Source of the DNA: Streptomyces venezuelae | GTDB taxonomy: Bacteria > Actinomycetota > Actinomycetes > Streptomycetales > Streptomycetaceae | NCBI RefSeq assembly: GCF_008642315.1 | Contig: NZ_CP029192.1 | Location: 1,302,001 to 1,366,000 of the forward strand | DNA length: 64,000 nt | Reading direction: 5' to 3' | Part shown: piece by piece, positions 1 to 64,000 of the stretch | Layout: each line of letters opens with the position of its first letter | Numbering within the stretch: position 1 is the stretch's first letter | Notes under the pieces: model-generated | What the model was told of the DNA's origin: nothing | The model's input: only the letters and a program-made list of their open reading frames with translations | Database searches by the model: none | Position numbers and translations under genes: made by a program

Positions 1-27
1 CGGTTTCTGCGGTTCCCCTCCCGGCCG

Positions 28-75
28 CGGGTGCGTCGTGGCTGGTCGCGCAGTTCCCCGCGCGCCCAACAGGGC
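28..75 (+). repeat. Dispersed Streptomyces short repeat, copy A
   Basis: This stretch carries the core GTCGCGCAGTTCCCCGCGC, which recurs at 17461-17504 and, inverted, at 19003-19053. It lies just past the stop codon of the minus-strand valS gene. This copy has a slightly altered end (GCGCGCCC instead of GCGCCCCT). Repeats of this form are common at gene ends in Streptomyces; a role in transcript termination or 3' end stability is inference. Confidence 0.6.
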
Positions 76-88
76 GCACCCTGCGCTC

Positions 89-2638
89 TCACATCGTCGC
101 CTCCACCCGCAGGTCGACCTCCGCTTCCCGTAGTTCGACCGCACCGACCCGGCCCGCTGCCCGCACGTCGCCCTCGGCCGACGCGAAGCGGTCCAGGGCG
201 GCGCGCGGTGCCGTGACCGTCAGCTTCCCGACCTCCGTGCGCATCGAGACCTTCGCCTCGGACTTGGCCCTGCGCACGGCCGCGAGGACCTGAGCGGCGG
301 TGGTCAGGATCGCCGGGTCGCCCGCCTGCCGCCGCAGCTCCGCCGCGTCCGGCCACGGCGCGCGGTGGACCGAGCCCTGCCGCCACCACGACCAGACCTC
401 TTCCGTGACGAACGGGAGGACCGGGGCGAAGAGGCGGAGCAGCGCGTCCAGCGCCGTGCGCAGGGCCGACCTCGCGGACGCGGTCGCCGCCGCGTCGCCG
501 TGGTCGCCGTACGCGCGGGCCTTGACCAGCTCGACGTAGTCGTCGCAGAAGTGCCAGAAGAACTGCTCCGTACGCTCCAGGGCGCGGGCGTAGTCGAAGG
601 TCTCGAAGGCCGCGGTGGCCTCGTCGACGGTCGACGCCAGCGCGGCGAGGAGCGCCCGGTCGAGCGGCTGCGTGACGTCGGACCCCGCGCCCGTCTCGCC
701 GAGGCTCAGGACGAATTTCCCGACGTTCAGGAGCTTCATGGCCAGCCGACGCCCGATCTTCATCTGGCCGGTGTCGAACGCCGTGTCCGTGCCGGGCCGG
801 CCGCTCGCCGCCCAGTAGCGGACCGCGTCCGAGCCGTACTGCTCCAGGAGGTGGCCCGGCGTGACCACATTGCCCTTGGTCTTCGACATCTTCTTGCGGT
901 CGGGGTCCAGGATCCAGCCGGAGATCGCCGCGTGCTTCCAGGGCAGCGCGTCGTGCCCGGTGTGGGCGCGCAGGACCGTGGCGAACAGCCAGGTGCGGAT
1001 GATCTCGTGGGACTGGGGGCGCAGGTCCATGGGGAAGACCCGCGCGAACAGGTCGGGGTCGCTTCGCCACTTCCCGGCGATCTGCGGCGTGAGCGACGAG
1101 GTGGCCCAGGTGTCCATGACGTCCGGGTCGCCGGTGAAGCCGTGCGGCTCGTCGCGCTGCGTCGCCTCGAAGCCGGGCGGGGTGTCGGTGCTCGGGTCGA
1201 CGGGCAGGGCGGAGCGGTCGGGGACCAGGGGGCGGGTGTGGTCGGGCTGCCCGGCGGCGTCCAGCGGGTACCAGACGGGGATCGGGACGCCGAAGAACCG
1301 CTGGCGGCTGATCAGCCAGTCGCCGTTGAGGCCGCCGACCCAGTTCTCGTAGCGGACCCTCATGTGCGGCGGGTGCCAGGCGAGTTCGGTGCCGCGGGCC
1401 AGGAGCCGGTCACGCAGGGCGGCGTCCCTGCCGCCGTTGCGGACGTACCACTGGCGGGTCGTGACGATCTCCAGGGGCTTGTCGCCCTTCTCGAAGAACT
1501 TGACCGCGTGCGTGACGGGGTGTGGTTCGCCGACCAGGTCGCCGCTCTCGCGCAGCATGGCGACGACGCGCTCCCGTGCGGTGTGCGCGGTGGCGCCCGC
1601 GAGTCGCGCGTACGCGGCGAGGGCGGCCTGCGACTCGACACCGGCCGGCGGATCAGCGAGGAAGCGGCCGTCCCAGCCGATGACCGGCCGGGTGGCGAGC
1701 CGCAGTTCGCGCCACCAGGTCACGTCGGTCGTGTCGCCGAACGTGCAGACCATCGCGAGGCCCGTGCCCTTGCCGGGCATCGCGAGGGGGTGCGGGACGA
1801 CGGGGACCTCGACGTCGAAGAGCGGGGTACGGACCGTCCTGCCGAACAGGTCCTGGTGGCGCTCGTCGTCCGGGTGGGCGACCAACGCGACGCAGGCGGG
1901 CAGAAGTTCGGGGCGCGTCGTCTCGATGAGGACGGAGCGGCCGCCGTCGGCCCGGAAGCGGAGCTCGTGGTACGCGGCGGTCCGCTCCCGGTCCTCCAGT
2001 TCGGCCTGCGCGACCGCGGTGCGGAAGGTGACGTCCCAGAGGGTGGGGGCCTGCGCGACGTAGGCGTCGCCGCGCTCCAGGCTCTCCAGGAACGCGTGCT
2101 GCGACGCGGCGCGCGCCTCTGCGTCGATGGTCTGGTAGCCGTGCGACCAGTCGACGGAGAGGCCGAGGTGGCGCCACAGCTCCTCGAAGGCCTTCTCGTC
2201 CTCGCCGGTGAGCCGTTCGCACAGCTCGATGAAGTTCCGGCGCGAGAGGGGCAGTTGGTGCTTGCCGGGCTTGTCGGGCGGGGTGAAGTCGGGGTCGTAC
2301 GGCAGGGCGGGGTCGCAGCGGACGCCGAAGTGGTTCTGGACGCGGCGCTCCGTCGGCAGCCCGTTGTCGTCCCACCCCATGGGGTAGAAGACTTCCTTGC
2401 CGCGCATGCGCTGGTAGCGGGCGATCGTGTCGGTGTGCGTGTACGAGAAGACATGGCCGACGTGGAGCGAGCCGCTGACGGTCGGCGGCGGCGTGTCGAT
2501 GGAGAAGACCTCGTCCCGGGTCTTCGAGCGGTCGAAGGTGAATACGCCCGACTCGTCCCATCGCCGAGACCACTTCTCTTCGAGCCCGTCGAGGACGGGC
2601 TTCTCGGGGACGCCTGCACGGCGATGGGTGTCTGCCAT
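89..2638 (-). CDS. valS: Valyl-tRNA synthetase, archaeal/rickettsial-type lineage
   Basis: Class I aminoacyl-tRNA synthetase of 849 residues charging tRNA-Val in the cytosol. The signature HVGH sits at residues 59-62 and KMSKTKGN at about 582-589. Between them are the connective editing domain and the catalytic Rossmann core. The sequence GWDDNGLPTERRVQ after HVGH replaces the usual bacterial GMDHAGIATQ, which places it in the archaeal/rickettsial-like ValRS group rather than the common actinobacterial type. It also ends soon after the anticodon-binding domain, with no obvious long C-terminal coiled coil. The start MADTHRR at 2638 is preferred; a longer reading to 2698 adds a low-quality Gly/Arg-rich extension. 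Whether a second, canonical ValRS exists elsewhere cannot be seen here. Confidence 0.93.
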   Translation of the reverse strand: MADTHRRAGVPEKPVLDGLEEKWSRRWDESGVFTFDRSKTRDEVFSIDTPPPTVSGSLHVGHVFSYTHTDTIARYQRMRGKEVFYPMGWDDNGLPTERRVQNHFGVRCDPALPYDPDFTPPDKPGKHQLPLSRRNFIELCERLTGEDEKAFEELWRHLGLSVDWSHGYQTIDAEARAASQHAFLESLERGDAYVAQAPTLWDVTFRTAVAQAELEDRERTAAYHELRFRADGGRSVLIETTRPELLPACVALVAHPDDERHQDLFGRTVRTPLFDVEVPVVPHPLAMPGKGTGLAMVCTFGDTTDVTWWRELRLATRPVIGWDGRFLADPPAGVESQAALAAYARLAGATAHTARERVVAMLRESGDLVGEPHPVTHAVKFFEKGDKPLEIVTTRQWYVRNGGRDAALRDRLLARGTELAWHPPHMRVRYENWVGGLNGDWLISRQRFFGVPIPVWYPLDAAGQPDHTRPLVPDRSALPVDPSTDTPPGFEATQRDEPHGFTGDPDVMDTWATSSLTPQIAGKWRSDPDLFARVFPMDLRPQSHEIIRTWLFATVLRAHTGHDALPWKHAAISGWILDPDRKKMSKTKGNVVTPGHLLEQYGSDAVRYWAASGRPGTDTAFDTGQMKIGRRLAMKLLNVGKFVLSLGETGAGSDVTQPLDRALLAALASTVDEATAAFETFDYARALERTEQFFWHFCDDYVELVKARAYGDHGDAAATASARSALRTALDALLRLFAPVLPFVTEEVWSWWRQGSVHRAPWPDAAELRRQAGDPAILTTAAQVLAAVRRAKSEAKVSMRTEVGKLTVTAPRAALDRFASAEGDVRAAGRVGAVELREAEVDLRVEATM

Positions 2639-2714
2639 GCCTCTGGATGCTATCCATGCGCGCCGACCGCAGGCGCCCCCTTTTCCTTCCCGGCCCACGT
2701 CGGCCGGGGCCCCG

Positions 2715-4772
2715 TCAGACCGTACGGATCGCCGGGTCGCTCACGCCCGCCGCGCCGGTCTCCACGTGCCCGGCAAGACGCCGCAGGAACCCGGCGTCCG
2801 CGTCGGACTTCACCGTCAGGTCGTACCAGCGCTTGGTCGCGCGAAGGTCGACGGTGTGCTCGACGGAGGAGCCGGCCTTGACCTTGAAGGTCTGGCCCGC
2901 GCCGCCGTAGGCGTTGGTCACCGTGAGGTTCACATCGGTGCTGCCCGCGTTCTTCAGGGTCAGCTTGATGTTGCCCGTGGTGCCGTCGTGGCGGGCGATC
3001 ACCTCGGGGCCCGCCTTCTTGCCGGGGCCCTTGAAGGTGCGCAGGAACCCGTTGGGGCCGAAGACGGAGAGGTCGTAGGCGTCCTTGGAGTACTTCGAGT
3101 TCCAGGTGTCGGAGACGGACTTGCCGGCCTCCGTGGTGTACGTCCAGGGGCCGTCGGTGCGGTTGGCGGAGCGCACGTGGAAGCAGACTCCGGCCTTGGC
3201 GCCGCCGCTGAACGTGAGCGTGAACTTTCCGGCGGCGGCGTCCGCGGCGCCGTCCACCAGCGGGACGTACGGCAGCGCGCGGGCGGGCCGGGAACCGGCC
3301 TCCTGCTTGGGCAGCGCCGGGTTCGCGGGCGCCTTGGGCACGTAGTCGTCGTGGCGCTCCTTGTCCGGCGGCTCGTAGGCGGCCGTGTCGGGGAGCTTCG
3401 CGGGGTCCATGTCCTTGCCGCTGAAGTCGAAGGCGGACGTGAGGTCGCCGCAGATCGCGCGGCGCCACGGCGAGATGTTGGGCTCCTTGACGCCGAAGCG
3501 CGTCTCCATGAACCGGATGATCGACGTGTGGTCGAAGACCTCGGAGTTCACGAAGCCGCCGGTGCTCCACGGCGAGACGACGATCATCGGGACGCGCTGG
3601 CCGAGGCCGTAGTGCCCGGCCGCGTAACCGGCGCTGCCGGCGTGGTAGTCGAGGGTCGTGGCGACCGTGGACTTGCCCTGGTTGGCGTCCTTGGGAACGT
3701 ACGGCGGGACGATGTGGTCGAAGTAGCCGTCGTTCTCGTCGTAGGTGATGAACAGGGCCGTCTTCGCCCACACCTCGGGGTTGGAGGTGAGCGCGTCCAG
3801 GACCTGTGCGATGTACCAGGCGCCGTAGTTCACGGGCCAGTTGGGGTGTTCGCAGAACGCCTCGGGTGCGGCGATGTAGGAGACCTGCGGGAGCTTGTCG
3901 GCCTTCACGTCGGCCTTGAGGAGGTCGAAGTAGCCGTCGCCCGCCTTGGCGTTGGTGCCGGTGCGGGCCTTGTCGTAGAGCGGGTCGCCGGGCTTGGCGT
4001 TGCGGTACTTGTTGAAGTAGAGGAGCGAGTTGTCGCCGTAGTTGCCGCGGTAGGCGTCGTTGATCCAGCCCCAGTGTCCGGCCGCGTCCAGGCCGTCGCC
4101 GATGTCCTGGTAGACCTTCCAGCTCACGCCCGCCTGCTCCAGGCGCTCGGCGTACGTCGTCCAGTCGTACCCCGCCTCCTGGTTGCCGAGGACCGGGCCG
4201 CCGCCCTTGCCGTCGTTGCCGACGTGCCCGGTGAGCATGTAGTAGCGGTTGGGGTCGGTCGCGCCCATGAACGAACAGTGGTAGTCGTCGCAGACCGTGA
4301 AGGCGTCGGCGAGCGCGTAGTGGAACGGGATGTCGTCCCGCTCCAGGTACGCCATCGTGCGCTCGGACTTGGCGGGGATCCACTGGTCGTACGCGCCGCT
4401 GTTGAACGCCTTGTGGCCGCCGGCCCAGTCGTGGTCGAGGCCCGCGATGAACTGCATGCCGAGGTTCTCGGCGTCCGGGTGGAAGGGCAGCACTTCCTTG
4501 CCGCCGTTCGGCTGGTGCCAGACCGGCTTGCCGTTCGGCAGTGTCACCGGGCGCGGGTCGCCGAAGCCGCGGACGCCCTTCAGCTTGCCGAAGTAGTGGT
4601 CGAAAGAACGGTTCTCCTGCATGAGCACCACGACGTGCTCGACGTCCTTGATGGTGCCGGAGGCGCGCCGGGCCGGAAGGGACGCGGCGCGGGCGATGCT
4701 CTGGTTGAGCATGGCGAACGTCGCGGTGCCGCCGGCCAGCTGCATGAAGCGGCGCCGATTGAGTTCAGGCAT
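2715..4772 (-). CDS. Tat-exported phosphocholine-specific phospholipase C
   Basis: Protein of 685 residues of the non-haemolytic, phosphocholine-specific phospholipase C / acid phosphatase-like phosphoesterase family, which hydrolyses phosphatidylcholine to diacylglycerol and phosphocholine outside the cell. The N-terminus MPELNRRRFMQLAGG is a twin-arginine signal. The catalytic alpha/beta domain begins with VEHVVVLMQENRSFDHYFG, the family's metal-binding start, and includes ITYDENDGYFDH and HYGLGQRVP. Two C-terminal beta-sandwich domains (from about residue 500) match the family's usual DUF756 pair. The start at 4772 is chosen because upstream codons lack a signal peptide. A PHO-box-like direct repeat lies about 85 bp upstream, so phosphate control is plausible. 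It is divergent from the Mg2+ ATPase gene. Confidence 0.92.
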   Translation of the reverse strand: MPELNRRRFMQLAGGTATFAMLNQSIARAASLPARRASGTIKDVEHVVVLMQENRSFDHYFGKLKGVRGFGDPRPVTLPNGKPVWHQPNGGKEVLPFHPDAENLGMQFIAGLDHDWAGGHKAFNSGAYDQWIPAKSERTMAYLERDDIPFHYALADAFTVCDDYHCSFMGATDPNRYYMLTGHVGNDGKGGGPVLGNQEAGYDWTTYAERLEQAGVSWKVYQDIGDGLDAAGHWGWINDAYRGNYGDNSLLYFNKYRNAKPGDPLYDKARTGTNAKAGDGYFDLLKADVKADKLPQVSYIAAPEAFCEHPNWPVNYGAWYIAQVLDALTSNPEVWAKTALFITYDENDGYFDHIVPPYVPKDANQGKSTVATTLDYHAGSAGYAAGHYGLGQRVPMIVVSPWSTGGFVNSEVFDHTSIIRFMETRFGVKEPNISPWRRAICGDLTSAFDFSGKDMDPAKLPDTAAYEPPDKERHDDYVPKAPANPALPKQEAGSRPARALPYVPLVDGAADAAAGKFTLTFSGGAKAGVCFHVRSANRTDGPWTYTTEAGKSVSDTWNSKYSKDAYDLSVFGPNGFLRTFKGPGKKAGPEVIARHDGTTGNIKLTLKNAGSTDVNLTVTNAYGGAGQTFKVKAGSSVEHTVDLRATKRWYDLTVKSDADAGFLRRLAGHVETGAAGVSDPAIRTV

Positions 4773-5351
4773 GACTATTCCGACCTCGTGTTTTGTGGGG
4801 GACGCGAGCGGGGTGAAGTGTGCCAAGGGGAGCAAGCGATACGGAAGGGGCTGTGACGGGCGTGTGAAGAGAAGTCCAACCCTTGATGGGCACGACACAA
4901 GTCCCGGGCATTCAGGGCGAAGGTCCCATATTTGACATAGGGGAATGCGCGTGACTCACTTGGCCGTGCACCGTTCCGTGGTGCGTTCTGCTCCGTCCCG
5001 CGATCGCAAGGAGGTGTTCGGGATGAGTCCCGAAGGAAGTCCTTGCGCCAGCGGTGATCTTCTCCGGTGATCTTCACTGAGGCTGCGTTCCGCAGCTGAC
5101 AGCCGCCCTCCGTGGCCGCTGGTCGTATCACGTGGGTTTCGGCCGCTTCGTGCCGCCGCCCCCGAGGCACTCCCGCTCGCCGTCTTTCCATGCGTTTCCC
5201 CTGCTCCGCCGTGCCGTGGCCACGACGGCGACACCCCTGTCGACGTCGATGTGCCTCCGCCACCCCGGAGATTTCTTCACCCCGCATTCACACATCCACG
5301 TCCTCGTGCCCGGGTTTGCCTCGTCATGCCCGGCACGGAGGGAGGTTTGCC
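4773..5351. other. Divergent intergenic region with possible leader structure
   Basis: The 579 bp between phospholipase C and the Mg2+ ATPase contain no convincing gene. The ATPase side holds a direct repeat GGTGATCTTC at 5053-5062 and 5066-5075, followed by a perfect hairpin GCTGCG-TTC-CGCAGC at 5082-5096, about 255 bp before the ATPase start. A long structured leader would suit Mg2+ sensing, but I could not match it to the M-box consensus. Confidence 0.4.
4852..4870 (-). promoter_or_regulatory. Possible PHO box upstream of phospholipase C
   Basis: On the minus strand two TCACA units (CTTCACAC and CGTCACAG) are spaced exactly 11 nt apart. That is the spacing of PhoP direct-repeat units (GTTCACC-like) in Streptomyces. 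The units are imperfect, so this is a suggestion only; phospholipase C genes are reasonable PhoP targets. Confidence 0.3.
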
Positions 5352-8081
5352 ATGAACAAGCTGATTCCCCCGGTACGCCTGGCCCCGCCAGGCGAGAACC
5401 CCCGCCCCACCCCCCGCACCCGCAAGGCCGCCGAACTGGACGCACGCACCCGTGAGGTCGGCGCCCGACTCGCCGAACTCAGCGCGCTCCCGGCCCGCGA
5501 CGTGCTGCGCGAGCTCAACTCCACGACGCGCGGCCTGCGTCAGGACCAGGTCCTTGAGCGCATCGAGCGGTACGGCGAGAACACCGTCGCCCACGAGCGC
5601 GCCCCGCACTGGACCGTGCAACTCGCCAAGTCCTTCTGGAACCCCTTCATCGGGGTGCTCGTCGTGCTCGCCGCCGTCATGTACTGGCAGGACCCGGCCG
5701 ACCCCGGCGTCTACATCCTCACCTCGATGGTGCTGATCAGCGCGTTGCTCCGGTTCTGGCAGGAGTTCCGCTCCTCCCGGTCGGCCGAGGCCTTGAAGAA
5801 GCTGGTCACCACGGACTGCGCGGTGCAGCGGCGCTGGAGCGAGACCGCCACCACCGAAGAGATCCCGATGGAGCAGGTCGTCCCCGGCGACCTGGTGCGG
5901 CTCGCCGCCGGCGACCTCGTCCCGGCCGACCTGCGGCTCCTCACCGCCAAGGACCTGATGGTGAGCCAGGCCGCCCTGTCCGGCGAGTCGCTGCCCGTCG
6001 CCAAGGCCGACACGCGCGCCCACGACCTGGGCCAGCGGACCACCACGGACCCCGTGGAGGCCGACAACCTCTGCCTGACGGGCACATCGGTGACGTCCGG
6101 CACGGCGACCGGCGTCGTCGTCGCGACCGGCGCGCACACCTACTTCGGCTCCATGGCGAGCGCCCTTACCGGTGCCCGCCCGCAGACCGCCTTCGACACC
6201 GGCGTGCGCCGCGTCAGCTTCCTGCTGATCCGCTTCATGCTGGTGATGGTCCCGGTCGTCTTCGCGATCAACGGGTTCACCAAGGGCGACTGGGACCAGG
6301 CGCTGCTGTTCTCGATCTCCGTGGCGGTGGGCCTCACCCCCGAGATGCTGCCGATGGTCGTGTCGGCCAACCTGGCGCGCGGAGCCGTCGCCATGTCGAA
6401 GCACCAGGTCGTCGTCAAGCAGCTCAACGCGATCCAGAACCTCGGCGCGATGGACGTCCTGTGCACCGACAAGACGGGCACCCTCACCGAGGACCGCATC
6501 GTCCTGGACCGCTACCTCGGCACGCGCGGCGAGGAGGACCGCGAGGTCCTCGAGTACGCGTATCTGAACTCCCACTTCCAGACGGGACTCCGCAACCTCA
6601 TGGACCAGGCGGTCATCGACCGGGTCGACGAGGCCGAGGAGGTTGTCGTCGACCATCTCTTCACGATGATCGACGAGATCCCCTTCGACTTCGCACGCCG
6701 TCGCATGTCCGTGGTCCTGCGCCGCAACGAAATCTCCGGCCCCGTCTTCGAGCACACGCTCATCACCAAGGGCGCGGTCGAGGAGGTCCTCGACCGGTGC
6801 GGCCACATGATGGACGGCGGCGAGCGCGTGCAGCTCACCCGGCAGCTGCGCGCACACGTCACGCACCTCACCGACCGCCACAACCGGGAGGGCCTGCGGG
6901 TCCTCGCGGTCGCCATCCGCACCTTCCCCGTCGACCCCGACACCCCCGAGCGCGAGACCTACTCGGTGGCCGACGAGACGGAGCTGACGCTCGTCGGGTT
7001 CCTCGCCTTCCTCGACCCGCCGAAGAAGGACGCGGCGGACGCGCTGCGGGCGCTCGCCGAGAACGGCGTCGCGGTCAAGGTCGTCACAGGCGACAACGAA
7101 CTGGTCGCCGCGCGTGTCTGCGCCGACGTCGGCCTCGACGCGGGCGAGCTGGTCACCGGCGCCGTCGTCGATCTGGTCGACGACGGCGAGCTGATCGAAC
7201 TGGCCCGTGGGACCACGGTGTTCGCGAAGGTCAACCCGGTCCAGAAGGCACGGATCGTGCGCGCGCTGAAGGCGGACGGACACACAGTCGGCTTCCTCGG
7301 GGACGGCATCAACGACGCGGCGGCGCTGCGCGAGGCGGACGTGGGCGTCTCCGTCGACACGGCGGTGGACATCGCGAAGGAGTCCGCGGACATCATCCTC
7401 CTGAAGAAGGACCTGATGGTCCTGGAGCGGGGTGTGTTGATGGGCCGTCAGACGTTCGGCAACACCATCAAGTACATCAAGATGACGGCGTCGTCGAACT
7501 TCGGGAACGTCTTCTCGGTCCTGGTCGCATCGGCCTTCATCCCCTTCCAGCCGATGCTCGCCATCCACCTCCTGGTGCAGAACCTCTGCTACGACGTCAG
7601 CCAGCTGGCGATCCCGTGGGACCGCATGGACAAGGAGTACCTGAAGAAGCCGCGGACGTGGGACGCGCGGGGCATCGGCCGGTTCATGGTGCGCGTCGGC
7701 CCGATCAGCTCGGTCTTCGACATCACGACCTTCGTGGTCCTCTGGCACGTCTTCGGGGCGGACTCCCCCGCGGAGCAGACCCTGTTCCAGACGGGCTGGT
7801 TCGTCGAGGGACTGCTGTCCCAGACCCTCATCGTGCACATGATCCGCACCCGGAAGATCCCGTTCATCCAGTCCCGCGCCTCGCTGCCGGTCCTGGTGAT
7901 GACCGGCGCGGTGATGCTCCTCGGCCTCTGGCTGCCGTTCTCGCCGCTCGCCGGGGCGCTGTCGATGGAGCCGCTGCCGATGAGCTACTTCCCGTGGCTG
8001 GCCGGAACGCTGCTCGCGTACTGCGCGCTCACCCAGGTGGTGAAGGGCTGGTACATCCGGCGCTACCACGACTGGCTGTAG
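5352..8081 (+). CDS. mgtA: Magnesium-translocating P-type ATPase
   Basis: Type IIIB P-type ATPase of 909 residues importing Mg2+ across the cytoplasmic membrane. An N-terminal cation-ATPase domain is followed by paired membrane segments. The actuator loop contains SGES; the phosphorylation motif CTDKTGTLTED has its catalytic Asp at residue 373. The nucleotide-binding domain follows, with the hinge GDGINDAAALREAD and the C-terminal helices (FGNVFSVLVAS onward). The start ATG at 5352 follows a strong GGAGGGAGG ribosome site; an open frame upstream of it is GC-driven and lacks family similarity. Length matches MgtA/MgtB. No mgtC neighbour is present. Confidence 0.95.
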   Translation: MNKLIPPVRLAPPGENPRPTPRTRKAAELDARTREVGARLAELSALPARDVLRELNSTTRGLRQDQVLERIERYGENTVAHERAPHWTVQLAKSFWNPFIGVLVVLAAVMYWQDPADPGVYILTSMVLISALLRFWQEFRSSRSAEALKKLVTTDCAVQRRWSETATTEEIPMEQVVPGDLVRLAAGDLVPADLRLLTAKDLMVSQAALSGESLPVAKADTRAHDLGQRTTTDPVEADNLCLTGTSVTSGTATGVVVATGAHTYFGSMASALTGARPQTAFDTGVRRVSFLLIRFMLVMVPVVFAINGFTKGDWDQALLFSISVAVGLTPEMLPMVVSANLARGAVAMSKHQVVVKQLNAIQNLGAMDVLCTDKTGTLTEDRIVLDRYLGTRGEEDREVLEYAYLNSHFQTGLRNLMDQAVIDRVDEAEEVVVDHLFTMIDEIPFDFARRRMSVVLRRNEISGPVFEHTLITKGAVEEVLDRCGHMMDGGERVQLTRQLRAHVTHLTDRHNREGLRVLAVAIRTFPVDPDTPERETYSVADETELTLVGFLAFLDPPKKDAADALRALAENGVAVKVVTGDNELVAARVCADVGLDAGELVTGAVVDLVDDGELIELARGTTVFAKVNPVQKARIVRALKADGHTVGFLGDGINDAAALREADVGVSVDTAVDIAKESADIILLKKDLMVLERGVLMGRQTFGNTIKYIKMTASSNFGNVFSVLVASAFIPFQPMLAIHLLVQNLCYDVSQLAIPWDRMDKEYLKKPRTWDARGIGRFMVRVGPISSVFDITTFVVLWHVFGADSPAEQTLFQTGWFVEGLLSQTLIVHMIRTRKIPFIQSRASLPVLVMTGAVMLLGLWLPFSPLAGALSMEPLPMSYFPWLAGTLLAYCALTQVVKGWYIRRYHDWL

Positions 8082-8142
8082 CAGCCACCCGGATACCTCC
8101 GGCACCTTGTAAAACCAGGTGCCGTGGGCAACCATGCACGGC

Positions 8143-9378
8143 ATGACTGTGCGCGTCCACGGCACCTGCGCCCCGGGCTTCGAGGGCGTGCGAGCGGAGT
8201 TCGAGCGGAGCTTCGCCGAGCGCGACGAGCTCGGGGCGGCCGTCGCGGCCACCGTCGGCGGTGAGCTCGTCGTCGACCTGTGGGGCGGCGACGCGGACCG
8301 GACCGGCACCCGCCCCTGGGAGCGGGACACCCTGGTCAACGTCTACTCCACGACCAAGGGCATGACCTCACTCTGCGCCCATCTTCTGGTGGACCGCGGC
8401 GAGTTGGACCTGGACGCTCCGGTCACGCGGTACTGGCCCGAGTTCGCCGACGCGGGGAAGGCCGACATCCCGGTGCGCTGGCTGCTCAGCCACCGTGCCG
8501 GGCTCATCGCGCCGGGCGAGCCGATGGCGCCGGGCGCGGTGTACGACTGGGAGAAGGTGACCGAGGCACTGGCGGCGACGCGGCCGTGGTGGCGCCCCGG
8601 CACCGCCCAGGGCTACCACGCGGTGACCTTCGGGTTCCTGGTCGGCGAGGTCGTGCGGCGGATCACGGGAGTCTCGCTCGGGACGTTCCTGCGCACCGAG
8701 GTGACCGGCCCGCTGGGCGCCGACGTCCACGTCGGCACGCAGGAGAGCGAGCACGGGCGGTGCGCGGACATGGCGCCGCCCCTTTCGCGCGAGGCGCCGC
8801 CCTCCTCCACGCCACCCTCGCCCGCGTCCTCGCGGACCGTGTTCGGCGACGTGCCGAAGCCTCCCGTCACCGGCCTGTCGGACCACCCGATGGCGCCGGC
8901 CACCCTAGCCCTCCAGTACCTGCCGCTCGGCGACGTGAACGCCGCGGCCTACCGGTGCGCGGAGATCCCCGCCGCCAACGGACACGCCACCGCTCGCGGA
9001 ATCGCCGCCGTGTACGCGGAGTTGGCGTGCGGACGGCTCCTCTCGTCCGGCGCGGTGGAGCGGCTGCGCACCTGCCAGAGCGACGGCGACGAGCCGGACC
9101 TCGTCCTGCGGACGGGCACCTCGCTGGCCGACACATGGCCGTGGGGCCTCGGCTACATGCTCAACCAGTATGGCCAGGCGGGCCCCAACCCGCGGGCGTT
9201 CGGGCACGGCGGCGCGGGCGGGTCGTACGCCTTCGCCGACCCGGAGAACGGCGTCTCGTACGCGTACACGATGAACCGCATGGGCGCGGGCACCTCGGGC
9301 GAGGACCTGCGCAGCGTCCACCTGGTAGGCGCGCTGTACGAGGGGCTGCGCGAACGGGGTCCCGTGCGCGGCAGATGA
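8143..9378 (+). CDS. Serine beta-lactamase-fold esterase/hydrolase
   Basis: Member of the beta-lactamase-related serine hydrolase family (class C beta-lactamase / EstB-like), about 411 residues. The nucleophile motif STTK is in VYSTTKGMTS, a GYHAVT segment occupies the place of the YxN/YxS motif, and FGHGGAGGS corresponds to the third active-site box. No signal peptide is visible, which favours a cytoplasmic esterase over a secreted beta-lactamase. The start MTVRVHG at 8143 is chosen; MHG at 8134 is also possible and no strong ribosome site decides it. The DinB-like gene starts 7 bp downstream, so the two are probably co-transcribed. Substrate unknown. Confidence 0.85.
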   Translation: MTVRVHGTCAPGFEGVRAEFERSFAERDELGAAVAATVGGELVVDLWGGDADRTGTRPWERDTLVNVYSTTKGMTSLCAHLLVDRGELDLDAPVTRYWPEFADAGKADIPVRWLLSHRAGLIAPGEPMAPGAVYDWEKVTEALAATRPWWRPGTAQGYHAVTFGFLVGEVVRRITGVSLGTFLRTEVTGPLGADVHVGTQESEHGRCADMAPPLSREAPPSSTPPSPASSRTVFGDVPKPPVTGLSDHPMAPATLALQYLPLGDVNAAAYRCAEIPAANGHATARGIAAVYAELACGRLLSSGAVERLRTCQSDGDEPDLVLRTGTSLADTWPWGLGYMLNQYGQAGPNPRAFGHGGAGGSYAFADPENGVSYAYTMNRMGAGTSGEDLRSVHLVGALYEGLRERGPVRGR

Positions 9379-9385
9379 TGGGCGC

Positions 9386-9934
9386 ATGACTACCAGCAGA
9401 AGAGCCGTCTTCTTCACGGGCAGCGCGCCGGACCCCCGCTTCGGTTCGCTCACCACCGGAGACGAACGGGCCATGCTCAGCTACTTCGTGCGGTCCCAGC
9501 GCGAGACCCTGGAGCTCAAGTGCCGCGGTCTGGAGGACGAGTTGGCCGACCGCGCCGTCGCGCCCTCCGCGCTGTCGCTGCTCGGCCTGGTCCGGCACCT
9601 CACCGATGTGGAGCGACGCTGGTTCCGGATGGCCCTCGCCGGTCACGACGTGACCCCTCTCTACCCCACGCCCGACAACGCCGACGAGGACTTCGACGGA
9701 GCCGTGGCGGAGCCGGGCGCGATCGCCGCGGCCTGGGAGGCGTGGCGGGCCGAGGTGGAGTTCGCCGAGAAGTTCGTGGCCCAGGCGCCCGATCTCGACG
9801 TCGAGGGACAGAGCCCGCTGTTCGGCACGGTGTCGCTGCGCTGGGTGCTGCTGCACCTGGTCCAGGAGTACGCCCGCCACAACGGCCACGCCGATCTGCT
9901 GCGGGAGCGGATCGACGGGGCGGTGGGGCTGTAA
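9386..9934 (+). CDS. DinB-superfamily (DUF664) protein
   Basis: Protein of 182 residues with the four-helix-bundle pattern of the DinB/DUF664 superfamily. Histidines that could bind a metal are in GLVRHLTDVERRWFR and HLVQEYARHNGHADLLRE, the latter a hallmark of this group. Such proteins include mycothiol-dependent S-transferases and metal hydrolases, so thiol-dependent detoxification is possible but not shown. It follows the serine hydrolase gene by 7 bp and ends at a hairpin before the convergent PPK2 gene. Confidence 0.85.
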   Translation: MTTSRRAVFFTGSAPDPRFGSLTTGDERAMLSYFVRSQRETLELKCRGLEDELADRAVAPSALSLLGLVRHLTDVERRWFRMALAGHDVTPLYPTPDNADEDFDGAVAEPGAIAAAWEAWRAEVEFAEKFVAQAPDLDVEGQSPLFGTVSLRWVLLHLVQEYARHNGHADLLRERIDGAVGL

Positions 9935-9936
9935 GA

Positions 9937-9954
9937 GCCTGTGTCATGACAGGC
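9937..9954. terminator. Hairpin between convergent DinB-like and PPK2 genes
   Basis: GCCTGT, a 6-nt loop, then ACAGGC form a perfect stem-loop immediately after the DinB-like stop codon and 20 bp before the PPK2 stop. No U-run follows, as is usual for high-GC terminators. Confidence 0.5.
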
Positions 9955-9974
9955 GGCGCGCGGGACCGTGCGTC

Positions 9975-11009
9975 TCACGCGCCGGGGTGCTGGCCGGGCC
10001 CCCGGTCCTTGTCCGCGAGCTTGCTCGGCGACAGGTCCGTGGGGTCCTCGCCCGGTTCGAGGAGCGTGTTGGCGGGGCCGATGATCAGGGGGTCGGCCTT
10101 GCCGACGGCCTCCGTGTCCTTCGCCTCGTAGTCGAGCTGGAGCAGGAGGTGGCGCATGGCTTCGAGGCGGCCGCGGCGCTTGTCGTTGGTCTTCACGACG
10201 GTCCACGGGGCGTGCGGCGCGTCCGTGGCGCGGAACATCTGGACCTTCGCGTAGGTGTAGGCGTCCCACAGGTCCAGCGAGGCGATGTCGGTGGGGGACA
10301 GTTTCCACTGGCGCACCGGGTCGACCTGCCGGATCGCGAACCGCGTGCGCTGTTCCGCCCGGGAGACGGAGAACCAGAACTTGATGAGGGTGATGCCGTC
10401 CTCGGTGATCATCCTCTCGAACTGCGGAGCCTGCTCCAGGAAGTGCTGGTGCTCCTTCGGGGTGCAGAAGCCCATCACCGGCTCGACCCCGGCGCGGTTG
10501 TACCAGGACCGGTCGAAGAAGACGATCTCGCCGGCCGACGGCAGCTGGGCGACGTACCGCTGGAAGTACCACTGGCCCGCCTCGTGCTCGGTCGGCTTGT
10601 CCAGTGCCACCGTCCGGGCACCACGTGGGTTCAGCCGCTCGGTGAAACGCTTGATCGTGCCGCCCTTGCCCGCCGCGTCACGCCCCTCGCACAGCACCGC
10701 GATGCGCAGCCCCTGCTCACGCACCGTCTTCTGCAGCTTGAGCAGCTCGATCTGCAGGATCCGCTTGCGCCGTTCATAAGCGCTCCGGCCCAGTTTCTTC
10801 GCGTACGGGTAGTTCTCCCGCCACGTCTGCAGGGGCCGCCCCTCCTCGTCGAGGAGCACGGGGCGCTCCGGGCGCGCCTCGTCCACGGACAGACCCTCGA
10901 GCAGATCGTCCTCGTTCCGACCGGTCGGCTCCACCGCGCAGCCCTCTCCCTCTCCCAGTCCCTCGATGCCCTCACCGGACAGCCTGCCCCCGAGATCGCG
11001 TCTCAGCAC
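9975..11009 (-). CDS. ppk2: Polyphosphate kinase 2
   Basis: PPK2-family nucleotide kinase that interconverts nucleoside phosphates and inorganic polyphosphate in the cytosol. Walker A is CEGRDAAGKGGTIKRF and Walker B FFDRSWYNRAGVEPVMGF, with the lid region RFAIRQVDPVRQWKLSP; all are diagnostic. The single-domain length (about 344 residues with an acidic N-terminal extension) fits class I PPK2. The frame can extend to a TTG at 11015; GTG at 11009 is slightly better, and a true start nearer the conserved YPYAKKLGR region is possible. It is convergent with the DinB-like gene. Confidence 0.92.
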   Translation of the reverse strand: MLRRDLGGRLSGEGIEGLGEGEGCAVEPTGRNEDDLLEGLSVDEARPERPVLLDEEGRPLQTWRENYPYAKKLGRSAYERRKRILQIELLKLQKTVREQGLRIAVLCEGRDAAGKGGTIKRFTERLNPRGARTVALDKPTEHEAGQWYFQRYVAQLPSAGEIVFFDRSWYNRAGVEPVMGFCTPKEHQHFLEQAPQFERMITEDGITLIKFWFSVSRAEQRTRFAIRQVDPVRQWKLSPTDIASLDLWDAYTYAKVQMFRATDAPHAPWTVVKTNDKRRGRLEAMRHLLLQLDYEAKDTEAVGKADPLIIGPANTLLEPGEDPTDLSPSKLADKDRGPGQHPGA

Positions 11010-11105
11010 TCGCAATCGCGTCGTGGGCGCCCCTCGGGAATAGCCGGGCGATCTTGTTGGTCATCTCTTGTGGCATATCGATGAGCGGGGATGTGAGGGA
11101 ACCAG

Positions 11106-12029
11106 ATGCCCAAGGTGTACGCGTTCACCCGGCACGGCGGGCCGGAGGTGGAGACCTTCCTCGACCTCCCGGTACCGGAGCCGGGGCCCGGGCAGCTGCT
11201 CGTCGCGGTGCGCGCGGCCGGCGTCAATCCGGTCGACTGGAAGCTGCGGGCGGGCAAGCGGCGCCCGGGGCAGGCGCCGCTCGCCGGTCACGAGGTGCTG
11301 GGCAGCGAGGTCGCCGGTGTCGTACGGGCGGTCGGGCCCGGGGTCGAGGGGTTCGCGGTCGGCGACCCGGTCTTCGGCAATCCGGTCACCGGCGGGTACG
11401 CGGAGTTCACGCTGGTCCCCGCCGACATCGCCGCCCACAAGCCCGACGCACTGTCGTTCGTCGAGGCGGCCGTGCTCCCGGTGGCCGCGGCGACCGCGTA
11501 CGACGGACTGCGCCAGCTGGACCTGCCCGCGGGCTCGACCCTGCTGATCACGGGTGCCGGGGGCGGCGTGGGGGTGGCCGCGACCCAGATCGCCGTTCAC
11601 TTCGGACTGCGGGTGGTGGGCACGGCGAGCGCGGGCAAGAAGGAGTTCGTCGAGTCCTTCGGCGCCGTCCACGTCGCGCCGGGTCCCCGGCTGGCGGAGC
11701 GCATACGTGAGGCGGCCCCGGACGGGCGCGTCGACGCCGTCTTCGACCTGGTGGGCGGCGCGGACCTGGCCGAGGTCGCACAGCTGCTCCCCGACCGCGA
11801 GAGGCTGATCACGGCGGCGGCCAAGGAGACGGTGACCGAGCTGGGCGGCGCTCCGGTGGCGCGGGCCCGCACGTCGGCGGTCCTGGACGAGATCGCGCTG
11901 CTCGCCGTGGCGGGCGTACTGCGTCCGCAGGTGACGGCGGCGTACCCCCTGGACCGCGCGGGCGACGCGCTGCGCGCGGTGGAGGACGGCCATGCGCGGG
12001 GCAAGACGGTGATCGAGGTGACGGCGTGA
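11106..12029 (+). CDS. NADP-dependent quinone-oxidoreductase-like MDR enzyme
   Basis: Medium-chain dehydrogenase/reductase of 307 residues. The N-terminal GroES-like domain contains AAGVNPVDWKLRAG, typical of zinc-independent quinone oxidoreductases. The Rossmann domain holds LLITGAGGGVGVAATQIA for NADP(H). The catalytic zinc ligands of alcohol dehydrogenases are absent. The ATG at 11106 is the only sensible start. The GNAT gene begins inside its stop codon (GTGA overlap at 12026), which implies translational coupling. The physiological quinone or enone substrate cannot be told from sequence. Confidence 0.9.
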   Translation: MPKVYAFTRHGGPEVETFLDLPVPEPGPGQLLVAVRAAGVNPVDWKLRAGKRRPGQAPLAGHEVLGSEVAGVVRAVGPGVEGFAVGDPVFGNPVTGGYAEFTLVPADIAAHKPDALSFVEAAVLPVAAATAYDGLRQLDLPAGSTLLITGAGGGVGVAATQIAVHFGLRVVGTASAGKKEFVESFGAVHVAPGPRLAERIREAAPDGRVDAVFDLVGGADLAEVAQLLPDRERLITAAAKETVTELGGAPVARARTSAVLDEIALLAVAGVLRPQVTAAYPLDRAGDALRAVEDGHARGKTVIEVTA

Positions 12030-12826
12030 CGACGCTGGTGGAAGAGGGCGGGGCGGCGGAGGCGGCGAGTCCGACGGAGAGGGCGGAGACTGCGGTCCTG
12101 ACGGAGACCGCGGGCGCCCCCACACCTGTACCCCACCCCCTCGACAACCCCGCCCGCGCCTCCCTCACCGGGCCGCACGCGCATTTCGCGGAGGGTCAGG
12201 GGCGGGTGGTGCGGTATCCGGTCGACGTGTCGCCGTTCCTCGCGCTGCCCGATGACGTGACGGACGCGGACTGGGCCGACCTGGCCGCGCTCGCCGGGCC
12301 CGGCGCCGAGGTGCCGCTGCTCGCGACGACGGTACGGGCGCCGGAGGGGTGGGAGACGACGTTCGACGTGTCCGGGGTGCAGCTCGTGGACGACGGGGTG
12401 GCCGCCGCGCCGGACCCCGAAGCCGTGCGGCTCGGCCCTGACGACGTGCCCGAGATGCTGGATCTGGTCCGGCGCACGGAGCCGGGCCCCTTCGCACCCC
12501 GCACCGTGGAGCTCGGCACGTATCTCGGCATACGCCGCGGAGGCGCCCTCGTCGCGATGGCCGGGGAGCGTCTGCATCCGCCGGGCTGGACGGAGATCAG
12601 CGCGGTCTGCACCGACCCCGCACACCGCGGCCAGGGCCTCGGGACGCGTCTCGTCCTCGCCGTCGCGCACAACATCAGGGCGCGCGGCGAGCAGCCGTTC
12701 CTCCACACGTCGGCGGAGAACACCGGTGCCATCCGCCTCTACGAGTCGCTCGGTTTCCGGCTGCGCCGCACGACGGCGTTCCGCGGGGCGCGGGTGCCCG
12801 GGCAGGCGACCGCCGACAGAAAATGA
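12026..12826 (+). CDS. GNAT-family N-acetyltransferase
   Basis: Protein of 266 residues whose C-terminal half is a GNAT fold: the acetyl-CoA loop appears as AVCTDPAHRGQGLGTRLV, followed by the family's LHTSAENTGAIRLYESLGF. The N-terminal half (about residues 40-130) is variable and resembles the tandem or degenerate GNAT arrangement of FR47-like proteins. It starts with GTG overlapping the stop of the MDR gene, so the two form an operon. Substrate unknown. Confidence 0.88.
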   Translation: MTTLVEEGGAAEAASPTERAETAVLTETAGAPTPVPHPLDNPARASLTGPHAHFAEGQGRVVRYPVDVSPFLALPDDVTDADWADLAALAGPGAEVPLLATTVRAPEGWETTFDVSGVQLVDDGVAAAPDPEAVRLGPDDVPEMLDLVRRTEPGPFAPRTVELGTYLGIRRGGALVAMAGERLHPPGWTEISAVCTDPAHRGQGLGTRLVLAVAHNIRARGEQPFLHTSAENTGAIRLYESLGFRLRRTTAFRGARVPGQATADRK

Positions 12827-12863
12827 GGGGACTGCGCCGCTCGTCGTTGATAGCTTCCGGATC

Positions 12864-13364
12864 ATGCAGCCCGTAAGTGAGAACGAGATCCGCGCGTCCT
12901 TCGTGAACTGTTCCAAGGGCGAGGCCCGCAGACTCACCCTCCCCGCGGGCTTCGCCGACACCCCGTGGTCCGACCTGGACTTCCTCGGGTGGCGCGACCC
13001 CAAGGCCCCCGACCGCGGCTACGTGGTCGCGTGGCGGGACGGCGAGCCCGTGGGCTTTGCCCTGCGTGCCTCCACGGGGGCTCGCAAGAGCCTGCTCAAG
13101 TCCAGCATCTGCTCGGTCTGCGTGACACCGCAGTCCGGCTCCGGCATCGCGCTGCTCGTCGCCCCGAAGGCGGGCGCGGCGGGCCGCCAGGGCAATTCGG
13201 TCGGCATGTACATCTGCGCGGACCTGGCCTGCTCGCTCTACGTACGCGGGAAGAAGACCACGGCGCTCGCCCGCCGCATGGAGGAGAGCCTCACGCTGGA
13301 GGAGCAGAACGCCCGCACCCTGCAGAACCTGAACGGGTTCCTGGACCAGATCATCGCCGGCTAG
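12864..13364 (+). CDS. FBP/FusB-like elongation-factor-G-binding zinc protein
   Basis: Protein of 166 residues with the C-terminal treble-clef zinc finger of the FBP (fibronectin-binding/FusB-like) family. Four cysteines are arranged as SICSVC followed some 45 residues later by CADLAC. FusB proteins bind EF-G and rescue ribosomes stalled by fusidic acid; whether this actinobacterial homologue does so is inference. The ATG at 12864 is preferred because the open frame upstream overlaps the GNAT gene and reads as low-quality sequence. Confidence 0.85.
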   Translation: MQPVSENEIRASFVNCSKGEARRLTLPAGFADTPWSDLDFLGWRDPKAPDRGYVVAWRDGEPVGFALRASTGARKSLLKSSICSVCVTPQSGSGIALLVAPKAGAAGRQGNSVGMYICADLACSLYVRGKKTTALARRMEESLTLEEQNARTLQNLNGFLDQIIAG

Positions 13365-13391
13365 CGACCGGGCCCGGCCCTGAAGCCCCTG

Positions 13392-13781
13392 CTAGACCGC
13401 GCGGGGATCCACCATCTGCAGCGCGAGCGTCGCCGACGGCTGCGCGAGGCCCGGGCCGCCCGCCTCGGCCCAGGCGAGTATCCCGTCGAGCGACTCGTCG
13501 TCCGTGACGAATCCGACCCAGGCCGCACGGCCGCCGCGCCTGCGTCCCTCGGACGACGGCTGGACCACGACCAGGTTGGCCTGGCCGCACGGGCCGAGGC
13601 AGTCGCTCGTGCGCACCGTGAACCGGCCCCGGGACGCCGCGGCGGCGGAGCGCAGCCGCTCCAGCTGCCAGGCGTGGTCGATGCCGGGGTTCTTGCGCGC
13701 GTCGCCGCAGCAGCAGCCCCGGCACACGACGAGCGTGCAGGGGCGGCGGGCTGCGGCACCGATGGAGACGACGGGACTCAT
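13392..13781 (-). CDS. Thioredoxin-like [2Fe-2S] ferredoxin domain protein
   Basis: Small protein of 129 residues with cysteines in VVCRGCCCG and SDCLGPCGQANLVVV, the pattern of thioredoxin-fold [2Fe-2S] ferredoxins. In actinobacteria such proteins are often found beside cobalt or cobalamin genes, but none are present here. It lies 7 bp downstream of the GH4 glycosidase gene on the same strand. Function is electron transfer at best; the partner is unknown. Confidence 0.82.
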   Translation of the reverse strand: MSPVVSIGAAARRPCTLVVCRGCCCGDARKNPGIDHAWQLERLRSAAAASRGRFTVRTSDCLGPCGQANLVVVQPSSEGRRRGGRAAWVGFVTDDESLDGILAWAEAGGPGLAQPSATLALQMVDPRAV

Positions 13782-13788
13782 ACGGTGA

Positions 13789-15129
13789 TCATCTCAGGTA
13801 GGCCAACCCTGGGTGCACCGCCCGGTAGCCGTCCACCAGACGTCGCGCCACCGCCACCGAGTCGACCAGCGGGTGCAGGGCGAACGCCTTGACGGCGGTG
13901 GCCGACGCACCGCTCTCCGCCGCCGCGAGCACCTCCCGCTCGACGGCCTTGACCGCGCACACCAGACCCGTGGCGTGCCCGGGCAGCGAGGAGACCGACA
14001 TGGGGTGCGCGCCGTTGGCGTCGACGGAGCACGGCACCTCGATGACGGCGTCCGCGTCGAGCGCGGAGAGGGTCGTGCCGTTGCGGACGTTGAGGATCAG
14101 GGTCGCCCGCTCGTCGCGTGCGACGGCCCGCATCAACGCGAGGGCGACCTTCTCGTAGCCGCCTGACTCCAGGTCCTCCTCGGCACGCTCCCCCACGCCC
14201 GCCGCTTCCCTGTTCTCCGCCATGTAGGCGGCCTCGCGCTCGGCGAGGGTCTCGTTCCAGGTCTTGAGGGCGGGGGTGTCGTGGCTGCGCATCTCGTCGT
14301 AGAAGCGGGCCTGTTGGGCGTGGAGGAAGGCACCGCGGGTCCGTTCGGCCTGCTGGTAGGCGCGTACGGTCTCGCGATTGAAGTAGTAGTAGTGCAGGTA
14401 CTCGTTGGGGATCATGCCGAGTGTCTGGAGCCAGTCGGCGCCGAACAGTCTGCCCTGCTCGAAGGAGACGAGGAGCGCGGGGTCGGCGAGCAGGCGCGGC
14501 AGTTCGTCGTGGCCGCCGATGTGCAGGCCCCGCAGCCAGCCGAGGTGGTTGAGGCCCACGTAGTCGATGAAGGCCTCGTCGGGGTTGCCGCCGAGCACCT
14601 GCGCGACCCTGCGGCCGAGGCCGACCGGTGAGTCGCAGATGCCGAACACGCGGTCCCCGAGGTGGCGGGACATGGCCTCGGTCACCAGGCCCGCCGGGTT
14701 GGTGAAGTTGATGACCCAGGCGTCGGGGGCGAGCCGGGCGACGCGGCGGGCGATGTCGACGGCGACGGGCACGGTGCGCAGGCCGTACGCGATGCCGCCC
14801 GCGCCCACCGTCTCCTGCCCGAGGACGCCCTCGGCCAACGCGACGCGCTCGTCGGCGGCGCGCCCCTCCAGGCCGCCGACGCGGATCGCGGAGAACACGA
14901 AGTCGGCGCCGCGCAGTGCCTCGTCGAGGTCGGTGGTGGCGGTGACGGTCGGCGCGTCGGGGATGCCGGTGGCCTGTTCGGCCAGTACGCGGGTGATGGC
15001 GCCGAGCCGTGCCGCGTCCAGGTCGTGCAGGACGACGTCGGTGACGCGGCCCTCGGCGCGGTCGCCGAGGAGGGCCCCGTACACGAGCGGCACACGGAAC
15101 CCGCCCCCTCCCAGGATTGTCAGTTGCAC
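13789..15129 (-). CDS. GH4 family 6-phospho-beta-glucosidase
   Basis: NAD- and metal-dependent glycosidase of family GH4, 446 residues. The NAD loop is LTILGGGGFRVPLVYGALL; NFTNPAGLVTEA is the conserved NP motif; Mn ligands are expected in GICDSP (Cys) and GLNHLGW (His). The family hydrolyses 6-phospho-glucosides by a redox elimination mechanism in the cytosol. The GTG start at 15129 follows GGAAGGCGG, a good ribosome site; longer readings to 15351 enter noncoding sequence. No PTS gene is adjacent, so the sugar supply is unclear. Divergent from a secreted protein gene. Confidence 0.92.
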   Translation of the reverse strand: MQLTILGGGGFRVPLVYGALLGDRAEGRVTDVVLHDLDAARLGAITRVLAEQATGIPDAPTVTATTDLDEALRGADFVFSAIRVGGLEGRAADERVALAEGVLGQETVGAGGIAYGLRTVPVAVDIARRVARLAPDAWVINFTNPAGLVTEAMSRHLGDRVFGICDSPVGLGRRVAQVLGGNPDEAFIDYVGLNHLGWLRGLHIGGHDELPRLLADPALLVSFEQGRLFGADWLQTLGMIPNEYLHYYYFNRETVRAYQQAERTRGAFLHAQQARFYDEMRSHDTPALKTWNETLAEREAAYMAENREAAGVGERAEEDLESGGYEKVALALMRAVARDERATLILNVRNGTTLSALDADAVIEVPCSVDANGAHPMSVSSLPGHATGLVCAVKAVEREVLAAAESGASATAVKAFALHPLVDSVAVARRLVDGYRAVHPGLAYLR

Positions 15130-15223
15130 GTCTGAACCGCCTTCCGTCGGACCGTTATCACCGGGGCTCACGTTACGTACGATGACGCGGCAGCGTTCCG
15201 ATCCCCCACGGAGGTAGCGCCAG

Positions 15224-16084
15224 ATGACCGTCTGGAAGGCATCAACCGCCCTGTTCGGCGCCGTCACGCTGGCGGTGATGACGGGCGGCGGCGCGTCGGC
15301 CGCGCCCGCGGCACCCGGTGGCTGGCAGGAGTCGGGCACCTCGCACGTCAACTCCCTGACCGGCAGTCAGGGCCTGGCCAGCCGCGCGGACGGCAGCCTC
15401 CTCTACCGAGGACTCGGCTCGATCCCCCTGGACCTGCGCATCAAAGGCTGGGGTCACATAGGCGACCCCGACATCGCCAAGGGCCACACCGTCGACGCCT
15501 ACCAGGGCGGCGACACCGCGCAGTCGAAGATGTTCGCCGTCACCGCGCCGGACGGCAAGCGGCACCTCTACGAGCACAAGCTCGACGCGGGCGAGAAGCT
15601 CAACAACTCCTTCGCGGCCGTCTCCCCCGACAACCAGTGGCTGGTGTCCGGCGAGTGGGGCGACCAGAACCGCCTCCAGGTGTTCCCCGCGCCCCTGCTC
15701 AACCCCTCCACCCCGCCCACCGGCGGCGCGCTCCCCCAGGCCGGGCAGATCACGCTCGACAAGCCGGTGCGCGACATCCAGGGCTGCGACTTCGTCGCCG
15801 ACACGCGTCTGGTGTGTGCCTCCAACGACGCGTCGAAGGAGCTGTGGCCCGAGGACAGGCCGGTGCTCCAGGTCGACCTGGAGCGGCCGCTCGACGGGAA
15901 GCCGGTGGCGGGCCGCGTCAGCAGTCTCTTCGCCGTGCCGCAGCGCAGCATCTGCTCCGGCTCGTTCGAGACCGAGGGCATCGACTACGACGCCGCGCGC
16001 CGCACCCTGCGCGTCCAGGTGGTGCCGCCCGCGCCGTGTCTGGTGACGACTGCGGTGTACGCGTACAAGCCGACGACCGGCTGA
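15224..16084 (+). CDS. Secreted protein, beta-propeller-like, unknown function
   Basis: Protein of 286 residues with a Sec signal peptide (hydrophobic FGAVTLAVMTGGGASA then AAPAAPGG). The mature part has recurring AVSPDNQWLVSGEWGDQNRLQVF-like strands and two disulphide-capable cysteine pairs. This resembles secreted WD/propeller-like proteins found in Streptomyces, but I do not recognise a characterised family. The ATG at 15224 follows GGAGGT. Nothing in the context gives its role. Confidence 0.75.
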   Translation: MTVWKASTALFGAVTLAVMTGGGASAAPAAPGGWQESGTSHVNSLTGSQGLASRADGSLLYRGLGSIPLDLRIKGWGHIGDPDIAKGHTVDAYQGGDTAQSKMFAVTAPDGKRHLYEHKLDAGEKLNNSFAAVSPDNQWLVSGEWGDQNRLQVFPAPLLNPSTPPTGGALPQAGQITLDKPVRDIQGCDFVADTRLVCASNDASKELWPEDRPVLQVDLERPLDGKPVAGRVSSLFAVPQRSICSGSFETEGIDYDAARRTLRVQVVPPAPCLVTTAVYAYKPTTG

Positions 16085-16153
16085 GCGCCAAGCCCCCGTC
16101 CGCCTGCCGGACAGCACGTGTGGGGCGCCGCGAGGCAGGGGAGGGTCGTGATC

Positions 16154-17449
16154 ATGACACAGCACGACCAGGTGACCGCGGCCGCCCCCGCCCACGAGCG
16201 GCGCCCGATACGACAGCTCCTCGCGGCGTCGGTCGGCAACGCCGTGGAGTGGTACGACTGGTACGCGTACACGTTCCTCGCCACGTACATCGCCGACCAG
16301 GTCTTCCCGAAGAGCTCCGGCAACTCGCTCGTCCCGCTCCTCTCCACCTTCGCCGTCTTCGCGGTCGGCTTCTTCATGCGGCCCGTCGGCGGGCTGCTCA
16401 TGGGCGCGGTCGCCGACCGGCGCGGCCGACGGGCCGCGCTGACCGTCACGATCCTGCTGATGGGCGGCAGCAGCCTGCTGGTCGGGCTGACCCCGACGTA
16501 CGCGTCCGTGGGCGTGCTCGCGCCGGTCGTCCTCGTGCTCGCCCGGCTGCTCCAAGGGCTCTCCGTGGGCGGCGAGTTCGCCGCTTCGACGACGTTCCTC
16601 GTCGAATCGGCGGGCCCCGGGCGGCGCGGCCTCTTCTCCAGTTTCCAGTACGTGTCCACGAGCGCGGGCCAGCTCGCCGCGTCCGGAGTCGCCGCGCTCC
16701 TCGTCACTCTGCTCTCCGACGGGCAGATGGACGGCTGGGGCTGGCGGCTGCCCTTCCTCGTGGGGGCGGCGCTGAGCCTGGTCGGGTTCTGGATCAGGCA
16801 GGGCGCGCACGAGACGCACCGGGCGCCCGCCGACGACGGCGACCGTCCCGGCCTCTTCGACGCGCTGCGGCACCACCCGCGCCAGTCCCTGCTGATCTGC
16901 GGCATCACGGCCGGCGGCACCCTCGCCTACTACACCTGGACGTCGTACCTGCCGACGTACGCCGAGCTGAACACCGACATCAGCAAGAGCCAGGCGCTCC
17001 TCGCGGGCACGGTCGCGCTCGCGTTCTTCGCGGTGCTCCAGCCCGTCGGCGGCCTGCTGTCCGACCGGATCGGGCGCAGGCCGCTGCTGCTCTTCTTCGG
17101 CATCGGCTTCGCCGTCCTGAGCGTGCCGCTGCTCAAGTCCCTCACCGGCTCGTTCACTTCGCTGCTGCTCGTGCAGTGCGCGGGCATGGTGCTGCTCACC
17201 GGATTCACGTCGATCTCGGCGGCGGTCAACGCGGAGGTGTTCCCGGCGAGGGTGCGGGCGGCCGGGATCGGCTTCCCGTACTCGCTCACCGTGGCCCTGT
17301 TCGGCGGCACGGCCCCGTACATGGGAACGATGTTCAAGGAGATCGGGTCTCCTGGGCTCTTTCCCGTGTACGTGGCCGTGCTCTGTGTCGTCTCTTCGGT
17401 TGCCTATCTGCGGCTGCCGGAGACGGCGCGTCAGCCGTTGCCGCGGTGA
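16154..17449 (+). CDS. MFS transporter, metabolite:H+ symporter family
   Basis: Membrane transporter of 431 residues with 12 predicted helices. GNAVEWYDWYAYTFLATYIADQVFP is cut by the family signature (N..EWYD), and GAVADRRGRRAALT is the MFS loop 2-3 motif repeated as [14 protein letters not shown]. This marks the MHS group (KgtP, ProP, ShiA), which carries organic acids or betaines with protons. It faces the carnitine-type operon tail to tail; carriage of carnitine or betaine is therefore a reasonable guess, not shown. The ATG at 16154 follows GGGAGGG. Confidence 0.88.
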   Translation: MTQHDQVTAAAPAHERRPIRQLLAASVGNAVEWYDWYAYTFLATYIADQVFPKSSGNSLVPLLSTFAVFAVGFFMRPVGGLLMGAVADRRGRRAALTVTILLMGGSSLLVGLTPTYASVGVLAPVVLVLARLLQGLSVGGEFAASTTFLVESAGPGRRGLFSSFQYVSTSAGQLAASGVAALLVTLLSDGQMDGWGWRLPFLVGAALSLVGFWIRQGAHETHRAPADDGDRPGLFDALRHHPRQSLLICGITAGGTLAYYTWTSYLPTYAELNTDISKSQALLAGTVALAFFAVLQPVGGLLSDRIGRRPLLLFFGIGFAVLSVPLLKSLTGSFTSLLLVQCAGMVLLTGFTSISAAVNAEVFPARVRAAGIGFPYSLTVALFGGTAPYMGTMFKEIGSPGLFPVYVAVLCVVSSVAYLRLPETARQPLPR

Positions 17450-17460
17450 GGCTCGTTCCC

Positions 17461-17504
17461 GACTGCGGGTTCGTCGTGGCTTGTCGCGCAGTTCCCCGCG
17501 CCCC
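17461..17504 (+). repeat. Dispersed Streptomyces short repeat, copy B
   Basis: The repeat GACTGCGGGTTCGTCGTGGC continues into GTCGCGCAGTTCCCCGCGCC. It fills almost the whole gap between the MHS transporter stop (17449) and the thioesterase stop (17504), which face each other. A transcript-end function for both genes is plausible. Confidence 0.65.
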
Positions 17505-18013
17505 TAAGCAACCCGGGGCACCTCGGCGATGGAACGCCCCGCCCACTCGGGAGGTTGCTCGGTCAGCCCTGTCAGGCGGTCGCGGATCTCGTCCGGGAAG
17601 GGCACCGCGCGGCCCGCGTTCTGGTCGACGTGAAGCGCGAGCAGTTCCGTCGTGGCCACGGGGGACGCGTCCGGCGCCGGTTCGTCGCCCTCGTCCTCCA
17701 CGACGTACATCTCGTGCGTGAAGCGCGCCTTCTTGGCGTCGGCGCCCAGCAGGCGCGTGCGGACGGCGAGATGGGCGCCTTCGGAGACGTCGTTCAGGTA
17801 CCGCACGTGCGCCTCGACCGTGTAGAGGGAGCAGCCGGTGGACTCGCGGTAACCGGCGTGCAGGCCCGTCTCGATCATCATGGCGTCCGTGGCGTAGCCG
17901 AAGACGAGGACGTAGAAGGCCTCGCTCATGTGGCCATTGTAGTCGATCCACTCGGGGCGGACGCGGTGCCGGGCCAGGGGCAGGAGCTGCGTCCGGGGCG
18001 TGGGCTCGCTCAC
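17504..18013 (-). CDS. Hotdog-fold thioesterase, carnitine-operon type
   Basis: 4HBT-like acyl-CoA thioesterase of 169 residues, with WIDYNGHMSEAFYVLVF carrying the Asp/His active-site region. In bacterial carnitine catabolism a thioesterase hydrolyses betainyl-CoA to glycine betaine, and its gene accompanies the dehydrogenase and the BKACE lyase, exactly as here. The GTG start at 18013 overlaps the dehydrogenase stop by 4 nt (GTGA), so the two are translationally coupled. Family and context support the assignment; substrate is inferred. Confidence 0.85.
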   Translation of the reverse strand: MSEPTPRTQLLPLARHRVRPEWIDYNGHMSEAFYVLVFGYATDAMMIETGLHAGYRESTGCSLYTVEAHVRYLNDVSEGAHLAVRTRLLGADAKKARFTHEMYVVEDEGDEPAPDASPVATTELLALHVDQNAGRAVPFPDEIRDRLTGLTEQPPEWAGRSIAEVPRVA

Positions 18014-18966
18014 TTCTTGCCTCCGTTCAGGCGGCCCGTGGCGCGCAGGACGTCGATGACGCCCTGGTCGCGCTCGGCGACGAGGTCCGCGATCGTGCGG
18101 CCGTCCGCCGCGTCGTCGCATCCGGCGACCACCGCGTCGTACAGCTTCTTGTCGAGCTCGGGCGCTTCGAGCCGCGTCCACGGCGACTTCAGGGACGGGC
18201 CGAAGTGGTCGAGCATGTGCGCCATGCCGCCCTCGCCGCCCGCGAGCGCGAAGGTGAGCATCGGTCCCATGAACGCCCAGCGCAGGCCGGGCCCTTCGGT
18301 GATGGAGTCGTCGATCTCGCGCACGGTGGCCTCGCCGTTGGCGACCATGTGCAGGGCCTCGCGCCACAGGGCTTCCTGGAGGCGGTTGGCGATGAACCCG
18401 GGGACTTCGCTCTTCATGGTGATCACGGACTTGCCCGCGACCTCGTAGAAACGGGACGCCCACGCCACGGCTTCTGCGTCGGTCCGCTCGCCGCCGACCA
18501 CCTCGACGAGGGGTATCAGGTACGGCGGGTTGAAGGGGTGCCCGACGACGAGGCGGCCAGGGGTGGCGGCCTCGGTCTGCATGTCGGTCATCGGGTAGCC
18601 GGAAGTGGAGGAGGCGATGACGACTCCGGCGGGGGCGGCGGCGTCGAGGCGGGCGAGCAGGTCGCGCTTGAGCTCCAGCTTCTCGGGGGCGCTCTCCTGC
18701 ACGAACTGGGCGTCGGCGACGGCCTCTTCGAGGGTGGCGGTGACGGTGAGGCGGTCCTGCGAGGCGCCTTCGGCGAGGCCGAGCTGGGTGAGGGCGGGCC
18801 AGGCGGCCTCGACGAGGCGGCGCAGCCGCTGCTCGGCGTCGGGGGCGGGGTCCCAGGCGGTGACGTCGTAGCCGCGGGCCAGGAAGTGGGCGACCCAGCC
18901 GCCGCCGATGACTCCGGCGCCGACGCAGGCGACGCGGCGGACCTCTTCGGGGGTGGTGACGCTCAT
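18010..18966 (-). CDS. L-carnitine dehydrogenase-type 3-hydroxyacyl-CoA dehydrogenase
   Basis: NAD-dependent dehydrogenase of 318 residues with the Rossmann start VACVGAGVIGGGWVAHFLARG and the 3-hydroxyacyl-CoA dehydrogenase motifs VGHPFNPPYLIPLVEVV and KSEVPGFIANRLQEALWREA. The motif HPFNPP and the length suit carnitine 3-dehydrogenase, which makes 3-dehydrocarnitine. It is followed by the thioesterase and preceded by the BKACE lyase that would cleave that product. The ATG at 18966 follows GGAACC, a moderate ribosome site. Other short 3-hydroxy acids remain possible substrates. Confidence 0.88.
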   Translation of the reverse strand: MSVTTPEEVRRVACVGAGVIGGGWVAHFLARGYDVTAWDPAPDAEQRLRRLVEAAWPALTQLGLAEGASQDRLTVTATLEEAVADAQFVQESAPEKLELKRDLLARLDAAAPAGVVIASSTSGYPMTDMQTEAATPGRLVVGHPFNPPYLIPLVEVVGGERTDAEAVAWASRFYEVAGKSVITMKSEVPGFIANRLQEALWREALHMVANGEATVREIDDSITEGPGLRWAFMGPMLTFALAGGEGGMAHMLDHFGPSLKSPWTRLEAPELDKKLYDAVVAGCDDAADGRTIADLVAERDQGVIDVLRATGRLNGGKK

Positions 18967-19002
18967 GGGATGGGGGGTTCCTTTCGTCGCTGCGTGGGGG
19001 GG

Positions 19003-19053
19003 GCGCCCCTTCGGGGGCGCGGGGAACTGCGCGACCAGCCACATACGGCCCGC
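19003..19053 (-). repeat. Dispersed Streptomyces short repeat, copy C, with TTCG-loop hairpin
   Basis: Inverted copy of the repeat seen at 28-75 and 17461-17504, here inside the operon between BKACE and the dehydrogenase. It includes a perfect hairpin GCGCCCC-TTCG-GGGGCGC at 19003-19020. As a stable UUCG-class stem-loop in a 98-nt intercistronic gap it may act as an attenuator or an mRNA-processing/stability element. Confidence 0.65.
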
Positions 19054-19064
19054 AGCAAGAGGCC

Positions 19065-19961
19065 TTACACCCGGGGCTTGAGGCCCAGCTTCTGGCGGGC
19101 CTCGTCGGGCGTGGCCACGCGCGAGCCCAGGTCCTCCGTGATCTGCACGGCGCGCTCGACCAGTTGGGCGTTGGTCACCTTGTTGCCCTTGCCGAGGTAC
19201 AGGTTGTCCTCCAGGCCGACGCGGACCTGCCCGCCGAGCAGGATCGACTGGGCGACCCACGGCATCTGCATGCGGCCGAGCGCGAAGCTGGCCCACTGGG
19301 CGCCTTCGGGCAGCATGTTGACCATGGACTGGAGAACGCCCGGGTCGGCGGGGGCGCCCCACGGGATGCCCATGCAGAGCTGGAAGACGGTGGGGTTGTC
19401 GAGCAGTCCCTCGGCGAGGAGCTGCTTGGCGAACCACAGCTGCCCGGTGTCGAAGATCTCCAGCTCGGGGCGGACGCCGAGCTCCTGGATGCGCTTGGCG
19501 CCCTGGCGGAGCATCTCGGGCGTGGAGATGTAGAGGTTGTCGCCGAAGTTGAGGGAGCCGCAGTCGAGAGTGCAGATGTCCGGCAGCAGGTCCTCGACGT
19601 GCGGGAGGCGGTCCAGGCCGCCGACGAGGTCGGTGCCGGGCAGCTCGCCGAGGTCCTGCAACGGCACGATGGGGTCGATGACGAGATCGCCGCCCATGCC
19701 CGCCGTGAGGTTGATGACGACGTCGGTGCCGGTCTCCTTGATGCGCTCGACGACCTCGCGGTACAGGCGCGGGTCTCGGGAGGGCTCGCCGGTCTCCGGG
19801 TTGCGTACGTGGATGTGGACGACGGCGGCGCCCGCGTCGGCGGCCTCGACCGCCGAGGTGGCTATCTGCTCGGGCGTGACGGGCACGTGCGGGCTCTTGC
19901 GGACGGTGTCGCCCGCGCCGGTCAGGGCGGCGGTGATGATGACGTTGTCGTTCACGGGCAT
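19065..19961 (-). CDS. BKACE beta-keto acid cleavage enzyme (dehydrocarnitine cleavage)
   Basis: Protein of 298 residues of the BKACE (DUF849) family, Zn-dependent enzymes that condense a beta-keto acid with acetyl-Co[20 protein letters not shown] begins the family; [19 protein letters not shown] gives the HxH zinc ligands; [13 protein letters not shown] and MGIPWGAP are conserved. With a carnitine dehydrogenase and a thioesterase downstream, the expected reaction is 3-dehydrocarnitine plus acetyl-CoA to betainyl-CoA plus acetoacetate. The ATG at 19961 follows GAGGGAGA. Downstream of the XRE-TetR regulator gene by 56 bp. Confidence 0.92.
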
Positions 19962-20017
19962 GCGGAACTCTCCCTCGGGGGTGGGGTGTTGTGTACGGGA
20001 AGCCTTCGTGCGGAGTG

Positions 20018-20878
20018 TCAGTGCGCGGTCAGCGTGGCGTCGACGTAGGCGACGAGGGACTCGTGCATGTCGTCCGGGCCCGCGCCCGGAGCGTCCGGCG
20101 CCGAGGCGAGGACCTGTGTGGCGAGGCCGTCGATCAACGCGGTCAGGCGCAGCGCCGCCGCCTCGGGGTCGGCGAGCCGGAAGACGCCTTCGGCGATGCC
20201 GCGGCGGATGACGTCGGCGACGGTGGTGCGCCACTGCCGGTAGTAGTCGGCGTGCAGTCGGCCCATGGCGGTGGAGCGGGCGGCCTCGGCCCACAGGTCG
20301 AGCCAGACGCTCCACTGCCAGCGCTGCTGCGGGGTGCGGGGGATCTGGAGCTCGATGAGCTGTCGCAGTTCGTCGGCGGTGTCGGCGGCGTCCGCGATCC
20401 GGGCCGCGCGGCGCGCCGTGTCCTCGTCCATGCACCAGCGCACCGCGGCCTCGAGGAGGTCGTCGCGGCCCGGGAAGTGGTAGTGGATGGCGGCGGTGCT
20501 GGTGTCGCAGGCCGCCGCGATGTCCTGGACGCGGACGGCGTGGAAGCCGCGCTCCGCGATGAGGCGGACGGTCTCGCGGACGATCTGCAGGGGGCGGCCG
20601 CCCTCGGGCGCCACGGCGCGCTCGCGCCGCGCGGTGGGCTCCGCGGGCCGGGCGGCCTCGTCACGGGCGCCGGCGGCGCCGAGCAGCCAGCCCGCGTCGA
20701 CCCCGCCGGTGTCCGCGATGCGGGCAAGCTCCGCCGCCGTGAAGCGCCGGGTGCCGCCCAGTGACCGGGACAGTTTGGAGGGGTCCATGACGATGCGGCG
20801 GGCGAATTCGCGCTGGGTCACTCCGGCGTCGGCGATCACCTTGCGGACGCGGTCCGCCACCTCGGGGTCGTACTCCAT
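20018..20878 (-). CDS. Double-HTH regulator: XRE domain fused to TetR domain
   Basis: Protein of 286 residues with two DNA-binding modules. Residues about 8-60 form an XRE helix-turn-helix ([20 protein letters not shown]). Residues about 95-145 form a TetR N-terminal domain ([20 protein letters not shown] then [15 protein letters not shown]), followed by a TetR ligand-binding domain. It is first in the probable operon with BKACE, dehydrogenase and thioesterase genes. A perfect 27-bp palindrome ends 17 bp before its ATG and a second lies about 60 bp further on, so autoregulation is likely. The effector may be a carnitine-pathway metabolite; that is inferred from context. Confidence 0.88.
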
Positions 20879-20894
20879 GGTCGGCGACCCTACC

Positions 20895-20921
20895 CGTGCG
20901 TTGCGACAAACGCAACGCACG
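20895..20921. promoter_or_regulatory. Perfect 27-bp palindrome, probable operator of XRE-TetR regulator
   Basis: Two perfect 11-bp arms, CGTGCGTTGCG and its complement, flank the 5-bp centre ACAAA. The element lies 17 bp upstream of the XRE-TetR start codon, where it would overlap the transcription or translation start. Its length and symmetry fit a dimeric HTH regulator, so control of the carnitine operon is the best guess. Confidence 0.7.
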
Positions 20922-20981
20922 AACTGCAACGACACCGACATCGACCAGCTCTGATCGACCTTCCGGACGATAATTGCGCTT

Positions 20982-21001
20982 CTGACTGATGGATCAGTCA
21001 G
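20982..21001. promoter_or_regulatory. Second palindrome in the regulator/channel intergenic region
   Basis: CTGACTGAT and its exact complement ATCAGTCAG are separated by GG. This is a typical TetR-family operator shape. It lies between the divergent XRE-TetR gene (104 bp away) and the ion-channel gene (81 bp away), so it could control either. Confidence 0.6.
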
Positions 21002-21081
21002 ATCTGTTGTCGTGGGTCGCCGGGCGCGCGGCAGCGGTGCGGCAGCGGAACCGGCGCGGCACTTGAGGCACTCTTCTGTCT

Positions 21082-23037
21082 GTGTCGCACGCATCCTCGC
21101 TCCCTCCCCAGCGCCCGCCGCTGCCCGCCACCGGCCACATGGTCGTGTGCGGCGGCGACAACGTCCTGGCCCACCGGCTCGCCGCCGAACTCCGCGGCGT
21201 CTACGGCGAACAGGTCGTCCTCGTCCTGCCGTCCGGGGCCGGAGAGCCGAACCGGCCGACGGGACGGGCCCTGACGACCGCACTGATCGGACGCATCACC
21301 GCCGCGGTGTCGCGCACCACCGGGAACGGGAACGGGACCGCGCACGGGACCGGCAACGGGAACGGCTCCGGTGAGGGCGGCGGTGGAGCCGACCTGCCGC
21401 GCACCCTGGAGGCCCCCGAGCTCACCGACGACGTCCTCGCCGACGCGGGCGTCCCGCAGGCCGCCGCGCTCGCGCTGATGCACGACGACGACGAGACCAA
21501 CATCCGTGCGGCGCTCGCCGCGCGACGGCTCAACCCCCGACTCCGTCTGGTGATCCGGCTGTACAACCGCAAGCTGGGCCAGCACGTGGAGGAGCTGCTC
21601 GACCAGGCGGCGGCCGTGGCGGGCCTGGCGACGACGGACGCCAGCGTCACCGTCCTGTCCGACGCCGACACCGCGGCGCCCGCCCTCGCGGCCACCGCGG
21701 TTGCCGGCACCAGCAAGGTCGTGCACGCCGACGGGCTGCTGCTGCGCGCCGTGGAGCGCACTCCCCCTGCGCCGGGTCAGGTGGCGCCGCGCGGCCTCGC
21801 CACCCTCGCGCTGCTTTCGGCCACCGCCAACGACCCGGCGGGCGCGGAGGGTTCGGACGACGCGGGGGTCGGCGCGGGGCCCCGGCTGCTGCCCGACGAC
21901 GCGGCCGTCGCCGCCGCTCCCGGCCGGGGCGCGCTGGTCCTGGAGACCGTCTCGTACTCGGGGTCCGCCCCGCCGCCCGGGTTCCTCACGGGGCGCGGCG
22001 TGCCGCTGCGCGAGCTGTTCTCGCGTCGCCTTCGCTGGTCGGTGGCGGGGTTCGCGGCGGCCGTCGTCGGCATGGCCATCGCGTCGATCGTCACCACCGA
22101 GGACACGACACCGCTGCACGCCACGTATCTGACGCTCCTCGACCTCTTCTCGATGAACGATCCGGCGACCGACGGACCGATGAGCCGCCAGATCCTCCAA
22201 CTCCTCGCCGGCCTGGTCGGACTGCTCCTCCTGCCCATCCTCTTCGCCGCCGTCCTGGAGGCCCTCGGCACCTTCCGCACTGCGTCCTCGCTGCGCCGCC
22301 CGCCGCGCGGCCTCTCGGGCCACGTCGTCCTGCTCGGCCTCGGCAAGATCGGCACACGGGTCCTGGCGCGGCTGCGTGAGCTGGACATCCCCGTGGTGTG
22401 CGTGGAGGCCGACCCGGAGGCCCGCGGCATCTCCCTGGCGCGGCGGCTGCGCGTGCCCACCGTGATCGGTGACGTGACGGAGGAGGGCGTCCTGGAGGCG
22501 GCGAAGGTGCATCGCGCGCACGCGCTGCTGGCGCTGACCAGCGCGGACACGATAAACCTCGAAGCGGCCCTGTACGCACGGTCGGTGAAGCCCGACCTGC
22601 GGGTGGCGCTGCGCCTGTACGACGACGAGTTCGCGACCGCCGTCTACCGCACCCTGCGCGCCGCGCACCCCGGCGCCCTCACCCGCAGCCGCAGCGTGTC
22701 GGCCCTGGCCGCGCCCGCCTTCGCCGGGGCGATGATGGGCCGCCAGATCCTGGGTGCCCTGCCCGTCGAGCGCTCGGTGCTGCTCTTCGCGGCGCTCGAC
22801 GTCTCGTTGCAGCCGCAGCTGACGGGCCGCAAGATCTCCGAGGTGTTCCGGCCGGGGGCGTGGCGCGTCGTCGCCCTGGAACGCGCGTCGGCCGAGGACC
22901 CGGCCGTCTCCTCGGGCCTGGAGTGGGAGCTCGACCCGGATTACGCACTGCGCCCCGAGGACCGCGTCGTCCTCGCGGCCACGCGCCAGGGCCTGGCCGA
23001 GCTCCTCGCCCGCAGACCACTGCCCGCCCAGCCCTGA
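21082..23037 (+). CDS. TrkA/RCK-domain ion channel-like membrane protein
   Basis: Protein of 651 residues with two NAD-binding RCK/TrkA domains flanking a two-helix membrane core. The first nucleotide-binding module starts at GHMVVCGGDNVLAHRLAAEL; membrane helices are around residues 320-345 and 375-395; the second module starts at GHVVLLGLGKIGTRVLARL. The pore loop between the helices (TLLDLFSMNDPATDGP) has no TVGYG-type K+ filter, so ion specificity is uncertain. A Gly/Asn-rich insert coded by hexamer repeats (21321-21373) sits in the first module. GTG start at 21082. Divergent from the XRE-TetR gene. Confidence 0.82.
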   Translation: MSHASSLPPQRPPLPATGHMVVCGGDNVLAHRLAAELRGVYGEQVVLVLPSGAGEPNRPTGRALTTALIGRITAAVSRTTGNGNGTAHGTGNGNGSGEGGGGADLPRTLEAPELTDDVLADAGVPQAAALALMHDDDETNIRAALAARRLNPRLRLVIRLYNRKLGQHVEELLDQAAAVAGLATTDASVTVLSDADTAAPALAATAVAGTSKVVHADGLLLRAVERTPPAPGQVAPRGLATLALLSATANDPAGAEGSDDAGVGAGPRLLPDDAAVAAAPGRGALVLETVSYSGSAPPPGFLTGRGVPLRELFSRRLRWSVAGFAAAVVGMAIASIVTTEDTTPLHATYLTLLDLFSMNDPATDGPMSRQILQLLAGLVGLLLLPILFAAVLEALGTFRTASSLRRPPRGLSGHVVLLGLGKIGTRVLARLRELDIPVVCVEADPEARGISLARRLRVPTVIGDVTEEGVLEAAKVHRAHALLALTSADTINLEAALYARSVKPDLRVALRLYDDEFATAVYRTLRAAHPGALTRSRSVSALAAPAFAGAMMGRQILGALPVERSVLLFAALDVSLQPQLTGRKISEVFRPGAWRVVALERASAEDPAVSSGLEWELDPDYALRPEDRVVLAATRQGLAELLARRPLPAQP

Positions 23038-23072
23038 TCCGGCGCACCCATACCAACCGGACCGGGCCCGGA

Positions 23073-23100
23073 TTGGTCTAGTCCTCATTTGGTTCAGACC
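23073..23100 (+). promoter_or_regulatory. Chitinase-type direct repeats overlapping DasR-like sites
   Basis: Two 12-bp direct repeats, TTGGTCTAGTCC at 23073-23084 and TTGGTTCAGACC at 23089-23100, lie about 85 bp before the chitinase gene. Streptomyces chitinase promoters are known to carry such repeats, and each unit also resembles the DasR site ACTGGTCTAGACCAGT (about 11 of 16 positions). A TTGACA at 23102-23107 directly follows and may be the -35 box. Confidence 0.7.
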
Positions 23101-23183
23101 ATTGACATGCCTATGTCCACAGGGCTACTCCAATGAGCAACAACCGCGCGCCAGCACCCAGTTGACGCCTCCACACCTCTTGG

Positions 23184-24713
23184 ATGGCCATGAGACGTAT
23201 GCGTTCCCTCCGTGCCGCCCTCACCGCGGCGGCCACCGCGGTGGCCGCTCTGGGCCTGACCGCGATCTCGGGTGCCCCCGCCCAGGCCGCGACACCGCTC
23301 CCCGCCCATGTCTTCGCCCCCTACTTCGAGTCGTGGACGGGGGAGAGCCCGGCCGCCCTCAGCGCCCAGTCCGGGGCCAAACACCTGACCATGGCGTTCC
23401 TCCAGACGGCGACGAAGGGCTCCTGCACCGCGTACTGGAACGGCGACACCTCGCTGCCCATCGCCTCGACGTCCTTCGGCGCCGACATCAAGACGATCCA
23501 GGGGCGCGGCGGGGACGTCATCCCGTCCTTCGGCGGCTACACGGCGGACACCACCGGCACCGAGATCGCCGACAGCTGTACGGACGTCGACCAGATCGCC
23601 GCCGTCTACCAGAAGGTCATCACGACCTACGACGTCCCCCGGCTCGACATGGACATCGAGGTCGACGCGCTGGACAACACCGCCGGCATCGACCGACGGA
23701 ACAAGGCGATCAAGAAGGTCCAGGACTGGGCCGCCGCCAACGGGCGCAAGCTGGAGATCTCCTACACCCTGCCGACGACGACCCGGGGCCTGGCGCCCAG
23801 CGGTCTCGCCGTGCTCAAGAGCGCCGTGGCCAACGGCGCGCGGGTCGACGTCGCCAACCTCATGACGTTCGACTACTACGACAACGCCGCCCACGACATG
23901 GCGCAGGACACCAAGACGGCCGCCCAGGGACTGTACGACCAGCTCGCCAAGCTCTATCCGGGCAAGACCCCGGCCCAGCTCTGGGGCATGATCGGCATCA
24001 CCGAGATGCCGGGTGTCGACGACTTCGGACCGGCCGAGACCTTCACGCTCGCCAACGCCAGGCAGGTGTACGACTGGGCGGTCGCCAAGGGGATCAACAT
24101 GATCTCCTTCTGGGCGCTCCAACGCGACAACGGCGGCTGCCCGGGTGGCGCCGCCGCGGACAACTGCTCCGGCATCGAGCAGAACACCTGGGACTTCTCC
24201 CGCATCTTCGCGCCGTTCACCAGCGGTGAGACCGCGCCGAAGGACGACTTCTCGGTGACGGCGGACCCGGCCGCGGGGACGGTCAAGGCCGGTGGTTCCG
24301 TCAGCGCGACGGTGAAGACCGCGGTGACGGCGGGCTCCGCCCAGACCGTGAAGCTCGACGCCTCCGGCGCGCCCGCCGGTGTCAGCGCGTCCTTCAGCCC
24401 CGCGTCGGTGCAGGCCGGAGAAACCTCGACGCTCACGCTCAGCACGACCGACGCGGCCGTCAACGGCACGTACCGGATCACCGTCAACGGCGCGGGCCCC
24501 TCGGCCGCCCACTCGGTGACGTACTCCCTGACCGTCACCGGCGGCAACGGCAACCAGTGCACGGCCGCGCCCTGGGCCGCCGACGCGGTCTACACCGGCG
24601 GCCGGCAGGTGTCGCACAAGGGCCACAACTGGAAGGCGAAGTGGTGGACGACGGGCGAGGAGCCCGGCACCACCGGACAGTGGGGCGTCTGGCAGGACCT
24701 CGGGGCCTGCTGA
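23184..24713 (+). CDS. Secreted GH18 chitinase with C-terminal chitin-binding domain
   Basis: Endochitinase-like protein of 509 residues. A Sec signal peptide ends at GAPAQA-AT. The GH18 barrel follows, with the catalytic DxDxE in RLDMDIEVD, and substrate residues in LMTFDYYDNA and MISFWALQRDN. A fibronectin/immunoglobulin-like beta domain (about residues 355-455) leads to a CBM5/12-type chitin-binding module (APWAADAVYTGGRQVSHKGH, WKAKWWTTGEEP). Start could be 23184 or 23190 (MAMRRM); no strong ribosome site decides. Upstream direct repeats indicate chitin/GlcNAc control. It would supply chito-oligosaccharides to enzymes such as the GH3 hexosaminidase at 50.9 kb. Confidence 0.95.
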   Translation: MAMRRMRSLRAALTAAATAVAALGLTAISGAPAQAATPLPAHVFAPYFESWTGESPAALSAQSGAKHLTMAFLQTATKGSCTAYWNGDTSLPIASTSFGADIKTIQGRGGDVIPSFGGYTADTTGTEIADSCTDVDQIAAVYQKVITTYDVPRLDMDIEVDALDNTAGIDRRNKAIKKVQDWAAANGRKLEISYTLPTTTRGLAPSGLAVLKSAVANGARVDVANLMTFDYYDNAAHDMAQDTKTAAQGLYDQLAKLYPGKTPAQLWGMIGITEMPGVDDFGPAETFTLANARQVYDWAVAKGINMISFWALQRDNGGCPGGAAADNCSGIEQNTWDFSRIFAPFTSGETAPKDDFSVTADPAAGTVKAGGSVSATVKTAVTAGSAQTVKLDASGAPAGVSASFSPASVQAGETSTLTLSTTDAAVNGTYRITVNGAGPSAAHSVTYSLTVTGGNGNQCTAAPWAADAVYTGGRQVSHKGHNWKAKWWTTGEEPGTTGQWGVWQDLGAC

Positions 24714-24734
24714 GCGGCACCCCGGTGCCGCCCG

Positions 24735-25589
24735 TCAGCCCTCGACGGGCGGCACCGGCAGGACCTGCCGCAGATGCGGGTCGGGGTGGAAGTCCCTGCG
24801 CCACTCGCGCGGGTAGCCGACGGACGCCTCGATGTGGGGGACGCCGTCGTGGACGGTGGTGCGCGGGATGTGCAGGTGGCCGTAGACGACCGCGGCCGCC
24901 TCGTACTTCACGTGCCAGTCGGCGGAGCGTTCGGTGCCGCACCACAGGGCGAACTCGGGGTAGCGCAGGATGCGGGTGGGTTCGCGCAGCAGCGGCCAGT
25001 GGTTGATCAGGACGGTCGGCAGGCCTTCGGGGCGATCGGCGAGACGTTCCTCGGTGTACTTGACGCGGGCGCGGGACCAGTCGTCGCGGGTCGGGTACGG
25101 ATCGGGGTGCAGGAAGTACTCGTCCGTGCAGACGACGCCCGCCTCGTGGGCGACCTCCAGCGCCCGCTCCTTCGTGTGCGTGCCCTCGGGTCGGAAGGTG
25201 TAGTCGTAGAGGAGGAAGAGCGGCGCGACGACGACGGGGCCGCCCGCCCCCTCCCACACGGGGTAGGGGTCCTCGGGCGTCGCGATGCCCAACTCCCGGC
25301 AGAACGCGACGATGTGCTGGTACCGCTCCTCGCCGCGCAGCTGGACCGGATCGTCCTTCGGCGTCCACAGTTCATGGTTGCCCGGCGACCACACCACCTT
25401 GGCGAAGCGCCCGGCGAGCGTGCGCAGCGCCCACTCGATGTCGGCCATGCGCTCGGCGACGTCGCCCGCGACGATCAGCCAGTCCCCGTCCGTCTGCGGC
25501 CGGATCGTCTCGACGTAGGTCCTGTTCTCCGCGTACGCCACATGCAGGTCGCTGATCGCGAGCAGCTTCGGAGTGTTCTCGGATGCCAT
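24735..25589 (-). CDS. Calcineurin-like metallophosphoesterase
   Basis: Phosphoesterase of 284 residues with all metal motifs of the calcineurin-like family: AISDLHVAY (DxH), IVAGDVAE (GDxx), WSPGNHELW (GNHE), INHWPLL and VVYGHLHIPR (GHxH). Substrate unknown; actinobacterial homologues often sit beside phosphopantetheinyl transferase genes, absent here. The start ATG at 25589 is preceded by an in-frame GTG at 25592. It stands alone between the convergent chitinase gene and qcrB. Confidence 0.9.
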   Translation of the reverse strand: MASENTPKLLAISDLHVAYAENRTYVETIRPQTDGDWLIVAGDVAERMADIEWALRTLAGRFAKVVWSPGNHELWTPKDDPVQLRGEERYQHIVAFCRELGIATPEDPYPVWEGAGGPVVVAPLFLLYDYTFRPEGTHTKERALEVAHEAGVVCTDEYFLHPDPYPTRDDWSRARVKYTEERLADRPEGLPTVLINHWPLLREPTRILRYPEFALWCGTERSADWHVKYEAAAVVYGHLHIPRTTVHDGVPHIEASVGYPREWRRDFHPDPHLRQVLPVPPVEG

Positions 25590-25653
25590 CACTCTGCGAG
25601 GCTAACCGAGCCGCCCCGGCGGCGCGGCGGCCGAGCCCGGCGCCGGGGCCTCG

Positions 25654-27300
25654 TCAGTGGTGATCGCTCTCACCCCGCTGAACCGCCATGTACTCCTCGG
25701 GTGTCGCCTTCGGCACCTGTGCCTTGGGGCCGTACATGGCGCGGGCGAGGCGGGCTCGGAGGCGTTCGGTCGGGCGGATCTTGCGGGTGACGCCGTTGGC
25801 GTCGACCACGGGGCCCACTTCGTAGGGGCGGGGCTGTTCGTGGGCGGTGAGGCGGTACAGCTCGGACTGGGGCAGGCGTTCGTGGATCTCGACGTACTCG
25901 CCGTGCGGCAGGCGTCGGATCGTGCCGGTCTCCCTGCCGTGCAGCACCTTCCCCTGGTCCCGGCGCTGCAGGCCGAGGCAGATGCGGTGCGTGACGAAGA
26001 AGGCGAGGACGGGCACGACGAAGGCGCCGATGCGCACGAACCACGTGACGGCGTTGATGGAGAGCTGGAAGTGGGTCACCCACAGGTCGTTGCCGCCGCC
26101 GACCATCAGCACGCCGAACAGCGCGAGCCAGGCGACGCCGAGCCCGGTGCGCACCGGCGCGTTGCGCGGCCGGTCCGCGATGTGGTGCTCCCGCCGGTCG
26201 CCCTTGACCCAGGCCTCGATGAACGGATAGACGCCGATGGCGACGAGGATGAGCGGGAACAGCAGGAAGGGGATGAAGACGCCCAGGTTGAGTGTGTGGC
26301 CCCAGGCGTTGATCTCCCATCCCGGCATCACCCGGATCAGTCCCTCGGAGAAGCCCAGGTACCAGTCGGGTTGAGCGCCGGTGGAGACCAGGTCTGGGCG
26401 GTAGGGGCCCATCAGCCAGACCGGGTTGATGGTGGCCACCGCGCCCATGATCGCGAGGACGCCGAAGACGAGGAAGAAGAAGCCGCCCGCCTTGGCGATG
26501 TAGACGGGCAGGAACGGCGCCCCGACCACGTTCTTCTCCGTCTTGCCGGGACCGGCGAACTGGGTGTGCTTGTGGTAGAAGACCAGGATCAGGTGGAAGA
26601 CGACGAGTCCCAGCATGATGCCCGGCAGCAGCAGGATGTGGATCGGGTAGAACCGCGGAATGATGTCCTCCCCCGGGAACTCCCCGCCGAAGAGGAAGAA
26701 GGAGAGGTACGTCCCGATGACGGGCGTGGCGAGGATGGCGCCCTGCATGAAGCGGATGCCGGTGCCGGAGAGCATGTCGTCGGGGAGCGAGTAGCCGGTC
26801 AGGCCGGTGAGGATGCCGAGGAACAACAGCGTCCAGCCGAAGACCCAGTTGATCTCCCGAGGCTTGCGGAACGCGCCGGTGAAGAACACCCGCATCATGT
26901 GCACGAGCATCCCGGCGACGAAGACGAGCGCGGCCCAGTGGTGGATCTGCCGGATGAGGAGGCCGCCGCGCACCTCCATGCTGATGTCCACCGTCGACTC
27001 GTACGCCCGGGTCATCTGGATGCCCTTGAGCGGCACGTACGTCCCGTCGTACGTCACTTCGGACATGCTCGGGTCGAAGAAGAGGGTCAGATAGGTGCCG
27101 GTCAGGATGAGGATGATGAAGCTGTAGAGGCAGATCTCCCCGAACATGAACGACCAGTGGTCGGGGAAGATCTTGCGCATCTGGGTGCGGGCCAGGGTGT
27201 TGATGCCGAGTCTGCCGTCCGCCCAGTCGGCGATCCGCTCTCCTTTGCCTGGCCGTACAGGTCGTGCAGTCGTCCCCGTGCGCTCGATGCGTCCGCTCAT
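25654..27300 (-). CDS. qcrB: Orphan cytochrome b subunit, QcrB paralogue
   Basis: Membrane protein of 548 residues of the actinobacterial cytochrome bc1-aa3 cytochrome b family. Haem-ligand histidines appear in IRQIHHWAALVF with LVHMMRV, and in HILLLPG with VVFHLILVFYHKH. The quinol-site loop has PDWY, matching the usual PEWY position. The C-terminal third is the soluble extension typical of actinobacteria. It lacks the qcrC (dihaem cytochrome c) and qcrA (Rieske) genes that flank the core copy, so it is a stand-alone paralogue. ATG at 27300. It may replace the main subunit under some condition; that is inference. Confidence 0.92.
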   Translation of the reverse strand: MSGRIERTGTTARPVRPGKGERIADWADGRLGINTLARTQMRKIFPDHWSFMFGEICLYSFIILILTGTYLTLFFDPSMSEVTYDGTYVPLKGIQMTRAYESTVDISMEVRGGLLIRQIHHWAALVFVAGMLVHMMRVFFTGAFRKPREINWVFGWTLLFLGILTGLTGYSLPDDMLSGTGIRFMQGAILATPVIGTYLSFFLFGGEFPGEDIIPRFYPIHILLLPGIMLGLVVFHLILVFYHKHTQFAGPGKTEKNVVGAPFLPVYIAKAGGFFFLVFGVLAIMGAVATINPVWLMGPYRPDLVSTGAQPDWYLGFSEGLIRVMPGWEINAWGHTLNLGVFIPFLLFPLILVAIGVYPFIEAWVKGDRREHHIADRPRNAPVRTGLGVAWLALFGVLMVGGGNDLWVTHFQLSINAVTWFVRIGAFVVPVLAFFVTHRICLGLQRRDQGKVLHGRETGTIRRLPHGEYVEIHERLPQSELYRLTAHEQPRPYEVGPVVDANGVTRKIRPTERLRARLARAMYGPKAQVPKATPEEYMAVQRGESDHH

Positions 27301-27373
27301 GCGCGACTCCCTTTCAGGCGGTTCCAGGGTAGGTCGCATAGGTGACGGATCCAACAGCCGTGAATGTGACAAC

Positions 27374-32615
<5,242 letters not shown>

Positions 32616-32648
32616 GCGCCGCTCCGCACGCGGCGCGAGGACAGGCTC

Positions 32649-33140
32649 TCAGGGTTGGGGCAGCACACACACCGTGTCGAGGCCGAGCACGTGATTGAGC
32701 CGGCCGAACGCGAGCCACGACCCGATGCTCATGCTCAGCTCGACGATCTCGGCCTGGCTGTAGTGCGCGGTCATCCGTGCCCAGAACGCGTCGTCCAGGT
32801 TGTGATGGTCCAGGGCGTACCGCTCGGCGTACTCCGCGGCCAGCCTCGTGCGGTCATCGAAGGAGTCGGTGGTGCGCCACTGGGTCACCGCGTCGGCGAA
32901 CCCCTCCTCGACCTTCTCGCCGTCGCGCTCGGTGCGCCAGTCCAGGCAGAACACACAGCCGTTGATCTGCGCCACCCGCAGCCGCGCGGCCTCGAACTCG
33001 CGCAGGCCCAGCGTCGTGTGGGCGTACACCGCGAGGGAGAAGTTGGACGCCGCCGCGCCGATCCCGGGGACCATGTCGCCCCACACGTAGGGGATGGCGT
33101 CCTCGCCCTCGGGGATGTCGATGCGCAGGGAACCACTCAT
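32649..33140 (-). CDS. Carboxymuconolactone decarboxylase/AhpD-like protein
   Basis: Protein of 163 residues of the CMD/AhpD superfamily. The helical core carries RVAQINGCVFCLDWRTE, a single-domain version of the CxxC active-site region, and HYSQAEIVELSMSIGSWLAFGRLNHVL. Such proteins act as alkylhydroperoxidase-like thiol enzymes or as decarboxylases. It starts 3 bp after the stop of the DapB-like dehydrogenase gene, so the two are one transcript. No substrate can be named. Confidence 0.9.
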   Translation of the reverse strand: MSGSLRIDIPEGEDAIPYVWGDMVPGIGAAASNFSLAVYAHTTLGLREFEAARLRVAQINGCVFCLDWRTERDGEKVEEGFADAVTQWRTTDSFDDRTRLAAEYAERYALDHHNLDDAFWARMTAHYSQAEIVELSMSIGSWLAFGRLNHVLGLDTVCVLPQP

Positions 33141-33143
33141 GGG

Positions 33144-34220
33144 TCACTTCCTTCCCAGTCGGCCGGCTGCCGGGCGCAGCGGGACGTCGAGCGCGTCGTA
33201 GAGGCCCGGGTCGGCGTCCACGAGCCAGTCGACGGCGTTCACCAGACGGCCCACGGCCGTGGCGTTGCCGCCCGCGGAACGGTTCTCGTCCTCGTCGGTG
33301 GCCTCGACCGTGACCTCGATGCGCGGCCTGCCCTCGATGATCACGCGGTGCGCGCCGCCGCCGCCGTCGGGCGGTGTCGGCCAGTCCGGCGCGCAGGACG
33401 GGTGGATGCGGGTGACGTGCTCGACGACGATGCGGGGCTCGCCCCCGACGATGCCCTGCACCTCGAAGCGCACCGCGCCCTGCGTGCCCGCGGCGAACTC
33501 CCCCATCGTCCGCGTCCGCACCGTGGCGTCGAGGGCCCGCCGGTCCAACGTCTCGCGTATGTCGTCGAGTTGCACGTCGAGCGCCCGCGCCATCAGCCGG
33601 ATCTGTCCGCCCCACACCATGGTCGGCACGGAGGGCGCGAGCATCAGCGGCTCGTACTCCATGGGGTTCCCCATGCCTATCAGATGGCGGACCGACTCCT
33701 CCTGGTCGTACGTCGAGTAGTCGAAGATCTCCTGGCAGCGGATCGCGTCGACGGTGGAGCCCAGGCCGCTGATGAGCAGCGGCAGGACGTCGTTGCCCCA
33801 GCCGGGGTCCACCCCGGAGACGAACAGCGAGCCCCCGCCGTCCGCGACCGCCGCGAGCACCGGGTCCCTGAACTCCGGGGGCGCGCCGCGCTGGTCGTAG
33901 AGCGGGTACAGCGCGGGGGTGACGACGACGGCACCGGACCGCACCGCCCTGACGACGTCGGCGAGCGCCTCGTCGGGGCGCAGGTCGCCGGAGGCCGCGT
34001 ACACCACGGCCCGCGGCCGCGCGGCGAGGACCGCCTCGACGTCGTCGGTCGCGGCCACGCCCAACGCCCTTCCCAGACCGGCGAGTTCACCCGCGTCGCG
34101 ACCCACCTTCCGCGGGTCGTGCACCAGTACGGCCGCGAGCGACAGATCGGGATGGGCCTCGACGGCACGCACGGCCGCGCGGCCGACGTTGCCGGTGCCC
34201 CAGACCACCGTGGGAATCAT
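33144..34220 (-). CDS. DapB-fold NAD(P)-dependent dehydrogenase
   Basis: Protein of 358 residues with an N-terminal Rossmann domain (PTVVWGTGNVGRAAVRAV) of the dihydrodipicolinate-reductase type. It matches the family often called 2,4-diaminopentanoate dehydrogenase-like or DAP-reductase-like, which in Streptomyces occurs outside lysine synthesis. True DapB signatures for lysine biosynthesis are not evident. The ATG at 34220 is supported by the family start. Overlying 112 bp is the promoter space shared with the divergent large LuxR-type regulator. Paired with the AhpD-like gene. Confidence 0.82.
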   Translation of the reverse strand: MIPTVVWGTGNVGRAAVRAVEAHPDLSLAAVLVHDPRKVGRDAGELAGLGRALGVAATDDVEAVLAARPRAVVYAASGDLRPDEALADVVRAVRSGAVVVTPALYPLYDQRGAPPEFRDPVLAAVADGGGSLFVSGVDPGWGNDVLPLLISGLGSTVDAIRCQEIFDYSTYDQEESVRHLIGMGNPMEYEPLMLAPSVPTMVWGGQIRLMARALDVQLDDIRETLDRRALDATVRTRTMGEFAAGTQGAVRFEVQGIVGGEPRIVVEHVTRIHPSCAPDWPTPPDGGGGAHRVIIEGRPRIEVTVEATDEDENRSAGGNATAVGRLVNAVDWLVDADPGLYDALDVPLRPAAGRLGRK

Positions 34221-34332
34221 GCGCGGAGGGTAGCGAGGGGCGTCGACGGTTGACAGAGGCGCGGCCCGACAAGAAAAGATACGTTCCCTTCCGCACCGCT
34301 CCGAAGTCATGTACCGCCGGTACGCTTTACGC

Positions 34333-37146
34333 ATGCTCCTGGGGCGTTCCGCGGAATGCGCTCGTCTTCTCGCCCTCATCGACAAGGCACGCGGGGGCGA
34401 GAGCGGCGCCCTGCTCATCCGCGGGGAAGCCGGCATCGGCAAGACCAGCCTCGTCGGTTACGTCGCCGAACAGGCCGACGACCTGCTGCGGCTCGGCACG
34501 CGCGGCGTCGAGGTCGAGTCCGACCTGCCGTACGTGGGCCTCGCCGACCTGCTCCGCCCCGTCCTGCACTTCCTGGACCGCATACCGGAGCGGCAGGGCG
34601 CCGCGCTGACCGGCGCGCTCGCGCTCGGACCCGCCGTCGCCCAGGACCGTTTCGCCGTGGCCGCCGGCACGCTCAGCCTGCTCGGCGCGCTCGCCGAGGA
34701 GGGCCCGGTCCTGGTCACCGTCGACGACGCGCACTGGCTCGACCCGTACTCCCTGGACGCGCTCGCCTTCGCCACCCGCAGGCTGAGCCGCGAAGGCGTC
34801 GTCGTCCTCTTCACCGCCCGCGACGAGCAGGAGGAGGCCGCGTCGCGGCTCGCCTCCGTCGACACGTTCACGCTCACCGGACTCGACCCGGAGTCCGCGC
34901 ACCGGCTGATCGCCGAGAAGGGCACCGCCGAACTCACCGCGCAGGAGGCGGACCGGCTGCTCGCCGAGGCCCGCGGCAATCCCCTGGCGCTCATCGAACT
35001 CCCCGCACTCCTCGCGGGCAGCGGCGCCGGAGACGACGCGGGGGACGGCTCCGGGGCGCCCCTGCCCATCGGCGAGATGCTGGCCCACACCTTCGGCAGC
35101 GCCGTGGCCAGGCTGCCCGCCGAGGCGCAGGACGCGATGCTGCTCCTCGCCGTCCTCGGCACGCGTCCGCTGGCGGGCACGGAGGCGGCGTTGCGGGCGC
35201 ACGGCCTCAGTTACGAATCCCTTGAGGCCGCGGAGGACGCGGGTCTGGTCGTCGAGGAACGCGACGGCTACGCGTTCCGGCACCCGCTCGTGCGCTCGGC
35301 GGTCTACCACGGCGCGACGCCCGTGCGCAGGCGCCGGGCCCACCACGCCATCGCCCGCTCCCTGCAAGGGGCGACCGCGCCCGCCCTGGAGCAGTACGCC
35401 TGGCACCTGGCCGCGTCCGGCGCCGAACCCGACGAACACGTGGCGTCCCTGCTGGAGAACGCCGCGTCCGGCGCCCCCGACACCCTCGCCTATCCGCTGG
35501 CCTCCCGGCTGTACGAGCGGGCGGCGCGCTTCACGCCCGAGGGGCAGCGCAAGGCGGAGCGGCTGCTGTGCGCGGCCCGCGCCTCGCAGGCCGCGGGCTC
35601 CCTGAACGAGGCGGCCGCGATCCTCGACCGCGCCCTGGAGCACGCCGAACAGCTCGGCACCCAACTCGACATCCGCCAGCTCCGCTGCTACCTGGACGTG
35701 CAGCGGGGCCGTCCGACCCGCTCGCGCGAACTGCTCAGGTCGGCCGTCGACGAGGCGGAGAAGGTCGACCCGGCGCTCGCCGCCGTCATGCTCGGCGGCA
35801 TCGCCCTCACCGAGCTCGCGATCGGCGACCTCACCGCGGCCCGCGGCACCTCCGCCGCGGCGATGGAGCTCGCCGACTCCGCGCACGAGACGCTGCTGCC
35901 CGTACGTCTCCTGCGCACCCTGGTGCTGCTGCTCGGCGGCGACGCCGAAGCGGGCCGCGCACTCCTGCGCGAACTCGCGGAACCCCTCGCCTCCCCCGAC
36001 CCCGCCTTCCCCTACCCGCTCGCCGGGGTCGGCGGCCTGTGCCACCTCGCCGCCGAGGAACTCGACGAGGCGCACGGCATGCTGGACCGCGCCGCGTACA
36101 CGGCACGCGGCTCCAGCGCGGTCGGGCTCCTCTCACACCTCCTGTGCACCCTCTCCGTCGTCGAGTTCTGGCGGGGCCGCTGGACGCCGTCGCTCGCCCA
36201 CGCCGACGAGGCGGTGCGGCTCGCGGAGGCGAGCGGGCAGCTGATCGAGGTGTCGCGCGGGCTCGCCGCCCTGGTCAAGACGGAGGCCGCGCTCAACCGC
36301 GAGGAGGACTGCCGTCGGCACGCGGCGAAGGCGATGGAGTGGGCGGGCACCACAGAGCTGCCGATGGACGCGGCGCGTGCGCTCGGCGGGCTGGGCCTGC
36401 TGGAACTCGGCCTCGGCCGTTTCGAGGAGGCCGTGCACCACCTGGAGGAGGTGCGGGCGTTCTCGCAGCGGCACGGGCGGGGCGACGGCCTGTACCTGAC
36501 GTGGGCGGCCGACCTCGCCGACGCGTACGTCCATCTGCGCAGGACCGACGAGGCGCGCGAGGTCCTGGACGTCCTGGAGTACGAGGCGGGCCGCGGCCAC
36601 CGTCCGGTCACCGCGGGAGCGGCGGCGCGCTGCCGCGGTCTCCTCGAACCCGGGGACCCGGAGGCGGCGTCGCGACATATGCGGCGCTCCCTCGCGCTGC
36701 TCTCCGAGCGTCCGGTGCCGTTCGAACGGGGGCGGACCGAGTTCGCGTGGGGTGAGCAACTGCGCAGGCAGGGCAGGCGCAGCGAGGCGCGGCGCCTGTT
36801 GGAGCGGGCCCTCGCCACGTTCGAGCGGCTCGGGGCGACGGGCTGGGCGGCGCGGGTGGCAGCCGAGCTGCACGCGGCGGGCGGCACCGAAGTACGCCCC
36901 GAGCGTGCGCCCCTGGAACGGCTCACCCCGCAGGAGCTCCAGGTCGCGCTGGTGGTCGGCCGGGGCCTGACCAACCACGAGGTGGCGGAACGCCTCTTCC
37001 TGAGCGTCAAGACCGTCGAGTTCCACCTGAGCAACATCTACCGCAAGCTCGACGGGGTGCACCGCAGGGCACAGCTGGTCCGCCTGCTCGCCCAGGCGTC
37101 GGAGGCGTCCGAGACGGCGGGGGCGGCGGGGGCGTCCGGGGCCTGA
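34333..37146 (+). CDS. Large ATP-binding LuxR-family (LAL/MalT-like) regulator
   Basis: Regulator of 937 residues. An N-terminal AAA-type ATPase has Walker A GEAGIGKTSLV and Walker B VLVTVDDAHWLD. A long helical TPR-like middle follows (about residues 360-850), and a C-terminal LuxR HTH ends the protein (LTPQELQVALVVGRGLTNHE then VAERLFLSVKTVEFHLSNIY). LAL proteins are typical pathway-specific activators of secondary metabolism in Streptomyces. The start MLLGRSAEC at 34333 is preferred over 34309. It precedes the polyprenyl synthase gene by 134 bp and lies 5 kb from the unusual cluster at 42-50.7 kb; a link is speculative. Confidence 0.92.
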   Translation: MLLGRSAECARLLALIDKARGGESGALLIRGEAGIGKTSLVGYVAEQADDLLRLGTRGVEVESDLPYVGLADLLRPVLHFLDRIPERQGAALTGALALGPAVAQDRFAVAAGTLSLLGALAEEGPVLVTVDDAHWLDPYSLDALAFATRRLSREGVVVLFTARDEQEEAASRLASVDTFTLTGLDPESAHRLIAEKGTAELTAQEADRLLAEARGNPLALIELPALLAGSGAGDDAGDGSGAPLPIGEMLAHTFGSAVARLPAEAQDAMLLLAVLGTRPLAGTEAALRAHGLSYESLEAAEDAGLVVEERDGYAFRHPLVRSAVYHGATPVRRRRAHHAIARSLQGATAPALEQYAWHLAASGAEPDEHVASLLENAASGAPDTLAYPLASRLYERAARFTPEGQRKAERLLCAARASQAAGSLNEAAAILDRALEHAEQLGTQLDIRQLRCYLDVQRGRPTRSRELLRSAVDEAEKVDPALAAVMLGGIALTELAIGDLTAARGTSAAAMELADSAHETLLPVRLLRTLVLLLGGDAEAGRALLRELAEPLASPDPAFPYPLAGVGGLCHLAAEELDEAHGMLDRAAYTARGSSAVGLLSHLLCTLSVVEFWRGRWTPSLAHADEAVRLAEASGQLIEVSRGLAALVKTEAALNREEDCRRHAAKAMEWAGTTELPMDAARALGGLGLLELGLGRFEEAVHHLEEVRAFSQRHGRGDGLYLTWAADLADAYVHLRRTDEAREVLDVLEYEAGRGHRPVTAGAAARCRGLLEPGDPEAASRHMRRSLALLSERPVPFERGRTEFAWGEQLRRQGRRSEARRLLERALATFERLGATGWAARVAAELHAAGGTEVRPERAPLERLTPQELQVALVVGRGLTNHEVAERLFLSVKTVEFHLSNIYRKLDGVHRRAQLVRLLAQASEASETAGAAGASGA

Positions 37147-37280
37147 CCGCTCGCCCCCCTTCGTGGGAGCGCGCGTTGTCATTGTGGCGTCAGGGGACTG
37201 GCTCCTGCGGCGGAGGGGGCCGGTCGGCAAGATCGCCGGCGCTGGCATGCTGGGCGTCGAACCCAGCGGAAAGGCCCCGA

Positions 37281-38375
37281 ATGTCCCTGCACGGCGACCC
37301 CACCAGCCCCTCGACCGCCTTGGCACGTGTCGCCGGGCACCGGCAGCGGTTCGAGGCGGCCTTCGCCCAGTACTTCGCCGACTTGACGGACAGCCTCGAA
37401 CGGCCGCCCCTCAGCGGGTTCGCGCCCCGCTGCCTGGACCTGCTGGCGGAGCTGTCGCTGCGGGGCGGCAAGCGGCTGCGCGTCGCGCTGCTGTACGAGG
37501 CGGCCCGCCTCGTCACCGACGACGAGGTGCCCGGACTCGCGGAGGGCGCCCTCAGTCTGGAACTGCTCCAGGCCCACTCGATCATCCTCGACGACATCAT
37601 CGACGACGCGCCCGTCAAACGCGGGGGCCCCTCGACGTTGTACGCCTGCCGGGAGGATCTGCCCGATCGCCCGCAGAGCGCGCTGGGCATGGCCATGATG
37701 GTCGGCGACCTCGCCGGCTTCCTGTCCCTGCGGGTCCTGCTGGAGGCCGACCTCCCCGCCGCCCTCAAACAGGCCATGCTCCAGGTCCAGCTGGAAGCCT
37801 CCACCGACACCATATTCGGGCAGGTCCTGGACCTGGAACGCGACCTGCTGCCCGCTCCCGGTCAGGAACTGCTCGACAGCGTCTCCGACTTCAAGACCGC
37901 CCGCTACACCGTCCTCGCGCCCCTGCGCATGGGACTTCTGGCCGCGGGCGCCGACCCCTCCGAACACGAGCCCAGCCTGCGCCGTTACGCCGCCCTCGCC
38001 GGCATAGGCGGGCAGATCCGGGACGATTACTTCGACCTCTTCGGAGACCCGCAGCTCACCGGCAAGCCCGTCGGCGTGGACGTCCGGGCCGGCCGTCACA
38101 CCTATGTCACCCGGGCGTTGCTGGCCGCGACCAGCGGCAGCGCGCACGCCGCCGTGCGGGCCGCGCTCCGCTCCCCCGACGCCGACCCGCGGACCTTCGA
38201 ACGGCTCCGCACCATCGCACTGGACCACCGGGTCGACGTACACCTGCAGGAGACCATCGAGAGGTACGGCGCGGCCGCCACCGCCGAAGCCGCGTCCTGG
38301 CGTGCCCACTGGCGCGAGGACGCCGTCACCGTCTTCGAGCAGATACCGCAACTGAACGCCCGGCGGACCGGATGA
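37281..38375 (+). CDS. Polyprenyl diphosphate synthase
   Basis: Isoprenyl diphosphate synthase of 364 residues, condensing isopentenyl diphosphate with allylic diphosphates in the cytosol. The first aspartate-rich motif is ILDDIIDDAP, the basic motif GGKRLRVALL, and the second aspartate-rich motif IRDDYFDLFGD. The chain-length-determining residues before the first motif (LQAHSII) are small, which suggests a product of C15 or longer. The ATG at 37281 follows GGAAAGG. No terpene cyclase, phytoene synthase or prenyltransferase gene is adjacent. Confidence 0.9.
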   Translation: MSLHGDPTSPSTALARVAGHRQRFEAAFAQYFADLTDSLERPPLSGFAPRCLDLLAELSLRGGKRLRVALLYEAARLVTDDEVPGLAEGALSLELLQAHSIILDDIIDDAPVKRGGPSTLYACREDLPDRPQSALGMAMMVGDLAGFLSLRVLLEADLPAALKQAMLQVQLEASTDTIFGQVLDLERDLLPAPGQELLDSVSDFKTARYTVLAPLRMGLLAAGADPSEHEPSLRRYAALAGIGGQIRDDYFDLFGDPQLTGKPVGVDVRAGRHTYVTRALLAATSGSAHAAVRAALRSPDADPRTFERLRTIALDHRVDVHLQETIERYGAAATAEAASWRAHWREDAVTVFEQIPQLNARRTG

Positions 38376-38411
38376 CCGGCTGACCGACCTGAATGCCGTT
38401 CCCCGGGCCGT

Positions 38412-39416
38412 TCAGAGCCCGGCCTTCGCGCCTCTGTCGTCCTGGGCGCCCAGGGCCCATTCGAGAACCGCCATGGCACCGCTCAGCTTCATGGACGCCT
38501 GCGTCCAGGCCACCGACCTGGGGCCGTCGAGAACCGCGCCGGAGACCTCGTCGCCACGGCGCGCGGGCAGGTCGTGCAGGAGCAGGGCGCCGGGGCGGCG
38601 CGTCATGAACTCCTCGTCGACGTGGAACGGCCGGAACCGTTCGCGCCACGCGGCATCGGACTCACCGGTGCCGGTGGTTCTGCGGCGGGACGTGTAGACG
38701 ACGTCGACGCCTGCGGGCAGGGAACGGGCCGAGTCGCGGCAGGTGAAGGTGGCCCCGACCGGCGCGGCACGCTTCCTGGCGGTCGTGAGGAGCCCGTCGG
38801 GCAGGCCGTGGCCGGGCGGGCAGGCGAAGGTGGCCTCGCAACCCGGAACACCGGACAGGGCGAGCGCGAGCGCCGTCGCGGTGCCGTTGCCCTCCCCCAC
38901 GTACAGCAGTCGCAGCCCGTCGAGGCTCCCCAGCGTCAGCCGCAGCGTGGCCAGGTCGCAGAGCCCCTGGGTGGGATGTTCCTCCGGCGTCATGGCGTTG
39001 ACGACGGGCAGGTGTCCGTGGCGGGAGAGGCGGCGCAGGTCGTCGAGCGACCCGGCGGGCCGGGCGACGAGCCCGTCCAGCATGCTGCCGAGCGACCGTC
39101 CCGTGTCCTCGACGGCCTCGTCCGTCGGCAGGTGGAGGTCGCCGGGGCCGTACGCGAGGGGGGCGGCGCCGAGACGGACGGCCGCCACGGTGAAGGCGGT
39201 CCGGGTGCGGGTGGACGGCAGGGCGAACAGGATGCCGAGCGCGGCACCGGACAAGGGGTCCGCGTGGGCGGTGCGGTCGCGACGCAACTCCAGGGTGCGT
39301 TCGACGAGTCGGGAGACGGTCTCCGCGGTCAGATCGGCGAGGGAGAACAGGCCGGTCTCGGGGGCGGGGGGCGGGGCGCCGCGCGAGGCGGTGGCGGTGG
39401 CGGTGAGGGGTGTCAT
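38412..39416 (-). CDS. Divergent ornithine-carbamoyltransferase-like enzyme
   Basis: Aspartate/ornithine carbamoyltransferase-family protein of 334 residues. The carbamoyl-phosphate loop is LPSTRTRTAFT and EEHPTQGLCDL is conserved. The OTC ornithine loop, normally HCLPAHRGEEV, reads LLHDLPARRGDEVS, so the catalytic Cys is replaced by Asp; the downstream SMKL motif region is also altered. This points to a different acceptor amine than ornithine. Convergent with the polyprenyl synthase gene (36 bp apart). Might tailor a secondary metabolite; not established. Confidence 0.82.
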   Translation of the reverse strand: MTPLTATATASRGAPPPAPETGLFSLADLTAETVSRLVERTLELRRDRTAHADPLSGAALGILFALPSTRTRTAFTVAAVRLGAAPLAYGPGDLHLPTDEAVEDTGRSLGSMLDGLVARPAGSLDDLRRLSRHGHLPVVNAMTPEEHPTQGLCDLATLRLTLGSLDGLRLLYVGEGNGTATALALALSGVPGCEATFACPPGHGLPDGLLTTARKRAAPVGATFTCRDSARSLPAGVDVVYTSRRRTTGTGESDAAWRERFRPFHVDEEFMTRRPGALLLHDLPARRGDEVSGAVLDGPRSVAWTQASMKLSGAMAVLEWALGAQDDRGAKAGL

Positions 39417-40113
39417 GGGTTGTCCTACGCAAGTCGTGGGGCGAGTTCGGGCCCGTCGGCGGTCGGCCTCGCGGCGATGGATCTGACCGCGTCGGACCTG
39501 TCCACGGTGGGCCCGACCGCGAGGGGGCCGACCGTGTGGGGCCTGACCGCAGGGCCGCGGCGGTTCGCGACAAGGGCGTGGGCGGTTCGGTCCTCGACCG
39601 AACCGCCGGGGTCGTCCCGCCCGCATCGCGGGCTCGCTTCACGCCGTCGTCCGGGACCCACAACCTCGACGGCAGCAGTGGAGCGCGCCCGGTCACGGAG
39701 TCGTTCCGCACCCGAGCGGGGGTGCCGTCGGGCACCCCCGTCCCCCGCCCTCGCGACGGTCGCTCCCCCGATCCTGCACGGACCACCCGTTCGTACACCC
39801 CCGTAGTACGTCCGGTCACCGGATCTCTTTTCCCCCATCGGTGTTTTCAGGTCCGCCACGGTTCCGCGGCCGTGGGTACACCTTGGCCCCGCGCGCGGGC
39901 GAGGGCGACCGTGAAAACCCTGGAGTCCGGGCCCGGGGGCCGGGGTGGGCGGCCGGGTTCGGCGGGACGGGCGGGGCGGATGTGGCGTAGGCACGCACGC
40001 CGGGCTTCTCCGCGGGAGTGGTGAGCCGGTGGTTCCGTCGTTCAACCACTCGGCCCTGTGGACGAACCCAGGGTTTTCCTCGGGGAGTTCCGCGTACTCT
40101 TTCGCCCGGCTCG
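39417..40113. other. 697-bp gene-free region with degenerate repeats and two hairpins
   Basis: No reading frame here has family similarity or convincing codon structure. At 39484-39560 the phrase GACCGCG/GGGCC recurs as a degenerate tandem repeat. A perfect inverted repeat with 11-bp arms GGCGGTTCGGT and a 5-nt loop lies at 39581-39607, and another with 10-bp arms CGGGGGTGCC and loop GTCG at 39717-39740. The region must contain the promoter of the carbamoyltransferase and the end of the SDR transcript. Confidence 0.5.
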
Positions 40114-40866
40114 TCAGCTCGCCCCCCAGCCGCCGTCCACCGGGAGCGAGGCTCCCGTGACGTAGCCCGTGTGGGGCCCGCACAGCCAGAGCGCGATCTC
40201 CGCGACCTCCGCCGGTTCGATCAGCCGCTTGATCGCGGAACGGTCGAGGAGGACGTCCGAAACGACGTCCCGCGGCGCGATGCCGTGCACGGCGGCCTGG
40301 TCCGCGATCTGGCCCTCGACCAGCGGCGTGCGGACGTAGCCGGGGTCGACGCAGTTGCTGGTCACCCCGTGCGGGGCGCCTTCCAGCGCGGCGACCTTGC
40401 TGAGGCCTTCCAGACCGTGCTTGGCGGCAACGTACGCGGACTTGAAGGGGCTCGCCCGCACCCCGTGGACGCTGGAGATGTTCACGACCCGGCCCCAGCC
40501 CCGCCCGTACATGTACGGCAGACAGTGCTTGAGCAGCAGGAAGGGTGCCGTGACCATGAGCCGCTGCAGGTAGTCGAACCGGTCGGGGTCGAACTCCTCG
40601 ATGGGGGCGATGTGTTGGGTGCCGGCGCTGTTGACCAGGATGTCGACGGCGGTGGGCAGTCCGGGGATCGCGGCCGCGTCGGTGAGGTCCACCGCGTGCG
40701 GCACTCCGCCGACCGCGTCGGCCACCGCCTTGGCCGCCTCCGCGTCCACGTCGACGACATGGACCAGGGCGCCGGCGGCGGCGAACGCCTCGGCGCAGGC
40801 CCGCCCGATGCCGCTCCCGCCGCCGGTCACCAGGACGGACCGGCCGGTGAAGTGTTCGCTCGTCAT
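40114..40866 (-). CDS. 3-Hydroxybutyrate dehydrogenase-type SDR
   Basis: Short-chain dehydrogenase of 250 residues. The cofactor loop is VLVTGGGSGIGRACAEAFAA, the catalytic Ser is in VVNISSVHGVRASP and Tyr/Lys in SAYVAAKHGLEGL. The later segment SNCVDPGYVRTPLVEGQIAD and AIKRLIEPAEVAEIALWLCG match bacterial D-3-hydroxybutyrate dehydrogenases, which oxidise 3-hydroxybutyrate to acetoacetate. The ATG at 40866 begins the family sequence. The gene stands alone; acetoacetate from the BKACE reaction at 19 kb enters the same metabolite pool. Confidence 0.9.
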   Translation of the reverse strand: MTSEHFTGRSVLVTGGGSGIGRACAEAFAAAGALVHVVDVDAEAAKAVADAVGGVPHAVDLTDAAAIPGLPTAVDILVNSAGTQHIAPIEEFDPDRFDYLQRLMVTAPFLLLKHCLPYMYGRGWGRVVNISSVHGVRASPFKSAYVAAKHGLEGLSKVAALEGAPHGVTSNCVDPGYVRTPLVEGQIADQAAVHGIAPRDVVSDVLLDRSAIKRLIEPAEVAEIALWLCGPHTGYVTGASLPVDGGWGAS

Positions 40867-41121
40867 GCCCGGAACGCTAAGGAAGCGGGGGCGGGTCCTC
40901 CCATGGTCGCGGGCACCACAGTGCGGGGGCGCGGGGTGTGGGCGGGCGCCGTACGGGGCGCACCTCCACGTACCGCGGAAGTTTGCCGTGCACCGTGACT
41001 ACCGCGGTCGATGGAGCGGGAGCCCAACTCACGGGTTGACGAGAACGCCCGCTCCCGAGAAGTACGTTCTGTCCGAGCGCCCGCCCCGACCGGAGGCGGC
41101 GCCGAGGGCAGGGGGACACCC

Positions 41122-41631
41122 ATGGGACCGCACGAGCGCACTCGAATCCGCCGACGCACCGCGACCAGGGCGCTCCTCGGTCTCGGCGTCGCGGCCGGCC
41201 TCGCCGCCGGAAGCCTGGCGGCCGCGACGGCGGCCACCGCGACGTCCGCCCATCCCCCGAAGCCAGCGACGACCGCCCATTCCCCGAAGCCCGCCGCACC
41301 CAGCACCAGCGCCTCCGCCACGCCGCTCTCGCAGAGCAACCTCGGCCTCACCCCGGCGGAGGCCGAGAAGGTGCAGATCTGGCTCGCGGCGCACTGGCAG
41401 TACACGGGCCCGGTCAACGGCGCTCTCGGAACCAGCAGTTGGGCCGCGTTCCAGCGCTGTCTGAGGGCGGAGTGGAACTACACCGGCCCGATCAACGGAG
41501 TCCTCGACATGGCCACGTTGAGGCCGCTGCACAAGATGCTGCGGACGAACTGGGGGCTCGCCGAGCCGTTCGACGGGACCGTCGGCCCCAAGTTCCAAGC
41601 CGCGTTCAAGCGGTTCGCCAACGGCGTCTGA
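41122..41631 (+). CDS. Small secreted protein with three PG-binding-like repeats
   Basis: Protein of 169 residues. An Arg-rich start (RTRIRRRTATRALLGLGVAA) gives a Sec signal, followed by an Ala/Pro-rich linker containing the near-repeat AHPPKPATTAHSPKPA. The rest holds three repeats resembling peptidoglycan_binding_1 units: WLAAHWQYTGPVNGALG, LRAEWNYTGPINGVLD and LRTNWGLAEPFDGTVG, each followed by a short helix. Cell-wall association is likely. The ATG at 41122 follows GCAGGGGGA. Enzyme domain absent, so it may be an adaptor or a processed peptide. The cluster promoter starts 300 bp downstream. Confidence 0.8.
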   Translation: MGPHERTRIRRRTATRALLGLGVAAGLAAGSLAAATAATATSAHPPKPATTAHSPKPAAPSTSASATPLSQSNLGLTPAEAEKVQIWLAAHWQYTGPVNGALGTSSWAAFQRCLRAEWNYTGPINGVLDMATLRPLHKMLRTNWGLAEPFDGTVGPKFQAAFKRFANGV

Positions 41632-41936
41632 GAGATTCCCTGCGCGTCGTGCAGTACTGCTTCAACAGCAAACGACATCTGCCGATCTCCGCCCCTTCCG
41701 CGCCGTACTTGACGAAATTCCGCCTCTTGACGTCCAAGGAGCGGCGCCGCCGAGGGGGTTCGGCGCCTATGACACCGGCAGTCTCACCGACCCCGGGCTC
41801 GCGGTGGCATGGACGTCGTCCACGGCAGACGCGCCCTGAACCACGTGCGAGGGGTCCTCGATTACCACGCAGGACGACTCCTCGAACAGACCGGCGTCCC
41901 TGATTCCGCCAACAATTCCCGGGTTGTCTAGACCCA
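41632..41936 (+). other. Gap before the cluster promoter, no confident gene
   Basis: This gap contains only a doubtful 40-codon frame at 41809-41931 (ATG to TAG; MDVVHGRRALNHVRGVL...) with no recognised family and overlapping the promoter region. Frames on both strands here look degraded, so it could be the remnant of a gene or simply leader DNA. The imperfect palindrome around TCTAGA at 41927-41932 (GGGTTG TCTAGA CCC) abuts the -35 box. Confidence 0.35.
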
Positions 41937-41965
41937 TTGACAGCCTTTGTGGCGCTCCCTAATGT
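41937..41965 (+). promoter_or_regulatory. Strong vegetative-type promoter of the 42-48.6 kb operon
   Basis: A perfect -35 box TTGACA (41937-41942) and a -10 box TAATGT (41960-41965) are separated by exactly 17 bp. The expected transcription start near 41972 leaves a leader of about 47 nt before the GTG of the radical SAM gene. A TCTAGA-centred imperfect palindrome overlapping the upstream edge could be an operator. Confidence 0.7.
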
Positions 41966-42018
41966 CCCGAGAACCGCCAGAAGAACGACACCGCACCTCG
42001 ATCTCGCGTGGGGGGTTC

Positions 42019-43224
42019 GTGAACAGCACACCCGGTTCCGGCGACATCAAAATGGCAGCTCCCCAGAATCGTGAAGGTCTGCCCCTCGTCAGTCTTGATC
42101 AGGCCCACTCACCGCAGAAGGTCCTGGCACACGGCGAATTGCTGCGGCGTTTCGTGGCGGGGCAGGAGATCAAACCCGTCCACATGCGGATCGGCATCAT
42201 GGGCGCCTGCAATATGCGATGCAATTTCTGCAACTTCCACTCGCCCAACGAGGAGCAGTTCTACGACCTGTTCTCGTTCAAGGACTCGATCGCCACGGAC
42301 AAGGCGGTCACGCTGCTCCGCGAGTTCGCCGCGAACGAGGGCCGTGCCGTGACGTTCTGCGGCAGCGGTGAGTGCACCATCCACCCCGGCTACGCGGACA
42401 TCTGCCACGCCGGCCACGCGGCGGGCCTGCGGATCGGGCTGATCACCAACGGATCGCGCCTCGGCCGCCCCAAGGTCGCCGACTGCGTCGCGCAGACGCA
42501 CACCTGGGTCCGCATCGGCCTGAACGCGGGCACGGAAGCCACCTTCGACGACATCACGCGCGACCGCGAGCAGACGTTCTCGAAGTTCATCGGCTCGGTC
42601 GGCAAGCTCCGCGAGAACGCCGTCGACCCGGACTTCCGCATCGGCTTCAACTACGTGATCACCCTGCAGAACTACCGGGAGATCATGGAGGCGGCCCATA
42701 TCGCCCATGAGTCCGGCGCGCATTACGTGCGCTTCGAACCCGAGTTCTACAGCGCTCTCGGACACGAGACCATCGAATCCGTGATGCCGGAGATCTCCGA
42801 ATCCCTCACCCGCGCCGCCGCGCTCTCCACGGACGCCTTCGAGGTGTCGGTCCCCAAACTGGACCGCGGCCCGATGGACCAGGTCGAAGAGGTCGAGGGC
42901 GACTTCGAGCACTGCCACTACAGCCGGTTCGTCACGGCCGTCGGCGCCGACGGAAATCTCTACCCCTGCCCCCAGGTGCACCTCAACAGCCGCTACCTGA
43001 TCGGCAACGTCCTCGAACAGGGATATGCGGACGTCCTGGACGGCGGGCCGCGCGCCGAGTGGGAGGCGTCCAACCCGCGCAGGACCGACCTGTGCAAGTC
43101 GTGCTTCTACCGCCCCCAGAACGAGCTCCTCGAGCTCCTCAAACGCGGTCAGATCAAACTCGACGAGGCCCTGGACGCGTACGCGCTGGAAGTGCCCAGC
43201 ACCCTGCACGGCGACTTCGTCTGA
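42019..43224 (+). CDS. Radical SAM enzyme with Twitch/SPASM-like C-terminus
   Basis: Protein of 401 residues. The SAM-cluster motif CxxxCxxC is in GACNMRCNFCNFH, and FCGSGECTIHP, LITNGSRLG and RIGLNAG are barrel strands of the fold. Four more cysteines, in FEHCHYSRF, LYPCPQVH and DLCKSCFY, suggest one auxiliary Fe-S cluster as in Twitch/SPASM proteins, which include aminosugar and peptide-modifying enzymes. The GTG start at 42019 has a GGGGGG ribosome site; the longer frame to 41947 overlaps the promoter. First gene of the operon, 7 bp before the fusion gene. The substrate is not identifiable; no precursor-peptide gene is seen. Confidence 0.88.
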   Translation: MNSTPGSGDIKMAAPQNREGLPLVSLDQAHSPQKVLAHGELLRRFVAGQEIKPVHMRIGIMGACNMRCNFCNFHSPNEEQFYDLFSFKDSIATDKAVTLLREFAANEGRAVTFCGSGECTIHPGYADICHAGHAAGLRIGLITNGSRLGRPKVADCVAQTHTWVRIGLNAGTEATFDDITRDREQTFSKFIGSVGKLRENAVDPDFRIGFNYVITLQNYREIMEAAHIAHESGAHYVRFEPEFYSALGHETIESVMPEISESLTRAAALSTDAFEVSVPKLDRGPMDQVEEVEGDFEHCHYSRFVTAVGADGNLYPCPQVHLNSRYLIGNVLEQGYADVLDGGPRAEWEASNPRRTDLCKSCFYRPQNELLELLKRGQIKLDEALDAYALEVPSTLHGDFV

Positions 43225-43231
43225 GCCGCAC

Positions 43232-45385
43232 ATGCAACTACGCCACCTACGCCGGCTCCTCGCCACCGAGCCGACCCTGCGGCACGCCAAGAACGCCAAG
43301 AACGCCGACAGTGCCGGCGGTGTCGGGGAGCACGCCGGCCGCGCCCGCCGGGTGCGCGCCGTCGTCGAGCGGCTGGCCCGTGTCGAACGGGCCCCGCTCG
43401 TCACCGTCGAAAGCACCGCCTCGGTACGCGAAGGCCTGCACCACGAGCGGCTGGTGTTCCAGTCCCCCGTACGAGGCTCTTTCGACGGGACGCTCCTCGC
43501 CCCGCTCGACCCGGCGCCCGGCCCCGCCGTCCTCGTGCTCGGCGGCAAGAACGCCCGCCTGGACCAGCTCACCGGAGACGTGCCGCCGGACCACCCCGAC
43601 CGCAACGTCGCCGAACAGCTGGCGCGGGCCGGTTTCGTCACGCTCTCCTTCGACCACGGCATCGGCGGCGGCCTGGACGCCGGACGCAGGGCGGGCCGGG
43701 ACGAAGGGACACTGCTGGCCCACGCGTTCGCGCTGACCGGCCGCTCCCTGCTCGGCGCCCTCACCGGCGACGCCCTGGGCGCCCTCGACGTCCTCGACGC
43801 CCACCCGCGCGTCGATCCGCTCCGCGTCGGCCTCTTCGGCCACAGCCTCGGCGCGGCGGTCGCCCTGCACACGGCGCTGCTCTCCGGCCGCCAGGACGTC
43901 CCGCTGTGCACGGCGAGTCATCTCGGCAGCTACCAGGCCCTGTTCGAGCGGCTGTTGACCGGCCACGAGGGCGCGGTGCTCCCCGGCATCCTGGAGTACG
44001 CCGACCTGCCCGACCTGTACGGCACCCTCGCCCCGGCCCCGCTCCAACTCCAGTACGGCACCGCGGACTCCTACCTGGACCCCGACGACGCGCGGGCCGC
44101 GGCCGACGCCGTCCGGGAGACGTACACGAACGTCGGCGCCGAAGTCGAGGTCCACGAGCTCGCCATGGGACACGGCACCCACGTCGGCCACGCGGCGGGC
44201 TTCTTCACGCGCACGCTCGCCACAACCCGACCGCCGACGCAGGCCGCGCCCCAGGTGCCCGCCCAGCGCATCCACTTCGAGGTCGACGAGCGGCGTACCG
44301 TACTCGACCGCGTCGACGCCGCGCTCTCCTCCGGCATCCTCACGCAGGGCCCGCAAGTGGCCCGCTTCGAGGAGCTGGCCCACCCCTGGACCGGCACGGA
44401 CACCGCCGCGGTGGCCTCCGGCTCGGCGGCGCTGGAGATCGCCCTGCGCATCATCGGCGTGGCGGGCCGCACGGTACTCGTACCGGTCAACACGTTCTTC
44501 GCGACGGCGGCCGCCGCCGTGCGCGCCGGGGCGGCCGTGCGCTTCGTCGACATCGAGCTCGACGGCCTCGGCATGGACCCTGACGCCCTGCACGCCGCCC
44601 TCGACCGGCACCCCGACACCGCCGCCGTGCTGCCCGTCCACATCGGCGGCATCGTCTCGCCCGCCCTCGACCCGGTGCTCGCCCACTGCCACCGGTACGG
44701 CATCCCCGTCGTGGAGGACGCGGCGCACGCCTTCGGGGCCACGCTCGACGGCCGCCCCGCGGGGAGCTTCGGGCGGTTCGGCGCGTTCTCGTTCTTCCCC
44801 ACGAAGGTCGCGGTGAGCGGCGAGGGCGGCCTGCTGTCGGCGGCGTCGGCGGACGACCTGGAGCAGGTGCGGCGCTGGCGCGACCACGGCAAGAGCGCCC
44901 AGGGCTCGACGCTGCACGACCGGCCCGGCGGCAACTGGCGCCTGAGCGAACTGCACGCCGCCGTCGGCACGGTGGACCTGGAGCGCTTCACCGGCACGCT
45001 GGCCGCGCGCCGCGTACTCGCCGCCCGCTACGACGCACTGCTCGCGGACGTCCCGGGCATCCGCCCGCACGCCGTGCCCGCGGCGGCGGGCAGCAACTAC
45101 TACAAGTACCTCGCCTATCTGGATCCCGACGGCCCGCTGGACCGGCCGCTCCTGAAGAAGCTCCTGCGGGAGCGGCACGGTGTGGCGCTGGCCGGTGAGG
45201 TCTACGACCACTTGCTGTGCGATCACCCGCAGTTCGCGCGCCAGCGTGAACTGGACGCCGCGGGAGGCCCGTTCGAGCGGGCCCGCTGGTTCGCACGGCA
45301 CCACGTGGCGCTGCCGCTGTACCCGTCCCTCACGGAGGCCGAGCAGATCCGGGTGGTCGCCGCACTCCGCAGCGAGCTGCCGTGA
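43232..45385 (+). CDS. Alpha/beta-hydrolase fused to DegT-type PLP aminotransferase
   Basis: Two-domain protein of 717 residues. Residues about 70-330 are an alpha/beta-hydrolase of dienelactone-hydrolase style: nucleophile FGHSLGAAV (Ser205), acid in YGTADSYLDP, base in MGHGTHVGH. Residues about 345-717 are a DegT/DnrJ/EryC1 aminotransferase: SGSAALEIALR, EDAAHAFGATL, and the PLP lysine in FFPTKVAVSGEGG (Lys525). The lysine makes it an aminotransferase rather than a ColD-type dehydratase. Start ATG 43232 lies 7 bp after the radical SAM stop, and its stop overlaps the next start by 4 nt. This pairing of hydrolase and aminotransferase in one chain is unusual. Confidence 0.88.
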   Translation: MQLRHLRRLLATEPTLRHAKNAKNADSAGGVGEHAGRARRVRAVVERLARVERAPLVTVESTASVREGLHHERLVFQSPVRGSFDGTLLAPLDPAPGPAVLVLGGKNARLDQLTGDVPPDHPDRNVAEQLARAGFVTLSFDHGIGGGLDAGRRAGRDEGTLLAHAFALTGRSLLGALTGDALGALDVLDAHPRVDPLRVGLFGHSLGAAVALHTALLSGRQDVPLCTASHLGSYQALFERLLTGHEGAVLPGILEYADLPDLYGTLAPAPLQLQYGTADSYLDPDDARAAADAVRETYTNVGAEVEVHELAMGHGTHVGHAAGFFTRTLATTRPPTQAAPQVPAQRIHFEVDERRTVLDRVDAALSSGILTQGPQVARFEELAHPWTGTDTAAVASGSAALEIALRIIGVAGRTVLVPVNTFFATAAAAVRAGAAVRFVDIELDGLGMDPDALHAALDRHPDTAAVLPVHIGGIVSPALDPVLAHCHRYGIPVVEDAAHAFGATLDGRPAGSFGRFGAFSFFPTKVAVSGEGGLLSAASADDLEQVRRWRDHGKSAQGSTLHDRPGGNWRLSELHAAVGTVDLERFTGTLAARRVLAARYDALLADVPGIRPHAVPAAAGSNYYKYLAYLDPDGPLDRPLLKKLLRERHGVALAGEVYDHLLCDHPQFARQRELDAAGGPFERARWFARHHVALPLYPSLTEAEQIRVVAALRSELP

Positions 45386-46608
45386 CCCCCGAACCCCCTG
45401 TCGCAGAGACGATCTCCGCCTTCCGCAGAGGGGAATGGCGCACCTCCCTTGACCGAGCACCCCTGCCCGGACCCGCCGGACGGGAACTCGCTCTGGTACC
45501 GGAGATCGTCGCCGACGCGGACCGGCGGTGGTGGGACAGCGGCCTGCCAGGCCTTCCCCTGCTGACCGGACGCCGTGAACTCCTGCTCACCGCACTGGAG
45601 TTGTTCGCCGGAGACACGCTCACCGTCGGAGGCGTCGGTGAGCAGAGCGGCGAGGCGTTCCGCGCGGCGCTGTGGGAGAGCGCGGGGCTGCCGGGCCCGT
45701 TGGTGGACCGGTGGTGCGCGATGCTGCGGGACGGCGTCCTGAAGAAGGACGACGTCCCCGAGCCGGACGGCGCGCTGGCCCTGGTCGCGCTGCCGGGCAA
45801 CACCTTCACCTGCCTGGCCGCGGTCTGCGACCAGGCCGAGCGCTCGGCCGGGGTGTGGCTGCGCCCGAGCCGCCGCGAACCGCTCTCCGCGGCCCGCCTC
45901 GTCGCCGCCCTGCTCGCGGCGGGCTGGCCCCGGGCCCGCCTCGGCTTCTATCCGGGTGAACAGCGCTCCCTGCACGGCCTGTTGCGGCTGACCGACCGCC
46001 ACGTCGTCTACGGCGGCGCGGGGCTCGCCGCCTCCGTCCGCTCCTCCCCCGCGCTCACGCTGCACGGCCCGGGCCGCGGCTGCGCGCTCGTGCCGCCCGA
46101 CATGCCGACGGACGACGCCGTGGCGTGGCTGCTGCCGCTGATCGCGGCGGACTCGGGGCGCTTCTGCAGCAACGTACGGACCGTCGTCTGCGAGAAGCCC
46201 GACGCCGCCGCGGCCCTGGCCACCAGCCTCGCCGCCGCCCTCGACGCGCTGTCCCCGGACGGGGCGTGGCCGCTGACGGCCTTCCGCGAGCCGGGCGCGG
46301 CGGAGCGCGTGACCCGCGGCGTCCGCGACCGTCTCCGTCCCGGCGACCGCGTCCTGACCCGCAGGCCGCCCGTCCTGCACGGCACGGCCGGCGACGTGTA
46401 CGCGCTGCCCCATCTCGTGCTGCTGGAGGGTCACTTGACGTCGCCCACACCGGGCGCGCAGGCCCCGGACGCCACGGATACCTCCGCGACTCATCCGTTG
46501 ATCGGCCACGAGGTCCCCTTCCCCTTCGCCGCCGTCCTGAGCGCCTCCCCCCGTGCCGCGGACGCCATCATCGCCGAATCCCTGTTCGTGTACCGCCCAG
46601 CGAAGTGA
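45382..46608 (+). CDS. ALDH-fold acyl reductase, LuxC-like
   Basis: Protein of 408 residues with an aldehyde-dehydrogenase fold. The cofactor region LVALPGNTFTCLAAVCDQAE followed by VWLRPSRREPLSAARLVAAL and YGGAGLAASV matches the PxNT...KPS...TGS pattern. The catalytic cysteine is in DSGRFCSNVRTVV (Cys262), close to LuxC/acyl-CoA reductases. LuxC reduces acyl-enzyme or acyl-CoA to an aldehyde with NADPH. The GTG start overlaps the fusion gene's stop, and a LuxE-like adenylating gene follows at 7 bp, giving a paired acid-to-aldehyde module. The N-terminal LuxC signature is weak, so the assignment rests on the core motifs. Confidence 0.75.
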   Translation: MTPEPPVAETISAFRRGEWRTSLDRAPLPGPAGRELALVPEIVADADRRWWDSGLPGLPLLTGRRELLLTALELFAGDTLTVGGVGEQSGEAFRAALWESAGLPGPLVDRWCAMLRDGVLKKDDVPEPDGALALVALPGNTFTCLAAVCDQAERSAGVWLRPSRREPLSAARLVAALLAAGWPRARLGFYPGEQRSLHGLLRLTDRHVVYGGAGLAASVRSSPALTLHGPGRGCALVPPDMPTDDAVAWLLPLIAADSGRFCSNVRTVVCEKPDAAAALATSLAAALDALSPDGAWPLTAFREPGAAERVTRGVRDRLRPGDRVLTRRPPVLHGTAGDVYALPHLVLLEGHLTSPTPGAQAPDATDTSATHPLIGHEVPFPFAAVLSASPRAADAIIAESLFVYRPAK

Positions 46609-46615
46609 GGCCCGC

Positions 46616-47734
46616 ATGACCACCGGCTTCGGCACCCTGCCCGACAGACTGCGCGAGCGCGTCCCGGAGCTCGGCATCGGCCTCGACGCGTGGACGCGCC
46701 GCATGATGCGCTGGCACTTCGACCCGGAGACCGGCAGCCCCTTCTGGGTGGCGCGGCGCGGGAAGCTCGGCTTCGACCCGGTCGAGGACATCGGCGGCTT
46801 CGCCGACCTGGATCGTTTCGGCCTCTTCGACAAGGCCGAGCTGCGCGCCGCGAACGTCCGCGACCTGCGCCCGCGCGGCTACCGCGACCGGCCCTTCCGG
46901 GTCTTCGAGACGGGCGGCTCCACGGGCCCGCCCTGCCGGATCGTCAATGTCACCCGCCTCGCGTACGACGTGGAGGTCTACCGCACCGTGCTGGAGGCGC
47001 GCGGCGTCGCGGGCGGCGACATCCTCGCGATGACGCCGAGCGGACCGCACGCGTACGGGCACTTCGTGGAGGGCCTCGCCGACAGCTGGTGCGGCGCCGT
47101 GCACGCGATCGACTTCGACCCGCGGTGGGTGAAGGCCGCGCTGCGCGCGGGCGGCGAGGCAGGCGCCTACACCGCGCACCTGATCGACCAGACCCTCGCG
47201 CTGCTCGCCACCGAACGCCCTTCGCTGCTCTTCACGACCTCCCGGCTGCTCGTCGAGCTGTCGATGCGGCTGCCCCGGCCCCTGCACACGTACGGCATCC
47301 GCGCGGTCTGCACCGGCGGCACCTCGTGCACCGCAGCCGAGGCCGAGTTCCTGCGCGAGGAGCACCTGGCGGGCGTGCAGTGGATCGACACGTACGGGAA
47401 CACGCTGGTCGGCCACGCCCTGCAGGCCGACCCCGTGCCGGGCACTCCCGCCGTGGCGGGCGGCACCGGGCACTCCTACCACCTGCCCCCGCCCTTCGCG
47501 GTCCTGAAGGTCGTCGACGACTCCGACCCGTGGCGCGAGGTCGAGGTCGGACAGCGGGGCCGGGTGCGCGCCACGACGCTCCTGGAGGACCTGTTCCTGC
47601 CGAACCTCCTGGAGCGGGACAGCGCGGTCAGAACCGGGCCGCACCCGTGGTTCCCCTGGGACGGGGTGGCCGCCGTGCGGCCCTTCGTGGAGTCCGGGGA
47701 CGCCGCCGAGGAGGCGGTGGAAGGCGTCTACTGA
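46616..47734 (+). CDS. ANL-type adenylating enzyme, LuxE/phenylacetate-CoA ligase-like
   Basis: Protein of 372 residues of the adenylate-forming superfamily, closest in pattern to phenylacetate-CoA ligase and LuxE acyl-protein synthetase. The phosphate loop is FETGGSTGPPCR; YGNTLVGHALQ corresponds to the A5 motif and the C-terminal GRVRATTLLEDLFLPNLLERD to A8-like sequence. The short length lacks most of the usual C-terminal lid, as in LuxE. Together with the preceding LuxC-like gene it would activate a carboxylate and hand it on for reduction. The ATG at 46616 follows GAGG; the longer frame is spurious. Confidence 0.8.
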   Translation: MTTGFGTLPDRLRERVPELGIGLDAWTRRMMRWHFDPETGSPFWVARRGKLGFDPVEDIGGFADLDRFGLFDKAELRAANVRDLRPRGYRDRPFRVFETGGSTGPPCRIVNVTRLAYDVEVYRTVLEARGVAGGDILAMTPSGPHAYGHFVEGLADSWCGAVHAIDFDPRWVKAALRAGGEAGAYTAHLIDQTLALLATERPSLLFTTSRLLVELSMRLPRPLHTYGIRAVCTGGTSCTAAEAEFLREEHLAGVQWIDTYGNTLVGHALQADPVPGTPAVAGGTGHSYHLPPPFAVLKVVDDSDPWREVEVGQRGRVRATTLLEDLFLPNLLERDSAVRTGPHPWFPWDGVAAVRPFVESGDAAEEAVEGVY

Positions 47735-47784
47735 CCGGTCCGCAGGCCGGACCGCCCGACCCGAAGGATCGAGGGACACGCATC

Positions 47785-48645
47785 GTGAACCTGTCGTCGA
47801 ACGGCGTACCGATACCCTTCACGCCGGAACTCTTCGGCCCGCTGCGCCCGAGCGCGGACCTGCTGGGGACGAGGGACGCCGGCGCACTGCGGGAGCGGCT
47901 GCACGCGGACGGCTATCTGTATCTGCCGGGGCTGCTCGACCGCGCGGAGGTGCTGCGCCTGCGCGGCCGGTACTTCTCCCTCTTCCCACCGGGTCTGCTC
48001 GCGCCGGGCAGCACGCCCGAGGACGGCGTGTTCTCCGGCCACGTGCCCGAGGACGTCCCGGAGTACGGAGTGGCGGGGCACCCGGCCTACGCGTTCGTGC
48101 GCTCGGAGCCCTTCGCCCAGTTCGTCGCGAACCCCGTCCTGTCCGAGCTCGCCGGTCAACTCCTCGACGCGAAGGCGGAGATGCTGCCGCGTCGCATCCT
48201 GCGTCACTTCCACCGCGGCACCCGGCGCGCCTCCCGCGCCCATGTCGACTTCGACTACATGGACGAGGGGTCGCCGCGCGTCGTCACCTTCTGGATCCCG
48301 GTCGGCGACTGCCCGCCGCCCACCGGAGCCCTGGTCTACCTGGAGGGCTCCCACCGGCTGCCCCCGGAGGAGTACGCCCCGCTGCGCGACACCACCGACC
48401 GGCCCGGCGACCGGCGGCAGATCTGCCACGACCTGGAGCTGACCGCCCGCACGCTCGGCCGCCGCTGGCTGTACGCGGACTTCGCGGCGGGCGACGTGAT
48501 GGTGCACCTTCCCCGCATCATCCACGCGTCCCTGGACACGACGACGGACGCGATGCGCCTCTCCGTGGACACCCGTTTCGTACGCTCCGACGACAGCCCG
48601 GACCCGCGCTGGCTCCGCCCGTGGTCGGCGGACGACGGGGCGTGA
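47785..48645 (+). CDS. Phytanoyl-CoA dioxygenase-like Fe(II)/2-oxoglutarate oxygenase
   Basis: Protein of 286 residues of the PhyH family. Iron ligands form HxD...H: HVDFDYMDE and, about 85 residues on, LPRIIHASLD; a following Arg in MRLSVDTRF would bind 2-oxoglutarate. DGYLYLPGLLD is the family start. PhyH-like enzymes hydroxylate, epoxidise or halogenate acyl chains and free small molecules. The GTG at 47785 follows CGAGGGA. Last gene of the plus-strand operon; its stop is 21 bp from the convergent Gfo/Idh gene. Substrate unknown, presumably the cluster product. Confidence 0.88.
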   Translation: MNLSSNGVPIPFTPELFGPLRPSADLLGTRDAGALRERLHADGYLYLPGLLDRAEVLRLRGRYFSLFPPGLLAPGSTPEDGVFSGHVPEDVPEYGVAGHPAYAFVRSEPFAQFVANPVLSELAGQLLDAKAEMLPRRILRHFHRGTRRASRAHVDFDYMDEGSPRVVTFWIPVGDCPPPTGALVYLEGSHRLPPEEYAPLRDTTDRPGDRRQICHDLELTARTLGRRWLYADFAAGDVMVHLPRIIHASLDTTTDAMRLSVDTRFVRSDDSPDPRWLRPWSADDGA

Positions 48646-48666
48646 TCCACCGCGCCCCGCATGTTC

Positions 48667-49617
48667 TCACCCGAACACCGGCACCGGGCGCCCGCCCGCC
48701 GCGTCCGACCGCTCCGCCGCCGCGATCACGTCGTCGACGAGGCGGCCCTCCGCCACCGGGCACACCGGCTCCCGGCCGGTCGCCACGGCCACGGCGAAGT
48801 CGGCGAGCAGCGGCTGGTGGGGGTTGGCGGGCGGCGGAAGCAGGAGCGGGGGTCCCGGGGGTGCGTCGATTCGGCCCGCGTCCAGGGGTGCGAGGGTCAG
48901 CGTGCGGCCGCCGCCCGCCAGCCGGAAGCGGTCCAGGGGAGGGCCGTTGCCCCACTCCACGAGGCAGTGCGCCCGTGTGCCCGAGGGCCAGCCCAGGGTG
49001 AGTTCGGCGCGTCGTTCCGCGCCCCGCGGGAAGCGGTCGCCGAGCCGCGCCGTCAGCTCGTGGGGCCGCCCGAACAGATGGAGCAGCAGGTCGATCCGGT
49101 GGCTTCCGGCGTCCGCGAGGACCCCGCCACCGGACAGGGCGGGGTCGGTGCGCCACCGCATCGGGTCGTCGGGGCCGGGCGCGAAGGCGCACCGGAAGTG
49201 CACCTCGACCAGGTCCGGCGTCCAGCCGTCGAGTTCCTCGCGCAGCCGTCGCACGGCGGGCGCGAGCCTGCGGTAGTAGGCGACCCCCGCGCACCGCCCC
49301 GCCGTGTCGAGCGTGTCCCCCGTGCCGAGGCCGCCTGCGAGCGGCTTCTCGATCAGGACGGGCAGGCCCGCTGCCAGGACGGCGCGGGCGAGCGGCACAT
49401 GACGTACGACGGGGGTGGCGATGTACACGGCGTCGACGCCGTCGAGGAGCACGTCGACGTCGGCGCCGGACCTGGCGATGCCGTGGTGCTCCGCGGTGCG
49501 CGCGGCGCGGTGTGGGTCGCGGCCCCAGAGGGCCGCGGGCTCCTCGCCGAGGGCGTACAGGGCGGGCAGGACGCGGCGGGTCACGATGTCGCCGTATCCG
49601 GCGATGCCCCACTTCAC
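48667..49617 (-). CDS. Gfo/Idh/MocA-family oxidoreductase
   Basis: NAD(P)-dependent dehydrogenase of about 316 residues. The Rossmann start is WGIAGYGDIVTRRVLPAL; the catalytic motif EKP is in PVLIEKPLAGG; the later GGGVLADAGSHRIDLLLHLF is the GxxxDxGxHxxD hallmark. Family members oxidise or reduce sugars, inositols and sugar-like ketones. Two starts are possible: GTG at 49617 (used here, spaced 7 nt from GGGGGA) and GTG at 49632. The gene follows the zinc alcohol dehydrogenase gene by about 20-35 bp on the same strand, and converges on the PhyH gene. Confidence 0.88.
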   Translation of the reverse strand: MKWGIAGYGDIVTRRVLPALYALGEEPAALWGRDPHRAARTAEHHGIARSGADVDVLLDGVDAVYIATPVVRHVPLARAVLAAGLPVLIEKPLAGGLGTGDTLDTAGRCAGVAYYRRLAPAVRRLREELDGWTPDLVEVHFRCAFAPGPDDPMRWRTDPALSGGGVLADAGSHRIDLLLHLFGRPHELTARLGDRFPRGAERRAELTLGWPSGTRAHCLVEWGNGPPLDRFRLAGGGRTLTLAPLDAGRIDAPPGPPLLLPPPANPHQPLLADFAVAVATGREPVCPVAEGRLVDDVIAAAERSDAAGGRPVPVFG

Positions 49618-49651
49618 GACGGTGTCCCCCACTTCACGGCGACTCCCCCGC

Positions 49652-50653
49652 TCAGGGCACGATCGCCACCTTCAGGGTCTCGGGCGGCGGGCCGTCGTAG
49701 GGGGCGTGTTCGGCGTCGGGGTAGAGGGCGCGGCTCGCGGAGAGCTGCTCCATGGCCTTGGGGAGTTCGTCGAGGGGGTACGTGTGCGTGTGGAGGTCGG
49801 GCAGGCGCAGGGCGTCGGTGCGGCGGTGGGCGAGACGTTCGGCGACGGCGAGGGCTTCGGCGCGCGCGGTGTCGAGGGGTTCCGCGGAGCTGTGCACCCG
49901 CAGGCCCTTGCGTTCCCAGGTGACCAGGTCGACGGTGACGTGCGTGTCGACGTGGTGCGTGCCGAGGAGGACGACGAGGCCGTTCTGTCGTACGAGGCCC
50001 ACGCAGGCGTTGAGTGTCGTGGGGGTGCCCACGGCGTCGACGGCGACGTCGAAGTCGGCGCCCACGGCAGCGAGTTGTTCGGCGCTGCCGTCCACGCGCC
50101 GCACCGCGTCCGCACCCGCCGCCGAGGACCGTTCGAGCCGCCAGTCGTCGAGGTCGACGGCGACGACCTCGGCCGCGCCGCGCGCCACGGCGACCCGCAG
50201 CGCCATCTGCCCGACGGGCCCCTGCCCGACGATCGCGACGCGGTCGCCGAGCCGGACGCCGCGCGTGGCGTGCACCGCCAGCGGGAGCAGTTGCAGGAGC
50301 GCACCCTGCTCGTAGGGCACGGCGTCGGGCAGGGCGCCCACGGAGACCTCGCGGGCCAGGGCGAACTCGGCGTATCCGGTGGTGAGCGGGGTGCGCACGA
50401 ACACGCGCTGCCCCGGCACCACACGCCGCACTCCGGCCCCCGTCGCCTCGACCACTCCGGCGATCTCGTGGCCGAAACAGCCCTGGGAGCAGTGCTCGCG
50501 CAGTCCGTGGTAGTGGAAGTAGGCGAGGTCGCTGCGGTTGCAGACCGTGCACGCCCGTACGCGGACCAGGACCTCGGAAGGTCCTGGCTCCGGCACGGCC
50601 ACGTCGGTGACCAGCCGGATGTCGCGCCTGCCGACGAGTTCGTACCTGCGCAT
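49652..50653 (-). CDS. Zinc-dependent MDR alcohol dehydrogenase
   Basis: Medium-chain dehydrogenase of 333 residues. The zinc ligands are expected in ACTVCNRSD and CFGHEIAGVV, and the cofactor loop is AIVGQGPVGQMALRVAV. The four-cysteine structural zinc lobe seems missing. A run of His (HVDTHVT, HTHTYPLD) is present. In Streptomyces aminocyclitol and aminosugar pathways similar enzymes oxidise a ring alcohol before transamination. Co-directional with the Gfo/Idh gene, and presumably part of the cluster with the plus-strand operon. The ATG at 50653 follows GGGGAGAAG. Confidence 0.88.
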   Translation of the reverse strand: MRRYELVGRRDIRLVTDVAVPEPGPSEVLVRVRACTVCNRSDLAYFHYHGLREHCSQGCFGHEIAGVVEATGAGVRRVVPGQRVFVRTPLTTGYAEFALAREVSVGALPDAVPYEQGALLQLLPLAVHATRGVRLGDRVAIVGQGPVGQMALRVAVARGAAEVVAVDLDDWRLERSSAAGADAVRRVDGSAEQLAAVGADFDVAVDAVGTPTTLNACVGLVRQNGLVVLLGTHHVDTHVTVDLVTWERKGLRVHSSAEPLDTARAEALAVAERLAHRRTDALRLPDLHTHTYPLDELPKAMEQLSASRALYPDAEHAPYDGPPPETLKVAIVP

Positions 50654-50775
50654 GACTCTTCTCCCCTCAGCGGACTCCAGCAGACCCCGGCGGATGCGAC
50701 CTGCGGAAGTCTCAAGGATTCCCCAACTCGCGCCCCATCATGGTGGATTCGCCCGGCTCGACCGGTTCCGACTCC

Positions 50776-50831
50776 TTGACAGCCCGGTTTGGTACGAGCC
50801 AATATCCACTATCCGATTGGCCTGGACCAAT
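50776..50831 (+). promoter_or_regulatory. Promoter with DasR-like operator before GH3 gene
   Basis: A -35-like TTGACA (50776-50781) and CAATAT (50800-50805), spaced by 18 bp, precede a palindrome ATTGGCCTGGACCAAT at 50816-50831. That matches the DasR consensus ACTGGTCTAGACCAGT at 12 of 16 positions and is placed just past the predicted transcription start, where DasR repression is expected. Confidence 0.6.
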
Positions 50832-50918
50832 CAGCAGGAGCCCCGTCGCACACCCTGTGCACCCGCACACCGCGTGCACCGCACGTCCCACGCAACCCGC
50901 AACTTCGGAGGTCGCGCC

Positions 50919-52463
50919 ATGGCACCGAGCAGTGACCCGACTCTGGAGCACCTCGCCCACTCCGTGCTGCAGCCCGGCTTCGAGGGCACCACGGCCCCCG
51001 CCTGGCTGCGCCGCAGGATCGCCGAGGGCCTGGGCTCCGTCGTGCTGTTCGCACGGAACATCGAGACGCCCGAGCAGGTCGCCCGGCTCACCACGGACCT
51101 GCGCGCGGAGAACCCGGACCTGATCGTCGCCATCGACGAGGAGGCGGGCGACGTGACGCGCCTGGAGGCGTGGACCGGCTCGTCCCGCCCCGGCAATCTC
51201 GCCCTCGGCGCCGTCGACGACATCGACCTGACCGAGCGGGTCGCCCACGACATCGGCCGCGATCTGCACGCCGCGGGGGTCTCCCTCAACTTCGCGCCGA
51301 GCGCCGACGTGAACTCGAACCCGCTCAACCCGGTGATCGGCGTACGCTCCTTCGGCTCGCGCACCGACGTCGTCTCCCGCCACACGGCCGCCTGGATCCG
51401 TGGCCTCCAGGAGGCCGGCGTCGCCGCCTGCGCCAAGCACTTCCCCGGCCACGGCGACACGGTCGTCGACTCTCACTACGGCCTGCCCCAGGTGAAGGGC
51501 ACCGCCGAGGAGATCGCGCTGACCGCGCTGCCGCCGTTCATCGCGGCGATGGAGGCGGGCGTGCGCGCCGTCATGACCGCGCACCTCCTCGCCCCCGCCT
51601 ACGACCCGGACCTGCCCGCGACCCTCAGCCACCGCATCCTGGTGGAACTGCTGCGCGGGGAGCTGAACTTCGACGGGCTGCTGGTCACCGACGGCATCGA
51701 GATGGGCGCGGTCACCGACCGCTACGGCATCGACGGCGCGACCGTCAAGGCGGTGGCCGGTGGCGTGGACGCCGTGTGCGTGGGCGGCGAGAGCGCCGAC
51801 GAGGCCACCTTCGACCTGCTCTCCACGGCCCTGGTGAAGGCGGTCATCGACGGCACGCTGCCCGAGGCCCGGCTCGTCGAAGCGAGCACGCGTGTACGGG
51901 AGTTCGCGGCCTGGTCCGGCGAGCGGTCCCGTGCCGTCGCCCGCGCGGCGGGCCCCACCGACATCGGCCTGGTCGCCGCCCGCCGTGCCGTGCGCGTGCA
52001 CCACCGCTCCGGCACGGCGAACGCCTCGCTGCCCGTCGTGGGCGTACCGCACGTCGTGGAGCTGTCCCCGACGATGAACCTGGCCATCGACGGCCACACT
52101 CCGTGGGGCGTCGCCGAACCGCTGCGGGACCTGCGCCCCGGCACCACGTCCGTACGCCTCACGGAGCCCGACCTCGCCCACGCCGGCGACCTCCTGGACC
52201 GCGAGGTCCTGACCCCGGCGACGGGCCGCGCCCTGGTGGTCGTGGTCCGCGACGCGGCCAGGCACCGCTGGATGACCGACACCCTCAACCGCATCCTGCG
52301 GTGCCGCCCCGATGCCCTGGTCGTCGAGATGGGTGTCCCGGGGGGCGACACGCTCGGCGCCACCCGTCTGATCACCCACGGCGCGACCCGTGTCTCGGGC
52401 ATCGCGGCGGCGGAACTGCTCGCGGGCGGCGGCCTCACCCCTTCAGCGGCCCCTCGCAGCTGA
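50919..52463 (+). CDS. GH3 beta-N-acetylhexosaminidase (NagZ-like)
   Basis: Glycosidase of 514 residues removing N-acetylglucosamine from chito-oligosaccharides or muropeptides. The GH3 signature KHFPGHGDTVVDSHYGLP (Lys173 onward) holds the NagZ-specific His/Asp dyad; LLVTDGIEMGAV carries the nucleophile Asp. No signal peptide is seen, so it acts in the cytosol. The ATG at 50919 follows GGAGG. An upstream DasR-like site fits N-acetylglucosamine regulation. Its end overlaps the convergent collagenase gene by 29 bp. Confidence 0.92.
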   Translation: MAPSSDPTLEHLAHSVLQPGFEGTTAPAWLRRRIAEGLGSVVLFARNIETPEQVARLTTDLRAENPDLIVAIDEEAGDVTRLEAWTGSSRPGNLALGAVDDIDLTERVAHDIGRDLHAAGVSLNFAPSADVNSNPLNPVIGVRSFGSRTDVVSRHTAAWIRGLQEAGVAACAKHFPGHGDTVVDSHYGLPQVKGTAEEIALTALPPFIAAMEAGVRAVMTAHLLAPAYDPDLPATLSHRILVELLRGELNFDGLLVTDGIEMGAVTDRYGIDGATVKAVAGGVDAVCVGGESADEATFDLLSTALVKAVIDGTLPEARLVEASTRVREFAAWSGERSRAVARAAGPTDIGLVAARRAVRVHHRSGTANASLPVVGVPHVVELSPTMNLAIDGHTPWGVAEPLRDLRPGTTSVRLTEPDLAHAGDLLDREVLTPATGRALVVVVRDAARHRWMTDTLNRILRCRPDALVVEMGVPGGDTLGATRLITHGATRVSGIAAAELLAGGGLTPSAAPRS

Positions 52464-54789
52464 AGTCCGCGCTGCCGGCGCGGCCGTCGGACCAGATGTC
52501 CACCTTGCCGAACGAGCAGTTCATGTCGGCCAGGTTGTTGTCGCCCGCCGTGGACCGTTCGAGGAGGAAGTAGTCGACGGTCTCCGACATGTCCTTGAAC
52601 ACGGCGTCGGGGTCACCGGATGCGCCGAGGTTCGCGGTGATGCGGCCCGTGCAGGTGTAGCGCGGACGCTCCGGCGCACCGTTCGACCGGCAGTCGGGCG
52701 TGATGCCCGTCGTCGCCGCGACGGAGGCACGGACCTGGTCGGCGGTGGTGTCGCGGAGCTCGGCGACCGGCACGAACTTCGTGTCGGGCACGAAGAGGTC
52801 GTCGACGTGCGCGATCTGCTTGTCGAGGAACGCGTCGTACTGGCTCTGCAGGCCGCTGTCCTTGCCGAGCCGGTCGCGCCAGGCGTCGAAGCGCGCCGGG
52901 TCGTCGGCCCGCAGGTATCCGTACATCTCCTTGAGCAGGGCGGGGCGTTCGGTCCACAGGAACTCGAAGAACGTCCCGGCGTAGTCGTAGAAGCGGAAGC
53001 CGTCGCCGTCGTAGGTGGCGTGCAGGAGCTGGTCGACGGTCATCCGCGGGCCGCCGTTCGCCGTGTCGTCGATGATGCCCCGGACCAGTGACTTGCGGAC
53101 CTTGATGCCGTCGTCGCGGGTGGCGCCGTCGAAGAACTCGGCGGTGCCCTCGTCCATGGCGGTGGTCCGGTCGCCCTGGTACCACGGGCCCTCGCCGAAG
53201 AATCCCGGCACGGCCCAGCGGCCGTTGAGGTAGTGCGTGTACTCGTGGCGGAAGAGCTCCTCCAGCGTCAGCGTGGAGTCCTGCGGGACGCGCCGCTGGT
53301 AGGTGTAGAAGGTCGCGCCCCGCTCGATGTAGACGCCGCCGTTGTTCGTGTCCATGCCGGTGAGCAGCGGGTGGTAGTTCTCGTAGTCGGCGCGCGAGGC
53401 GTAGAGGACCGTCGTCAGCGTGGTGTTGGGGTCGCCCGCCAGCGGCTCCTGGGTGCCGACGACCCGGTGGAACTGCGCCTTGACCTGCTTGCTCGCGTAA
53501 TAGAGCTGGTCGACGGTGCCCCGGTCGAGCGCCGTGCGGACCTTCATGCCGCCCTTGTCGTACGTGTAGGTCTGCGGGAAGAGCCGGCGCTCGATGTCGG
53601 CCTTGCACAGCTTGTACGGCGCGCAGGCGCCGAACTCGTTCAGCCAGGTGGCGACCTTCGCCCAAGGGGCGCTGCCCTCACCGAAGTTGCGGACGGTGAC
53701 GTCCACGAGCCCGCCGAGCCCGGAGACGATCTCGCTCTTGAGCCCGTCGATCTGCCCGAACCTGCCGTACTCGCTCAGCGCGTCGCGCACGACCCAGGCG
53801 TTGGCGGTGCCCTTGAGGTGGGTGTACGCGCCGAAGGCCTTGAAGGCGGCGCGGTAGGAGGGGTCGGCCTTCACCGCGGCGTGGAAGGCGGCGTCCTGGT
53901 TGCCGGGGTACACGCCGAGGTAGCTCAGGGAGAGCGCGGCGAGCGCGGAGCCGGCCCACGCGGTGTCCTTCGCGGTGCCGGGGTGCTTGGCGTCCATGGC
54001 GGCCAGCACCCGCTTGATCAAGGGAAGTTGGTGCTGCCGAAGGCCCGGCGCGCTCGCCGCGTAGAGCGCCTCGCGCAGCGACTCGGCGTTGGTGCGGGTC
54101 ACGTCGAAGGTGCGCGACGCGGAGCCGAAGGCGTCGACGGCACGCCTCATGGCATCCACGGTCGGCCCGTCGGTGACGTCGATCTCGTCGTGCGAGAAGT
54201 CCTGGTAGGCGACGGCGTGGAGATACGTGAACATCTCCAGGAGGTTGCTGCCGTTCTTGCCGTCGTGGGCGGCCGCGATCCCGGCGATGCGGCGGGAGAC
54301 GGCTTGGACGTGGGCGTCCGACATGACGGGGGCGAGCCGCGCGTCCCACGTCCAGACGAGGGTGCGGAGGCAGCCGTCCGCGGTGACGACGGGATCGGCG
54401 AGGAAGTCGGCGAACCGGTCGGGCGAGAGTCCGGTGACGCCGTCGAGGGTGCAGGGCACGGCCTTCGCGGAGCCCGCTTTCGGCTCCGCTCCGATCGTCG
54501 ACTTCACTTTCGGCTTGGGCGTGCGGGCGCCGGGCACCCGGCCGTCCTTGAGCCCGCCGGGTGCCGGGATCTCGCGGGCGCCCGGCTTCGGGGCTCTCGC
54601 CAGGCGTTCGACCACGTCCTGGGGGTTCGGGGCGGCGGGCGCCGCGGCGGTGCGGGGCTTCCCGGCGGAGGGGGCGGGCTCGGCCGCGTGTCCGAGCTGG
54701 ACGGCCGAGGCGCAGAGGGTCGCCGCTATCGCGCCGGCAAGCACGGATCTGCGCAGGGTGCGTAGACGTATCTGGGACTTCTGGGACAC
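52435..54789 (-). CDS. Secreted M9 family collagenase
   Basis: Zinc metalloprotease of 784 residues. A Sec signal (RTLRRSVLAGAIAATLCASAVQ) leads to an Ala/Pro-rich propeptide-like stretch (about residues 35-100). Then come the M9 N-terminal activator domain and the peptidase domain with HEYTH (515-519) and the third zinc ligand in AMDEGTAEFF. C-terminal accessory domain is short. The GTG start at 54789 has an ideal AGGAG site; longer frames to 54840 lack one. Its 3' end overlaps the GH3 gene by 29 bp. Lies in front of the hydroxyproline genes at 57-63 kb. Secreted collagenases of this family degrade native collagen and gelatin. Confidence 0.95.
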   Translation of the reverse strand: MSQKSQIRLRTLRRSVLAGAIAATLCASAVQLGHAAEPAPSAGKPRTAAAPAAPNPQDVVERLARAPKPGAREIPAPGGLKDGRVPGARTPKPKVKSTIGAEPKAGSAKAVPCTLDGVTGLSPDRFADFLADPVVTADGCLRTLVWTWDARLAPVMSDAHVQAVSRRIAGIAAAHDGKNGSNLLEMFTYLHAVAYQDFSHDEIDVTDGPTVDAMRRAVDAFGSASRTFDVTRTNAESLREALYAASAPGLRQHQLPLIKRVLAAMDAKHPGTAKDTAWAGSALAALSLSYLGVYPGNQDAAFHAAVKADPSYRAAFKAFGAYTHLKGTANAWVVRDALSEYGRFGQIDGLKSEIVSGLGGLVDVTVRNFGEGSAPWAKVATWLNEFGACAPYKLCKADIERRLFPQTYTYDKGGMKVRTALDRGTVDQLYYASKQVKAQFHRVVGTQEPLAGDPNTTLTTVLYASRADYENYHPLLTGMDTNNGGVYIERGATFYTYQRRVPQDSTLTLEELFRHEYTHYLNGRWAVPGFFGEGPWYQGDRTTAMDEGTAEFFDGATRDDGIKVRKSLVRGIIDDTANGGPRMTVDQLLHATYDGDGFRFYDYAGTFFEFLWTERPALLKEMYGYLRADDPARFDAWRDRLGKDSGLQSQYDAFLDKQIAHVDDLFVPDTKFVPVAELRDTTADQVRASVAATTGITPDCRSNGAPERPRYTCTGRITANLGASGDPDAVFKDMSETVDYFLLERSTAGDNNLADMNCSFGKVDIWSDGRAGSADFSCEGPLKG

Positions 54790-54860
54790 CGATGGCTCCT
54801 GTGTGGGAGGTGGGGGCATGAGGTGCTGCCACTGCGTCATGTGATGCGTAACGTAGTAAT

Positions 54861-54872
54861 GTGATATTGCAC
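54861..54872. promoter_or_regulatory. Shared motif GTGATATTGCAC upstream of collagenase
   Basis: GTGATATTGCAC lies 72 bp upstream of the collagenase GTG. Close variants occur at 57109-57120 (before the hydroxyproline dehydrogenase) and 62208-62219 (before gntR). Partial dyad symmetry (GTG...CAC). Candidate binding site of the GntR regulator encoded at 62263. Confidence 0.4.
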
Positions 54873-54907
54873 TGACAACCCCTCAGGACTCACCAACTCC
54901 CCCGCGT

Positions 54908-56131
54908 TCAAGCGCTGTTGCCGTCCACGGCACCCGGTTCGCGCAGCGAGCGCAGGAGGAGCCAGCCGAGCGCGGGCAGCACGATCAGTGGCGCGAGCGC
55001 CGTCCGCAGGGAGGCGGCGTCCGCGACCGCTCCGATCACCGGACTCGCGAGGCCTCCGATGCTCACGGTGAGCCCCAGGGTGACGCCGCTCGCGGTGCCC
55101 ATGCGGCGCGGCAGATAGTCCTGTCCCAGGGTGATGTGCAGGGAGAACGGCACATAGAGAGCGGCCGAGGTGAGCACGACGAAGACGTAGAGCAGCGGTC
55201 CGGGGACGAGGACGACTCCGGCCACGGCGAGGACCGCCAGGGCGTACGACCACCGGACGACCGGGAGGCGCCCGTACCGTGCGGCGAGCCGCCCGCCCGC
55301 GACGGTCCCGACCGCGCCGCCGACATAGAGCACGAACAGGGCTGCCGTGCCCGCGATTTCACCCCCGCCGGTGCGCTCGCGCACGTACAGCGCGATGAAC
55401 GTGCCGAGTCCGGTGAACACGATGGAGCGGCAGACGATGGCGCCGGACAGCTTGAGGAAGGACGGCCAGTCGTCCTCGGCGATCACCGGGCCTCCGCCGC
55501 GGGCGGCCGCCTCCGGGTCCGCCGCGTCCCGCGCCCTGAGCCCCCGCAACGCCGCCGCGCAGAGCACCGCTCCCGCGAGGGCGGGCACGACCAGGAGCGG
55601 GGAGGCGCCCAGGCCGCCTGTGGCGACGACGGCGGAGACCAGCAGGGGCGCGGTCGCGAAGCCGAGGTTGCCGCCGAGCGAGAACCAGCTCATCGCGGTG
55701 TGGCTCCCCCGGCTCGCCTGCCGGGCCACGCGTGCGGCCTCTGGATGGTACGCGGCGACGCCGATGCCGGACACGGCGACGACCAGCAACGTCACCGGGT
55801 AGCTGCCGCCGACCCCCGCGAGCGCGACTCCGGCCCCGCCCACCAAGGTGCTCACCGGCAGCAGCCACGGCATGGCCCACTTGTCGGTGAGCGCCCCGAA
55901 CAGGGGCTGGACGACGGAGGAGAGCAGGGAGGCGGCGAGCACGATGCCGGACGCGGCGGCGTAGGAATACGCGCGCTCGGCGACGAAGAACGGCACGAGG
56001 GCGGCGACGGCCCCCTGATAGACGTCCACGCAGGCGTGGCCGAGGGCGAGGAGGGTGATGGGGCGGCGGGGGGCCGCGGGCACGGTCGAGGACGCGGTGG
56101 CGGCTGACGGGGTTTCCGTTCGAGAGGACAC
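54908..56131 (-). CDS. MFS drug efflux-like transporter (fosmidomycin-resistance type)
   Basis: Membrane protein of 407 residues with about 12 helices. ITLLALGHACVDVYQGAVAA and QPLFGALTDKWAMPWLLP resemble Fsr-like efflux proteins. Start assigned at GTG 56131; an ATG at 56182 also fits the frame but leaves 3 bp to the divergent AraC-type gene. The short divergent gap suggests the AraC protein controls this exporter. Substrate unknown. Confidence 0.85.
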   Translation of the reverse strand: MSSRTETPSAATASSTVPAAPRRPITLLALGHACVDVYQGAVAALVPFFVAERAYSYAAASGIVLAASLLSSVVQPLFGALTDKWAMPWLLPVSTLVGGAGVALAGVGGSYPVTLLVVAVSGIGVAAYHPEAARVARQASRGSHTAMSWFSLGGNLGFATAPLLVSAVVATGGLGASPLLVVPALAGAVLCAAALRGLRARDAADPEAAARGGGPVIAEDDWPSFLKLSGAIVCRSIVFTGLGTFIALYVRERTGGGEIAGTAALFVLYVGGAVGTVAGGRLAARYGRLPVVRWSYALAVLAVAGVVLVPGPLLYVFVVLTSAALYVPFSLHITLGQDYLPRRMGTASGVTLGLTVSIGGLASPVIGAVADAASLRTALAPLIVLPALGWLLLRSLREPGAVDGNSA

Positions 56132-56185
56132 CGCCTCATCGTCGCCACGCCTCGCCCTGGCCCGCTTCCGATAAAGTGCCATCCT

Positions 56186-56956
56186 GTGCCGAAAAACCGC
56201 CACACCGGGCACCGCGCCATCCGCCACACCCCCGAAGCGCCGACCGCCATCCGGGAGCTCTCCCCCGGCGAGAGCATCGACGCGCACCGCCACGACGACC
56301 ACCAGATCGTCTACGCGGGCTCCGGCGTCGTGGCCGTCACCACCGACGCCGGCACCTGGTTCGCCCCCGGCACCCGCGCCATCTGGGTCCCCGCAGGCTG
56401 CGTCCACGCCCACCGCGCCCACGGCCACCTGGCCCTGCACCTGGTCGGCCTGCCCGCCGGCACGAACCCGCTCGGCCTCGACGCCCCGACCGTGCTCTCC
56501 GTCGGCCCGCTCCTGCGCGAACTGATCCTCGCCTGCACCCGGGGCCCGGAAGACGACTCACCGGAACGCCGACGTCTGCGCGCCGTGCTCCTCGACCAGC
56601 TGCGTGCCTCGCCGCAGCAGCCCGTACAGCTGCCCGCGCCCTCGGACCCCCGCCTCACCGCCGTCTGCGACCAGTTGCACGGCGACCCGGCGGACCCGCG
56701 CGGCCTCGCCGAACTGGCCGCCGCGGCGGGAGCGGGCGAACGCACCCTGAGCCGGCTCTTCCGACGCGAGCTGGGCATGACGTTCCCGCAGTGGCGCACT
56801 CAGTTGCGCCTCTACCACGCGCTGCGCATGCTGGCCGACGACATGCCCGTCACAACAGTCGCGCACCGCTGCGGATGGTCGTCGACCAGCGCGTTCATCG
56901 ACGTGTTCCGCAGGGCGTACGGATACACGCCAGGCACGCACCACCGTCGCGACTAG
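56186..56956 (+). CDS. AraC-family transcriptional regulator with cupin sensor
   Basis: Protein of 256 residues. The N-terminal cupin (IDAHRHDDHQIVYAGSGVVA through WVPAGCVHAHRAHGH) is a ligand-sensing domain; two C-terminal AraC helix-turn-helices follow (LAELAAAAGAGERTLSRLFR and TTVAHRCGWSSTSAFIDVFR). GTG start at 56186, with a weak ribosome site. Divergent from the MFS gene, the classic arrangement for local control of an efflux gene. Ends at a strong inverted repeat. Confidence 0.9.
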   Translation: MPKNRHTGHRAIRHTPEAPTAIRELSPGESIDAHRHDDHQIVYAGSGVVAVTTDAGTWFAPGTRAIWVPAGCVHAHRAHGHLALHLVGLPAGTNPLGLDAPTVLSVGPLLRELILACTRGPEDDSPERRRLRAVLLDQLRASPQQPVQLPAPSDPRLTAVCDQLHGDPADPRGLAELAAAAGAGERTLSRLFRRELGMTFPQWRTQLRLYHALRMLADDMPVTTVAHRCGWSSTSAFIDVFRRAYGYTPGTHHRRD

Positions 56957-57028
56957 GGCCTGTGTCGGAAGTCCCGTCGTCCGCCCGGAGGGCGCCGCGG
57001 GGCAGGCGGGACTTCCGACACAGGCCCT
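56955..57028. terminator. Perfect 22-bp inverted repeat after AraC gene
   Basis: Arms AGGGCCTGTGTCGGAAGTCC plus CG, and the exact complement at 57007-57028, flank a 30-nt GC-rich loop. The left arm overlaps the last two bases of the AraC stop codon. It is probably a transcription terminator; the CCTGTGTC core also appears in the smaller hairpin at 9937-9954. Confidence 0.7.
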
Positions 57029-57073
57029 GGGACCGCTCGGCGAGCGACAACTCCCCTACTTGTACGCGCTCTT

Positions 57074-57120
57074 GTACATGTACGACCTCTTGGCACCGAC
57101 AGTGCCATGTGAAATATTAC
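57074..57120 (+). promoter_or_regulatory. Regulatory region of the hydroxyproline operon
   Basis: Three elements lie within 50 bp of the first start codon: palindrome GTACATGTAC (57074-57083), palindrome TGGCAC-CGACA-GTGCCA (57091-57107), and the recurring motif GTGAAATATTAC (57109-57120), which ends 4 bp before the GTG. TTGGCA (57090-57095) and AATATT (57113-57118), 17 bp apart, could be the promoter, which would make the mRNA nearly leaderless. Confidence 0.5.
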
Positions 57121-57124
57121 TGCC

Positions 57125-58315
57125 GTGCTCACGAGACACTCGTCAGGTCCCCCACGCACCTCAGACCTCATCATCGTGGGGGCGGGAGTGGTCGGCGCCG
57201 CATGCGCCTACTACGCCGCCCGCGCCGGACTCCACGTCACCGTCGTCGACCGCGGCCCCGTCGCGGGCGGCACCACCGGGGCCGGCGAGGGCAACCTCCT
57301 CGTCTCCGACAAGGCCCCTGGCCCGGAGCTCGAACTCGCGCTCAATTCCGCCCAGTTGTGGCGCGACCTCGCCACCGAGCTCCCCGCCCGCATCGAGTAC
57401 GAGACGAAGGGCGGCGTGGTCGTCGCCTCGACCGAACCCGAGCTCACGGCGCTGCGCCGCTTCGCCGCGGAGCAGCGGCGGGCAGGCGTCGAGGCCACGG
57501 AGGTACCGGCCGACCGCCTCGCCGACCTCGAACCCCATCTCGCGCCGGGCCTGGCGGGCGGCGTCCACTATCCGCAGGACGCCCAGGTGCAGCCCGCACT
57601 CGCCGCCGCACACCTGCTGCGCGCCGCGGACGACACCGGTCACCTCACGCTCCGGCTCGGCGAGGAGGTCACCGCCGTCCTCACCGGCAGACCGGGCGAG
57701 GTGCGGGGCGTCCGGACGACGCGGCAGGGCGAGGTGTACGCGCCGCACGTGCTCAACGCCGCCGGCACGTGGGGCGGCCAACTCGCCCGTCTGGCGGGGC
57801 TGGAGCTCCCGGTGCACCCCCGGCGCGGATTCGTCCTCGTCACCGAACCGCTGCCGCGTGTGGTGCGCCACAAGGTGTACTCCGCCGAGTACGTCTCGGA
57901 CGTCGCGAGCGGTTCGGCGGGGCTGCAGACCTCGGCCGTCGTGGAGGGCACGCCCGCGGGTCCCGTGCTGATCGGGGCGAGCCGGGAGCGGGTGGGATTC
58001 GACCGGACGCTGTCGGTGGAGGCCCTGCGCCGCCTCGCGGGCCAGGCGGTACGCCTGTTCCCCGCCCTGGCGCGGGTACGGGCGATCCGCACGTACGCCG
58101 GGTTCCGCCCGTACCTGCCCGACCACCTCCCGGCGATCGGCCCCGACCCGCGCCTGCCCGGGCTGCTGCACGCATGCGGCCACGAGGGCGCGGGCATCGG
58201 CCTCGCCCCGGCCACCGGTGCGCTGATCGCCGCCATGCTGACGGGTGGTGAACTCGCCCTTGATCCGGCGCCGTTCGCGCCGGAGCGCTTCGCACACGAG
58301 GAGGCAGCGCGGTGA
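57125..58315 (+). CDS. D-hydroxyproline dehydrogenase, DAO-type FAD subunit
   Basis: FAD-dependent oxidoreductase of 396 residues of the D-amino-acid-oxidase/glycine-oxidase fold: DLIIVGAGVVGAACAYYAAR at the FAD loop and HACGHEGAGIGLAPATGALI at the C-terminus. In bacterial hydroxyproline catabolism this subunit oxidises cis-4-hydroxy-D-proline to pyrroline-4-hydroxy-2-carboxylate within a three-subunit enzyme with the next two gene products. GTG start at 57125; stop overlaps the next start (GTGA). Assignment rests on the operon. Confidence 0.88.
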   Translation: MLTRHSSGPPRTSDLIIVGAGVVGAACAYYAARAGLHVTVVDRGPVAGGTTGAGEGNLLVSDKAPGPELELALNSAQLWRDLATELPARIEYETKGGVVVASTEPELTALRRFAAEQRRAGVEATEVPADRLADLEPHLAPGLAGGVHYPQDAQVQPALAAAHLLRAADDTGHLTLRLGEEVTAVLTGRPGEVRGVRTTRQGEVYAPHVLNAAGTWGGQLARLAGLELPVHPRRGFVLVTEPLPRVVRHKVYSAEYVSDVASGSAGLQTSAVVEGTPAGPVLIGASRERVGFDRTLSVEALRRLAGQAVRLFPALARVRAIRTYAGFRPYLPDHLPAIGPDPRLPGLLHACGHEGAGIGLAPATGALIAAMLTGGELALDPAPFAPERFAHEEAAR

Positions 58316-58620
58316 AACCGACCGAGCTCGTGGGCGCCTCCCCCGGGCCGACCTTCACGATCACCTTCGACGGGCGTCAACTCGACGCGCTGCCGGGCCA
58401 GTCCGTCGCGGCCGTGCTCTGGTCGGTGGGCATCCTCTCCTGGCGTACCACGAGGGGTGGCGGGCGGCCTCGCGGGGCGTTCTGCGGCATCGGCCAGTGC
58501 TACGACTGCCTCGCCACCGTCAACGGCGCCCCCAACAGGCGCGCCTGCCTGGTCACGGCCCGCCCCGGCGACACGGTCATGACGCAGGAGGGGAACGGTC
58601 ATGCCGGGTTCGAGGACTGA
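58312..58620 (+). CDS. D-hydroxyproline dehydrogenase, [2Fe-2S] small subunit
   Basis: Protein of 102 residues with the plant-type ferredoxin domain seen in the small subunit of hydrogen cyanide synthase/opine oxidase-like enzymes. The cluster cysteines are in GAFCGIGQCYDCLATV and the later RRACL. It relays electrons between the FAD subunits. The GTG start overlaps the previous stop and its end overlaps the next gene by 20 nt, so the three subunits are translationally coupled. Confidence 0.9.
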   Translation: MKPTELVGASPGPTFTITFDGRQLDALPGQSVAAVLWSVGILSWRTTRGGGRPRGAFCGIGQCYDCLATVNGAPNRRACLVTARPGDTVMTQEGNGHAGFED

Positions 58621-60223
58621 CACCGCGCGTCCAGGTGACGCGGCCATGGGCGATGAAGCGCAGCCCGAGCACGAGTCGCACGATCTCGCCGTGATCGGCG
58701 CCGGGCCCGCGGGCCTCGCCGGCACCGCGACCGCCGCTGAACTCGGCCTTTCCGTAGCCCTGTTGGACTCGGCACCGCAACCGGGCGGCCAGTTCTACCG
58801 GCACCCCGCACCGGCCACCCGCGCCACCCGACCCGAAGCCCTGCACCACGACTGGCAGGCCTTCACCGACCTGCGCGACCGACTGCGGACCGGCGCCCGC
58901 CGAGGAAACGTCACCTGCCTCTTCGACCACCACGTCTGGACGGTGACGCGGCAGGCCGAGAACGACTGGACCGTCCACGCGCTGACCGGTGCCACCGATG
59001 CACCTGGCGAGCACGGCGACAACCAGCGGCCGGTACAGGTGCGGGCGCGCGCGATCCTCCTGGCGACCGGCTCGTACGAGAGACACCTCCCCTTCCCCGG
59101 CTGGACACTGCCCGGCGTCGTCGGCGCGGGCGGCGCCCAGGCGATGCTGAAGTCCGGACTCGTCCTGCCCGGCAGACGCGTGGTGGTCGCCGGCAGCGGC
59201 CCGCTCCTGCTCGCCGCGGCAGGATCGCTCGTCACGGCCGGGGCCGAGGTGCCCGAACTGATCGAGGCCTCCTCGTACTTCGGATACGCACGTCACCCGC
59301 GCGCACTCGCCACCCAGCCCCACAAGCTGACGGAAGGCGCACACCACGCCAAGGCCTTGCTGCGCCACCGGGTCCGCCCACGCACGCGCCACGCGGTCAC
59401 CGAGGCGCACGGCACGGACCGCGTGGCGGCGGTGACGGTCTCCCGCCTCGACCACGAGTGGCGTCCGATACCGGGAACGGAACGGCGGATCGACTGCGAC
59501 GCCCTGGCCGTCGGCCACGGACTCATCCCGCAGATCGACCTGGCGACCGGCCTGGGCTGCACGACGCGCCGCACCGCCGATGGCACGTACGCCCTGGCGC
59601 TGAGCCCGCTGCAGGAGACATCGCTGCACGGTCTGTGGTCTGCGGGCGAAACCTCGGGCGTGGGCGGCGCGCAACAGGCGATGGTCGAGGGTGAGTTGGC
59701 CGCTCTGGCCGTGGCCTCCCGGCTGACCGCCCGGCGCCCTGCCCCACTCTCGCGTCTGCGTTCCCTGCGCCGCCGCCGCGACCGCATGAACGCCTTCGCC
59801 GACGCCATGGCCGTCACCCACGCGCCCGGGCACGGCTGGACACGGTGGCTCACCGACGAGACCGATGTCTGCCGCTGCGAGGAGGTCCCGGCGGGCCGGA
59901 TCCGCGAAGCCGTCACGGACTACGGCGCCCGGGACGCACGCTCCGTGAAACTGCTGACCCGGGCGGGCATGGGCTGGTGCCAGGGCCGCGTGTGCGGATG
60001 GGCCGCGTCGTGCCTGGCGTCGCCCCGGGCATCGCCCCTCCCGCCGCCGGGTGCGGTCTTGGCGGATGCCCCCGCGGAGCCCGGCTCGGACGGCCGGGCG
60101 AGCTCCGGCCCCGACCGACGCTTGCTGGCCACACCGGTCCCTCTGGGCGTCCTGGCCGACCGGACCACCCCGGAACCACAGCCTCCCTCCCCCCTCCCTC
60201 CGACCGAAGGGCAGCCGTCATGA
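58601..60223 (+). CDS. D-hydroxyproline dehydrogenase, pyridine nucleotide-disulphide-type subunit
   Basis: Protein of 540 residues, HcnB/OoxA-like. A Rossmann FAD loop LAVIGAGPAGLAGTATAAEL begins the chain; AILLATGSYERHLPFPGW and VVVAGSGPLLLAAAGSLV form the central NAD-like domain. At the C-terminus cysteines in DVCRCEEVPAG and GMGWCQGRVCG form a BFD-type [2Fe-2S] site. A Pro-rich tail of about 70 residues after this site is unusual. ATG at 58601, 20 nt inside the previous gene; its stop overlaps the next ATG (ATGA). Confidence 0.9.
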   Translation: MPGSRTDTARPGDAAMGDEAQPEHESHDLAVIGAGPAGLAGTATAAELGLSVALLDSAPQPGGQFYRHPAPATRATRPEALHHDWQAFTDLRDRLRTGARRGNVTCLFDHHVWTVTRQAENDWTVHALTGATDAPGEHGDNQRPVQVRARAILLATGSYERHLPFPGWTLPGVVGAGGAQAMLKSGLVLPGRRVVVAGSGPLLLAAAGSLVTAGAEVPELIEASSYFGYARHPRALATQPHKLTEGAHHAKALLRHRVRPRTRHAVTEAHGTDRVAAVTVSRLDHEWRPIPGTERRIDCDALAVGHGLIPQIDLATGLGCTTRRTADGTYALALSPLQETSLHGLWSAGETSGVGGAQQAMVEGELAALAVASRLTARRPAPLSRLRSLRRRRDRMNAFADAMAVTHAPGHGWTRWLTDETDVCRCEEVPAGRIREAVTDYGARDARSVKLLTRAGMGWCQGRVCGWAASCLASPRASPLPPPGAVLADAPAEPGSDGRASSGPDRRLLATPVPLGVLADRTTPEPQPPSPLPPTEGQPS

Positions 60224-61128
60224 CCGCCGGAAACTGGACCACCGACCGCCCCTGGCGCGGCATCATGGTCGCCACCGCGCTCCCCCTGCGCGAGGACCTC
60301 TCCATCGACTACGACGCCTACGCCGAGCACGTCGGCCACCTCATCGGCAACGGCTGCGACGGCGTCGTACCGAACGGCTCCCTCGGCGAGTACCAGACCC
60401 TCACCGACGACGAACGCGCCCGCGTCGTCCGCACCGCGGTCGAGGCCGCGGGCGACGGCGCCCGCGTGATGCCGGGCGTCGCCGCGTACGGCAGCGCGGA
60501 GTCCCGCCGCTGGGCCGAACACGCGGCGGAGGCGGGCTGCGGCTCCGTGCTCCTCCTGCCGCCGAACACCTACCGCGCCGACGAAGCGGCCGTACGTTCC
60601 CACTACGCCGAGGTCGCCGGGGCCGGCCTGCCCGTGGTCGCGTACAACAACCCTCTCGACACCCGTGTCGACCTGACCCCCGACCTGCTGGCCCGGCTGC
60701 ACGGCGACGGCACCGTCGTGGCAGTGAAGGAGTTCTCGGGCGACGTCCGCAGGGCGTACGAGATCGCTGAACTAGCCCCGGATCTTGACCTGTTGATCGG
60801 TGCCGACGACGTCCTGCTCGAACTCGCCCTCGCGGGCGCCGTCGGCTGGATCGCCGGGTACCCGAACGCCTTCCCCGCCACCTGCGCGGAGCTCTACGAC
60901 GCCGCCCGCGCGCACGACTTGGCGACGGCACTCCCCCTCTACCGTTCGCTGCACCCGCTCCTGCGCCAGGACTCCAAGACGGAGTTCGTGCAGTCCATCA
61001 AGTTGTCGATGGACATCGTGGGCCGCCGCGGCGGCCCGACACGGCCTCCGCGCTCCCCGCTGTCCGGCGCCACGGAGGCGCTGGTGCGGTCGGCCACGGA
61101 GAAGGCGATGGCAGCGGGCCACCGCTGA
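60220..61128 (+). CDS. Pyrroline-4-hydroxy-2-carboxylate deaminase, DHDPS family
   Basis: Class I aldolase-fold protein of 302 residues. GxxGE-type PNGSLGEYQTL, the Tyr in VVAYNNPLDT and the Schiff-base lysine in VVAVKEFSGD mark the dihydrodipicolinate synthase/NAL superfamily. In this operon it should convert pyrroline-4-hydroxy-2-carboxylate to 2-oxoglutarate semialdehyde and ammonia. ATG overlaps the preceding stop. A separate DapA for lysine synthesis is expected elsewhere in the genome. Confidence 0.88.
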   Translation: MTAGNWTTDRPWRGIMVATALPLREDLSIDYDAYAEHVGHLIGNGCDGVVPNGSLGEYQTLTDDERARVVRTAVEAAGDGARVMPGVAAYGSAESRRWAEHAAEAGCGSVLLLPPNTYRADEAAVRSHYAEVAGAGLPVVAYNNPLDTRVDLTPDLLARLHGDGTVVAVKEFSGDVRRAYEIAELAPDLDLLIGADDVLLELALAGAVGWIAGYPNAFPATCAELYDAARAHDLATALPLYRSLHPLLRQDSKTEFVQSIKLSMDIVGRRGGPTRPPRSPLSGATEALVRSATEKAMAAGHR

Positions 61129-61170
61129 CCGCCACAGGTTCCCGCCCGACAACCGGAGGGAGAAACTCCC

Positions 61171-62175
61171 ATGCGTACCCGTCACGTGTTCCACGCCGTC
61201 GACTCACACACCGAGGGCATGCCCACCCGTGTGATCACCGGCGGCGTCGGCGTGATTCCGGGCACCACCATGGCCGACCGCAGACTGCACTTCATCGAGC
61301 ACATGGACCACCTGCGCACGCTCCTGATGTACGAGCCGCGCGGCCACTCCGCGATGAGCGGCGCCATCCTCCAGCCCCCGACGCGCCCCGACGCCGACTA
61401 CGGAGTCCTCTACATCGAGGTGTCCGGGCTCCTCCCGATGTGCGGCCACGGCACGATCGGCGTGGCGACCGTCCTGGTCGAGACGGGAATGGTGCAGGTC
61501 ACCGAGCCGGTCACGACGGTCCGCCTGGACACGCCCGCGGGCCTGGTCGCCGTCGATGTCCAGGTGTCCGACGGCGCCGCCACCTCGGCGACGCTCACCA
61601 ACGTCCCCGCGTTCTGCGTCGCCCTGGACCGCAAGGTCGAGGTCCCGGGGCACGGCACGGTGACGTACGACCTGGCCTACGGCGGAAACTTCTACGCCTT
61701 CGTGCAGCTCGACGCGCTGGGGTTGCCGTTCGACCGCTCCCGCAAGGACGGCCTGCTCGCGGCGGGGCTCGCCGTCATGGACGCGATCAACGCGTCACCG
61801 GACCGCCCGACCCACCCCGAACAGCCGGACATCAGCGGAGTCAAACACGTGTACCTGGCCGCGCCCGGCTCGGACGCCCGCCGCTCCCGGCACGCCATGG
61901 CCATCCACCCGGGCTGGTTCGACCGCTCACCGTGCGGGACGGGCACGTCCGCGCGGATGGCGCAGCTGCACGCCCGCGGCGAACTCCCGCTGGACCGCGA
62001 CTTCGTCAACGAGTCGTTCATCGGCACGGAGTTCACTGGCCGACTGGTGGCGGAGACGGAGGTGGCCGGTCGGCCCGCGGTCGTGCCCCGCATCACCGGC
62101 CGCGCCTGGATCACGGGCACGGCCCAGTACTTCCTTGACCCCGACGACCCCTTCCCCGCAGGGTTCACTCTCTGA
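61171..62175 (+). CDS. 4-Hydroxyproline 2-epimerase (proline racemase family)
   Basis: Protein of 334 residues that interconverts trans-4-hydroxy-L-proline and cis-4-hydroxy-D-proline. Both catalytic cysteines are present: LLPMCGHGTIG and RSPCGTGTSARMA. A Thr at the first Cys would mark a 3-hydroxyproline dehydratase instead, so epimerase (or proline racemase) is supported. ATG 61171 follows GGAGGGAGAA. It starts the pathway: epimerase, then dehydrogenase, then deaminase. Confidence 0.94.
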   Translation: MRTRHVFHAVDSHTEGMPTRVITGGVGVIPGTTMADRRLHFIEHMDHLRTLLMYEPRGHSAMSGAILQPPTRPDADYGVLYIEVSGLLPMCGHGTIGVATVLVETGMVQVTEPVTTVRLDTPAGLVAVDVQVSDGAATSATLTNVPAFCVALDRKVEVPGHGTVTYDLAYGGNFYAFVQLDALGLPFDRSRKDGLLAAGLAVMDAINASPDRPTHPEQPDISGVKHVYLAAPGSDARRSRHAMAIHPGWFDRSPCGTGTSARMAQLHARGELPLDRDFVNESFIGTEFTGRLVAETEVAGRPAVVPRITGRAWITGTAQYFLDPDDPFPAGFTL

Positions 62176-62207
62176 CCTCGACTGTCCCCCGCCCCCCAAC
62201 TGGCAAC

Positions 62208-62219
62208 GTGACATTGTAC
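62208..62219 (+). promoter_or_regulatory. Shared motif GTGACATTGTAC upstream of gntR
   Basis: GTGACATTGTAC lies 33 bp after the epimerase stop and 43 bp before the gntR start. It matches 10 of 12 bases of the collagenase-upstream copy (54861-54872) and 9 of 12 of the copy at 57109-57120. The inner ACATTGT is a perfect odd-length palindrome. Confidence 0.45.
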
Positions 62220-62262
62220 TTTGGTGATCCGCGCGGGCGCGGGTACCACCGGAGGGGACACC

Positions 62263-62925
62263 ATGGGGCACCTGAAGCAGAAGAACCTCATCACCACCAG
62301 GGAGCGGCTGCGCGACCAGGTCGGCCACGCACTGCGCGCCGCCCTGATCTCGGGCGAGCTGCGCCCCGGCGAGATCTACTCCGCGCCCGGCCTGGCCGAG
62401 GACTTCGGCATCTCGGCGACGCCCGTGCGCGAGGCGATGCTCGACCTGGCCCGCGAAGGACTGGTCGAACCGGTCCGCAACAAGGGCTTCCGGGTCACGG
62501 AGGTGAACGAACGCGACCTCGACCAGTACACGGAGATCCGCGCCCTGATCGAGATCCCCATGATCGGCCGCATCACGCGCACCGCCGCGAAGGAGGACCT
62601 GGAGGTGCTGCGGCCGATCGCCGAGGAGATCGTGCGGGCCGCCCGCGACCACGACCTCATCGCCTACCTGGAGGCCGACCGGCGGTTCCATCTCTCGCTC
62701 CTCGCCCTCTCGGGCAACGAACGGCTGGTCGAAACGGTCGGCGACCTCCGCAAGCGCTCCCGCCTCTACGGCCTGACGGCTCTCGACGAGCGCGACCAGC
62801 TGACCCCATCCGCACAGGAGCACATCGAACTCCTCGACCTGATGCTGGCGGGCGACGCCAAGGGGGCGGAGAAGTGCATGGCGCGACACCTGGGCCACGT
62901 ACGGTCACTGTGGGCCACGACCTGA
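62263..62925 (+). CDS. GntR-family (FadR subfamily) regulator of hydroxyproline genes
   Basis: Regulator of 220 residues. Winged HTH at residues about 10-75 (ALRAALISGELRPGEIYSAP then GLAEDFGISATPVREAMLDL), followed by an all-helical FCD effector domain with metal-binding-type His and Asp residues (EADRRFHLSLLALSGN, EHIELLDLML, ARHLGHVR). FCD-type GntR proteins sense carboxylates. ATG at 62263 follows GGAGGGG. As the last gene of the operon region it probably senses hydroxyproline or a pathway intermediate. Confidence 0.9.
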   Translation: MGHLKQKNLITTRERLRDQVGHALRAALISGELRPGEIYSAPGLAEDFGISATPVREAMLDLAREGLVEPVRNKGFRVTEVNERDLDQYTEIRALIEIPMIGRITRTAAKEDLEVLRPIAEEIVRAARDHDLIAYLEADRRFHLSLLALSGNERLVETVGDLRKRSRLYGLTALDERDQLTPSAQEHIELLDLMLAGDAKGAEKCMARHLGHVRSLWATT

Positions 62926-62944
62926 ACGGACCACGGCTAACAAA

Positions 62945-62977
62945 AATGGTGCCGACCGGAATCCGGTCGGCACCATT
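62945..62977 (-). terminator. Intrinsic terminator of tRNA-Leu
   Basis: Perfect 15-bp stem with arms AATGGTGCCGACCGG and its complement and a 3-nt loop. On the minus strand it is followed by a run TTTTTG, so it reads as a canonical rho-independent terminator 24 bp downstream of the tRNA-Leu gene. It can also stop gntR transcription from the other side. Confidence 0.85.
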
Positions 62978-63000
62978 CGGTGTCCTGCTGTACTGCTCTG

Positions 63001-63085
63001 TGTCCGAGGGGGGACTTGAACCCCCACGCCCGATAAAGGGCACTAGCACCTCAAGCTAGCGCGTCTGCCATTCCGCCACCCGGAC
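63001..63085 (-). tRNA. tRNA-Leu, anticodon GAG
   Basis: 85-nt class II tRNA. Acceptor arms GTCCGGG and CTCGGAC pair with one G-T; the D-arm begins TGGCGGAATGGCAGACGC; the anticodon arm is CTAGC-TTGAGGT-GCTAG with anticodon GAG; a long variable arm (TGCCC...GGGCG) is typical of leucine tRNA; the T arm is GGGGGTTCAAGTCCCCC. CCA is not encoded. It decodes CUC/CUU leucine codons. Confidence 0.97.
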
Positions 63086-63226
63086 TAGGTGTCTGCCGCC
63101 GTGCGGGGTGTTCCCCGCGGCGACATGGACAACAATACCAAGGTTTCGGAGTGCCTTTCACCTGCGTATCCACCCGCCCACGGCGGGATGCGCGGCGGAG
63201 GCCGCCCGCCCGCCTACAGTCTCACC

Positions 63227-64000
63227 ATGAGTGACGGGTTGATTACCGGTACGGGTGGGCGGCTCGGCGACGTGAAGGTGCGCCGCCCCCGGATGCTGTC
63301 CCCTCTCCGCGAGCACCTTCGGGACACCATGTGGTTCGCGCCGACGGCCGGGCTCCTGGGGTCCATGCTCCTGTGGTGGGGCGCGGCGGAGCTGGACGCG
63401 GGGATCGTCACGTCGCTGCGGGATGCCGGTGACTACGACGGCATCAAGGAGCTGATGGGCATCGCCGACGACGCGAAGGCGGTGATCAGCACCATCGGCA
63501 GCGCCATGATGACCTTCATCGGTGTCGTCTTCAGCATCTCGCTCGTGGCCGTGCAGATGGCGAGCGGGCAGTTCAGCCCGCGTGTGGTGCGGCTCTACGT
63601 ACGGTCCCGCATCACCAAGATCACGCTCACTGTCTTCATGGCGACGTTCCTCTTCTCCCTGCTGACGCTGACCTCCTTCGACAGCGAGCGGGACCCCCGG
63701 CTCCTGACGAGCGTGCCGCTGGTCGAGTCGGTGCTCGCGATGGTCATGGTGCTGCTGAGCCTCCTGCTGTTCGTGGCGTACGTGAACGGGACGGTCCGGA
63801 TGATGCGGATCGGCTTCGTGATCGACAGGATCGCCCGCGAGTCGTTCCGGGTGGCCATGAAGCAGCCGACGGAGCTTCCGGTGGACACGGCAGGGCTCGG
63901 CCCGGAGACCGCCCGTGTCACGCATCTCGGCCGGGCGGGCGTACTGCGGGACGTGAACATCGCTCGCGCCGTACGGGCGGCTCGGCGCCAGGGGGTCGTG
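63227..64000 (+). CDS. DUF2254 membrane protein, 5' part
   Basis: The first 258 codons of a predicted membrane protein of the DUF2254 family; the gene runs past the window edge. Four hydrophobic helices are visible (GLLGSMLLWWGAAEL, MMTFIGVVFSISLVAVQ, TVFMATFLFSLLTLTSF, VLAMVMVLLSLLLFVAY), with QMASGQFSPRVVRLY between, the family's conserved loop. Physiological role unknown. ATG at 63227. It lies 141 bp from the tRNA-Leu gene and reads away from it. Confidence 0.88.
   Translation, partial: MSDGLITGTGGRLGDVKVRRPRMLSPLREHLRDTMWFAPTAGLLGSMLLWWGAAELDAGIVTSLRDAGDYDGIKELMGIADDAKAVISTIGSAMMTFIGVVFSISLVAVQMASGQFSPRVVRLYVRSRITKITLTVFMATFLFSLLTLTSFDSERDPRLLTSVPLVESVLAMVMVLLSLLLFVAYVNGTVRMMRIGFVIDRIARESFRVAMKQPTELPVDTAGLGPETARVTHLGRAGVLRDVNIARAVRAARRQGVV

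Follow-up and report, generated by a model that had tools for sequence, protein, structure and literature searches.

Organization of the locus

The window is the whole stretch of DNA that was analyzed (64 kb). An open reading frame check found seven intact open reading frames at 42019-50653, at the positions given in the initial annotation. Five of them lie tightly packed on the plus strand, with re-measured gaps of 7, -4, 7 and 50 bp as had been reported, and converge on a minus-strand Gfo/Idh-MDR pair, with 21 bp between the PhyH and Gfo/Idh genes. The promoter sequence that had been noted ahead of this operon is indeed present and is kept in relatives. The family assignments made earlier held for five of the genes by Pfam, and the LuxC-like and LuxE-like products were placed by other searches. 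The features are as follows, the seven genes being called the cassette and the radical SAM protein rSAM.

41924..41935, plus strand: dre-like site TTGTCTAGACCC, differing at two positions from the 12-bp core of the dre consensus in the literature
41937..41965, plus strand: predicted promoter, TTGACA, 17 bp, TAATGT; conserved
42019..43224, plus strand: rSAM, radical SAM protein with a SPASM/Twitch-type domain (Pfam PF04055, PF13186)
43232-45385, plus strand: whole hydrolase-aminotransferase fusion gene (one open reading frame)
43232..44236, plus strand: N-terminal half of the fusion, alpha/beta-hydrolase, acetyl-xylan-esterase/dienelactone-hydrolase-like (weak AXE1 and esterase matches)
44237..45385, plus strand: C-terminal half of the fusion, DegT-family sugar-type aminotransferase (PF01041, E 2e-78)
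45382..46608, plus strand: LuxC-like reductase, aldehyde dehydrogenase superfamily (profile search); partner of the LuxE-like gene
46616..47734, plus strand: EhpF-like acid-adenylating enzyme ("LuxE-like"; phmmer to EhpF)
47785..48645, plus strand: PhyH-family Fe(II)/2-oxoglutarate oxygenase (PF05721, E 5e-16)
48667..49632, minus strand: Gfo/Idh/MocA oxidoreductase (PF01408, PF22725, PF02894)
49652..50653, minus strand: MDR-family dehydrogenase (PF08240, PF00107)
50818..50829, plus strand: dre-like site TGGCCTGGACCA between the MDR and NagZ genes; conserved
50919..52463, plus strand: GH3 beta-N-acetylhexosaminidase (NagZ paralogue, PF00933), neighbour outside the cassette

Conserved residues and relatives of the predicted enzymes

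The CX3CX2C cysteines of rSAM (C64, C68 and C71) were found to be invariant in all 50 radical SAM sequences compared, as were C299, C317, C359 and C362, the only auxiliary cysteines after the barrel and enough for one auxiliary cluster. The SPASM motif of seven cysteines corresponds to two auxiliary clusters, and rSAM does not carry it. Because four auxiliary cysteines are invariant, a single auxiliary cluster is expected, and the enzyme is termed Twitch-like although its Pfam SPASM match lies above the cut-off. The structure model of rSAM was nearest to BlsE, SkfB and DesII, and comparison of its profile with the PDB gave SkfB, one other weak match and nothing else. With BlsE, DesII and BtrN, which act on sugars or cyclitols, rSAM shares 13-15% identity, near the scores of peptide maturases, and none of the partner genes of their pathways was identified at the window locus. 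A relative of rSAM exists in Bradyrhizobium (P0226).

The fusion protein is 717 residues long. Both halves keep their catalytic residues in 35 of 35 fusion sequences: Ser205-Asp279-His314 in the hydrolase half, and the PLP-site Lys525 together with Asp496 in the DegT half. In the 29-locus set described below, Ser205 is absent only from L021, a draft assembly with fragmented genes. Taken alone, the N-terminal half gave a weak alpha/beta-hydrolase match (acetyl xylan esterase), and the model of the fusion matched ArnB, WbpE and perosamine synthase, with solely aminotransferases among the best 50 Foldseek matches listed. The likeness to these DegT-family enzymes lies in the fold and in the catalytic Lys and Asp; the window's enzyme differs from them in being the C-terminal half of a fusion with an alpha/beta-hydrolase, and it scores far under the NCBIfam cut-offs of the named sugar aminotransferases. 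Among database proteins, the same hydrolase was also seen fused to PhyH (P0320) and to LuxC (P0353).

The LuxC-like protein by itself has no Pfam or NCBIfam match, and a profile made from 20 of its relatives reaches aldehyde dehydrogenases in the PDB. Its Cys262 is conserved in 28 of 29 loci; the remaining row has a gap. The LuxE-like protein has a weak Pfam AMP-binding match (22.9 bits against a cut-off of 29.9), and phmmer aligned its residues 26-372 with residues 23-366 of EhpF (3l2k/3hgu; E 9e-41, only about 143 bits), the acid-activating enzyme of a Pantoea phenazine pathway. EhpF and EhpG would fill the two roles of a two-component carboxylate reductase in the making of griseoluteic acid phenazines. 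The same roles are ascribed to GriC and GriD of grixazone (PMC10179220). The window pair shares with these systems an EhpF-type adenylating subunit, alike over nearly its whole length, and an adjacent reductase of the LuxC/aldehyde dehydrogenase superfamily with a conserved Cys; the sequence comparison was made with EhpF, and GriC/GriD and EhpG are likened by role. Phenazine or aminohydroxybenzoate genes are absent from the seven cassette genes. These matches suggest that the LuxE-like protein is an EhpF relative forming a carboxylate-reductase pair with the LuxC-like protein, and a carboxylate-reductase step in the pathway, which would depend on ATP and NAD(P)H, is likely. The carboxylate adenylation and reduction predicted in the initial annotation thus gained weight from the EhpF match.

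In PhyH, H153 and D155 as well as H215, H241 and H247 were invariant in 29 rows, and in Gfo/Idh, E95-K96, D174 and H178 were invariant in 23 rows. One strain with no MDR gene in its cassette has an MDR orthologue at a second locus.

The cassette is conserved, rare and lost together

The fusion protein was scanned against one genome per species (84,980 species), a search that detects close relatives only. It returned 21 loci, 20 in Streptomyces and one in Dactylosporangium. The rSAM gene lay directly upstream of the fusion gene, on the same strand, in 20 of the 20 loci having upstream sequence, L018 being a contig fragment that was left out of this count. Conserved co-occurrence of the two genes, which the initial annotation had named as a check, was found. 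In a set of 29 loci (the window and 28 others, each genome counted once), the order rSAM-fusion-LuxC-LuxE-PhyH was kept in 26, more than by chance, which agrees with the earlier view of a single cluster. Among the three exceptions, LuxC and LuxE have moved in L019, PhyH stands ahead of LuxC in L048, and L043 has only a LuxC fragment beside PhyH, with LuxE and another LuxC piece on a separate contig.

At E <= 1e-100, rSAM orthologues were found in 9 of 295 Streptomyces genomes (two of them decayed), in 4 of 394 genomes of the class and in 4 of 249 of one further order, one of these last four being also among the class set. The fusion gene was present in 11 of the 13 rSAM-positive genomes tested, and also in the window's genome and in three genomes found later (L051-L053). 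A plasmid collection gave one match, which was unrelated (25%).

At the two decayed loci (L045 in genome G634 and L046 in genome G458), the fusion, LuxC, LuxE and PhyH genes are gone from the locus; L045 retains Gfo and an MDR fragment. A search of both genomes found no LuxE or MDR orthologue. The CX3CX2C motif is broken in both relic rSAM genes, with one cysteine lost in one and all three in the other. Since the loss of the partners coincides with the broken cysteine motif, this suggests that the rSAM gene is kept only together with its partners, two related cases being few. A LuxE relative of 37% identity lies elsewhere in G458. Altogether, the seven genes very probably constitute one pathway unit.

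Fuller versions in relatives and the limits of the cassette

Several relatives carry more genes. A glycosyltransferase gene (Glyco_transf_7C/GT2) was found after or near PhyH in L010, L011, L017, L019 and L047, and an MFS gene adjoins MDR in L010 and in S. netropsis (L107). In Streptomyces sp. WAC 01529, the cassette (L002, at 7.36 Mb) has no Gfo and MDR genes; on the same record (8.27 Mb), a second locus at 1.01 Mb holds MFS-MDR-Gfo and a glycosyltransferase together. In L051-L053, three genomes of another family, the order is MFS-PhyH-LuxE-LuxC-fusion-rSAM, with a divergent arm GT-DMFase-like-MDR-Gfo-DUF1349; the DMFase-like protein was seen in one family plus Dactylosporangium. The MFS proteins of L051-L053 and of L010/WAC 01529 had no mutual match at E 1e-10 and are therefore of different types. 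The glycosyltransferase was present in 8 of the 17 genomes tested and absent from the window's own genome, and for this reason the window cassette looks like a reduced, seven-gene form. The earlier statement that the cluster has no standard core synthase stands, whereas its claim of no sugar gene is true for the reduced version only, relatives adding a glycosyltransferase.

Three genes near the window cassette (a LAL regulator, a polyprenyl synthase and a carbamoyltransferase) had been left as possible members. In the flanks fetched (up to 10 kb, shorter for L001, L012 and L018), a LAL regulator was common only to L002 and L049, and the polyprenyl synthase and carbamoyltransferase stood beside the cassette in none of the 21 fusion loci. 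Because they are rarely or never shared, these three genes probably lie outside the cassette.

NagZ was likewise considered and rejected as a cassette member. At E <= 1e-165 it was detected in 22 of 150 Streptomyces, 5 of them among the rSAM-positive genomes, and a dre-like site lies upstream of NagZ in 15 of 16 NagZ loci that have no cassette. The site at 50818 thus probably serves NagZ. A distance-matrix comparison for co-evolution was also made over one common set of 18 loci, with agreement of 0.86-0.93 for NagZ and 0.83-0.94 for the cassette genes; it is not used as evidence because NagZ agrees equally well.

A candidate DasR operator at the promoter

A -35 box TTGAC(A/G) and a -10 box TAnnGT with 17-18 bp spacing were found upstream of rSAM in 21 of 22 Streptomyces loci. 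The core palindrome GTCTAGAC of the dre-like site, at 41926-41933, abuts the -35 box. The exact palindrome occurs once in the 64-kb window; 21 Streptomyces loci, together 423,709 bases, contain it 13 times, always at the rSAM promoter. TTGTCTAGACC or a near form stands just ahead of the promoter in most of the 22 Streptomyces loci. The DasR consensus is given as A(G/C)TGGTCTAGACCA(G/C)T, and an EMSA-positive site of ptsH in S. coelicolor as agttgtctagaccagt (PMC4398421). The window site and this ptsH site have TTGTCTAGACC in common, and the outer dre positions of the window's candidate are mostly unmatched. Where the DasR regulon has sugar uptake or chitinase genes, the candidate site precedes a probable biosynthetic cassette.

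Sites with at most two mismatches from TGGTCTAGACCA and within 400 bp of rSAM were present in 15 of the 22 Streptomyces loci and absent from 7. Outside Streptomyces, one of eight loci has such a site (Catenulispora L047, one mismatch), as does one of the two relics, giving 17 of 32 loci; by our own grouping, relatedness leaves about four lineages as independent cases. Three positive controls were at hand: of the one-mismatch sites in the window's genome, three are no more than 8 kb from the dasR gene; of the four loose sites in the window, two precede a GH18 chitinase gene; and NagZ loci that have no cassette carry such sites, as noted above. Against the motif, its loose form was not above the reversed control genome-wide (212 vs 305).

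The dasR gene of the window's genome (G000:C1:3094350-3095159) encodes a protein 88% identical to that of L045, which itself matches DasR 4zs8 (E 2e-142). It lies at 3.09 Mb, and the cassette at 1.34 Mb. In S. klenkii and S. netropsis, dasR is located directly before the cassette and dasA beyond, their DasR proteins being 98% and 94% identical to that of L045. From these motif and neighbourhood data, control of the five-gene operon by DasR through the predicted operator appears rather probable. The likely operator does not figure in the initial annotation.

Proposed pathway and significance

We infer all substrates, the sequence of the reactions and the product. The LuxE-like enzyme would use ATP to convert a carboxylic acid to an acyl-adenylate, and the LuxC-like enzyme would take the acyl group onto Cys262 and reduce it to an aldehyde, a reaction known for GriC/GriD and proposed for EhpF/EhpG. 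Hydroxyl and carbonyl groups may be interconverted by Gfo/Idh and MDR. In the fusion, the DegT half would transaminate a carbonyl, and the hydrolase half may cleave off an ester or amide group. A sugar- or polyol-like intermediate could undergo a single radical change through the radical SAM enzyme, whose model resembles BlsE and DesII, and PhyH would hydroxylate. In the fuller versions, a sugar would be added by the glycosyltransferase and the product exported by the MFS transporter. In Streptomyces, DasR would probably repress the five-gene operon, with GlcNAc-derived signals lifting the repression. The order adenylate, reduce, transaminate, oxidise, hydroxylate, as first drawn up, found no support.

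Our reading is that the locus is probably a dedicated actinobacterial small-molecule biosynthetic gene cluster with sugar-type enzymes, in reduced form in the window. An amino-sugar-like or aminocyclitol-like product is suggested tentatively. More speculative still is the idea that the products form a new natural product family, responsive to chitin and controlled by DasR. Their amino-sugar- or aminocyclitol-like core would be made from a carboxylic acid by EhpF/LuxC-type reduction, by the hydrolase-aminotransferase fusion and by a radical SAM reaction of a new kind. Some lineages would make glycosylated and exported forms, and the window's lineage a reduced form that lacks the sugar.

The cassette is real, conserved and rare, and undescribed as far as the literature was searched: among the matches listed from the open-licence literature, no published description of this gene set was found. 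Compared with the initial annotation, the DasR link, the fuller versions and the EhpF relationship are new. Class-based genome mining may miss the cassette because the usual core enzymes are absent. It brings together a radical SAM enzyme, a hydrolase fused to an aminotransferase, and an acid-activating enzyme of the EhpF type. Through the likely DasR operator, the cassette might be switched on with GlcNAc or chitin, or in a dasR mutant, and the strains with the full set (S. netropsis, WAC 01529) would be better hosts for product discovery.

Alternative readings

The best surviving alternative, an unlikely one, is a DasR-induced operon for breaking down a compound that stems from chitin or GlcNAc, or some other sugar-acid compound. 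It would account for the dre-like operator at the promoter, for NagZ next to the cassette and for dasR and dasA adjoining it in S. klenkii and S. netropsis, and it fits the many oxidoreductases and a window cassette that has no transporter. Catabolism, however, rarely uses reductive carboxylate activation, a glycosyltransferase or a radical SAM step. Among the seven genes, Pfam shows no kinase, aldolase or lyase family; the low frequency in Streptomyces and the glycosyltransferase, DMFase-like and MFS genes in the full set of one family also favour biosynthesis.

Within a biosynthetic reading, a RiPP pathway, in which a SPASM-type rSAM would modify an overlooked short peptide to be tailored by the other enzymes, is less probable again. 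The Pfam SPASM domain and fold matches that include SkfB, SuiB and PqqE point that way; the presence of only four auxiliary cysteines points away from it. A hidden peptide between rSAM and the fusion was looked for and rejected: the intervening gaps of 11 other Streptomyces loci, which reach about 690 bp, contain no small frame that appears conserved by eye. Most of these gaps finish with a similar ribosome-binding site, and every one of them with ATGCAG. EhpF-like, Gfo/Idh, MDR and DegT enzymes are, moreover, unusual partners in RiPP pathways.

A small-molecule cluster also remains far preferable to a viperin-type antiviral system, which we dropped as highly improbable: prokaryotic viperin is the top NCBIfam match of rSAM (54.6 bits) and PADLOC gives pVip (66.8 bits), but the NCBIfam score is far under the family cut-off of 180 bits, the match spans only residues 60-225, the common radical SAM barrel, rSAM has the four invariant auxiliary cysteines, and the other six proteins have no PADLOC match at E 0.001. 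Equally hard to credit is a chance neighbourhood of unrelated enzyme genes sharing no pathway: one strain does have Gfo/Idh and MDR at another locus, and in Dactylosporangium LuxC/LuxE are set apart, but the order is held in 26 of 29 loci across several families, the partner genes decay jointly, and the genes that have moved are still in the genome, lying together.

Loss of the cassette and relatives of its genes

Radical SAM genes standing without the cassette were found in two Streptomyces loci (L045:10813-12096 and L046:9345-10586), where they adjoin dasR and dasA. Their decaying state shows that the cassette has been lost in some Streptomyces. We also found DegT aminotransferases with 42-45% identity to the C-terminal half of the fusion at about 8.6-11.2 kb in three loci (L054, L055, and L056), two from genomes of the Catenulispora-containing family and one from Protofrankia. 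In all three, a GalE-like epimerase adjoins the aminotransferase and the hydrolase half of the fusion is missing beside it.

Genes around the cassette

Downstream of NagZ, the GH3 neighbour of the cassette, lies a peptidase M9 (collagenase) gene (window 52435-54840), whose position is the same in the related loci L002, L003, L012, L021, and L049. A DapB/DAP_DH-like gene and a LAL regulator (window 33144-37146) are both located upstream of the cassette also in L002 and L049, while L003 has the DapB-like gene upstream with no LAL regulator there. The das region of the window's genome harbors a second NagZ/DasD-like paralogue (G000:C1:3089241-3090743), 54% identical to the NagZ beside the cassette.

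A GH18 chitinase gene with CBM5/12 is present at window 23184-24713, and two dre-like sites (23074 and 23090) lie immediately upstream of it. This gene is likely a second DasR target within the window.

Finally, the odd carbamoyltransferase (window 38412-39626) has a 63% relative in Streptomyces sp. WAC 01529 (L106:836-1876), approximately 7 kb away from the MFS-MDR-Gfo-GT locus. Judged by eye, the frames adjoining this relative resemble an ornithine cyclodeaminase and a methyltransferase, and this is possibly a separate small cluster.
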